From contig CAIYUC010000026.1 of NCBI GenBank assembly GCA_903929315.1, positions 1 to 37,099 on the forward strand: DNA of 37,099 bases, in the 5' to 3' direction. This DNA comes from an uncultured Bacteroidales bacterium (GTDB lineage Bacteria; Bacteroidota; Bacteroidia; Bacteroidales; FEN-979). Shown here in pieces: positions 1 through 37,099 of this stretch. How positions within the stretch are numbered: position 1 is the stretch's first letter; the number at the start of each line of letters is the position of its first letter. The position numbers and the translations under genes were made by a program. The notes below the pieces were generated by a model that did not search any database, was not told the DNA's origin, and saw only the letters and a program-made list of their open reading frames with translations.

Positions 1-69
1 ACACTAAGAAGGAACAGAGCACACAAAGAAGGAAAAATTATCATCCGCCATACTTTTTAGTCAGCCCCA
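1..69. repeat. Copy of a dispersed intergenic repeat (partial at window edge)
   Basis: This stretch resembles 30003-30070: both carry CACTAAGA, CACAAAG, AAAATTATC and ATACTTTTT followed by GTCA and CCCC. Its end, TTTTAGTCAGCCCC, reappears as its reverse complement at about 29924-29937. No coding potential was seen upstream of mqnA. Positions 70-162 hold only AT-rich leader with no promoter I would defend. Confidence 0.5.
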
Positions 70-162
70 AACCTAAAGTGGGAGTTAGTTTTTAAATGTG
101 TGCTTGAGGTAGTAAAAATGGATAACCATTAATTACTATTTTTACAGAAAATTCTCCGGGAA

Positions 163-909
163 ATGAATCCGTTAAAAATATCGGCTGTTTCATATTTAAA
201 CACTTTTCCATTTGTTTATGGGATCCGGACTTCGGGGTACCTGGATAATTTCCATCTCGATCTTGCAGTGCCTTCTATCTGCGCTGAAAACCTAAAAAAT
301 GGCAAATCCGATATTGCTCTTATTCCTGTAGGTTCTATTCCGGAATTAAAAGAAATACATTATTCAGGTAATTACTGTATCGGAGCAGTAAATCCCGTGA
401 AAACAGTTTTACTGTTGAGCCATCAACCCCTCGAAGCCATCCAAAAGATCTATCTGGATTGGGACTCAAAGACTTCGGTACGACTGGCTAAAGTACTTGC
501 CGATAAGTTCTGGAAGATCAATCCTGAATGGACTTTTTTAAAATCAGGTGAGGCAGAACGATCCAATGGCATTGAGTCGCTTGTAGCTATCGGAGATAAA
601 ACCTTCGAACTGGTAAAACATTTCGAATATATCTATGACCTTGCAGAGGAGTGGATAAAATTCACCTCTCTCCCTTTTGTTTTTGCGACCTGGGTATCAA
701 CAAAAAGACTTCCTGCCAACGTTCTGGAAAACTTTGATAAAGCTCTCGAATATGGGATCAATCATAAACCCGAAACAATTGACTTTTTCAAGGACTCGAT
801 TCCTCCAGGTATCGATGCAGTAAAATACCTTAATGAGAACATCTCCTTTGAGTTTGACAGGGAGAAGAAGAAGGGGTTGGATTTATTCTTGAGTCTTTTG
901 AGAGAATAA
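163..909 (+). CDS. mqnA: Chorismate dehydratase MqnA (futalosine pathway of menaquinone synthesis)
   Basis: A 248-residue protein of the MqnA/MqnD periplasmic-binding-like fold. MqnA converts chorismate to 3-enolpyruvylbenzoate, the first step of the futalosine route to menaquinone, in the cytoplasm. Seen in the sequence: the N-terminal strand KISAVSYLNTFPF (residues 5-17), where the YLNT stretch is typical of MqnA, the segment SDIALIPVGSIPEL (about 49-62), and FVFATWVS near residue 174. The length matches the family and there is no signal peptide, as expected for this cytosolic branch of the fold. The gene stands alone and converges on yidC. MqnD is the main alternative, but YLNT and the ALIPVG stretch favour MqnA. 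No other mqn gene lies in the window. Confidence 0.9.
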   Translation: MNPLKISAVSYLNTFPFVYGIRTSGYLDNFHLDLAVPSICAENLKNGKSDIALIPVGSIPELKEIHYSGNYCIGAVNPVKTVLLLSHQPLEAIQKIYLDWDSKTSVRLAKVLADKFWKINPEWTFLKSGEAERSNGIESLVAIGDKTFELVKHFEYIYDLAEEWIKFTSLPFVFATWVSTKRLPANVLENFDKALEYGINHKPETIDFFKDSIPPGIDAVKYLNENISFEFDREKKKGLDLFLSLLRE

Positions 910-967
910 TAGCGTATTTGGAGGAAAAAACAGATTAAGATTTACGGATTAACGACCCTAAATAATT

Positions 968-1078
968 CTTTAACCACTATGTACACAAAGCATGCACAAT
1001 GGTCACAATGAAAATATTCATTGTGGCCTTAGTGTAAAACCTGCCTACCTTCGGTAGGTAAACCTGCGGCAGGCAGGC
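968..1078. repeat. Dispersed palindromic repeat between converging mqnA and yidC
   Basis: It consists of a shared block (970-990) identical to 24929-24949, an internal hairpin of CACAATGA (1004-1011) with TCATTGTG (1018-1025), and a GC-rich palindromic tail (1040-1078) in which CCTACC faces GGTAGG and CCTGCC faces GGCAGG. The tail is shared with 8508-8536 and 24998-25020. It sits between two converging genes, so it may act as a bidirectional terminator; that role is inferred. Confidence 0.65.
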
Positions 1079-1089
1079 GTAATTCTTGA

Positions 1090-3036
1090 TTAACGTTTTA
1101 CCGGGTATCCGCGCTTTTTCGCCATATCTTCCAGCCGTTTCTGGAATCCTGATTTTTTAACGGTTTTCTTTTTATTGGCTTCGATCTGTGCATGAAGTTT
1201 TTTCTCGTCGATCGTCGAGCGGATGAAGTAGATCTGAGCAAATGTCAGAAGGTTAGCCAGCAGGTAATAGTAACTCAGTCCGGATGAATAATCGTTGAAC
1301 CAGAAAAGGAACATGGCCGGCATCATGTACATCATCACTTTCATCCCCGGCATCTGAGTCTGCGTTGAGCCCATCATCTGGTCGTTGATACGGGTATAAA
1401 GGATGCTCGATATGGTCATCAGCAATGCAAACAAACTGACATGGTCACCGTAAAACGGAATGGTGAAACCGCTTGGAAATGTCCAGATAGAATCATAGGA
1501 TGAAAGATCTTTCGCCCATAGAAATGCCGACTGGCGAAGCTCGATGGATGACGGGAAGAACCTGAACATGGCGATCAGTATTGGCATTTGCAACAACAAT
1601 GGGATGCAACCGGCCATCGGATTCACCCCGGCCTTCTTGTATAATTCCATGGTAACCGACTGCTTCTTCATCGCATCCTCTTTTTTCGGATATCTTTTAT
1701 TGATCTCGTCGATATCCGGTTTTAAAGCACGCATCTTAGCAGAGGACTTGTAGGTTTTAAAAGCGATGGGGAACAAAATAACCTTTAAAAGAATGGTGAG
1801 GATGAGGATGATAATCCCGTAATTCCATCCGAAATTTCCAAAAAATGTAAATACCGGTATTACGGCATAAACATTTATCCAGGCCATCAGAAAAAAGCTC
1901 CATCCTAACGGAATCTGGCGCTCAAGATCCATATGATAGGACCTTAGAGTATAATATTTATTAGGTCCATAATACATCGTCATATGGATCCCCTGGTTTT
2001 CAACCGGTGAATAGGGAATGCCGATCTCTGCATACATGGATTTCAGATACCTGTCATTACCGGGTAAAGTTGCTGTCCTGATCTTTGGTTCGCTGAAAAA
2101 ATTATCCGCAATAATCGAAGAAGAAAAAAACTGCTGTTTAAACGAGATCCATTTGATCCTTTCATTTTTCAGGTTTTTTTCCTGGTCTTTGGTTTCCGTC
2201 AGATAATCCACTTTATCCTCGAAATATTTATAATAGATCGTGGAATTCATCCTTTCCATCTTGAGACTTTTTTCCTGCCGGTCCATGTTTGCATCCCAAT
2301 TCAGGACAAGGTATTTTGTGTTTGCATCAAGAATCCCTGACATGCCGACAAAATTGACTTTATACCCGATCATATAATTATTGCCCCGCATGGTATACAG
2401 GAATTCAATATACTTACCCGTAACAGGAGCTGTATCGGAAACATCGGCATATAGCCGCATCGAAAATTGCAGGGAATCATTACCGGAGATTTTCAATGAG
2501 GCTTGATTTTCCAGAGGTTTGTTGTGATAATAGGGTTTGAAAAATAGGTTATTCGTATTGATGATCCTGTTATTGGAGAAAAATGTCAAACCAAAATGCA
2601 GGGAATCATCACTGAAAAGCACAAGGGGGTGTTTGTCCCAGGTTTTATAGTTCTTCAATTCAACATAATCAATTTTCCCGCCCGAAGAAGAAATTTTAAT
2701 TTTCAACAATTCATTTTCAATCGTGAAATACTCCTTCGTACCAATAGCAGATCCGGCAAATGATCCTAACTGGTCATGCAATGTTGCTTTCACAAGGGAC
2801 ATGCTATCTAAGGGTTGCCCTGAACTTATTTCTTTTTCTTTCCCGGTTTTTTCACTTGGTGCTATTGCTGCCTGGGCTTTGATCGCAGAATCTTTCCGCA
2901 GATCATTTACATATGCTATAGAATCGGCTCGTTTTTTTTGTGCTTCCAGCTCTTTTTTTGAAGGTGTCATCCAATAGCTGTAGGCAATGAAAATACCAAA
3001 GATCAATACCAGTCCTATTACCGTATTTTTATTCAT
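1090..3036 (-). CDS. yidC: Membrane protein insertase YidC
   Basis: A 648-residue Oxa1/YidC-family insertase that puts membrane proteins into the inner membrane, alone or with SecYEG/SecDF. Seen: an N-terminal membrane anchor (about 5-21), a charged stretch, a large periplasmic beta-rich domain (about 100-370), then the conserved insertase domain (about 385-610) with several hydrophobic spans, including GIIILILTILLKVILFPIAF, followed by the cytoplasmic stretch KMRALKPDIDEINKRYP. The C-terminal tail is basic. The length fits Bacteroidota YidC. It lies 18 bp downstream of pyrG on the same strand, so the two are probably cotranscribed. The stop codon abuts the palindromic repeat at 1040-1086. 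Confidence 0.95.
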   Translation of the reverse strand: MNKNTVIGLVLIFGIFIAYSYWMTPSKKELEAQKKRADSIAYVNDLRKDSAIKAQAAIAPSEKTGKEKEISSGQPLDSMSLVKATLHDQLGSFAGSAIGTKEYFTIENELLKIKISSSGGKIDYVELKNYKTWDKHPLVLFSDDSLHFGLTFFSNNRIINTNNLFFKPYYHNKPLENQASLKISGNDSLQFSMRLYADVSDTAPVTGKYIEFLYTMRGNNYMIGYKVNFVGMSGILDANTKYLVLNWDANMDRQEKSLKMERMNSTIYYKYFEDKVDYLTETKDQEKNLKNERIKWISFKQQFFSSSIIADNFFSEPKIRTATLPGNDRYLKSMYAEIGIPYSPVENQGIHMTMYYGPNKYYTLRSYHMDLERQIPLGWSFFLMAWINVYAVIPVFTFFGNFGWNYGIIILILTILLKVILFPIAFKTYKSSAKMRALKPDIDEINKRYPKKEDAMKKQSVTMELYKKAGVNPMAGCIPLLLQMPILIAMFRFFPSSIELRQSAFLWAKDLSSYDSIWTFPSGFTIPFYGDHVSLFALLMTISSILYTRINDQMMGSTQTQMPGMKVMMYMMPAMFLFWFNDYSSGLSYYYLLANLLTFAQIYFIRSTIDEKKLHAQIEANKKKTVKKSGFQKRLEDMAKKRGYPVKR

Positions 3037-3054
3037 CGATCGTGAAACTAAATG

Positions 3055-4692
3055 CTATGATTTTTTTGAACCTTTTGTGTGCTTCGCAGCATAGTCCTTA
3101 GCTGCTTTAATAAAACTGACAAACAACGGATGCGGATTAACCACAGTGCTTTTGAACTCGGGATGGAACTGTACCCCAATGAACCATGGATGGCCTTTTA
3201 ATTCCATGATCTCAATAAGATTGTCTTTTTCATTCAACCCGACCGGGATCATTCCGGCTTTCTGATAGGCTTCCAGGTATTCATTATTGAATTCATACCG
3301 GTGACGATGCCTTTCGAAAATATTCTCATCTTTATATATTTCAAAAACTTTTGATCCTTTTTTTAACCTGCATGGATAAGCCCCGAGGCGCATCGTTCCG
3401 CCAAGGCCTGCAATTTTTTTCTGCATTTCCATCATGTCAATGACCGGAAATGGCGTAGTTTTATTGAATTCCGTCGAATGGGCGTTAGTAAAGCCCAGGA
3501 TATTCCTGCCAAATTCAACGACGGCACATTGCATCCCCAGGCAAATTCCAAAAAACGGAATATTATGTTCCCTTACATATTTTATCGCCGTGATTTTTCC
3601 GTCAATCCCTCTTTCTCCAAAACCAGGGGCAACAAGGACACCGCTCAGACTACTCAATTTTTCCGCGACGTTTGATTCATCGATGAATTCCGAATGAAGC
3701 GATTTTACAATCACACGGCATTCATTTACGGCTCCGGCATGGATAAATGCTTCATTGATAGACTTATATGCGTCTTTCAATTCAACGTACTTCCCGACAA
3801 GCCCGATGGTGACTTCACTTAAAGGATTTTTCAACTTATAAATGAATTTTATCCAGTCATCGAGATCAGGTTCTGTATTACAAGGCATTTTAACTTTCTT
3901 CAGGATCTCGATATCAAGGTTTTCCGCGCGCATCAGGATGGGGACATCATAAATGGTCTCGGCATCGATGCATTCGATCACTGAGGAAGGAGCCACATTA
4001 CAGAAAAGGGCTATTTTATTTTTCAGACTTTCAGGTAAATGCTTTTCTGTGCGGCAAACAATAATATCGGGTTGAACTCCGGATTCGAGTAATGTTTTGA
4101 CAGAATGTTGTGTCGGTTTTGATTTTAATTCACCGGCTGCAGCGAGGTAAGGTACCAGTGTCAGGTGGACGACAACGCAATTACGTCCAAGCTCCCAACG
4201 CATCTGACGAACAGCTTCAATATATGGAAGCGATTCGATGTCCCCGACGGTTCCCCCTATTTCAGTGATGACGAAGTCATAATTACCCTTATGTGCCAGT
4301 AACTTGATCCGGTATTTGATCTCATCGGTAATGTGAGGGATCACCTGTACTGTTTCACCCAGGTATTCCCCTTCCCTTTCTTTCGTTATTACTGACTGGT
4401 AAATGGTCCCTGTTGTGACATTATTTGCCTGGGAGGTGGGGACATTGGAAAACCGTTCATAGTGACCGAGGTCAAGATCGGTTTCTGCTCCGTCTTCCGT
4501 CACGTAGCATTCGCCGTGTTCATAGGGGTTTAAGGTACCCGGATCTATATTGATGTAAGGATCAAGCTTTTGAATTGTCACGGAATAACCCCGTGCTTTA
4601 AGAAGTTTGGCGATCGATGAGGAAATAATTCCTTTACCCAGCGATGATGTAACACCACCGGTCACGAAGATAAATTTTGTTGTTTTTGACAT
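3055..4692 (-). CDS. pyrG: CTP synthase
   Basis: Makes CTP from UTP, ATP and glutamine in the cytosol. Seen: the N-terminal synthetase domain opening with FVTGGVTSSLGKGI, the LDPYINIDPGT stretch, and a C-terminal glutamine amidotransferase domain with the nucleophile motif GICLGMQ, the FGERG loop and the closing VQFHPEF (His and Glu of the triad). I place the start at the ATG at 4692, giving 545 residues; an in-frame TTG at 4713 would add seven residues (MTKNGLT) absent from typical CTP synthases. It leads a probable two-gene unit with yidC and is divergent from gap. No clear promoter was seen; CGTAATTTCG near 4720 on this strand is one base off the -7 consensus. Confidence 0.97.
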   Translation of the reverse strand: MSKTTKFIFVTGGVTSSLGKGIISSSIAKLLKARGYSVTIQKLDPYINIDPGTLNPYEHGECYVTEDGAETDLDLGHYERFSNVPTSQANNVTTGTIYQSVITKEREGEYLGETVQVIPHITDEIKYRIKLLAHKGNYDFVITEIGGTVGDIESLPYIEAVRQMRWELGRNCVVVHLTLVPYLAAAGELKSKPTQHSVKTLLESGVQPDIIVCRTEKHLPESLKNKIALFCNVAPSSVIECIDAETIYDVPILMRAENLDIEILKKVKMPCNTEPDLDDWIKFIYKLKNPLSEVTIGLVGKYVELKDAYKSINEAFIHAGAVNECRVIVKSLHSEFIDESNVAEKLSSLSGVLVAPGFGERGIDGKITAIKYVREHNIPFFGICLGMQCAVVEFGRNILGFTNAHSTEFNKTTPFPVIDMMEMQKKIAGLGGTMRLGAYPCRLKKGSKVFEIYKDENIFERHRHRYEFNNEYLEAYQKAGMIPVGLNEKDNLIEIMELKGHPWFIGVQFHPEFKSTVVNPHPLFVSFIKAAKDYAAKHTKGSKKS

Positions 4693-4810
4693 GGTTAATC
4701 CATTTTTCGTCAAACCGGTGCGAAATTACGTGAATATTTTAAGATAGGAAAGGAAATGGACAGATTATTCCGTGTTTCGTATTTTAGTGCCCGTTGAATT
4801 CTGAATTCCA

Positions 4811-4850
4811 CTTTGTCACTTTGTTACTCTGTTACTTTGTCACTACTTCA
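4811..4850. repeat. Intergenic array with 8-bp period
   Basis: Five consecutive 8-bp units: CTTTGTCA, CTTTGTTA, CTCTGTTA, CTTTGTCA, CTACTTCA. It lies in the pyrG-gap intergenic region and belongs to the class of short-period arrays found in many gaps of this window. Confidence 0.6.
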
Positions 4851-4914
4851 GTAACTTGTTAATAGTTCTTCCAAAAAATTCACACATGAATCGCCACCAT
4901 TAACCTTAAATCCT

Positions 4915-4922
4915 TAATTTTG
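4915..4922 (+). promoter_or_regulatory. Candidate -7 box for gap
   Basis: TAATTTTG matches the Bacteroidota -7 consensus TAnnTTTG and lies 48 bp before the ATG at 4971. No good -33 TTG was seen at 19-22 bp upstream, and there is no TTAA register here, so this promoter lacks the Pho-type architecture seen elsewhere. Confidence 0.4.
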
Positions 4923-4970
4923 ACGAATATTCCATTTGACATATTTCTAACACAACATAAATACATCTAT

Positions 4971-5975
4971 ATGGGAACTATAAGAGTTGGCATCAATGGT
5001 TTCGGCCGCATCGGCCGTTTAACTTTAAGAGCGATATTGAAGAAAAACAACATGGAAGTGATTGCGATCAATGACATCACTGATACGAAAACACTTGCTC
5101 ATCTTTTAAAATACGATTCCGTTCACGGGCGATTTCCAGGAGAGATCGCTGTTGAAGGGGATTATCTCATAGTAAACGGGAAAAAAATACGGGTTTTTTC
5201 GGAGAAAGACCCGGTCAACCTTCCCTGGAAAGAACTCGGAGTAACCGTTGTAGTTGAATCTACCGGAATTTTCAGAACAAGGGAGAAACTGAACAAGCAT
5301 CTGACTGCAGGCGCCAGTAAAGTAATCCTTTCTGTTCCTGCCGACTGTAAAGAAGATGTAGATGCCACCATTGTGCTCGGTGTTAACGATCAGATCCTTA
5401 AACCGGACATGAAGCTTATTTCAAATGCATCCTGTACCACCAACTGCCTCGCACCAATCACAAAAGTCTTAAATGACAATTTTGGAATCAAGAGAGGACT
5501 GATGAATACCATTCATTCCTATACAAACGACCAGATCATCCTCGATGCGCCGCATAAAGATCTCAGGAGAGCACGTGCTGCAGCCGTTTCCATTATTCCT
5601 ACCAAGACCGGCGCAGCAAAAGCAATCGGGATAATTATTCCGGAGATCGAAGGAAAACTTGATGGTTTTGCAGTAAGAGTGCCCACAGCGGATGGATCTT
5701 TAGTTGACCTGACCTGTGAACTGGGAAAGAATGTCACCAAAGAAGAAGTAAATGCCGCCATGAAAGCTGCTGCTGACGGTCCTATGAAAGGGATCCTTGA
5801 GTATATCGACGAACCTCTGGTCAGTTGCGACATCATCGGCAATCCTCATTCATCGGTTTTCGATTCATTGCTTACCAAGGTTATAGATGGAGATTTTGTA
5901 AAGGTCATTTCCTGGTATGATAATGAAGCCGGGTATTCCAACAGGTTGGCCGATACTATTGAAAAAGTAGGATGA
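4971..5975 (+). CDS. gap: Type I glyceraldehyde-3-phosphate dehydrogenase
   Basis: Oxidises glyceraldehyde 3-phosphate to 1,3-bisphosphoglycerate using inorganic phosphate and NAD+. Seen: the nucleotide-binding N-terminus IRVGINGFGRIGR (4-16), catalytic SNASCTTNCLAPI with Cys155, and the C-terminal SWYDNEAGYSNR. AINDITD (32-38) carries the acidic residue usual for NAD+ preference. Starting at the ATG at 4971 gives 334 residues, the normal length; an upstream TTG-initiated extension of 17 residues overlaps the -7 box and is rejected. Only 10 bp separate it from the phoB-like gene, so gap and the phosphate two-component genes may share a transcript; since the enzyme consumes phosphate, the linkage is suggestive but unproven. 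Confidence 0.96.
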   Translation: MGTIRVGINGFGRIGRLTLRAILKKNNMEVIAINDITDTKTLAHLLKYDSVHGRFPGEIAVEGDYLIVNGKKIRVFSEKDPVNLPWKELGVTVVVESTGIFRTREKLNKHLTAGASKVILSVPADCKEDVDATIVLGVNDQILKPDMKLISNASCTTNCLAPITKVLNDNFGIKRGLMNTIHSYTNDQIILDAPHKDLRRARAAAVSIIPTKTGAAKAIGIIIPEIEGKLDGFAVRVPTADGSLVDLTCELGKNVTKEEVNAAMKAAADGPMKGILEYIDEPLVSCDIIGNPHSSVFDSLLTKVIDGDFVKVISWYDNEAGYSNRLADTIEKVG

Positions 5976-5985
5976 TAAGTAAAAT

Positions 5986-6681
5986 ATGGAAAAGAGCGAT
6001 TATACGATCCTTCTTGTCGACGATGAACCTGACATTCTTGAATTTGTAGGATACAACATAAAAAAGGAAGGTTATTCGCTCATCACCAGCAGTAATGGAA
6101 AGGAGGCCATTGAACTGGCCAGAAGAGATCTGCCACAACTGATCATCCTCGATATCATGATGCCCGGGATGGATGGTATAGAAGTCTGTTCAGAGCTACG
6201 GAAAATTCCTGAACTAAAACAGACAATTATTGCTTTCCTTACCGCCAGGGGTGAAGATTTCACTCAGATTGCCGGACTTGATGCAGGAGGAGATGATTAT
6301 ATTACCAAACCCATTAAACCCAGAGTGCTGATGAGCAGGATCAATGCATTGCTCAGAAGATATCCTACAGATAAAACCAGGGAATTACAAATGGTCCTCG
6401 GGGATACAATTATTGACAGGGAAAGATATGTGATCATTAAAAACGGGCAGGAAATCCTTTTCCCGCGAAAAGAGTTTGAATTACTTGCCCTGTTAATGTC
6501 GAAACCAAATAAAGTCTTTTCCAGGGAAGAAATATTTGAAGAAGTATGGGGTGACGACGTGGTCGTAGGCGACAGGACCATCGATGTACATATCCGGAGG
6601 ATACGGGAGAAATTAAATGATGAAAATATCAAAACAATAAAAGGAGTTGGCTATAAATATGAATTTTACACGAAATCTTAG
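5986..6681 (+). CDS. phoB: PhoB-type response regulator (OmpR family)
   Basis: A 231-residue DNA-binding response regulator. Receiver domain (about 6-120): acidic pair Asp12/Asp13, phosphoacceptor Asp56 in LIILDIMMPGMDG, Thr86 and Lys108. Winged-helix effector domain (about 135-230) with the terminal RRIREKL and GVGYKYEF. OmpR/PhoB-family effector domains bind head-to-tail to direct repeats with about 11-bp period, which matches the TTAAnn arrays found ahead of four genes here. It lies between gap and its kinase and converges on the pst-phoU operon, which is why I call it PhoB rather than another OmpR-type regulator. Its coding region overlaps the start of phoR by 23 bp. Confidence 0.85.
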   Translation: MEKSDYTILLVDDEPDILEFVGYNIKKEGYSLITSSNGKEAIELARRDLPQLIILDIMMPGMDGIEVCSELRKIPELKQTIIAFLTARGEDFTQIAGLDAGGDDYITKPIKPRVLMSRINALLRRYPTDKTRELQMVLGDTIIDRERYVIIKNGQEILFPRKEFELLALLMSKPNKVFSREEIFEEVWGDDVVVGDRTIDVHIRRIREKLNDENIKTIKGVGYKYEFYTKS

Positions 6682-7714
6682 TCCCAATACCTGGACTTTG
6701 ATTAATTCCGCTGCAATTGTTGTTGTTCTGACGATTCTTTATATTATTTCAGCATTGATCCTGCATTATCATATCCAGGTACTTCCATTGCTGGTTACCG
6801 ATACAGGAGTCTTTCTATTGTCCTATTTTATTTATAAATACATCCTGGAAAAATTTATTTATAGTCAGATAAAACTGATCTTCAAGACCATTCACACCCT
6901 AAAATCACCCAGGGGAACAAAAAACAAGGAAATTGATCTCCGCCAGGATATTATTTCCAACGTTAATAAAGAAGTATTACTCTGGGCACAGGACAAAAAA
7001 GAAGAGATTGAAGAATTAAGAAAAATGGAATCTTACCGCCGGGAATTCCTTGGAAATGTTTCCCACGAGCTGAAAACACCATTGTTCAACATACAGGGAT
7101 ATGTAATGACATTACTTGATGGCGGTATTGAGGATCCAAAAGTAAATGTGGAATATTTACAAAGGACAAAAAAAAATATTGACAGGATGATCGCGATCAT
7201 TGAAGATCTTGAGTCTATTTCAAGGTTTGAGACAGGGGAACTTCAATTGGAGATGAAAAAGTTTGATATTGTCGGACTGATCAAAGAAGTTATCGAACTT
7301 CTTGAGATCAAAGCTCACAAGAAAAAGATAAAATTAAAATTACGTGTCGATCCTGACAAACCAATATTTATGGAAGGTGATAAAGAAAGGATTCGCCAGG
7401 TACTGATTAATCTTATTGATAATTCGATCAAATATGGAAATGAAGAGGGAAATACGAAAATTTCCCTTTTTGACATGGATGAGAATTTTTTGATCGAGAT
7501 TACGGATAATGGAATAGGGATAGAAGCGAAGGATATACCCAGGCTATTCGAACGGTTTTACAGGGTGGATAAAAGCCGATCCCGTGAACAGGGTGGTTCA
7601 GGACTTGGACTGGCTATCGTTAAACATATCATTGAAGCTCATAACCAAACAATTAACGTAAGAAGTACGGTGGGTGTGGGGACTACCTTTGCATTCACTC
7701 TTAAAAAAGGTTAG
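6659..7714 (+). CDS. phoR: PhoR-type sensor histidine kinase
   Basis: A membrane sensor kinase predicted to phosphorylate the adjacent PhoB. Seen: two hydrophobic spans in the first 70 residues with little periplasmic sequence between them, a charged linker, the H-box NVSHELKTPLF, the N-box NLIDNSIKYG, the G-box DNGIGI and the F/G2 region RLFERFYRVDKSRS ... GSGLGLAIVKHI. Start: the ATG at 6659 (351 residues) is preferred to the TTG at 6647, because AAGGAG (6641-6646) then lies 12 bp upstream instead of directly abutting. There is no large sensor domain, as in PhoR kinases that sense phosphate through PstSCAB-PhoU. Its stop overlaps the stop of the convergent phoU by 4 bp. Confidence 0.87.
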   Translation: MNFTRNLSPNTWTLINSAAIVVVLTILYIISALILHYHIQVLPLLVTDTGVFLLSYFIYKYILEKFIYSQIKLIFKTIHTLKSPRGTKNKEIDLRQDIISNVNKEVLLWAQDKKEEIEELRKMESYRREFLGNVSHELKTPLFNIQGYVMTLLDGGIEDPKVNVEYLQRTKKNIDRMIAIIEDLESISRFETGELQLEMKKFDIVGLIKEVIELLEIKAHKKKIKLKLRVDPDKPIFMEGDKERIRQVLINLIDNSIKYGNEEGNTKISLFDMDENFLIEITDNGIGIEAKDIPRLFERFYRVDKSRSREQGGSGLGLAIVKHIIEAHNQTINVRSTVGVGTTFAFTLKKG

Positions 7715-8400
7715 CCCGAATGTTCTTCTGATGCCATATCCTTAAATAATCCTGAATGTTTTACCACTCTTCCTTCCACGAGGAACACGATGGATTCGGC
7801 AATATTTTGTGAATAACCTGCTATCCTTTCTATTTGGGTCAGGATGATCATTAAGTTGGTAGCTACTACAATCACATCCGATTTGTGGATCATTTCTTCA
7901 ATAATCATATCGGAAATAATACGGATTTTTTCCTTGATCGCGATTGATGCTTCAAATATATCCCGGATAAAAACAATATTTTTCGTGTTCAGGATATTGA
8001 TAACATCCTTTACAATGACCTCGGTCATCGCTGCCACTTCATCAATCTTCAACTCATTGATAATTTCTTTATAATCATTCAAACCCTCTATTTTGCTGGC
8101 AATATTAACAGCAAGATCACCCATCCTTTCCATGTCATTATTCATTTTCAAAGCGGCCATGATCAAACGCAAGTCTGTGGCAACCGGTTGTGTCAGGGCA
8201 AAGATCCGCTGGCAAAGCTTATCAATCTTCACATCGAGCTCATCCACCTTAGTATCATTTTCAATGATCTCAAGGGCAAGTTCTGTATCACATTGGGTCA
8301 GGGCATACATCGTTTGATGGATTTGTGATGCCACAAGGTTCCCCATCTTAATAATACGCTTGTTTAATTTATCAAGCTCCAATTCGAAATGTCTTTCCAT
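7711..8400 (-). CDS. phoU: Phosphate signalling/transport regulator PhoU
   Basis: A 229-residue all-helical protein with two PhoU repeats. In the first repeat the metal-binding PhoU signature appears as DLRLIMAALKMNNDMERMGD (about 76-95), followed by LAVNIASKI; the second repeat is more divergent (ILTQIERIAGYSQNIAE, about 190-206). PhoU links PstB to PhoR and keeps the Pho response off when phosphate is plentiful. It is the last gene of the leftward porin-pst operon, 147 bp after pstB; that gap holds one of the palindromic repeats, which could lower phoU expression. The end overlaps the end of phoR. Confidence 0.92.
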   Translation of the reverse strand: MERHFELELDKLNKRIIKMGNLVASQIHQTMYALTQCDTELALEIIENDTKVDELDVKIDKLCQRIFALTQPVATDLRLIMAALKMNNDMERMGDLAVNIASKIEGLNDYKEIINELKIDEVAAMTEVIVKDVINILNTKNIVFIRDIFEASIAIKEKIRIISDMIIEEMIHKSDVIVVATNLMIILTQIERIAGYSQNIAESIVFLVEGRVVKHSGLFKDMASEEHSG

Positions 8401-8463
8401 TATTCGGTCATTTTCTAATTATTATTTTAATCATTGCTGGCAGGTTGCTTTTGTTATTATAGT

Positions 8464-8536
8464 TATTCATTGTTATTCATTGTTCAATGTTCACTTTATT
8501 TCGTAATCCCTGCCTGACAGCAGGCAGGCGTAATTA
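8464..8536. repeat. Repeat cluster between phoU and pstB
   Basis: Two direct ATTCATTGTT units (8466-8485) are followed by related sequence whose reverse complement resembles the GAACAAT heptads at 32551-32599. Next to it, 8508-8536 holds a palindromic tail (CCTGCCTG facing CAGGCAGG, then CGTAATT) that shares GCAGGCAGGCGTAATT with 1040-1086. Confidence 0.55.
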
Positions 8537-8547
8537 TGAATATGTAA

Positions 8548-9306
8548 TTATCCAAACCTCCCTGTAATATAGTCCTCTGTCTGTTTCTTTTCTGGGTTTG
8601 TAAATATCTTTTTGGTTTTTCCGAACTCGATCAATTCCCCTATATAGAAGAAGCCGGTGTAATCGCTCACTCTTGCTGCCTGCTGCATATTATGGGTAAC
8701 GATAATGATCGTATAAAGTTCTTTCAAATGGAATATCAGTTCTTCTATTTTCGAGGTGGATATCGGGTCCAGCGCACTGGCCGGCTCATCCATTAAAATG
8801 ATCTCCGGATTGACTGCAAGCGTACGCGCAATACAAAGTCTTTGCTGCTGTCCACCGGATAGTCCAAGTGCAGAATCGTGCAAACGGTCTTTCACTTCAT
8901 CCCATATTGCAGCTCTTTTAAGCGAAGTTTCAACGATTTCCTTCAATTGTTTATGGTCCCTTATGCCATTTATTTTCGGTCCATACGCCACATTTTCAAA
9001 AATCGATTTGGCAAAAGGATTCGATTTCTGAAAGACCATCCCGATTTTTTTCCTGAGGTTAACGACATCCACCTGTTTATCGTAAATATTAAAGTCATCG
9101 ATAAGGATTTCACCTGTGATCCTTACGCCGGGGATAAGGTCATTCATCCGGTTCAGGCTCCGTAAGAAGGTGGATTTCCCACATCCTGATGGTCCGATAA
9201 GTGCAGTGACCTGTTTCGAAAGAATATCCATCGAGACTGAATTCAATGCCATTTTTTTACCATAGTATAGTGTAATATTCTTTACTTTAATTTTTCCTTC
9301 TTTCAT
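8548..9306 (-). CDS. pstB: Phosphate ABC transporter ATP-binding protein PstB
   Basis: A 252-residue ABC ATPase that powers high-affinity phosphate import with the PstA/PstC channel. Seen: Walker [10 protein letters not shown] (about 38-46), the Q-loop region [10 protein letters not shown], the ABC signature LSGGQQQRL (about 149-157), Walker [13 protein letters not shown], and the H-switch [29 protein letters not shown] is typical of PstB within the ABC superfamily. It starts 27 bp after pstA and is part of the same leftward operon. Confidence 0.96.
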
Positions 9307-9333
9307 CGATCAAAGAGTTCCTGTTAATAATTA

Positions 9334-10230
9334 TCAATGAGCCCTTCTTAATCTGGCCCGGATAATAACCGCTGTGAAATTCAATATAAAGGTAAGCATT
9401 AAAAGCACGAGTGTAGTAGCAAATTGAATCGGTAACGTCTGGTCGACATTGGTTGATTGTGTGGACATTATATAAATATGATAGCCCAGCGACATGAACT
9501 GGTCGCTTACGGAAGTAGGTAAGGTGGCGAGGTAATAAGCCGCTCCTGTAAATAATATGGGAGCTACCTCCCCTGCTCCCAGCGATATAGCAAGGATTGT
9601 GCCGGTAAGGATCCCTGATCTTGCACCTGGTAATACTACCTTAAGGATCGTTTGCCATTTCGTGGCTCCTAAAGCAAGGCTTGCTTCGCGCAGTTCCCGT
9701 GGGACAGCCTTCATGGATTCTTCCACAGAAACAATGACAACCGGCAGGGTCAATAATGCCATTGTCATGCTGGCCCACAATATATTCGGCTGGGCCCATT
9801 TTAACTGGCCTCCCAGAAATACATGGTCCATACCATTGCCAACAAACTTGATAAAAAATCCCAAGCCGAATAATCCGAAAATGATGGAAGGAACCATAGC
9901 CAGGGTCTTTACGGCAAATCCGACCATTTTCGCAAGAATTGAATTCGCTTTTGCATATTCTGTCAGGTATATCGCAGTAATCGTTCCAAAAGGGACGGCA
10001 GCAACCGACATGATTATTACCATCAAGGCTGTTCCGAAGAGGGCCGGAAAAATACCTCCTTTTGTCATCCCATCTTCAGGAAATGTGGATAAAAATTTCC
10101 ATGACATCTGATGCTTACCACCAACAATAATTACAATCAGGATAACGATGATGATGGCAATAATGAGGACAACCGAAAATGCAGTAGCTCCAACCATTAT
10201 TCCACCGGTAAGTCTGTTTAGCTTTTTCAT
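9334..10230 (-). CDS. pstA: Phosphate ABC transporter permease PstA
   Basis: A 298-residue inner-membrane permease with about six hydrophobic spans. The cytoplasmic EAA loop that docks with PstB reads LREASLALGATKWQTILKVV (about 188-207), followed by LPGARSGI. The early LSTFPEDGMTKGGIFPALFGT stretch is typical of PstA. Its start overlaps the end of pstC by 4 bp (10227-10230), implying translational coupling and equal amounts of the two channel halves. Length is normal. Confidence 0.94.
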   Translation of the reverse strand: MKKLNRLTGGIMVGATAFSVVLIIAIIIVILIVIIVGGKHQMSWKFLSTFPEDGMTKGGIFPALFGTALMVIIMSVAAVPFGTITAIYLTEYAKANSILAKMVGFAVKTLAMVPSIIFGLFGLGFFIKFVGNGMDHVFLGGQLKWAQPNILWASMTMALLTLPVVIVSVEESMKAVPRELREASLALGATKWQTILKVVLPGARSGILTGTILAISLGAGEVAPILFTGAAYYLATLPTSVSDQFMSLGYHIYIMSTQSTNVDQTLPIQFATTLVLLMLTFILNFTAVIIRARLRRAH

Positions 10231-11456
10231 GATATTCTACCCTGAAATCTTCTCATTAACCTTCCCTTGACGTAAAATTCAGCCAGCGCATTTATGCTGA
10301 AAGTAAAAATAAATAACAGTGAACCAATCAGGAATAGCACGTTGTAGTGTGTATCTCCAAAAACTACTTCAGCCATTTCAGCTCCGATAGTAGCAGATAA
10401 TGTTCGCACAGATTCAAATGGATTGATTGAAGTTAGCGCTGCGTTTCCGGTAGCCATTAAGGCAATCATGGTTTCACCGAAAATCCTGCCGATCCCAAGT
10501 AATACCGCGGCAAAGATACCCGGTGTTGCTGCCGGCAATGTAACGAAAAAAGCTGTCTGCCATTTCGATGCACCTAAGGCCAGGCTGGCCTCCTTATATG
10601 TTTCCGGTACAGCCGTCATAACATCTTCAGTGATGGTAAAAATAATCGGGATCGCAGCCAACGCCATGGCTATCCCACCAACAAACGCATTCAACCGGGT
10701 TGAATAACCAAAAACCTGCTGAAGGAAGGTAGCCATTACCATCAAAGCAAAAAACCCAACGACAACGGAAGGAAAACCGGCTAAAATTTCAATAGCCGGC
10801 TTTATGATCTCCTTCAACCATTTTGGTGAAAATGCTGCGGAGAAAAGCGCTGCAAGAATAGCCAACGGGGCCGCGAACAGAATACCGATAAGGGTTATCT
10901 TAATGGTACCAACGATCAGTGGCACCATTCCATATCTCGGAACATCAGATACAGGCATCCAGACTTTCCCAAACAATCCTTTTAAGGTGACCCTGTCAGG
11001 TGAAAAAGGTACTACCCTATCGCTTCGCCCGGATAAACGGTCATCTTCCTTAACCTCTTCCGACGTTCTCCCGGCTGTCTGCGCACTGTCCGCTGCTAAA
11101 CCGTACCTTTCCTGTTTTGGTTCTTCACTGCCCGTATATCGTTCCTGTTTATTGTCTGCCGTTTTACTTGCCTCCCCTTTGTATTTTTCAGGCAAACCAG
11201 ACAACGTCGATTGTGTCTTCCGGTCAGCGGCTGACCTGAAGATCGGAAGCGTTTCCTTGAAAACAAATACAAAAATCAGTACGATAATGGTGATCGAAAG
11301 AAAGGCTACTCCTGTTATTATTTTCTCAGAGAGGAATTCAGAAAGCCGGAGTTTCTTTTTCAAAGTACCCTGGCTGAAGACGAAGTCATTTTTATCTATC
11401 CGGACTTCCGGGGAAGCAGGTTGTTGGGGAAGGGGATCTAAAGATTCATCATGCAT
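10227..11456 (-). CDS. pstC: Phosphate ABC transporter permease PstC with a long periplasmic insert
   Basis: Partner channel subunit to PstA. Seen: a cytoplasmic N-terminal tail (1-43), TM1 (about 46-67), then a polar insert (about 77-155), then the conserved region starting at KVWMPVSDVPRYGMVPLIVG and the remaining membrane spans with the EAA loop EASLALGASKWQTAFFV. At 409 residues it is about 100 longer than typical PstC. The excess is the insert between TM1 and TM2, facing the periplasm where PstS docks. The insert is rich in Lys, Glu, Ser and Arg and repeats KQERY twice (103-107 and 114-118). Identity as PstC is firm from the family core and operon position; the role of the insert is unknown. 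Confidence 0.93.
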   Translation of the reverse strand: MHDESLDPLPQQPASPEVRIDKNDFVFSQGTLKKKLRLSEFLSEKIITGVAFLSITIIVLIFVFVFKETLPIFRSAADRKTQSTLSGLPEKYKGEASKTADNKQERYTGSEEPKQERYGLAADSAQTAGRTSEEVKEDDRLSGRSDRVVPFSPDRVTLKGLFGKVWMPVSDVPRYGMVPLIVGTIKITLIGILFAAPLAILAALFSAAFSPKWLKEIIKPAIEILAGFPSVVVGFFALMVMATFLQQVFGYSTRLNAFVGGIAMALAAIPIIFTITEDVMTAVPETYKEASLALGASKWQTAFFVTLPAATPGIFAAVLLGIGRIFGETMIALMATGNAALTSINPFESVRTLSATIGAEMAEVVFGDTHYNVLFLIGSLLFIFTFSINALAEFYVKGRLMRRFQGRIS

Positions 11457-11538
11457 AAAAATTGTGTCTTTGCTACTTTGAAGTAAAGAATAAATTGGTA
11501 TTAACCATAGAGCAAGCTTCTTTGAATTTAATCACAAA

Positions 11539-11568
11539 AACTCACCCCCTCAATGGCGGGGGTGAGTT
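11539..11568 (-). terminator. Strong hairpin between pstS and pstC (attenuator or 3' stabiliser)
   Basis: A perfect 11-bp stem, AACTCACCCCC (11539-11549) pairing with GGGGGTGAGTT (11558-11568), with an 8-nt loop. Read on the operon (minus) strand it is followed by a short T-run. It lies in the 166-bp gap after pstS and before pstC, where a partial terminator or RNA-stabilising hairpin would raise PstS over the membrane subunits. Confidence 0.65.
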
Positions 11569-11622
11569 CATTAAAAACCAGGTTTTGAAGATAACCTCTT
11601 TAAAACCACTTATTACTAACCC

Positions 11623-12462
11623 CTACTTAACCGGAAAATAACCCAGATCGACCACTAATTTTTGTCCTTCCGGACCAAGAATCCAGTCAATGTAATTCTT
11701 TATGTCACCGGTAGGCCGGTTCCTCAGATACATGTATAAATATCTGCTGATCGGATAAGTACCGTTTTTAATTGTTTCGGCTGATGCAGGATAGGCCGTA
11801 CTTTTATCGTCTTTTTTCACATTACAACGTTTTACACCGACTGCATAAGCAGCGCCACCATAACCTATACCATATTTATCATTCTTCACTGCATTGACTA
11901 CTGCGGCTGTCCCGGGAAGTGTCTGGCAACTGGTTGCATAATCTCCTTTGACGACATTTTCCTGGAAGAAAACATAGGTACCTGAACTGTTTTCACGACC
12001 ATACAACTTGATATCGGAATTAGGTCCTCCAACATCTTTCCAGTTTTTTATTGCTCCGGAAAAAATTCCGCTTAACTGTTTTATACTCAGTTCTTTTATG
12101 GGATTGGATTCATTCAGATAAATTGTAATTCCGTCTTTTGCACAAGGGATCTCAATTCCTAATGAACCATACCGGTCTTTCAGCTTATCAATTTCCGAGC
12201 TTTTCATAGGACGACTTGCATTACAAATATCAGTAGATCCATTGATTAAAGCCGATATCCCTGTTCCTGAACCTCCGCCTGTAACCTGCAAAATTACTTC
12301 AGGATGAGCTTTCATATACACTTCAGCCCATTTTTGGGCCAGGATTACCATGGTATCCGAACCTTTGATGGTGATCTTTTTGGGTGCAGGCATAAAGGCA
12401 AAGATGATCATTGCCAAGACTATAGCACCCACTATTCTGAAAATATTTTTTGACTTTTTCAT
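11623..12462 (-). CDS. pstS: Phosphate-binding protein PstS
   Basis: A 279-residue periplasmic solute-binding protein that delivers phosphate to PstCAB. Seen: an N-terminal hydrophobic export segment (about 9-24) without a clear lipobox cysteine, then phosphate-loop motifs IKGSDTM, TGGGSGTGI, CNASRPM and GRENSSGTYVFF. The length suits the short PstS class. It begins 32 bp after the porin stop, so the two are cotranscribed from the Pho-type promoter at 14057-14123, and is followed by the hairpin at 11539-11568. The N-terminus could be a retained anchor rather than a cleaved signal. Confidence 0.94.
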   Translation of the reverse strand: MKKSKNIFRIVGAIVLAMIIFAFMPAPKKITIKGSDTMVILAQKWAEVYMKAHPEVILQVTGGGSGTGISALINGSTDICNASRPMKSSEIDKLKDRYGSLGIEIPCAKDGITIYLNESNPIKELSIKQLSGIFSGAIKNWKDVGGPNSDIKLYGRENSSGTYVFFQENVVKGDYATSCQTLPGTAAVVNAVKNDKYGIGYGGAAYAVGVKRCNVKKDDKSTAYPASAETIKNGTYPISRYLYMYLRNRPTGDIKNYIDWILGPEGQKLVVDLGYFPVK

Positions 12463-12494
12463 AACAAATATTTTTAAGTTGATTATTTAATGTC

Positions 12495-14033
12495 TTAGAA
12501 TTTTGCCTGGAGACGAATGGTAAGGATATTCGCTTTAATCAGGTTACTGTAATCTGTTGTTCCTCCAACCCCTCCGGTCACTGTATAAGATGGGTTTACA
12601 TAGCCGACCGTATTTCCTTTTTTATCTGTAAATGATCCGACCTTTTCATTCATTGGAATATCATAAGCAATGCCTAACCTGATATTATCAGTGATGTAAT
12701 AATTATAGCAAAAACCCAGGGTCCCATAAGCAATATCGGCAGTTCCGCTTTTATACTGACTGTTCATAACGGTGGTAGTGGTAGTGGTGTTGATGATCAC
12801 CGGATCATTCCCTGTTGTAACAGTTTTCGTCGAGGTAGTAGTTAAGTTTTTGCCATATACTGCAGTATTACCGATATCATTACCTGAAATTTTAGTATTG
12901 GGATCATAATAATCCCAACGGATTGAGATCTGGTGGCGTTTCCCGATATTCTTGATCAGGTATACATAATATCCTGAAAAATTACGGATAATATCAGGTC
13001 TGAAGGATGTCGTTTTTGTTGACAAGGTTGACATTGTCAGGCTATCATTGGTCTTGTTAAAAGCAAAAGTGGTAGGATTGTTGACCGTTGTGGTGCTGCT
13101 GAAACCGGGGTAAGCATTTGTCCCCATAATATATTCACCTTTCAATGTCAGACCACCCAGAATGTCCATATATAACTGAGCTTCAAAACCAACCCAGTTC
13201 CTGTTCAATGATGAACCAACCTTAACGGTTTTATCGAGTGTATAATCGGATTTGAGGACCGTATCCACGGTTGCCCTCAGGAACCCAATATATGTATGAG
13301 CGCCGATCGTCAGACCGCCAAAGTTTCCAAGTTTGAAAGCATAGGTAAGACGTGCCATGATATCCTTTGAATTATCAAAATCTTTATTGTCAGGATTGAT
13401 ATTGGCTCCGGTTGCATCCGTAATGGTCATGTTATCATTACCGTTGAAAACAGCTAATTGGAATTTTAAAGGAATTTTTGGCGGAGTAAATTCAAGTTTT
13501 GCACCAATCGCGTATTCACCAGGATAAATGGACGTGATTACCCTTGAACGCTCAAGGTTTTCAAGATCAGATGAAGAGTACTCCACTTCATAATTAGGAC
13601 GGTTAAACTTACCGGCCCATAATGAAAAGGATTTTAACCATGGTTCATTGAGGCGTGCATAAGCTTCCTTAATAACAAAATTACTCGGTTGAAAATCCGG
13701 CTGAAGAACAAAAGCAACTCCCGTAGAAGGTTCATACTGCAACTTGAACCTGGCTCTGCGAATTTGAAAATAATTTGAGGGATATACTGAACCCTGCTCA
13801 AAATGCTGCCATTGAGCCTGCACATACCCGGAAATTTTTATTTTCGTCAGTTTTGAAAGATCCGCCTCTGCATTGGTAATACGGTCTTCAACGCCTGATA
13901 CCCGGTCCCTCAGGGTGGTCACCTGTGGAGCTAAAGTATCCGTACCGGACTGAGAATATACTGGTTTTACTAATGCCAACGGGACCAGTAAACCAATGGA
14001 TAAAATAAACTTGGTAAAAGTTTTTCTTTTCAT
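12495..14033 (-). CDS. Phosphate-selective outer-membrane porin (OprO/OprP family)
   Basis: Predicted outer-membrane channel feeding phosphate to PstS. The ATG at 14033 gives 512 residues starting MKRKTFTKF, with a signal peptide ending near PVYSQ; the longer frame to 14087 runs into the promoter region and is rejected. After the signal comes a short coiled-coil-like stretch (LRDRVSGVEDRITNAEADL), then a beta-barrel domain opening with KISGYVQAQWQHF and showing IRRARFKLQYEP, both typical of OprO/OprP-type porins. Repeated aromatic-ended beta segments follow, and the protein ends in an aromatic residue (LQAKF), the usual outer-membrane barrel signature. As first gene of the pst operon its substrate is very probably phosphate or polyphosphate. 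Confidence 0.88.
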   Translation of the reverse strand: MKRKTFTKFILSIGLLVPLALVKPVYSQSGTDTLAPQVTTLRDRVSGVEDRITNAEADLSKLTKIKISGYVQAQWQHFEQGSVYPSNYFQIRRARFKLQYEPSTGVAFVLQPDFQPSNFVIKEAYARLNEPWLKSFSLWAGKFNRPNYEVEYSSSDLENLERSRVITSIYPGEYAIGAKLEFTPPKIPLKFQLAVFNGNDNMTITDATGANINPDNKDFDNSKDIMARLTYAFKLGNFGGLTIGAHTYIGFLRATVDTVLKSDYTLDKTVKVGSSLNRNWVGFEAQLYMDILGGLTLKGEYIMGTNAYPGFSSTTTVNNPTTFAFNKTNDSLTMSTLSTKTTSFRPDIIRNFSGYYVYLIKNIGKRHQISIRWDYYDPNTKISGNDIGNTAVYGKNLTTTSTKTVTTGNDPVIINTTTTTTVMNSQYKSGTADIAYGTLGFCYNYYITDNIRLGIAYDIPMNEKVGSFTDKKGNTVGYVNPSYTVTGGVGGTTDYSNLIKANILTIRLQAKF

Positions 14034-14056
14034 AGGGATTATAATTTTGGTTTCGG

Positions 14057-14123
14057 CAAAAGTAGATCGATGCGTTTTTAAACGCATTAATTGGGAATTA
14101 ACATAGTGTTAAATAATTGTTAA
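14057..14123 (-). promoter_or_regulatory. Pho-box promoter of the porin-pst operon
   Basis: On the minus strand, direct hexamers sit at an exact 11-bp period: TTAACA (14123-14118), TTAACA (14112-14107), TTAATT (14101-14096), TTAATG (14090-14085). Exactly 20 bp later comes the -7 box TACTTTTG (14064-14057), 23 bp before the start codon. TTAACA repeats with 5-bp spacers match the Bacillus PhoP consensus. The spacer holds an inverted repeat, ATGCGTTT (14070-14077) and AAACGCAT (14080-14087). Confidence 0.75.
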
Positions 14124-14140
14124 CGGATGCCGGATATTCG

Positions 14141-14247
14141 ATTACGAATTACGGATTACGAATTACGAATTGTGGTTTTCGCTATTTCGCTAATTCGCAG
14201 TTTCGCTACTTATTTAATGGCCTGAAGCCTGTAAGCCTTATGCCTTA
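14141..14247. repeat. Three consecutive short-period arrays (7, 8 and 7 bp)
   Basis: First array (14141-14175): heptads ATTACGA, ATTACGG, ATTACGA, ATTACGA, ATTGTGG. Second (14176-14207): octads TTTTCGCT, ATTTCGCT, AATTCGCA, GTTTCGCT. Third (14220-14247): heptads GCCTGAA, GCCTGTA, AGCCTTA, TGCCTTA. The third overlaps the end of the GH13 gene, whose last two codons and stop fall within it. Confidence 0.7.
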
Positions 14248-15845
14248 TAAACAGATACTTCAAACGGGAATATCCACAGGTTCTGAAAATAAAAAATCTC
14301 TTCATACTTTCTGTGAGTCGAAAATAAAACGCATCCAAAGTTATGTTCCGCCAGGAATATTCGTTTTTTCCTGCCGGTAAAATTCAGCACTACCACGATA
14401 CGCTCTTCATTATGAATACGTGCAAATGCCAGGATTCCATGTTGGCCAGCAATCAATGGAACCCATCGACCTTGCTGAAGAGCAATATGACTTTTATGTA
14501 TTTTGATAAGCATGCGATAGAAATTAAGGATTGAGTTCTTATCCTTTTCCTGGTTTTCAACGTTTCGTTTTAATGCGTCAGCATTTACAGGCAGCCATGG
14601 ATTCCCTGCAGTAAACCCTGTATTTTTACCGGAATTCCATTGCATAGGTGTTCGCGCTTTGTCCCTTCCTGAGAAGAATGGCCAGAAACGTTTTCCAAGC
14701 GGATCCTGAATATCACGATATTTGATTTTCGCATTCCGCATTCCGATCTCTTCACCATAATAAATAAAGGGGGTTCCTTTCAGAGTAAGAAGGAGCGCTG
14801 CTGCTACTTTCGCTTTTTCAACTTTATTATGCCGCCAGGGGAATCGGTCGATACTGCGGAAAAGATCATGGTTTGACAATACATTACATGGCCAACCCTT
14901 TTCAGGAATATACCTGTAACCATCATTGATACACTCGTAATATTTCCTGGCACTCCAATGACGGAAGATCAGGGAAAAATCAAAAGCCATGTGCATTCCA
15001 CTTCCATTCGAAAGGTAGCTGGCTGCAATTTTAGAATTTCCGGGTGGCAAAGTATATATCTCACCAACAATCACCCGGTTGTCATATTGATCAACCAATT
15101 TCCTCAGTTCTCTGACAATCTTATGCGATTTGGGTCGGTTTCTGGTAAAAATATGCCGCTGAAATACAGGTATTCCAAAAAAATACGGGTTATTGCGGAA
15201 TTTTTTATCCTTTACAATAAAATTAATGACATCCAGACGGAATCCATCTACTCCAATATCCAGCCAGAATTTTACTTCCGTAAAGAAAGCTTCAGAAAGA
15301 GCAGGATTCCTCCAATTCAAATCAGGTTGCTCTTTAAAAAATGAGTGACAATAATATTGGCCCGTTGTCTCATCCAGTTCCCAGGCGCTACCTCCTACCG
15401 TTGTTTTCCAGTTATTCGGAGGGCCACTCTTATTTCCATCTTTCCAGATATACCAATTCCGTTTTGGATTTTCTTTTGAGGCCATGGATTCCAGGAACCA
15501 CGGATGCTGATCTGAAGTATGGTTGAGAATCATATCGGAAATTACCCTGATACCAAGACCATGAGCTTTGTCAATCAACATTTTAAAATCATCCATGGTC
15601 CCATAAACGGGATCTATTTCCCTGTAGTCCGATACATCATATCCGAAATCAACCATTGGGGATAAGAAGACAGGTGACAACCAAATTCCATCAACACCCA
15701 GGTCTGATAAATAATTCAACTTACTAATGATACCCTGAATGTCGCCGACCCCGTCACCATTGGAGTCCATGAAGCTCCGGGGATAGATATGATAGATAAC
15801 TCCATGTTTCCACCAAATCCATGGCTCAGGTTGCTGATGTTCCAT
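14238..15845 (-). CDS. GH13 alpha-glucosidase (oligo-1,6-glucosidase-like)
   Basis: A 535-residue cytoplasmic GH13 enzyme hydrolysing alpha-glucosidic bonds. Seen: a (beta/alpha)8 barrel opening with GVIYHIYPRSFMDSNGDGVG, region I DMILNHTS (104-111), catalytic nucleophile Asp205 in GFRLDVINF, acid/base Glu262 in VIVGEIYT, and the NHD triplet 325-327 holding the transition-state Asp327. No signal peptide. VGDI in the Ca-binding-like loop and the lack of accessory domains fit the oligo-1,6-glucosidase/alpha-glucosidase subgroup; trehalose-6-phosphate hydrolase or sucrose phosphorylase-like activity cannot be excluded. It starts inside the end of the upstream GT4 gene (20-bp overlap), so the two are translationally coupled and probably share a pathway. 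The last codons lie in a heptad array. Confidence 0.88.
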   Translation of the reverse strand: MEHQQPEPWIWWKHGVIYHIYPRSFMDSNGDGVGDIQGIISKLNYLSDLGVDGIWLSPVFLSPMVDFGYDVSDYREIDPVYGTMDDFKMLIDKAHGLGIRVISDMILNHTSDQHPWFLESMASKENPKRNWYIWKDGNKSGPPNNWKTTVGGSAWELDETTGQYYCHSFFKEQPDLNWRNPALSEAFFTEVKFWLDIGVDGFRLDVINFIVKDKKFRNNPYFFGIPVFQRHIFTRNRPKSHKIVRELRKLVDQYDNRVIVGEIYTLPPGNSKIAASYLSNGSGMHMAFDFSLIFRHWSARKYYECINDGYRYIPEKGWPCNVLSNHDLFRSIDRFPWRHNKVEKAKVAAALLLTLKGTPFIYYGEEIGMRNAKIKYRDIQDPLGKRFWPFFSGRDKARTPMQWNSGKNTGFTAGNPWLPVNADALKRNVENQEKDKNSILNFYRMLIKIHKSHIALQQGRWVPLIAGQHGILAFARIHNEERIVVVLNFTGRKKRIFLAEHNFGCVLFSTHRKYEEIFYFQNLWIFPFEVSVYKA

Positions 15846-16983
15846 TTACAAGATGGGGAGTTTGAATTTCAATATCCTGTAACAATTGATTCAGGATTTT
15901 ATCGACGGTGTAATCATCAGCACGTTTAATTGCTGCCTCCTTAAAGGAATTCTGCAGGTTTTTATCAGAAAAATATTCAATGATCTGTTCACTCATTTCA
16001 TCAGGCGTTTCAACGAGAAATCCATTGATTGAATCCTGAATAATATCTTTTGGGCCTTTTGTATTATAGGCAATTACAGGTAAACCGCAACTCAAGGCTT
16101 CAAGGACGACACAGCTGAATGTATCGAAACGTGATGGGAGAATAAGCAGGTCAGCGGAAGCATAGATCTCCGACAATTTGTCGTGTTCGATCCATCCTGT
16201 ATATTCTGCCTCAGGAAAAGCCATTTTAAGGGCATTCTCCGAAGGACCTGTACCTGCAATAAGCATTCGCAGGTTGGGTATCCTTTCCCTGGCTTTCCTG
16301 AAAATTCCCGCCAATTCAAATACACCTTTTTCCTGGCTTATCCGACCGGTGAAAAGAATAACCGGTCCGTTTGCTTTGGAATTTGAATTCTCTGATTTAC
16401 TGCCATTCTGTGAAGAAAAAATCTCATCAGCCCAGTGTGCGGTCATCAGAATCCGTGAAGGATCGAATCGCATCAAATCGCCTGTTAGCCATTTTTGCTG
16501 ATCAGAATTAAGTACGAAAACATGATCGAACCTGTTATAATAAATACGCATAATACGTTGCAACCGATTCAGCCCAGCCTCTTCCATGGCCATGGCCTCC
16601 TTTGCAAAGCTGATCCAATCAGTATGCAGATAAAAATATGTTTTTACAGAATATAACTTCTTCAGGTATAATGCTGCAAGCCCCATCGGGCCTTCGGTTG
16701 AGCAAAGGATACGGCTATATTTCCTTTTAAGGAAAATCCGCCGAATGCTTATAAAATTAGGGATCCGGAGAGGTTGTTGCCGGTATAGTGGTATATTGAA
16801 TTCCGAAATAGGTTTCAGGACAATCAAATGACTGTCTGATTTCAGGGTGTTGCTGCAAACCATTATATCAACCGGTAAATCACGGTTCTTTATCTCCCGG
16901 TGCATGGCTTGCAATACCATAGAAACTCCATTATGATCTTCGAATGTATCGGTAAGCCAGAGCGCCCGGTTTTCCGTTTTCAT
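15826..16983 (-). CDS. GT4-family glycosyltransferase (possible diacylglycerol glycosyltransferase, Agt-like)
   Basis: A 385-residue GT-B glycosyltransferase. The N-terminal acceptor domain opens with ALWLTDTFEDHNGVSMVLQ, a Gly-Val turn common to family 4. The C-terminal donor domain shows FTGRISQEKGVFEL, LIAGTGPSEN and the nucleotide-sugar segment LILPSRFDTFSCVVLEALSC, where the conserved Glu sits in LEAL. No membrane span. It overlaps the downstream GH13 gene and diverges from a PlcP/LpxH-like phosphoesterase; between them lie two arrays of 11-bp-spaced TTAA hexamers. In Sinorhizobium, plcP and the GT4 gene agt act together to swap phospholipids for glycolipids under phosphate starvation. 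I infer a similar role; polysaccharide synthesis remains possible. Confidence 0.75.
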   Translation of the reverse strand: MKTENRALWLTDTFEDHNGVSMVLQAMHREIKNRDLPVDIMVCSNTLKSDSHLIVLKPISEFNIPLYRQQPLRIPNFISIRRIFLKRKYSRILCSTEGPMGLAALYLKKLYSVKTYFYLHTDWISFAKEAMAMEEAGLNRLQRIMRIYYNRFDHVFVLNSDQQKWLTGDLMRFDPSRILMTAHWADEIFSSQNGSKSENSNSKANGPVILFTGRISQEKGVFELAGIFRKARERIPNLRMLIAGTGPSENALKMAFPEAEYTGWIEHDKLSEIYASADLLILPSRFDTFSCVVLEALSCGLPVIAYNTKGPKDIIQDSINGFLVETPDEMSEQIIEYFSDKNLQNSFKEAAIKRADDYTVDKILNQLLQDIEIQTPHLVNGTSAT

Positions 16984-17034
16984 GGCAAAACATTTTAAGC
17001 TGCAAATGTCAGTATTAACACGACGAACTTTTAT

Positions 17035-17073
17035 ATGTTACTGAAATTTAATAGTTTGTTAACTTAAAATTAA
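17035..17073 (-). promoter_or_regulatory. Candidate Pho-type hexamer array facing the GT4-GH13 pair
   Basis: On the minus strand TTAATT (17073-17068), TTAACA (17062-17057) and TTAAAT (17051-17046) keep an 11-bp period; a poorer fourth, TAACAT, follows at 17040-17035. I do not find a TAnnTTTG box at 20 bp; the nearest, GACATTTG (17010-17003), is mis-spaced. So the operator is plausible and the promoter is not resolved. Confidence 0.4.
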
Positions 17074-17087
17074 TACCGGGGACCTCC

Positions 17088-17165
17088 TTAATAATTATTT
17101 AACTATTGCTTAATAATAATATAATGAGCTTTTTACATTTCTTATTTATAACGATTTTACTTTTG
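17088..17165 (+). promoter_or_regulatory. Pho-box promoter of the PlcP-like phosphoesterase
   Basis: Hexamers at an 11-bp period: TTAATA (17088), TTAACT (17099), TTAATA (17110), ATAATG (17121, one mismatch) and TTTACA (17132-17137). Exactly 20 bp later is the -7 box TACTTTTG (17158-17165), identical in sequence and spacing to the porin-pst promoter. The ATG follows only 10 bp after the box, so the transcript is probably leaderless or nearly so. Confidence 0.7.
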
Positions 17166-17175
17166 CAGCCAGATT

Positions 17176-18027
17176 ATGAAACGTTCTTCGATTGCCAAAC
17201 GTGAAGTGGATGTAGTGGTTATCTCGGATGTCCATCTCGGAGCTTTCGGTTGTCATGCAAAAGAATTGCTTACTTACCTTCGCAGTATACGTCCGAAGAC
17301 GCTGATCCTCAATGGAGATATTATTGACATCTGGCAGTTCAGGAAGCGGTATTTCCCAAAGCAGCACCTGATGGTAATTCGTCACCTGACCGGGCTGATA
17401 GCCAAAAACACAAAGGTCGTATACATTACCGGAAATCACGATGAACTGATGCGTAAGTTTGTAAAGTTCAACATTGGCTCCTTTAAACTCGTTAATAAAC
17501 TCCTGATTGAAATCGGTGGAAAGAAGACCTGGATCTTCCACGGAGATGTATTTGATATCACCATGAAATACAGCAAATGGCTGGCAAAGCTGGGTTCATT
17601 CGGGTATGACCTGCTGATCCGGCTGAATAGTTTTTCCAATTTCCTGCTGACCACTATGGGAAGTGAGAAAATATCGTTCTCAAAACGGATTAAGCATAGC
17701 GTAAAGACAGCGGTTTCCTATATTAATCAATTCGAGGAAACAGCCGCAGGAATTGCCATTTCGAAGGGATACCAAAATGTCATCTGCGGTCATATTCACC
17801 AACCGGAGATCCGTAAGATCAATAATGCACAGGGGGAAGTGACTTATATGAACTCCGGCGACTGGGTTGAAAGTCTCTCAGCCCTCGAATTTCACAAGGG
17901 AGAATGGAGGATCTACAATTACCGGGAGGATTTGTATTGTCAGTCTTATGCACAGGCAACCCGGCAGTTGGAATCTCTAAGTCATAAGGAAACCTTCGAG
18001 TTGCTCCTTAAGGAATTCAAGTTATGA
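17176..18027 (+). CDS. Calcineurin-like phosphoesterase, PlcP/LpxH-like
   Basis: A 283-residue metallophosphoesterase. Metal-ligand motifs are complete: SDVHLG (Asp18, His20), NGDIIDIW (Asp48), GNHDE (Asn87, His88), HGD (His122) and GHIHQPE (His206, His208). The Trp in DIIDIW and the overall length fit the family annotated as UDP-2,3-diacylglucosamine hydrolase (LpxH). That family also contains PlcP, the phosphate-regulated phospholipase C of Sinorhizobium meliloti and marine bacteria, which releases diacylglycerol from phospholipids. Placement beside a GT4 gene, divergent from it, near the pst operon and behind a Pho-type promoter favours PlcP-like function, but sequence alone does not exclude LpxH. 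No signal peptide; predicted to act at the cytoplasmic face. Confidence 0.82.
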   Translation: MKRSSIAKREVDVVVISDVHLGAFGCHAKELLTYLRSIRPKTLILNGDIIDIWQFRKRYFPKQHLMVIRHLTGLIAKNTKVVYITGNHDELMRKFVKFNIGSFKLVNKLLIEIGGKKTWIFHGDVFDITMKYSKWLAKLGSFGYDLLIRLNSFSNFLLTTMGSEKISFSKRIKHSVKTAVSYINQFEETAAGIAISKGYQNVICGHIHQPEIRKINNAQGEVTYMNSGDWVESLSALEFHKGEWRIYNYREDLYCQSYAQATRQLESLSHKETFELLLKEFKL

Positions 18028-18058
18028 TAATGCATTTGGCAAAACCAAATTATCCTTT
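18028..18058 (+). terminator. Possible terminator after the phosphoesterase
   Basis: ATTTGG (18034-18039) pairs with CCAAAT (18045-18050) around a CAAAA loop, with outer GATA/TATC pairing and a T-rich downstream stretch. The stem is short, so this is tentative. Confidence 0.35.
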
Positions 18059-18156
18059 ACTTTTCACATCACATTAAGCGACGGGAGAATAATTTTAAAA
18101 CAATATATAAAGAAGGAAAAGGTAAAGTCAGCTAAGAGATTAATTAACTGATGCAT

Positions 18157-18177
18157 GGATACCAGATGCCGGATGCC
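18157..18177. repeat. Short heptad array
   Basis: Three heptads, GGATACC, AGATGCC and GGATGCC, lie between the phosphoesterase and the converging R-M gene. This is a small member of the 7-bp-period class. Confidence 0.4.
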
Positions 18178-18220
18178 ACATGAATTTAAGGTGGAAATTT
18201 ATAAACCTTGTCTGTATGGA

Positions 18221-21200
18221 TTATAAATGGTTCATCTCAACCGGATTCTCCTCTGCTGTCAAAAACAATGGGTCAAGTTTTTCCTGGATTTTCAGAGTAC
18301 CACCAATGGCAGTGGCAATTTTGCAATAGGTTGCCGGGTCTGCCATCTGACGGCCTTTGCGGTCTTTCAGGTATTTCTCCAATACCTGGTAACCGCCAAT
18401 GTGGTACTTCCACATTTCGGGTTCAATGCCCTCAAAATATTTTTGCCCGTTGATAAAAACGCACCGGTGTTCTTCTTTATATACAGGTTTTTCAATGAGA
18501 TCTTCACCCAGCCCTTTATATTTTACAAGAGGATTATTCAGTGTTTTGCTGTTAAGTAGGTGCAGTTGGGCAAGCTCTTCGCCCAAAGTTGCCATCTGCA
18601 GAAACAATTTGTAATCGCTTGTAAAAGGTATCCGCGGGAAATCTATTTTCAAAAACTCCGTATATTTCTCCCGGTAGGTATTGCTGTATAAAACCCCATA
18701 GCAGTAGTAAAGTATCTGCTCGGGTGTCGGCTTTTTCCCATATGTTTTTTCCAGTTTTTCAAAAACCCGTAGTGCAATGTTGGGCTTTTTATTTCCTTTT
18801 TCATATTCTTTTTCAGGCTCAAACAGCATCATGCTTTGTATGCTACTTCTCTTTTTCTTTTCTTCGTTTTTGTAAAGATAGAGAGGGAAAACACTGACAC
18901 CTCCTCGATAAAACAAATTGACATCAAGAATACTGTCACATATAAACGCTAAGTTCCATGGATGGTCATCACCAACAACATATCCTTGTCGGCCAATTCC
19001 TAAAGCCAGGTTTTCCTTTAGAAGGTGTTGCATAACATCTCTTCTTGGCCTGTCAATCAAATCATCTGTATAAATGATGAACCGGGAATCGAAAGGGCGA
19101 TAAGATATTGGTGCTATTCTTTCAAATAAATTTATATCATTATTTACTTTCTTTCTCATAGTTTCAATATCGAAAGTTGAGGTGTCCTTTACACCATAAG
19201 CTTCCTGAAGAAATTCTTTTGGAAATTTAAGTTCTTTGAATTGTCTTAATCTATTCTCCAGATCAGATATTTTAAATGCAATTACAAAATCATCCCGATG
19301 TGTTTTGATACCGGTTGAATTCACCTGAAATATTTCCGTTATGCTCAACCATCGGTTATAATGTTCGATTTCCTTTGTATTCCTTTTAATAAAGAAATAC
19401 CAGGGAGTTTGAGGAGTTAATACTTCGTAGTCGCCGATATTGAGTTCGTTATTTTCGAGCCATTGATACTTTTCTTCTCTTAAACCAAAAATATCCCGGT
19501 GGTAAATTGCACAACCTACAGTATCCGGCTTTTTCACAAAAATTGAAATTGCAGTTCCTTTGGTAATGTCAAAAACATTTTCATCTTTCCCGCCATCCGG
19601 CGTTTTTTCCTTCTTCTGGCTGTCACCGTGTAAATCCAGAATATAAATTTCGTTGAAGGTCCGCATTAAACTTTGCCGCATTCCCGGAAAAGTCACATTA
19701 TTCAGATAGCCATGGTTGGTGATCATTCCGACAATTCCCTTACCCGCTTTGTGTATTTTCCATTGTGCAAAACGCAAAAATTTTACATAATCATCCTGCA
19801 ATAATTTCGGATTATGTTCTTTTAATGCTGTTCCATTTATTTTATAATAGCTTTGCGCTCCATCCAGATCTTCTTTCAGAAGCTTTTCCGTCCATTCATT
19901 ATAATTAGCGGAATTAGCGGAATAGGGCGGATTTCCCATGATCACCAGGATGGGCTCGTTCTTTTTTATTTTACCCGCTTCGTGGCTTTCTTCACTTAAA
20001 CTTTCAAGTCCCGGAATTAGTGTCTGGCTGAGGTCTTCCATGTCGAGGGTGTTAGTAAGATAGAGCTTAAAGCGCTCATTGTCTTTCATGGTATAGCCTA
20101 ATTCTTCCAGAAGAAAACTCATCTTGATATGCCCGATGGCGTAAGGGGCCATCATCAGCTCAAAGGCGTAAAAGTTCTTCAGGATGTGCTCGCTGATCAG
20201 TTTTTTCACACCTCCCTCGCCATACTTACCGTTGTATTCTTTTACGGCCAGCTTGATGGCTTCAGCCGGGAAGGTAAGCGTTCCTCCGGCAGGGTCTAAA
20301 AGAGTTACCTCTTTGCTGGCAAGGCCGTCATCGAGGTCAAAATGAGTTTTTAGAATTTCGTGCACGCTGCGGACGATGTAGCGTACGACCGGTTCAGGGG
20401 TGTAATACACGCCGCGTTTCTCTCTGGTAGCAGGGTCGTATTCGTTCAGAAATGTTTCGTAGAAATGAACGATGGGGTCTTTCCCCTTGCCTGCTTTGTA
20501 ATATTTTTGTAAGATGTTTTTAACATCGGCAGCGTTCAGCACTTCTGCAATGTCATCAATCATCACCTCCGTGTGGGCGGGTAAATCCCCCTGGGAAACA
20601 AATTTGAACACATTTCTCAGAATACCGATGGTTCTGGGAATTAAATCATAAGCCAACTTGCGGTTAAAACCGTCAGCGCTTCTTGTGCGTGCGGCGAACA
20701 TGCCATACGTAATGGTTTGAGAAAAGAGGTCGGCAAAATCTTTTTCAGTGAGGTTTGCAATCAGGAACTTCTTGAACGTTTCGTAAAACCCATACAGTTC
20801 GCCTTTTCCTTTTTCCTGCTGCTCCAATTCAACACTGATCACTTCATCGCGCAGAAAACGGGTGCGTATAGCCAGTTCCTTGGCCAATTGCTCAGCAGTA
20901 GTGACTTTCGGCAGGGAGAATGCAAAAAATTTTGAAAGCAGCGCGTTAAATTTTCCCTCATTTTCGACCGGCGGTGGGATTCCTTTTCTGGCAAGTACAG
21001 AGCGCGCAACAAATGTTTTGTCAATCAATTCACCTTTGCGATAAAGCCGGAACTCATAAAAATCTGTGAGGATTAAATTCGGGAACGTTTTAAGATATCG
21101 TTTGAGTTGATCCGATCTTTCAATCACATCCAGGTTTTCACCGGGCTTCTTGGCTTCAATGTAGCCGACAATATTCTGCCTGCCGTCCCAAACCCTGAAA

Positions 21201-21373
21201 TCCGGATTTCCTGCATCCGTTTTCTTTGGTAGTGTGGTGATTTGGGTTTTGGTCCTACCAGTACCGTGGGCAAAAGAATATAGAAAATTCGAGAAGAGCG
21301 GATAATAACTTTCTTCTCTGGCGTCACCCTGGGAAGTTGTTTTATTGATTTGATCCAGATAATCTTTTATCAT
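18221..21373 (-). CDS. Single-chain restriction-modification enzyme (type IIG/type ISP-like, no helicase)
   Basis: A 1050-residue fusion of endonuclease, methylase and recognition modules. Residues 1-130 hold a PD-(D/E)XK nuclease: NPDF with Asp58, then Glu73 and Lys75 in YIEAKK. A helical linker follows. The N6-adenine methylase domain (about 310-600) opens with RGVYYTPEPVVRYIV and has the AdoMet motif LLDPAGGTLTF (358-368) and the catalytic NPPY (481-484). The rest (about 610-1040) is probably the target-recognition domain. No DEAD/DEAH helicase motifs are present, unlike true type ISP enzymes, which suggests type IIG/IIL. The gene is alone, with no separate methylase or specificity gene beside it. 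The frame is intact, so it may be active. It marks the start of an accessory segment with decayed genes. Confidence 0.85.
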   Translation of the reverse strand: MIKDYLDQINKTTSQGDAREESYYPLFSNFLYSFAHGTGRTKTQITTLPKKTDAGNPDFRVWDGRQNIVGYIEAKKPGENLDVIERSDQLKRYLKTFPNLILTDFYEFRLYRKGELIDKTFVARSVLARKGIPPPVENEGKFNALLSKFFAFSLPKVTTAEQLAKELAIRTRFLRDEVISVELEQQEKGKGELYGFYETFKKFLIANLTEKDFADLFSQTITYGMFAARTRSADGFNRKLAYDLIPRTIGILRNVFKFVSQGDLPAHTEVMIDDIAEVLNAADVKNILQKYYKAGKGKDPIVHFYETFLNEYDPATREKRGVYYTPEPVVRYIVRSVHEILKTHFDLDDGLASKEVTLLDPAGGTLTFPAEAIKLAVKEYNGKYGEGGVKKLISEHILKNFYAFELMMAPYAIGHIKMSFLLEELGYTMKDNERFKLYLTNTLDMEDLSQTLIPGLESLSEESHEAGKIKKNEPILVIMGNPPYSANSANYNEWTEKLLKEDLDGAQSYYKINGTALKEHNPKLLQDDYVKFLRFAQWKIHKAGKGIVGMITNHGYLNNVTFPGMRQSLMRTFNEIYILDLHGDSQKKEKTPDGGKDENVFDITKGTAISIFVKKPDTVGCAIYHRDIFGLREEKYQWLENNELNIGDYEVLTPQTPWYFFIKRNTKEIEHYNRWLSITEIFQVNSTGIKTHRDDFVIAFKISDLENRLRQFKELKFPKEFLQEAYGVKDTSTFDIETMRKKVNNDINLFERIAPISYRPFDSRFIIYTDDLIDRPRRDVMQHLLKENLALGIGRQGYVVGDDHPWNLAFICDSILDVNLFYRGGVSVFPLYLYKNEEKKKRSSIQSMMLFEPEKEYEKGNKKPNIALRVFEKLEKTYGKKPTPEQILYYCYGVLYSNTYREKYTEFLKIDFPRIPFTSDYKLFLQMATLGEELAQLHLLNSKTLNNPLVKYKGLGEDLIEKPVYKEEHRCVFINGQKYFEGIEPEMWKYHIGGYQVLEKYLKDRKGRQMADPATYCKIATAIGGTLKIQEKLDPLFLTAEENPVEMNHL

Positions 21374-21460
21374 ACAATTGAAGGTTCCGGAAATTGTGCT
21401 GATACTTTCAGGGAAAACCCTGGTAAAACAAACCTTGCAACCTGATTGCTACATCAAAAG

Positions 21461-21505
21461 CAAAGTTAGTTGTTTCATCAATAAATCCTAAGATTTTATC
21501 TTAGG
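21461..21505 (-). promoter_or_regulatory. Candidate R-M promoter with palindromic operator
   Basis: On the minus strand the -7 box TAACTTTG (21468-21461) matches TAnnTTTG. Eighteen bp further upstream is a perfect inverted repeat, CCTAAGA (21487-21493) and TCTTAGG (21499-21505), with a 5-bp centre, placed over the -33 region. This is where a control protein or autoregulator of an R-M gene could bind. The remaining 21374-21460 is untranslated leader with nothing else evident. Confidence 0.45.
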
Positions 21506-21595
21506 CGTGCAGAAATAAAAATGATCTCATTGCTTATTTGACAAAAGGTTCTGCTATATTCATTACACTTGAAAGGATAAACTCATTACCTATGC

Positions 21596-21651
21596 TTATT
21601 ACTTATTTAACCTAAAGTTAACCTGATTTTGGGATAAAAACCTTTCATTTG
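21596..21651 (+). promoter_or_regulatory. Weak Pho-type promoter ahead of a decayed secreted-protein gene
   Basis: TTAACC at 21607-21612 and at 21618-21623 keep the 11-bp period; the in-register hexamer upstream is TTATTA (21596-21601). Twenty bp after the last one is TTCATTTG (21644-21651), one base off TAnnTTTG. The match is weaker than at the other four sites. Confidence 0.35.
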
Positions 21652-21760
21652 CCTCCTCTGTTTTACAAATGCATTCCTGGAAATTATTTTAACATTTATT
21701 AAAGCTCTTAATAATTTAAATCCACATCATTTTTAACATTTCTAAACTTAAAAACACAAC

Positions 21761-22052
21761 ATGAAAACGCCAATTCAACTTCTTTTTTTTCTGCAACTGT
21801 TAAGCATTAGCTGTTCATTTGCTCAAAGTACTCATACCGTATACGGAATAGTAAGTAAAATTCATCTTGAAGGTGATGGATGATTTTCCAACTGAAAAAG
21901 GGGCTAAGACAATAACTTTAACCCCAAAAACGCATTGTTTCTAGCTTCCTGTTGCTGAATATGAGGCAGCGCCTGCAGCGACTAAAGATATACCGAACCC
22001 CAAGGCTCCTGTCAAATCAAATTCATTTTCGATCCTGGAAATTCAACCATGA
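21761..22052 (+). pseudogene. Decayed gene for a small secreted protein
   Basis: The ATG at 21761 opens a clear signal peptide (MKTPIQLLFFLQLLSISCSF, then AQSTHTVYG) but the frame stops at 21881 after 40 codons. Around that stop, reading continues in another frame as DDFPTEKGAKTITLTP, meets TAG at 21942, and past it reads LPVAEYEAAPAATKDIPNP to a stop at 22050-22052. One frameshift and one nonsense codon would join these into a secreted protein of about 95 residues. The HTVYGIVS start resembles the first strand of CarboxypepD_reg-like domains in Bacteroidota outer-membrane proteins, but the rest is too short to place. An intact 40-residue peptide is an alternative. Confidence 0.4.
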
Positions 22053-22127
22053 TAATTCTCATTAGCAGAACCTGAAAAAACAGAATCGGGCAATAAAATA
22101 TGTTATTCACTTCTAAAATATTTTTAT

Positions 22128-22418
22128 ATGAGCAGAAAAATTAAAGTGACCATCAAAAAAGAAGACATTTTTGATGTTCAGTCCCTGATCGATGAAATCA
22201 AGGAGGACCCGCAAGATGCTTATGCCTTGTGCGAGGTGCACGGTATTGAAGGCTTTTCTTATGATGCATTTGCTGATTTTGATTGCTTAACACAGGAAGC
22301 TAAAGACAGGTTAATAATAGATTTAGCGACCTCAAAAGCAGAAGCAGATGCCAAGCTTTCTTATAATCAGGTCGAAAAATTTGATCCTTATCCTGAATTT
22401 ATTGAAGAGAAAAATTGA
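22128..22418 (+). CDS. Small acidic protein of unknown function, intact copy of a tandem pair
   Basis: I do not recognise this 96-residue protein. It starts with a basic strand (MSRKIKVTIKKEDIF), followed by an acidic helical middle and a C-terminal DLATSKAEADAKL helix, ending PEFIEEKN. No signal peptide or membrane span, so cytoplasmic. Its reality is supported by a diverged, deleted second copy immediately downstream at 22478-22652 that keeps the same N- and C-terminal sequence with conservative amino-acid changes (ADFD/AEFD, KDRLIIDLATSK/KERLIADLATSK). It sits between the R-M gene and an orphan kinase in the accessory segment. I can assign no function. Confidence 0.6.
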   Translation: MSRKIKVTIKKEDIFDVQSLIDEIKEDPQDAYALCEVHGIEGFSYDAFADFDCLTQEAKDRLIIDLATSKAEADAKLSYNQVEKFDPYPEFIEEKN

Positions 22419-22477
22419 AGGCATTATTAATCAGAGATATCATCACGAATATTAATTTTTCTAATAACTATTTGTTA

Positions 22478-22652
22478 ATGAGCAAGAAAATAAAAGTGAC
22501 AATTTGCTGAGTTTGATTTTTTACCTGAAAAAGCTAAGGAAAGATTGATCGCTGACTTAGCAACATCAAAATCTTATGTTGACGCAATGTTTTCAGCTAA
22601 TCAATACGATAAATTTGAAGCATTTCCTCAATTTTTCGAAAAGCAAAATTGA
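22478..22652 (+). pseudogene. Truncated second copy of the small acidic protein gene
   Basis: The ATG at 22478 starts MSKKIKVT, like the upstream copy, and then the sequence jumps to the equivalent of codon 48, continuing in a different frame as FAEFDFLPEKAKERLIADL to a stop at 22650-22652 (ending FPQFFEKQN). Compared with the intact copy, 116 bp are missing, which removes codons 9-47 and shifts the frame; the native frame hits TGA at once (22508). The junction GTGACAATTTGCTG shows a short AAT-type microhomology, suggesting slippage. The divergence at many positions shows that the duplication is old and that the copy was once under selection. Confidence 0.7.
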
Positions 22653-23023
22653 GATGACTCCGGTGTTTTAACATTCAGTTCAAAAACATCCAGCTTTTGT
22701 TCACATCATTTGACTGGGGTAATATTCCGAAAACGAATGGTGAATGTGAAACCCTTGATGCCAGTTTACCGGCCATCGAAAGGGGAATGACCGGGTCGAT
22801 TCAGGGGAATATTCATCCGGGTATCCCGGAGACCACCGGTGCTTCCATGGCCATGTTTTCCATGTCCTCCCACGATAAAGAGTGATTGAATAAAAAGATC
22901 CAATAAAAATTTCAATAAACCTTTTTCTATTATTTCGTCTTAGATGAAGTTTGAGCATAGTTTTTTAATTACGAATAACGAAATACGAATCACCTGAAGT
23001 CTGAAGCTTGAAGCCTAAAGCAG
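22653..23023. repeat. Gene-free stretch ending in two heptad arrays
   Basis: I see no convincing gene here; the two small opposing frames (about 62 and 85 codons) look like chance. Near the right end are heptads ATTACGA, ATAACGA, AATACGA (22968-22988), the same unit as at 14141-14168, and CCTGAAG, TCTGAAG, CTTGAAG, CCTAAAG (22993-23020). These abut the end of the histidine kinase gene. Confidence 0.55.
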
Positions 23024-24130
23024 CTAAGTATTAAAATTTTGAAAATAAATATGAAAACAAGTTCCTTTCTTCTTTTCGATCTCCAATTTAGCTTCGAGTT
23101 GATCAATTAAAAGCTTAACAATGAGCATTCCGGAAGATCCTGACTTTTCAAGGGAAAAACCAATAGGAAGGCCTACTCCGTTATCCTCAACTGTAAGCTG
23201 GAAATAATCCTTGGTATTGATCACCCGCTTCACAATAATGGTTAATTCACCTTCACGGTGGCCCGGAAAAGCATATTTGATCGCATTGGTAATAAGTTCG
23301 TTGGTAATCAATCCTAAAGACAATGCAGTTTTAACGGAAATGTTAATGGGTAGTATGTCTGTGTGAAGCTGTATGCTGTCATCACCAAGAGTGCCAATAA
23401 TAGCAGATGACAGGGAATAAAGATATTTTGCCAGTGGAATGGAATCAGGAACATCAGAACAGTAGAGAAAATCATGGATCAGGGCCATCGACCGGATACG
23501 TAATTCAATATCTTTCAGGGGTTTCCTGAATTCCGGGTTAGGGTAATTACGAATCTGGATGTTTATCATACTGATGACAATGGAAAGATTGTTTTTTATG
23601 CGGTGATGAATTTCCCTGAGCATGATTTCTTTCTGTTCGGCATTTTTCAGATTAACCAGTTCTTCCTGTTTTTTCCTGGAAATGTCCCTAAAAACGAACA
23701 TTATGTGGATTATTTTTGTATTACGTATGATCGGAATTTTGTGAATTTCAAGGTAGAACGTGCCAATTTTGTTACAATATTTTATTTCATTTGATTGCGT
23801 ATTACCAGTGGAAAGAACAATATCAATCTTCTCAAAAAAAGAATGGAACAATTCCGGATATAATTCAGAAAACAGCATTCCTGCTAATTCAAAAGGTTTT
23901 CTGTAACCTGCATCCCATTCCCTGAAAGCAGCATTAACAAACACTATTCGCATATCCCTGTCGACAATAAAAACGCTATCCGGAATTGCATCGATTGCAT
24001 CATGATATAATTGATGGGATTGAATCAACGCTGCTTCAGTAAATACAGGATATTTTAATTCATTATTCACCAATATGTAATTATCCGTCAATTGATTCTG
24101 CTGCATAAAATCTTTACTTTTATTATTCAC
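23024..24130 (-). CDS. Soluble PAS-domain histidine kinase of the HisKA_2/HWE-like class
   Basis: A 368-residue sensor kinase without membrane spans. A PAS domain (about 42-155) begins IDAIPDSVFIVDRDMRIVFV and ends in the typical FRDISRKKQEE hinge. The phosphoacceptor helix reads LREIHHRIKNNLSIV (171-185) with His175/His176, the HisKA_2 signature. The ATPase domain shows LGLITNELITNAIKYAF, VEDNGVGLP and SSGMLIVKLLIDQL. No response regulator is adjacent, so it is an orphan kinase. Its promoter has the same TTAA-register plus 20-bp plus -7 layout as the pst operon, so I infer that it is induced by phosphate limitation; its ligand and partner are unknown. Confidence 0.85.
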   Translation of the reverse strand: MNNKSKDFMQQNQLTDNYILVNNELKYPVFTEAALIQSHQLYHDAIDAIPDSVFIVDRDMRIVFVNAAFREWDAGYRKPFELAGMLFSELYPELFHSFFEKIDIVLSTGNTQSNEIKYCNKIGTFYLEIHKIPIIRNTKIIHIMFVFRDISRKKQEELVNLKNAEQKEIMLREIHHRIKNNLSIVISMINIQIRNYPNPEFRKPLKDIELRIRSMALIHDFLYCSDVPDSIPLAKYLYSLSSAIIGTLGDDSIQLHTDILPINISVKTALSLGLITNELITNAIKYAFPGHREGELTIIVKRVINTKDYFQLTVEDNGVGLPIGFSLEKSGSSGMLIVKLLIDQLEAKLEIEKKKGTCFHIYFQNFNT

Positions 24131-24197
24131 ACATGGACCCGTATCCTCTGCTAATCCATCAGATACGCCTCAAAGGCTGAGATACTGAATTTTATTA

Positions 24198-24253
24198 CAA
24201 AGCTACCATGACCTTATTCAATCCATATTAATGAACCGTTAATAAAGTATTAA
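24198..24253 (-). promoter_or_regulatory. Pho-type promoter of the orphan histidine kinase
   Basis: On the minus strand, hexamers at an 11-bp period: TTAATA (24253-24248), TTAACG (24242-24237), TTAATA (24231-24226). Exactly 20 bp later is the -7 box TAGCTTTG (24205-24198), about 68 bp before the start codon. The layout equals that of the porin-pst promoter. Confidence 0.62.
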
Positions 24254-24273
24254 TTAAATGAGCAATTAACTAA

Positions 24274-24341
24274 GGATAGATGCTGGATGCTGGATGCTGG
24301 ATAAGTTGACCTTTGTCTAATGCCTATTGCCTGGTGCCTAT
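24274..24341. repeat. Two heptad arrays between kinase and small unknown gene
   Basis: Units GGATAGA, then TGCTGGA three times (24281-24301); and TGCCTAT, TGCCTGG, TGCCTAT (24321-24341). The second array is the exact reverse complement, over 21 bp, of part of the array at 36901-36942. Confidence 0.65.
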
Positions 24342-24380
24342 ATCCAAGAAAGGAGAAATGAAATAAGAAGAGTAAATGAA

Positions 24381-24824
24381 TTATGCCGGAATTTTAACCA
24401 ATGATTTCTGCCAATCCTTTTTAAATTTTTTATACGACCCGATCAACCGGGATAATAGGTTAAACCCATCTTTCGCGAGTTTCTCCATCCTGTATTTAGA
24501 AACATGAGTTTCGGGAAGGTTTTTAAAAATGACATTACGATGATTTTTCCAGGCTCTTAATTCATCGAGGTATTGTATATCAAAATGATCAAGCAATATG
24601 GGATCTTTCGCATTGACAACCAGATATTTTACTCTTTTAATACAATGTTCAAGGGTAAAAGCTGTTCCCGGGTTTGATTTATCGATCCTCGTAATGATTG
24701 TTCTCAACCTTGCTTCCATTATTGTTGACAGAATCATGACCGTTTCGAAATAAAATTCATTTTTCAAAGCTAAAGTGGCCATGGGAAGGAGTTTCTTAAC
24801 GGATTTTTTCTCTTTGTTTTTCAT
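24381..24824 (-). CDS. Small all-helical protein of unknown function
   Basis: I do not recognise a family with confidence. The 147-residue product is basic and predicted helical throughout, with no signal or membrane span. It has a heptad-like helix (LALKNEFYFETVMILSTIMEA) and the stretch LDELRAWKNHRNVIF, where Arg90-x4-His95 resembles the R-x(4-6)-H catalytic motif of HEPN-domain RNases and minimal antiphage toxins. The spacing of other HEPN landmarks is not evident, so the resemblance may be chance. It stands alone between the orphan kinase and the second GT4 gene. The frame is closed and begins with a normal ATG, with a basic start MKNKEKKSVKK. Confidence 0.55.
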   Translation of the reverse strand: MKNKEKKSVKKLLPMATLALKNEFYFETVMILSTIMEARLRTIITRIDKSNPGTAFTLEHCIKRVKYLVVNAKDPILLDHFDIQYLDELRAWKNHRNVIFKNLPETHVSKYRMEKLAKDGFNLLSRLIGSYKKFKKDWQKSLVKIPA

Positions 24825-24928
24825 AGGTTACGATACATTAGACCAAATAAACACAATATTTCGCTGTAAAGATAACAATTCCCGGATTAATTGATACTCG
24901 TATCATGCATATTCCGGTTACAACTAAT

Positions 24929-25020
24929 TTAACCACTATGTACACAAAGAAGGCAAAATGGAAACAAAGAGATTATTCATTGTGCACTTGGTGTAAAACC
25001 TGCCGGCAGGCAGGCAGGCT
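24929..25020. repeat. Second copy of the dispersed palindromic repeat, overlapping a gene end
   Basis: Positions 24929-24949 equal 970-990, and TATTCATTGTG plus GTGTAAAACCTGCC near 24972-25004 match 1014-1044. The GC-rich tail (24998-25020) is CCTGCCGGCAGGCAGGCAGG. The GT4 gene ends inside it: its stop is at 24973-24975. Confidence 0.7.
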
Positions 25021-26241
25021 TTGTTCATTATGGTTATTTGTTTTATCAGCAGAGGGCTGGTTTATATCTTGTTTCGTGTTATGAAAATTGATGATATCGG
25101 TATATTTCATATTCACTTCATCAATAATGGTCTCCCAATTTCTGTACAGGGACTTGCGTGCGCCTTCCCCTGCCTTTCTTATGGTATCCGGGTATTCCAT
25201 TAGTTCTGAAAGAGTTTTTGCAAGAGCTGCAGTTTCATTATCGATCAGAAAACCGTTTACCGTATCCAGGATTCCTTCTGCTGAGGAACTGTTTTTTACC
25301 ACCACTGAAGGAACATTAAAAGCAGCAGCCTCCTGAATTACTAAAGGAGAATTATCATAAACAGAAGGGAAAATGAACAGGTCGGAACAGGCATAAATGT
25401 TTCCAAGTTCTTTCCTGCTTGTAATCAAACCCATAAAAACAACATTTGCCGAAAGCTTATATTTCTTTACTAATTTTTTCATTTCATTCTCTGCATATCC
25501 TTCACCCACAAAGACCATTTTGAATGAATCCCCTTTGTCTTTAATTATTTTCAGCGCTTCAATGATCATTTTTACATTCTTTTCCCATCGGTGTTGTCCT
25601 ACAAATAACATTACGAATTCATCCCTGCTGGCACCTATTGCCTCAAGCCCTTTTTTCCTGAACTTCATCAATTTTGATTTTTCCGGGATTTCCATATCGG
25701 TTCCATTGTGAACGATATCATAGTTTCCATTATAGCCATATTCCCTGAGCGTCTCACCGGTCGCTTTATTAGGTACCCAAACATAGTCTGCCGAATGATA
25801 AAAATTAAGAGACAACTGCATCAGAAAATCAACGAATATTTCAGCATTCAGCACCTTTTTAAAATCGTCGCGATATTTGGAATGGAAGGTCGCTATCAAA
25901 GGGACATTATGCTTTTTAGCCAGTTTTAAAGCCAGTTGACCACTCACAAAAGGAGAATGCGAATGAATAATATCAAATTTCACCTCCTTTAATTTCTTTT
26001 TAAACCTGATATCGAGCAAGGGTAGTCCCACACGATATGGATTCATACCCGGAAGCAGCACTGATTTAAACCGGATCACCTTGTATTCCACTGCATCCTT
26101 ATAATCTTTTACCTTAGGCGCAACCAGATAGGTTTTTCCATATTTGCGGCTCAGCCAACATGCGTAATTATGGGCCGTCATACCCACTCCGTCCATGATC
26201 GGGAAGTAGGCATCAGTAAACTGGCAGGAGGTCATTTTCAT
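24973..26241 (-). CDS. GT4-family glycosyltransferase (diacylglycerol glucosyltransferase-like)
   Basis: A 422-residue GT-B enzyme. The N-terminal domain opens TDAYFPIMDGVGMTAHNYA, followed by IIHSHSPFVSGQLAL and LIATFHSKY, a layout shared with alpha-monoglucosyl-diacylglycerol synthases and related GT4 enzymes. The donor domain has VGQHRWEKNVKMIIEAL, FVGEGYAENEMKKL and LFIFPSVYDNSPLVIQEAAA with the conserved Glu. No membrane span; probably peripheral on the inner membrane. The last 14 or so residues (LPACRQVLHQVHNE) are encoded by the dispersed palindromic repeat, so the native C-terminus was replaced or extended. The promoter has the Pho-type layout. Glycolipid synthesis under phosphate limitation is inferred; other sugar acceptors are possible. 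Confidence 0.78.
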   Translation of the reverse strand: MKMTSCQFTDAYFPIMDGVGMTAHNYACWLSRKYGKTYLVAPKVKDYKDAVEYKVIRFKSVLLPGMNPYRVGLPLLDIRFKKKLKEVKFDIIHSHSPFVSGQLALKLAKKHNVPLIATFHSKYRDDFKKVLNAEIFVDFLMQLSLNFYHSADYVWVPNKATGETLREYGYNGNYDIVHNGTDMEIPEKSKLMKFRKKGLEAIGASRDEFVMLFVGQHRWEKNVKMIIEALKIIKDKGDSFKMVFVGEGYAENEMKKLVKKYKLSANVVFMGLITSRKELGNIYACSDLFIFPSVYDNSPLVIQEAAAFNVPSVVVKNSSSAEGILDTVNGFLIDNETAALAKTLSELMEYPDTIRKAGEGARKSLYRNWETIIDEVNMKYTDIINFHNTKQDINQPSADKTNNHNEQSLPACRQVLHQVHNE

Positions 26242-26274
26242 TTTCGTTAAATTATTAATTGTAAATAGAGGGTA

Positions 26275-26341
26275 TAAAAGTAACGGGAGACAATTTGTAA
26301 CGTGTTATGGCAATATTATTTTTTTATTAAATAATTATTAA
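26275..26341 (-). promoter_or_regulatory. Pho-type promoter of the second GT4 gene
   Basis: On the minus strand, hexamers at an 11-bp period: TTAATA (26341-26336), TTAATA (26330-26325), ATAATA (26319-26314), ATAACA (26308-26303). Exactly 20 bp later is TACTTTTA (26282-26275), one base off the box at the pst operon. It lies 33 bp before the start codon. The last two hexamers each carry one mismatch, so this site is weaker than the porin site. Confidence 0.55.
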
Positions 26342-26363
26342 GCAGCCAAACCGGATGATACAT

Positions 26364-26484
26364 AAAACTTAAAAGTAAAAATCAAAATTTAAAAGGCAAA
26401 GGTCAAAAGTCAAAATTCAAAAGGCAAAAGCAAATGACTGATAGAAACTTTTTGCATTTTGCATTTTACATTTTTAATTTTGAA
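26364..26484. repeat. Ten-unit heptad array followed by a five-unit array in reverse orientation
   Basis: Positions 26364-26433 divide exactly into ten 7-bp units, among them AAAGGCA, AAGGTCA, AAAGTCA, AAATTCA. After 16 bp, 26450-26484 divides into TTTTGCA, TTTTGCA, TTTTACA, TTTTTAA, TTTTGAA. The second is the reverse-complement type of the first. Both lie between the GT4 and secDF promoters. Confidence 0.75.
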
Positions 26485-26497
26485 TTAAGAGTGTGGA

Positions 26498-26531
26498 TTT
26501 TGTTTTATTCCAAAGAAAGTCCTATTTTTGC
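26498..26531 (+). promoter_or_regulatory. Housekeeping-type promoter of secDF
   Basis: TTTTG (26498-26502) as -33 and TATTTTTG (26524-26531) as -7, with 21 bp between, fit the Bacteroidota primary sigma consensus. There is no TTAA register here, which makes it a useful contrast to the Pho-type promoters. Confidence 0.6.
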
Positions 26532-26584
26532 ACGCTCCAAAAACAGGCCTGTATAATATATAATAAGTTTAAAATCATAGTCTC

Positions 26585-29500
26585 ATGCAGAATAAAGGTG
26601 TTGTCAAATTTTTTGCGATCACATTTGCTTTGGTTTGTTTATTCCAGCTTTCGTTTACATTGATAAGTTATTTAAATACCAGGAAGGCAGATAATTACGC
26701 TATTGCCCCGCAAGTCATGGAACAAGCCCATAAGTTAGCCAAGGGAAACGCATTACGTCAGGAAGTCATTTATGATTCTCTCACAAAATTCCGTCATGAA
26801 TATTTCAACGATTCCATGTCAAATGTCGTTGTTTTCAATATCCTCCTGAAGCAATATACCCTAAAGGATGTCAGGGAAAGAGAAATTAACCTCGGACTTG
26901 ACTTAAAAGGTGGAATGAACGTAACCATGGAAGTTTCCGTTCCTGATATTATCCGCGGTCTTTCCGGCAATAACCAGGATCCGGTTTTTCTTAAAGCATT
27001 ACAAAGAGCTCTCGAGAAAGAAAAAACGAGCACGGCTGATTTTGTTGACCTTTTTGCTCAATCCTTTAAGGAGGTAGACCCTAATGCCAAGCTGGCCTCC
27101 ATCTTCAATACAGTTGAATTAAAGGACAGGATCAATTACAATTCTACAAATGCCGACGTTATTAAGGTTATACGTGACGAAGCAAATGCTGCCATCGATC
27201 GTACCTTTAACATCCTGAGAACACGTATCGACCGGTTCGGAGTCACTCAACCAAATATACAGCGACTCCAGACTGCCGGAAGAATTCTCATCGAATTGCC
27301 CGGCATCAAAGACCCTGAACGTGTAAGAAAACTATTGCAGGGTACTGCCCAGCTTGAATTCTGGGAAACCTTTCAGTATCCCGACCTCTATAACTATTTT
27401 GCCGAGGCGAATAAAAGGCTTGCTTCTATCACGGCCGCGGGCGGAGATACCCTCAATGCTGACAGCACACGTTCAAAAGACACGACAAACCTGGGGAAAA
27501 ACCTGACCTCAAAAGAGTCCATATCCGAAAAGAAAGAAACCGGGAAAAAAAGGAAAAAATCAACTGCACTTGCAAAGGAACTAGCAAAAGACACATCAAA
27601 GACAGATACCTCTAAAAAAGAGAATGCTCTTATCAAGCAACTGGGGAAGGACACTACTTCTAAATCTGCCGCTTCAAAGGGAAACCAGTCATTCCAGGAC
27701 TATGCAAAGAAAAATCCGCTTTTTGCTTACCTGAATCCTGCCATCTACCAGAATAAGGAAGGACAATATGTTCCCGGCCAGACTGCAATGGTTGGAAGAG
27801 CGTTTATTAAAGACACGGCAAAGATCAACCGTATGCTCAAACTGGTGAAGAATATGTTCCCACGGGATCTAAAGCTTGCCTGGACCGTAAAACCCAGGGC
27901 CGAAACTGCCGATGTGCTGGAAATGGTGGCTCTTAAAGTCACTTCCCGTGACGGATCCCCTGCTCTTGGCGGCGACGTCATCACCAATGCAAGACAAGAC
28001 TATGACCAGAATGGTAGAGTCGAAGTTGCAATGTCAATGAACTCAGAAGGCGCCAGAATATGGAAAAGACTTACGGGGGACAATATCGGTAAGCAAATTG
28101 CAATCGTTCTCGACGGTTATATTTATTCTTATCCCAACGTTAATGGCGAAATCCCTAATGGTATGTCTTCCATCACCGGGGGAAATATGACGGTTGAAGA
28201 AGCACAGGACCTCGGCAACATTCTGAAAGCAGGGAAGCTTCCTGCCCCGGCCAGAATTGTTGCAGAAGAAATTGTTGGTCCTTCACTTGGCCAGGAATCT
28301 ATCAATGCCGGGTTACTCTCTTTTATTATTGCTTTCATCGGCGTTCTTTTATATATGTCTCTGTATTACAATGGTGCCGGGCATGTTGCAGATATCGCGT
28401 TGTTTGCCAACGTTTTCTTCCTGTTTGGCGTACTTGCTTCGATCGGTGCTGTTCTTACACTCCCCGGTATTGCCGGTGTGGTTTTGACCCTTGCAATGGC
28501 GGTCGACTCGAACGTGATCATCTATGAACGAATGCGTGAAGAAATCAGGGCGGGGAAAGGATTGCGTCTTGTTGTGAAGGATGGTTTCCACCATGCATTA
28601 TCGGCTATTATCGACGGACACGTAACGACAATCCTTACCGGTATCGTCCTTTACATCTTCGGATCAGGACCGGTTCAAGGTTTTGCCACTACCCTGGTGA
28701 TCGGTTTGCTTTTATCACTTTTCTCTTCCATTTTCATTGCCCGCCTATGCTTTGAGTTTATGCTCGACAGGAACATGAACATCACTGTGGGTAACCGGAT
28801 TACATTAAATGCATTCCAGAATACCCACATCGATTTTATAGGATTAAGAAAGAAAATGTACATACTTTCCTTATGTGTTATCATTCCGGGGATAATCAGT
28901 ATTTTCATCAGGGGGTTGGATCCTGGTCTGGATTTCACGGGTGGCAGAAGCTATGTGGTACGTTTCGACCAAAACGTTCAGACCAATGGACTTCGTGAAT
29001 CCCTGCGTAAAGTGATGGGTGAATCACCTGAAGTAAAAACCTTCGGGCCGAATAACCAGGTAAAGATCACGACAAAATTGATGATCAATGAGCGTACCCA
29101 GAAAGCCGATTCCATTGTTAATTCAAGATTATTCGAAGGAGTAAAAGGCTTCTATAAAACACCGATCACATACAGCCAATTCAATTCAAACGATCCGAAG
29201 AAGATCATCGGTGAACGGAGTTCTCAAAGAGTTGATCCGACAATTTCTTACAGGTTGATCCAACAGGCATTCATGGCCGTGTTCTTTGCACTCCTGATCA
29301 TCTTTATCTATATCGCGATCCGGTTTAAAAACTGGCAATATGGACTGGGTGGCGTGATATCCTTATTCCACGACACACTCGTTATTATTACCGCCTTCAC
29401 TTTGTTATGGGGATTATTACCATTCAGCCTGGAAGTTGACCAGTCTTTCATCGCAGCATTGCTGACCATCATTGGTTATTCCATTATGGATACGGTTATC

Positions 29501-29806
29501 ATTTTCGACAGAATACGTGAATATAACCACCTCTACCCAAAAAGAGACCTTGCCAACAACATCAATGCGGCCATTAACAGCACGTTGGGCAGGACCATCA
29601 ATACTTCGGGTATTACCCTCGTAACAATGATCGTTATTTTTATCTTTGGCGGTGAAGTATTGAGAGGTTTTATGTTCGCATTGATCATCGGTGTCGTTTC
29701 CGGTACCTATTCTTCGGTTTTCAACGCCACACCTGTTGCCTATGATGTGATCATGTGGGGAAAAAGGAAAAGGGAAAGAAAAGAATTGGAGAACAAAGCG
29801 AGATAA
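26585..29806 (+). CDS. secDF: Protein translocase subunit SecDF (fused)
   Basis: A 1073-residue RND-type membrane protein that uses the proton gradient to pull exported proteins out of SecYEG. SecD part: TM1 (about 8-30), DLKGGMNVTMEV (106-117), RTRIDRFGVTQPNIQ (212-226), P1 domain and the membrane block after LGQESINAG. SecF part: starts near residue 755 (FIGLRKKMY), with GLDPGLDFTGGRSY and a second set of spans. The fusion is usual in Bacteroidota. A Lys/Ser/Thr-rich low-complexity insert (about 288-366) with repeated LAKELAKDTSK-like units interrupts the periplasmic P1 domain. The gene has its own promoter and a strong terminator. Confidence 0.96.
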   Translation: MQNKGVVKFFAITFALVCLFQLSFTLISYLNTRKADNYAIAPQVMEQAHKLAKGNALRQEVIYDSLTKFRHEYFNDSMSNVVVFNILLKQYTLKDVREREINLGLDLKGGMNVTMEVSVPDIIRGLSGNNQDPVFLKALQRALEKEKTSTADFVDLFAQSFKEVDPNAKLASIFNTVELKDRINYNSTNADVIKVIRDEANAAIDRTFNILRTRIDRFGVTQPNIQRLQTAGRILIELPGIKDPERVRKLLQGTAQLEFWETFQYPDLYNYFAEANKRLASITAAGGDTLNADSTRSKDTTNLGKNLTSKESISEKKETGKKRKKSTALAKELAKDTSKTDTSKKENALIKQLGKDTTSKSAASKGNQSFQDYAKKNPLFAYLNPAIYQNKEGQYVPGQTAMVGRAFIKDTAKINRMLKLVKNMFPRDLKLAWTVKPRAETADVLEMVALKVTSRDGSPALGGDVITNARQDYDQNGRVEVAMSMNSEGARIWKRLTGDNIGKQIAIVLDGYIYSYPNVNGEIPNGMSSITGGNMTVEEAQDLGNILKAGKLPAPARIVAEEIVGPSLGQESINAGLLSFIIAFIGVLLYMSLYYNGAGHVADIALFANVFFLFGVLASIGAVLTLPGIAGVVLTLAMAVDSNVIIYERMREEIRAGKGLRLVVKDGFHHALSAIIDGHVTTILTGIVLYIFGSGPVQGFATTLVIGLLLSLFSSIFIARLCFEFMLDRNMNITVGNRITLNAFQNTHIDFIGLRKKMYILSLCVIIPGIISIFIRGLDPGLDFTGGRSYVVRFDQNVQTNGLRESLRKVMGESPEVKTFGPNNQVKITTKLMINERTQKADSIVNSRLFEGVKGFYKTPITYSQFNSNDPKKIIGERSSQRVDPTISYRLIQQAFMAVFFALLIIFIYIAIRFKNWQYGLGGVISLFHDTLVIITAFTLLWGLLPFSLEVDQSFIAALLTIIGYSIMDTVIIFDRIREYNHLYPKRDLANNINAAINSTLGRTINTSGITLVTMIVIFIFGGEVLRGFMFALIIGVVSGTYSSVFNATPVAYDVIMWGKRKRERKELENKAR

Positions 29807-29826
29807 AGAAAATCCGTCGCTTTAAG

Positions 29827-29860
29827 AAAAGTCCCGCTTTATATCGGGACTTTTTTTATT
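29827..29860 (+). terminator. Intrinsic terminator of secDF
   Basis: A stem of AAAAGTCCCG (29827-29836) with CGGGACTTTT (29845-29854), an 8-nt loop and a T-run directly after it. It starts 20 bp after the secDF stop. Confidence 0.9.
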
Positions 29861-29918
29861 TTTGTAAAAAACAATATTGTTACGGTATCAAAGTTAATCC
29901 ACATTAACAAACCTCTTC

Positions 29919-30072
29919 AGGGGCTGACTAAAATTTCTTTGTGATCTTTGTGGAAAACTTTGAGACCTTTGTGGTTAATTTGTAAAAGATGAACCACAAT
30001 GAGCACTAAGATTGCACAAAGTAAACAATGAGCAAAAAATTATCTACTATACTTTTTCGTCACCCCCACCGG
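29919..30072. repeat. Inverted pair of dispersed repeats upstream of the PorE-like gene
   Basis: The left part (29919-29965) contains GGGGCTGACTAAAA and CTTTGTG units and is the reverse complement of the class at 53-69. The right part (30003-30070) is a forward copy resembling 1-69. The two face each other across about 40 bp. No gene was seen between secDF and 30098. Confidence 0.5.
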
Positions 30073-30097
30073 GCGAGGTTGATCAATAGCAGTTTTT

Positions 30098-32563
30098 ATG
30101 AATAAATCTTTAGGGGTTTTTCTGTTTTTTATTTTTATTCTCTCCTCTGCCGTTGTTGCCCAGAATAAATACACTAAAGCAGCTGATGACGCCTTTGCAG
30201 ATCAGATGTATAACATGGCTTTGAGCCGGTACCAGAAGGCCTATTCAAAAGTGAAAAATAACAAAGGTGAAAAGGACCGGATATCATTCCGCATGGCAGA
30301 ATGTTACCGTATGATGAATAACACGAAAAAAGCCATGGTAGCGTACAAAAGGCTCGCTACCGGAAAATATGCCAAACAGGAGCCAAAGGTGATCCTTTAC
30401 TATGCCGATGCCTTGAAATCAAACGGGAACTATGATGAAGCGATAACTCAATACCAAGCTTACAAGGAGAAGGTTCCTGCCGACGATAAAGCTGAGATTG
30501 GCATTGAATCCTGCAAACTGGCAAAAGAATGGATGGCGAATCCTTCAAAATACCAGGTTACATGGGAAAAAAAGATCAATTCCAAGGATGATGATTTTGC
30601 TCCGGCATATTCAGACAAGAATCATCAGAATCTGATTTTCACGTCTGACCGGCCTGCTTCGACCGGCAAAGATGTTGATAACTGGACCGGGCTTGAATTT
30701 TCAGATATTTTCATGTCGCGTAAAGACAGAAAAGGCGATTGGAGTAACCCGACGTTGATCGATCAGAATGAGATCATTAACACGAAAGACAATGAAGGCG
30801 CAGCCCAGTTCAACAGCCGTTATACCACCCTTTACTTTACCCGTTGCTGGAATGAAGCCCGTAAGAAAGATGGTTGTGCAATCTACAGGGCCGGCAGGAT
30901 GGGCACAACCGCATGGGATAAACCGGAAAAACTTGATCTGGGAAGCGACAGCACTAAATCAATTGGTCATCCTTCCCTGTCCTCCGATGAGAGTACCATA
31001 TACTTCTCGGCAGACTTACCCGGAGGAAAAGGTGGTAAAGATATCTGGATGGCAACCAAAAAAGGAAAAACCAAAAGCGGGGGATATAGCAAACCTGAAA
31101 ATTTAGGTCCGGTAATAAATACTGCCGGTGATGAATTGTTCCCCTTCATCCGTGACGATAGCATCTTATATTTTGCATCAAATGGTCATCCCGGAATGGG
31201 AGGATTGGATATTTTCAGATCCGTCAGGGTAAACGGGGAATGGACAAAACCGGAAAACATGAAATATCCGATCAATACTTCTTTCGATGATTTTGCCATC
31301 ATTTTTAATCCGGATGAACCCGAAGAAGGATATTTTTCTTCCAACCGGCCCGGTGGTAAAGGAAGAGATGACATCTATTCGTTTGTTGTCCCACCTCTTT
31401 TATTTACCCTGGAAGGAAATATTACAGATGACCGTACGCTTCAACCGGTTGCCGGGGCTGAAGTACAGATCACCGGTACGAACGGCAAATCCATGAAATA
31501 TTCTTCGGATGATAAAGGTCATTTCAGTTTCAATAAAAACCAGATCTCTCCGAATACTACTTTTGAGATCATGGTACTGAAGAAAGATTATTTTAATGAA
31601 AAAGGTAAAGAGACAACTGTAGGATTAGAGAGAAGCAAAGATCTGGTCCGGAATTTTATATTGAAACCAATTCCGAAAAAACCCGTTGTTTTACCGGATA
31701 TCCTGTATGATCTCGATAAATGGGATTTGAAACCGCAATTTCAGGATTCGCTCCAGGGATTGATCCAAACTCTTGATGCCAATGAGAACATCGTGATCGA
31801 ACTGGCTGCCCACACCGACTCAAGAGGAACGGATGAAAGAAATGACGTTCTATCGCAACGACGGGCACAATCGGTGGTTGATTATCTGATTTCACGCGGT
31901 ATCGATGCTGACCGTCTCGTGGCAAAAGGATACGGAAAAAGAGTACCACGTACCCTGGCCAAAGATATTAATAAGGACGGCTATCTCTTTAAAACCACTA
32001 CGGTTCTCACCGATACATTGATCAATACACTCCCTAATACGCAAGCAAAAGAAGCTGCCCACTCACTTAACCGCCGGACAGAATTCAGTATCCTGAGAAA
32101 TGATTATATACCTAAATTAAAGCCCGGGAAACAAATCGTTTCCAAAATTGAAGTGGTGGAAAATCCGGAAGAAAATTCGATTCCGTTCATCCTGACGAAA
32201 GACGATTATCTCGAAGCAACCTGTTACGTGAATGGGATCACCATGAAATTTGATTATGACAAGAAAGAAACAGACTTCTTTATTTCAGCCGATGCTGCCT
32301 TTCAGCTTCTAAAAGATGGTACCATCGATAAAAACGATTTTATAGGGGATGCCACTAAAGTGATAAGCGAAGGATCTATCGCCAATAAAGCAGTGTTCAC
32401 CATCAAAGAATTAAGGATTGGGAAAAGCACTATAAAAAATATTAATGCCACTGTAAATAATAAGATCAAAACCACGATACAGTTCGGCGAGAATACGTTA
32501 ATGAAATTCGGATCTTTTGCTATTGATGACCAGGAGAGACGGATCATATTCAATGAACAATGA
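30098..32563 (+). CDS. PorE-like OmpA-family protein with a C-terminal degenerate retropepsin domain
   Basis: An 821-residue exported protein. Order: signal peptide (1-21, VVAQ), TPR-like helices (about 24-150), PD40/WD40-type beta-propeller (about 155-430, with repeated LIFTSDRP, IYFSADLPGG, LYFASNGHPG, GYFSSNRPGG), a carboxypeptidase-regulatory-like domain (about 435-523), an OmpA peptidoglycan-binding domain (about 533-668, AAHTDSRGTDERND), and an extra domain (about 692-821). The first five parts match PorE of the type IX secretion system, which anchors the machinery to peptidoglycan. The last domain follows the bacterial retropepsin pattern (VNGITMKF, then D-K-K in place of D-T-G at 721-723, ISEG, IKELRIGKSTIKNINATV). 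The catalytic Asp is kept but Thr-Gly is lost. The final codons and stop lie in a heptad array. Confidence 0.8.
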   Translation: MNKSLGVFLFFIFILSSAVVAQNKYTKAADDAFADQMYNMALSRYQKAYSKVKNNKGEKDRISFRMAECYRMMNNTKKAMVAYKRLATGKYAKQEPKVILYYADALKSNGNYDEAITQYQAYKEKVPADDKAEIGIESCKLAKEWMANPSKYQVTWEKKINSKDDDFAPAYSDKNHQNLIFTSDRPASTGKDVDNWTGLEFSDIFMSRKDRKGDWSNPTLIDQNEIINTKDNEGAAQFNSRYTTLYFTRCWNEARKKDGCAIYRAGRMGTTAWDKPEKLDLGSDSTKSIGHPSLSSDESTIYFSADLPGGKGGKDIWMATKKGKTKSGGYSKPENLGPVINTAGDELFPFIRDDSILYFASNGHPGMGGLDIFRSVRVNGEWTKPENMKYPINTSFDDFAIIFNPDEPEEGYFSSNRPGGKGRDDIYSFVVPPLLFTLEGNITDDRTLQPVAGAEVQITGTNGKSMKYSSDDKGHFSFNKNQISPNTTFEIMVLKKDYFNEKGKETTVGLERSKDLVRNFILKPIPKKPVVLPDILYDLDKWDLKPQFQDSLQGLIQTLDANENIVIELAAHTDSRGTDERNDVLSQRRAQSVVDYLISRGIDADRLVAKGYGKRVPRTLAKDINKDGYLFKTTTVLTDTLINTLPNTQAKEAAHSLNRRTEFSILRNDYIPKLKPGKQIVSKIEVVENPEENSIPFILTKDDYLEATCYVNGITMKFDYDKKETDFFISADAAFQLLKDGTIDKNDFIGDATKVISEGSIANKAVFTIKELRIGKSTIKNINATVNNKIKTTIQFGENTLMKFGSFAIDDQERRIIFNEQ

Positions 32564-32599
32564 ACAATGAACAATGAACAGTGAGCAATGAACAATGAG
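32551..32599. repeat. Seven-unit heptad array at the end of the PorE-like gene
   Basis: Units CAATGAA four times (32551-32578), CAGTGAG, CAATGAA, CAATGAG. The array encodes the last residues and stop codon (32561-32563) of the PorE-like gene and leads into purM. Confidence 0.85.
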
Positions 32600-32624
32600 A
32601 AAGGGATATTCAAATTCCTGACTG

Positions 32625-33791
32625 ATGACGGATCCTGCACATTATGATCAACGAGGGGTTTCTTCTTCGAAAGAAGAAGTGAAAGAGGCTATCCTCACTG
32701 TCGATAAAGGACTTTTCCCAAAAGCTTTTTGTAAGATCATCCCGGATATCGGTGGGGATGAAAGTTACTGCAACATTATGCATGCCGACGGAGCCGGTAC
32801 AAAATCTTCCCTTGCCTATATGTATTGGAAAGAAACGGGTGACATCTCCGTTTGGAAAGGGATTGCACAGGATGCCATTGTCATGAATATTGATGACCTG
32901 ATATGTGTTGGCGCAATAGATAATATACTGGTTTCCTCTACGATCGGAAGAAATAAACTCCTCATTCCCGGGGAAGTGATCACTGAGATCATACATGGAA
33001 CAGAGGAATTCCTTTCCCTTTTACGGGAATGGGGAATCAAAGTCTATTCAAGCGGCGGTGAGACTGCCGATGTAGGTGATCTTGTCAGAACAATCATCGT
33101 CGATTCGACTGTCTTCTGCAGGATGAAAAGAGCTGACATTATTGACAATGCCCGGATAAAGGCAGGTGATGTCATTGTCGGATTTGCTTCTTCCGGCCAG
33201 GCAATCTATGAAAATGAATACAACGGAGGAATCGGCAGTAACGGCCTTACTTCCGCCAGGCATGATTTGCTGAATAAACATTATATGTACAGCTACCCGG
33301 AAAGCTTCGATGACCGGATCCCGGAAGAGCTTGTCTATTCAGGTAGTCTGAAGCTAACCGACCCGACCGGGATCCCGGGTATTAACGCCGGAAAGCTTAT
33401 CCTGTCCCCTACCCGGACATATTTACCGGTCGTCAAAGAAATACTCCGGGAACATTTTGTCTCTATCCATGGAATGGTCCATTGCAGCGGAGGTGGACAG
33501 ACCAAAATACTTCACTTTGCTGATAACCTGCATATAATCAAGGATAATCTCTTCCCTGTTCCGCCTCTCTTTCAAATGATCCAGACCCAGAGCAACACAC
33601 CATGGCAGGAGATGTATAAGGTGTTTAACATGGGTCACAGGCTGGAACTCTATGTTCCGGAAACTGTTGCAGAAAGAATCATAGAAATTGCCAACCGGTT
33701 TAACATCGAAGCAAGGGTTATCGGGCATTGTGAGGCTTCTGAAGGGAATCAGCTTACCATCACTTCCGAATACGGTACTTTTAAGTATTAA
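32625..33791 (+). CDS. purM: Phosphoribosylformylglycinamidine cyclo-ligase (AIR synthetase), Bacteroidota type
   Basis: Catalyses ATP-dependent ring closure of FGAM to AIR in purine synthesis. Seen: the N-terminal YDQRGVSSSKEEVKEAI, the catalytic region MHADGAGTKSSLAYMYWKET, AQDAIVMNIDDLICVGA, SSGGETADVGD and the glycine-rich VGFASSGQA. The 388-residue length and the Tyr-Trp-Lys-Glu-Thr segment are typical of the longer Bacteroidota branch of PurM rather than the 345-residue enterobacterial form. It follows the PorE-like gene by 61 bp that include the heptad array. No other purine gene is nearby. Confidence 0.92.
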   Translation: MTDPAHYDQRGVSSSKEEVKEAILTVDKGLFPKAFCKIIPDIGGDESYCNIMHADGAGTKSSLAYMYWKETGDISVWKGIAQDAIVMNIDDLICVGAIDNILVSSTIGRNKLLIPGEVITEIIHGTEEFLSLLREWGIKVYSSGGETADVGDLVRTIIVDSTVFCRMKRADIIDNARIKAGDVIVGFASSGQAIYENEYNGGIGSNGLTSARHDLLNKHYMYSYPESFDDRIPEELVYSGSLKLTDPTGIPGINAGKLILSPTRTYLPVVKEILREHFVSIHGMVHCSGGGQTKILHFADNLHIIKDNLFPVPPLFQMIQTQSNTPWQEMYKVFNMGHRLELYVPETVAERIIEIANRFNIEARVIGHCEASEGNQLTITSEYGTFKY

Positions 33792-33953
33792 TTGCTTTAA
33801 ATCCAGGCGGGAACGTCGGAATTTTCTTTAAACCTCCTCCCGGCCTGACGGAAGTACAGGTTCCTAATTCACAGCATGGACTGCGAAGCGCCATCTGCAG
33901 ACTGAAGACTACTCAATTAATTTCAGTTAACTTATTTTCTCAATTATCTTCTT

Positions 33954-33961
33954 TATCTTTG
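33954..33961 (+). promoter_or_regulatory. Candidate -7 box of the nucleotidyltransferase gene
   Basis: TATCTTTG matches TAnnTTTG and ends only 4 bp before the ATG at 33966, which would give a leaderless transcript. TTAACT (33927-33932) lies 21 bp upstream and TTAATT 10 bp before that, so the Pho-type register is not met. Confidence 0.4.
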
Positions 33962-33965
33962 AATT

Positions 33966-34493
33966 ATGATTCAGGAACTTTTAAAGACAGTTACCCGGTC
34001 ACTTGATCAAAAGGGTATAGGATATATGATCTCCGGTAGTCTTGCCCTCAATGTTTATTGCATTCCAAGAATGACAATGGATATTGATATTATAATAGAT
34101 CTTGACAGGGCAAATCTCAATGATTTTCTGGAAATATTTTCAACTGGATACTACCTCAATGAAGATACTGTAAAGCAGGAGATAATGAGGAAAGGGATGT
34201 TCAATGTCATAGATCACCAATCAGGATTTAAAATTGATTTTATTGTCAGAAAGGATACTGAATACAGGCAGCTTGAATTTTCAAGGAAAACAAGAAAAGT
34301 GCTTGATGATATCCCTGTATGGATGGTTTCCGCGGAAGATCTGATCGTCTCAAAGATAGAATGGATTCAACAATTACAGAGTGAAAGGCAGATCCAGGAT
34401 ATTAAAATGTTAATGACGTTGCCGGAAATCGATAAAGAATACATTATTTCATGGTGTAAAAAACTGAACTTTAAAACCTTTGATCTTCTTTAA
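33966..34493 (+). CDS. Minimal nucleotidyltransferase-fold protein (MNT/AbiEii-like)
   Basis: A 175-residue member of the DNA polymerase beta-like nucleotidyltransferase fold. Seen: Gly24-Ser25 in YMISGSLALNVY, the metal-binding pair Asp39 and Asp41 in MTMDIDIII, and a third acidic position in GFKIDFIV. The later AEDLIVSKIEWIQQL stretch is a common feature of this uncharacterised family. All catalytic acids are present, so transfer of a nucleotide to a protein, RNA or small molecule is plausible. It is followed after 5 bp by a 93-residue protein gene and both are likely cotranscribed. Proteins of this fold often act in toxin-antitoxin or abortive-infection pairs, but a housekeeping or remnant role is equally open. 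Confidence 0.7.
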   Translation: MIQELLKTVTRSLDQKGIGYMISGSLALNVYCIPRMTMDIDIIIDLDRANLNDFLEIFSTGYYLNEDTVKQEIMRKGMFNVIDHQSGFKIDFIVRKDTEYRQLEFSRKTRKVLDDIPVWMVSAEDLIVSKIEWIQQLQSERQIQDIKMLMTLPEIDKEYIISWCKKLNFKTFDLL

Positions 34494-34498
34494 AATAC

Positions 34499-34780
34499 AT
34501 GACAGATTCAACTCCCCAAATAGTCAAGAAACAACTTGAAATCATCCTGTCAAAATCCGAATCGGAACGTTTCCTGATAGGTGACGAATTGATTACTTTT
34601 GGAAGGAAAGTACTGGAAAGTTCAATCCGCAATGAATATCCCGGAATCGCTGAAATTGATATAAAAATAGAAGTTTTTAAAAGGTGTTATGCTCCATTCT
34701 ATTCGTCAGTTGAATTTACCCGGATTATTCTTTCCATGACGGATTATCTGCAGAAAATAAAAGGTCAAATCCTATTTTAA
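34499..34780 (+). CDS. Small helical partner of the nucleotidyltransferase, unknown function
   Basis: A 93-residue predicted helical protein, starting 5 bp after the nucleotidyltransferase stop. It shows LEIILSKSESERFLIGDELITFG, then KVLESSIRNEYPGIAEIDIKIEVFKRCY. I recall similar short proteins (a Ser-Glu-Arg turn, a helix, then a Pro and a terminal Arg-Tyr) in several phyla, but I cannot name a characterised family. No signal or membrane span. The tight spacing and the pairing with an MNT-fold protein suggest that the two products act together; which, if either, is toxic cannot be told from the sequence. Confidence 0.6.
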   Translation: MTDSTPQIVKKQLEIILSKSESERFLIGDELITFGRKVLESSIRNEYPGIAEIDIKIEVFKRCYAPFYSSVEFTRIILSMTDYLQKIKGQILF

Positions 34781-34829
34781 TTTAGTTAAAACGAAAGACT
34801 TTAACCGCGAAGGCGCAGAAAACAAGAAT

Positions 34830-34863
34830 CCCCTCCCCGGCTGGGGAGGGGTCAGGGGAGGGG
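34830..34863. repeat. GC-rich element with one left arm and two alternative right arms
   Basis: CCCCTCCCC (34830-34838), loop GGCT, GGGGAGGGG (34843-34851), TCA, then GGGGAGGGG again (34855-34863). The left arm can pair with either right arm, giving two mutually exclusive 9-bp hairpins. It lies between the nucleotidyltransferase pair and prfA and could terminate the former. Its base composition differs sharply from its AT-rich surroundings. Confidence 0.7.
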
Positions 34864-34930
34864 CTGCTGGATGCGGTGAAAAAAGGCAAGCTTGTAATCC
34901 TCCTATATGCATTCATTCAGCAACTTTTCG

Positions 34931-34938
34931 TAACTTTG
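34931..34938 (+). promoter_or_regulatory. Candidate -7 box of the prfA-pyrF unit
   Basis: TAACTTTG matches TAnnTTTG and lies 31 bp before the prfA start. No clear -33 TTG and no TTAA register were seen. Confidence 0.45.
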
Positions 34939-34969
34939 TATCCTGATTAAGTAAGTATTCAGATTTAAT

Positions 34970-36040
34970 ATGCTTGAAAAATTAGAAGCCATAAAGCAGA
35001 AGTTTGATGAGATCGAAACCCAGCTGAACGATCCTTCAGCAATGAATGACATGAAACGTTTCATCAAACTGAGCAAGGATTATAAGGAATTACAACCTGT
35101 TATGGAAGCGTATGCGAAATACACGAACATCCTTTCCAATATTGATCATGCAAAAGACATCATCCATAATGAAAAAGATGAAGAATTCAGATCATTGGCA
35201 AAGGAAGAGTTGACTACTCTTACTGTTGCGCGGGATAACATGGAAGAAGACATTCGTCTGATGATAATCCCGGCCGATCCGGAGGATAACAAGAATGCAA
35301 TAGTTGAGATCAGGGCAGGAACAGGAGGCGATGAGGCCAGTATTTTTGCCGGTGACCTTTACAGGATGTACACCAAATATTGTGAAGCACGGAAATGGAA
35401 GATTGAACTGGTTGATTTTACCACAGGAACGGCAGGCGGTTTCAAGGAAATTATCTTTAATGTGATCGGTGATAATGTTTACGGTCAACTGAAATATGAA
35501 TCCGGGGTTCACCGCGTCCAACGGGTTCCACAGACCGAAACCCAGGGCAGGATCCATACTTCTGCTGCCACGATTGCTGTGCTTCCCGAAGCAGATGAAT
35601 TTGACGTCGAGATAAAGCCAGCCGAAGTTAGAAAGGATACCTACTGCTCTTCCGGTCCAGGAGGACAATCCGTAAATACAACCTATTCTGCCATTCGTCT
35701 GACCCATATACCATCCGGTATTGTCGTTACCTGCCAGGATGAAAAATCACAGATGAAGAATTTCGAGAAGGCCATGAAAGTCCTTCGTAGCAGGCTTTAC
35801 GAGATGGAACACCAGAAATATCTGGATGAGATCTCGAAGCGAAGAAAGACCATGGTGTCCACCGGCGACCGGTCGGCTAAAATCCGTACTTATAACTATT
35901 CCCAAAGCCGTGTTACAGATCACCGTATCAACCTGACAATGTATAATCTTTCTGTCTTTCTGGATGGCGGAATACAGCAATTTATCGATGCCCTGCAATT
36001 AGCCGAAAATGCAGAAAGACTTAAAGAAGCCGTGGCTTAA
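34970..36040 (+). CDS. prfA: Peptide chain release factor 1
   Basis: Releases the finished peptide at UAA and UAG codons on the ribosome. Seen: helical N-terminal domain, the conserved [20 protein letters not shown] (115-134), the stop-codon recognition motif PxT at 187-189 (PQT), which marks RF1 rather than RF2, and the catalytic GGQ at 231-233 in [14 protein letters not shown]. Length 356 is normal. It is followed after 12 bp by pyrF on the same strand, probably one transcript. Confidence 0.96.
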
Positions 36041-36052
36041 TTACGAATTAAT

Positions 36053-36883
36053 ATGACCCGCAACGAACTTATTGACCTGATTAAGAATAAGAAGTCTTTT
36101 CTTTGTATCGGTCTCGATCCCGATCTTTCAAAAATTCCCAGCCACCTGCTAGGCACAGACGATCCTGTTTTTGAATTCAACAGGCAGATCATCGATGCTA
36201 CACATGATATCGCTGTAGCCTTTAAACCCAATTTTGCTTTCTATGAATGCAATGGCATCAAAGGCTGGCAAAGTCTGGCGAAGACCACTCAGTACCTGAA
36301 GAAATACAATGTTTTTACCATTGCTGATGCCAAGCGGGGCGATATTGGTAATACCTCAACTCAATATGCAAAAACCTTCTTTAATCCTTCTCAATCCGGA
36401 ATGGATTTCGATGCCGTAACGGTTGCACCTTATATGGGCGAAGATTCCGTAAAACCTTTTCTTGAATTCAGAAATAAGTGGGTTGTACTCCTGGCGCTTA
36501 CCTCCAATAAAGGCGCCTTTGATTTTCAGTTCCTTGCCGATAAGAATTCGCAAAGAAGGTTATTTGAGGAAGTCCTGACAAAATCGCAACATTGGGGCAG
36601 CAGTGAAAATATGATGTATGTGGTGGGCGCCACCAAAGCTGAAATGCTTACTGATGTCAGGAAGATCGTCCCGGATCATTTTCTGCTTGTCCCGGGAGTA
36701 GGAGCCCAGGGAGGAAGTCTCCGGGAAGTTGCAAAATACGGCCTTACGAAAGACTGCGGCCTGCTGGTGAATTCTTCAAGGAATATTATCTATGCCTCAA
36801 ATGGCGTTTATTTCGCCGAAAATGCCCGCTCTGAAGCGGAGAAAATTCAGCAGGAAATGGAAGGTATCCTTAGTGGGGTGTAA
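36053..36883 (+). CDS. pyrF: Orotidine 5'-phosphate decarboxylase, long form
   Basis: Converts OMP to UMP, the last step of UMP synthesis. Seen: [14 protein letters not shown] near the N-terminus, FKPNFAFYE, the catalytic [10 protein letters not shown] with the Asp-Lys-x-x-Asp array, and the phosphate-binding [10 protein letters not shown]. The 276-residue length matches the longer PyrF subfamily common in Bacteroidota and Actinobacteria rather than the 240-residue enterobacterial type. It is downstream of prfA by 12 bp. Confidence 0.95.
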
Positions 36884-36900
36884 GATCAAGTCAATAAAGA

Positions 36901-36942
36901 AGGCAATAGGCACCAGGCAATAGGCAATAGGTATCAGGTAAC
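36901..36942. repeat. Six-unit heptad array after pyrF
   Basis: Units AGGCAAT, AGGCACC, AGGCAAT, AGGCAAT, AGGTATC, AGGTAAC. It includes a 21-bp exact reverse complement of the array at 24321-24341. The remaining 36943-37099 shows no convincing gene. Confidence 0.8.
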
Positions 36943-37099
36943 AACTACCGATAGAATAAAATTTTTCTTTGCGTCTCTGCGCCTCTGAGGTAATAAAATC
37001 ATTTCGAATTTTTAATCGAAATTTCAGAACAGGAATCCGATTTAATTCCCACATTCATAACCTGAATACTGAATTTTAAAATGATCCCAATTTAATACT

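What the first reader, a model, noticed from the sequence alone, without database searches (positions are those of the whole stretch)
15826..18027. Likely phosphate-starvation lipid-remodelling module (PlcP-like phosphoesterase with GT4) beside the pst operon
A calcineurin-like phosphoesterase of the family that includes both LpxH and PlcP is divergent from a GT4 glycosyltransferase, the pair known as plcP and agt in Sinorhizobium and marine bacteria. Both face Pho-type hexamer arrays in one 192-bp intergenic region, about 2 kb from the phosphate operon start. A second GT4 gene at 24973-26241, resembling diacylglycerol glucosyltransferases, carries the same promoter layout. Together this implies replacement of phospholipids by glycolipids when phosphate is scarce in this Bacteroidota lineage.
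Basis: partly seen in the sequence, partly recalled or inferred. Interest (0 to 1): 0.74.

Follow-up and report, generated by a model that had tools for sequence, protein, structure and literature searches.

The report
Phosphate-starvation lipid-swap gene cassette
When phosphate runs short, this bacterium probably cuts the phosphate heads off its membrane lipids and puts sugars on instead, and some of its relatives seem to carry an untested fused enzyme for the same job.

Summary
The 192-bp gap to the divergent GT4 gene (GT4a) holds two TTAAY arrays of 11-bp period; exact triple arrays occur at four places in the 4.31-Mb genome, all in this 37-kb contig, one before the porin-pst operon. In 78 Bacteroidota plcP promoters the 11-bp pair is about 80-fold enriched. 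PlcP under phosphate control in Bacteroidota is already published, so that part is not new. The partner is unusual: GT4a is not a clear Agt orthologue, and in 70 of 78 plcP loci outside the family the partner is a PF13528-type enzyme. In 18 of 326 relatives the GT4a partner is a fused PHP-like phosphoesterase (in pieces in one) and none of the 18 has PlcP; 22 of 23 with stand-alone GT4a have PlcP. A same-genus genome has the PHP version, broken, at this very locus. I read the window as a hybrid cassette in which PlcP stands in for the PHP half. Reactions and lipids are inferred, not shown.

The parts
17176..18027 (+). plcP: calcineurin-like metallophosphoesterase of the PlcP clade, 283 aa
   Evidence: Tree; motifs SDVHLG, GNHDE, HGDVFD, GHIHQP; AF2 model (pLDDT 77.3) whose 25 best PDB matches are all LpxH folds; TIGR01854 43.8 bits, cut-off 190.35
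15826..16983 (-). GT4a: GT4 glycosyltransferase, 385 aa, divergent from plcP, D-x7-E motif in the same context as in two plcP-linked Agts
   Evidence: GT-B-type model, pLDDT 67.8
14238..15845 (-). GH13 alpha-glucosidase-like gene, overlaps GT4a by 20 bp (probably one operon); catalytic D/E/D motifs present
   Evidence: present with GT4a in 17 of 20 fetched family loci and beside the PHP-GT4 fusion in 11 of 17 fetched loci
17048..17074 (+). Pho-type array 1: TTAAT-TTAAC-TTAAT, 11-bp period
   Evidence: reads with 1 mismatch on the GT4a strand
17088..17114 (+). Pho-type array 2: TTAAT-TTAAC-TTAAT, 11-bp period, ends 61 bp before plcP
   Evidence: a triple array lies before plcP in 19 of 21 family promoters with GT4a
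14086..14123 (-). Pho-type array before the porin-pst operon (four TTAAY units)
24973..26241 (-). GT4b: second GT4, best NCBIfam match alpha-monoglucosyldiacylglycerol synthase (114.9 bits, cut-off 400)
   Evidence: clustered with plcP/GT4a in 15 of 20 fetched family loci
26315..26341 (-). Weak Pho-type array (one mismatch) about 74 bp before GT4b
24227..24254 (-). Pho-type array before a PAS/HisKA_2 histidine kinase (23024-24130)
12495..14087 (-). Porin-like first gene of the pst run (no Pfam or NCBIfam hit)
   Evidence: the name is by position and recall
7711..12462 (-). phoU, pstB, pstA, pstC, pstS
5986..7714 (+). phoB-type response regulator and phoR-type histidine kinase

Best explanation
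The locus is a phosphate-starvation membrane-remodelling cassette. At low phosphate PhoB binds the TTAAY arrays and turns on plcP, GT4a-GH13, the pst operon and probably GT4b. PlcP, a metallophosphoesterase, cuts the phospho-head group off phospholipids to give diacylglycerol and a recyclable phosphate ester; GT4a, probably with GT4b, puts sugars on the diacylglycerol to make phosphorus-free glycolipids; the GH13 enzyme modifies or trims the glucose part (least certain step). The cassette is a hybrid: GT4a's nearest kin are fused to a PHP-like phosphoesterase, and in the window's lineage that half is absent and PlcP stands beside GT4a. Shown in sequence: PlcP clade, arrays, gene linkage, co-occurrence, the two versions at one locus within a genus. 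Inferred: PhoB binding, the reactions, the lipids and the exchange itself.
For: PlcP clade with S. meliloti PlcP, split from the LpxH side at 100/98. Separate LpxH-type homologue in the genome, C31:6239-6952, 69.9 v 43.8 bits for the window gene. Array specificity: 4 places in the genome, all in this contig, control 0. In 78 Bacteroidota plcP promoters (2 of them from this family) TTAAY pairs at 11 bp: 35 hits, 1.80/kb v 0.022/kb background; no other period from 7 to 19 gives more than 4; 31 of 78 promoters have a pair. In the family 21 of 22 plcP genomes have a divergent GT4a, and 19 of those 21 promoters carry the triple array. Phosphate genes nearby in other settings: a Pit transporter gene in 9 and its DUF47 partner in 8 of 20 fetched loci, pst in 1 of 20 plus the window. 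Over 326 relatives PlcP is in 22 of 23 genomes with stand-alone GT4a, 0 of 18 with the PHP-like half (one of these, G001, in pieces), 44 of 285 with neither. Six of the 18 have pst-type genes in the fetched stretch. Published: plcP regulated by P availability in Dokdonia MED134 among three strains (PMC4796936, passages); Fjoh_4577 PlcP log2 change 8.59 at low phosphate (PMC8115612, passages).
Against: No expression or lipid data for this lineage. GT4a's acceptor is not readable from sequence: nearest folds are BshA, PimB', PimA and its best NCBIfam models are TIGR04157 and BshA, not lipid enzymes. The E. coli LpxH branch is very long (4.0) and flagged as unsure. 17 of 43 family genomes show neither PlcP, GT4a nor the PHP-like half. 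Exact triple arrays are in only 2 of the 78 promoters. Only 2 of 14 fusion promoters carry a TTAAY pair, so phosphate control of the fusion is not general by this motif. The GH13 has no established place in known remodelling pathways. Co-occurrence counts are not corrected for relatedness.
Confidence: 0.68

Rival explanations
1. PlcP remodels lipids, but the diacylglycerol goes to other phosphorus-free lipids or simply to phosphate recycling, while GT4a-GH13 make an envelope or storage saccharide that happens to be phosphate-regulated.
For: Dokdonia MED134, with PlcP, had various aminolipids and fewer phospholipids after P starvation (PMC4796936 passages); GH13 is a sugar enzyme close to alpha-glucosidases and an alpha-glucosyltransferase; GT4a resembles BshA/PimB' as much as any lipid enzyme.
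Against: Stand-alone GT4a occurs with PlcP in 22 of 23 genomes, and all 21 family loci that hold both have them head to head; GT4a shares the PSR-x-DTF D-x7-E context with two Agts.
Confidence: 0.18
2. The phosphoesterase works after the glycosyltransferase: GT4a makes a phosphorylated soluble glycoside and the PHP half or PlcP removes its phosphate, as in sucrose-phosphate synthase/phosphatase pairs (recalled).
For: A fusion of a GT4 with a phosphoesterase, plus GH13, would suit this; sucrose-phosphate synthase-like structures are among the fold matches; a PHP nucleoside-bisphosphate phosphatase model weakly matches 7 of 13 fusion halves.
Against: The partner in the window falls in the PlcP clade, whose tested members act on phospholipids (papers seen in passages); pst/Pit neighbours and phosphate arrays fit lipid remodelling better.
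Confidence: 0.09
3. The protein is this genome's LpxH (lipid A synthesis) and its position is incidental.
For: Its two best NCBIfam matches are LpxH models (53.5 and 43.7 bits); the best fold matches are LpxH.
Against: Below both LpxH cut-offs (134 and 190.35 bits); outside the LpxH side of the tree; another homologue in the genome scores higher on the LpxH model; phosphate arrays upstream.
Confidence: 0.03

Closest known systems
PlcP-Agt lipid remodelling (Sinorhizobium/Agrobacterium, SAR11, roseobacters, Pseudomonas, Methylosinus)
   Same: PlcP-clade phosphoesterase, GT4 neighbour, phosphate-type promoter; GT4a shares the D-x7-E context with two plcP-linked Agts
   Different: GT4a is not a clear Agt orthologue, lies divergent rather than downstream, overlaps a GH13 gene and is accompanied by a second GT4; its nearest kin are PHP-like fusions
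Bacteroidota plcP with a PF13528-type glycosyltransferase (70 of 78 loci; PlcP of Dokdonia MED134 and F. johnsoniae are reported in the papers seen)
   Same: Homologous PlcP; 11-bp TTAAY pair before plcP in 31 of 78 promoters
   Different: That partner is another family and sits downstream on the same strand; in the window its place is taken by GT4a
D. alaskensis Dde_3613, called Agt, needed for glycolipids at low phosphate (PMC5193443, passages)
   Same: Glycosyltransferase for MGDG/GADG under phosphate limitation; the word PlcP does not occur in that paper's text
   Different: Other phylum; its domain make-up was not checked here, so whether it carries a fused phosphoesterase is unknown
LpxH
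   Same: Same fold and related metal motifs
   Different: Separate side of the tree; a distinct LpxH-type gene exists in this genome

Membership tests
PlcP | Groups with an experimentally known PlcP and apart from LpxH | tested here: met
   55 rows, split 100/98. The S. meliloti row is from strain Ak57; I take it as the tested PlcP by its LuxR/AHL-synthase neighbours, which is recall. The E. coli LpxH branch is long.
PlcP | Metal-binding phosphoesterase motifs intact | tested here: met
   SDVHLG, GNHDE, HGDVFD, GHIHQP; core residues invariant in 30 aligned relatives
PlcP | Phosphate-starvation control | tested here: inconclusive
   Promoter arrays specific and conserved; expression not measured
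PlcP | Phospholipase C activity on phospholipids | not testable with these tools
   Needs an enzyme assay
Agt | Orthology to plcP-linked Agt | tested here: inconclusive
   22% identity over 317 aa to the Sphingomonas protein; GT4a profile scores plcP-linked GTs 68-86 bits and GT4b proteins 55-73 bits
Agt | Lies downstream of plcP in one operon, as reported for SAR11 and Erythrobacter | tested here: not met
   Divergent in the window and in 20 of 20 fetched family loci
LpxH | Reaches a curated LpxH cut-off or falls on the LpxH side of the tree | tested here: not met
   53.5 v 134 and 43.7 v 190.35 bits; tree. The genome's other homologue also misses the cut-off (69.9 v 190.35)
alpha-monoglucosyldiacylglycerol synthase (GT4b) | Reaches the NF049988 cut-off of 400 bits | tested here: not met
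   114.9 bits, best of its matches
PHP superfamily (N-terminal half of the GT4a fusions in relatives) | Conserved metal ligands and a family-model match | tested here: inconclusive
   Invariant H39, H41, H85, E106, H119, H158, D239, H241 in 13 of 13 aligned (ligand roles recalled). NCBIfam CehA/McbA model in 11 of 13, best 3.1e-6, first member 24.9 v cut-off 80; Pfam PHP in 4 of 13, best E 0.0067, first member 12.9 v 26.4 bits; no meaningful PDB match

The most novel reading that the evidence does not exclude
In several Bacteroidota families one polypeptide, a divergent PHP-type phosphoesterase fused to GT4a, carries out both steps of phospholipid-to-glycolipid exchange (head-group removal and sugar transfer), and the window's lineage has swapped that half for a free-standing PlcP at the same pst-linked locus. 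This would be a second, unrelated phospholipase C for lipid remodelling.
Probability: 0.35. Interest if true: 0.78.

Novelty: new variant of a known kind. Interest (0 to 1): 0.6.

Why it matters
Phosphorus-free membranes are a main way microbes cope with phosphate shortage. Here the phosphoesterase half of the pathway appears exchangeable between two unrelated enzyme families while the glycosyltransferase stays, which would let genomes without PlcP remodel lipids and would make surveys that count plcP genes underestimate the trait. The 11-bp TTAAY repeat, about 80-fold enriched before 78 Bacteroidota plcP genes, also offers a testable phosphate box for the phylum; a search for one in print listed three papers, of which PMC4796936 reports putative Pho boxes in plcP clusters (section 13), for which phyla I did not see.

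Tried and rejected
LpxH reading: rejected on tree and genome content. GNRD versus GNHD as an LpxH mark: rejected, since the Bacteroidota LpxH-type rows read GNHD too. PHP-like half searched in the class: 0 of 395 genomes at E 1e-20; none of the 14 same-order genomes listed in that draw is one of the 18 later found, so there was no positive control and it only suggests the fusion is not common. The same half against plasmids: no match. Phosphate arrays before fusions: 2 of 14 promoters, against a simple story. The GT4a fold (pLDDT 67.8, 3-row alignment) gave generic GT-B matches. Neighbours of the C31 LpxH-type gene tell nothing. A PHP-glycosyltransferase lipid enzyme in print: searches (0 papers; 44 papers hold 4 of 5 terms, 20 listed) showed none by listing, abstract start or the passages read; the library holds open-licence PMC papers only.

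Rows dropped or doubled: L044 and L045 have the contig lengths and plcP upstream sequences of G012:C56 and G008:C11 and were not counted twice in family tallies. One search left out 2 of the 80 loci (under 200 bases upstream); those 80 are themselves the best of at least 592 matches. One search used 38 GT4a rows and left out G565, G001 and G037 (too incomplete). G042 is counted as stand-alone GT4a by its tree place; its contig ends 5 bases past GT4a's start, so neither a PHP-like half nor plcP could be seen there.
Full report
What is there. The window is contig C26 of a 4.31-Mb Bacteroidota genome, 98.5% complete. Reading leftward from the plcP start: a 192-bp gap, GT4a (15826-16983), a GH13 gene overlapping it by 20 bp (14238-15845), then a promoter with a phosphate-type array and the porin-pstSCAB-phoU run; phoB and phoR type genes lie at 5986-7714. 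To the right of plcP come a type ISP restriction gene, a PAS histidine kinase, and GT4b.

PlcP or LpxH. Against curated models the 283-aa protein misses both LpxH cut-offs (53.5 of 134 and 43.7 of 190.35 bits). In a 55-row maximum-likelihood tree it lies on one side with the S. meliloti protein, six other proteobacterial homologues and 26 other Bacteroidota rows that I chose from the strong hits; on the other side lie E. coli LpxH, the genome's own second homologue (C31) and 19 weak-hit homologues of relatives; the split has support 100/98. The E. coli branch is long and its place is flagged as unsure by the program. The C31 gene also fails the LpxH cut-off (69.9 of 190.35 bits); in the 14 control genomes three ring with that model and one passes. 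An AlphaFold2 model (pLDDT 77.3) has LpxH structures as its 25 best PDB matches, as expected for either enzyme.

The promoter arrays. TTAAYW three times at 11-bp period occurs three times in the genome, all in this contig, and the reversed pattern never. With TTAAY the exact pattern marks four places, again all here: pst, the two in the plcP/GT4a gap, and one before the histidine kinase. Allowing one mismatch gives 26 hits against 15 control hits, including one before GT4b, so that one is weak. Among the 21 family loci with plcP and GT4a (window and 20 fetched) the triple array lies before plcP in 19 and at least a pair in 20; G019, which has plcP without GT4a, has none. In 78 plcP promoters from across Bacteroidota (the loci with enough upstream sequence, two of them from this family) pairs at period 11 number 35, 1.80 per kb, against 0.022 per kb elsewhere in the same loci; the next best of the 13 periods tested has 4; 31 of 78 promoters have a pair but only 2 an exact triple. 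I take this as a PhoB box of the phylum; binding is inferred.

The partner genes. All 20 further family loci fetched have GT4a divergent from plcP; 17 show GH13, 15 GT4b, 9 a Pit phosphate transporter gene, 8 its DUF47 partner and 1 the pst operon within the fetched stretch, several being cut by contig ends. By contrast 70 of 78 plcP loci outside the family have a glycosyltransferase of another type on the same strand downstream (mostly within 300 bp), 2 have it on the other strand, 6 lack it (one of them with under 1 kb of room); two representatives of that type are PF13528. So the plcP-GT4a pair is special to this family, not the Bacteroidota norm.

The fusion. Four plcP-less relatives first showed GT4a inside a frame of about 880-945 codons. 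Their N-terminal 500 residues have eight invariant residues in the pattern of PHP metal ligands (roles recalled) and weak matches to PHP-superfamily models, none over a cut-off. A search of 326 relatives found this half in 18 genomes of 11 families: full length in 15, cut by contig ends in G565 and G611, and in pieces in G001. Stand-alone GT4a is in 23 genomes, 22 of this family and G623 of another. PlcP is present in 22 of the 23 (the exception, G042, cannot be judged: its contig ends 5 bases past GT4a's start) and in 0 of the 18; among the other 285 genomes 44 have it. Fisher tests give 4e-16 for stand-alone GT4a with PlcP and 0.03 for fusion against PlcP, without correction for kinship; the second is weak alone. 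GH13 adjoins the fusion in 11 of 17 fetched loci other than G001, and six of the 18 genomes (G001, G014, G022, G547, G592, G682) have pst-type genes in the fetched stretch, those of G022 only 29-56% like the window's. Only 2 of 14 fusion promoters carry a TTAAY pair.

The swap. In the same-genus genome G001 the order is phoB, phoR, phoU, pst, porin, array, GH13 in two pieces, a 117-aa GT4a piece, a 459-aa PHP-like piece, GT4b, SecDF: the window's locus with the PHP version, decayed or badly assembled. Between the two genomes phoB to the porin and SecDF are 65-87% identical and GT4b 71%, but the GT4a piece is 59% and GH13 51-68%. Against G012, a genome of another genus with the PlcP version, the order reverses: GT4a 75%, GH13 76%, plcP 82%, GT4b 65%. 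In the GT4a tree stand-alone and fused forms fall apart (support 87 and 99, short search, G010 unplaced). Genus g3 likewise holds both versions (G010 PlcP; G014, G022 fusion). The simplest reading is that a GH13-GT4a-plcP cassette replaced a PHP-GT4a one at this site; which form is older is not settled.

How it works. PlcP clade, phosphate arrays and a GT partner fit published PlcP-Agt remodelling: PlcP yields diacylglycerol, the glycosyltransferase adds sugar. GT4a shares with two plcP-linked Agts the context PSR-x-DTF with D-x7-E, but is not a clear orthologue. GT4b's best model is a glucosyl-diacylglycerol synthase, far below cut-off. The GH13 is nearest in the PDB to an alpha-glucosidase and an alpha-glucosyltransferase entry (3wy1, 6aav); it might move glucose onto or off the glycolipid. 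That step is a guess.

What is known. Passages and section 13 of PMC4796936 report plcP in Flavobacteria, its regulation by phosphate in Dokdonia MED134 with fewer phospholipids and various aminolipids, Pho boxes in plcP clusters, and plcP upstream of various glycosyltransferases. Passages of PMC8115612 list PlcP Fjoh_4577 (log2 change 8.59) and a glycosyltransferase in the PhoBR operon, Fjoh_0541, under lipid remodelling at low phosphate in F. johnsoniae. Passages of PMC9239053, PMC8528852, PMC6445935, PMC5193443, PMC12927429 and PMC12419801 were also seen. A Bacteroidota strain, L. euxinus, kept a nearly constant lipid make-up at reduced phosphate (PMC12927429), though at 0.35 mM and with PlcP not mentioned. 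No PHP-GT4 lipid enzyme turned up in the searches named under Tried and rejected.

Verdict. The core observation is right and its core claim ordinary for the phylum; the hybrid cassette and the PHP-GT4 fusion are the new part, as a variant of a known system, with a testable claim that a second phosphoesterase family does PlcP's job.

Noticed in passing
window 18221-21373: A type ISP restriction-methylase gene lies between plcP and GT4b; no counterpart shows in the fetched family loci or in same-genus G001, so it looks like an insertion that separated GT4b from the module.
   Followed up: partly
window 23024-24254: A PAS/HisKA_2 histidine kinase has its own exact triple TTAAY array about 97 bp upstream, suggesting a second phosphate-controlled sensor.
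   Followed up: no
L244, L248, L252, L253, L258, L263, L266: Seven family genomes share a TTAAY triple array between a gene of the endonuclease/exonuclease/phosphatase family (one tested, PF19580) and a trypsin/PDZ protease gene (one tested): likely another phosphate-regulon member.
   Followed up: no
L246, L255, L261 (c4); L245, L247, L251, L262, L268 (c16): TTAAY triple arrays also lie beside two kinds of large gene; the one c4 member tested is TonB-receptor-like, c16 was not tested.
   Followed up: no
L345 (G623, another family): Carries plcP, GT4a, GH13 and GT4b together, but plcP is cut to a 177-aa frame: the cassette has a copy outside the family that may be decaying.
   Followed up: partly
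class Bacteroidia, 395 genomes drawn evenly: PlcP-type hits at E 1e-20 or better in 203 of 395 genomes: the gene is widespread in the class.
   Followed up: no
window 33966-34493: A predicted nucleotidyltransferase (DUF6036/AbiEii-like) near the right end, possibly half of a toxin-antitoxin or defence pair with the small gene after it.
   Followed up: no
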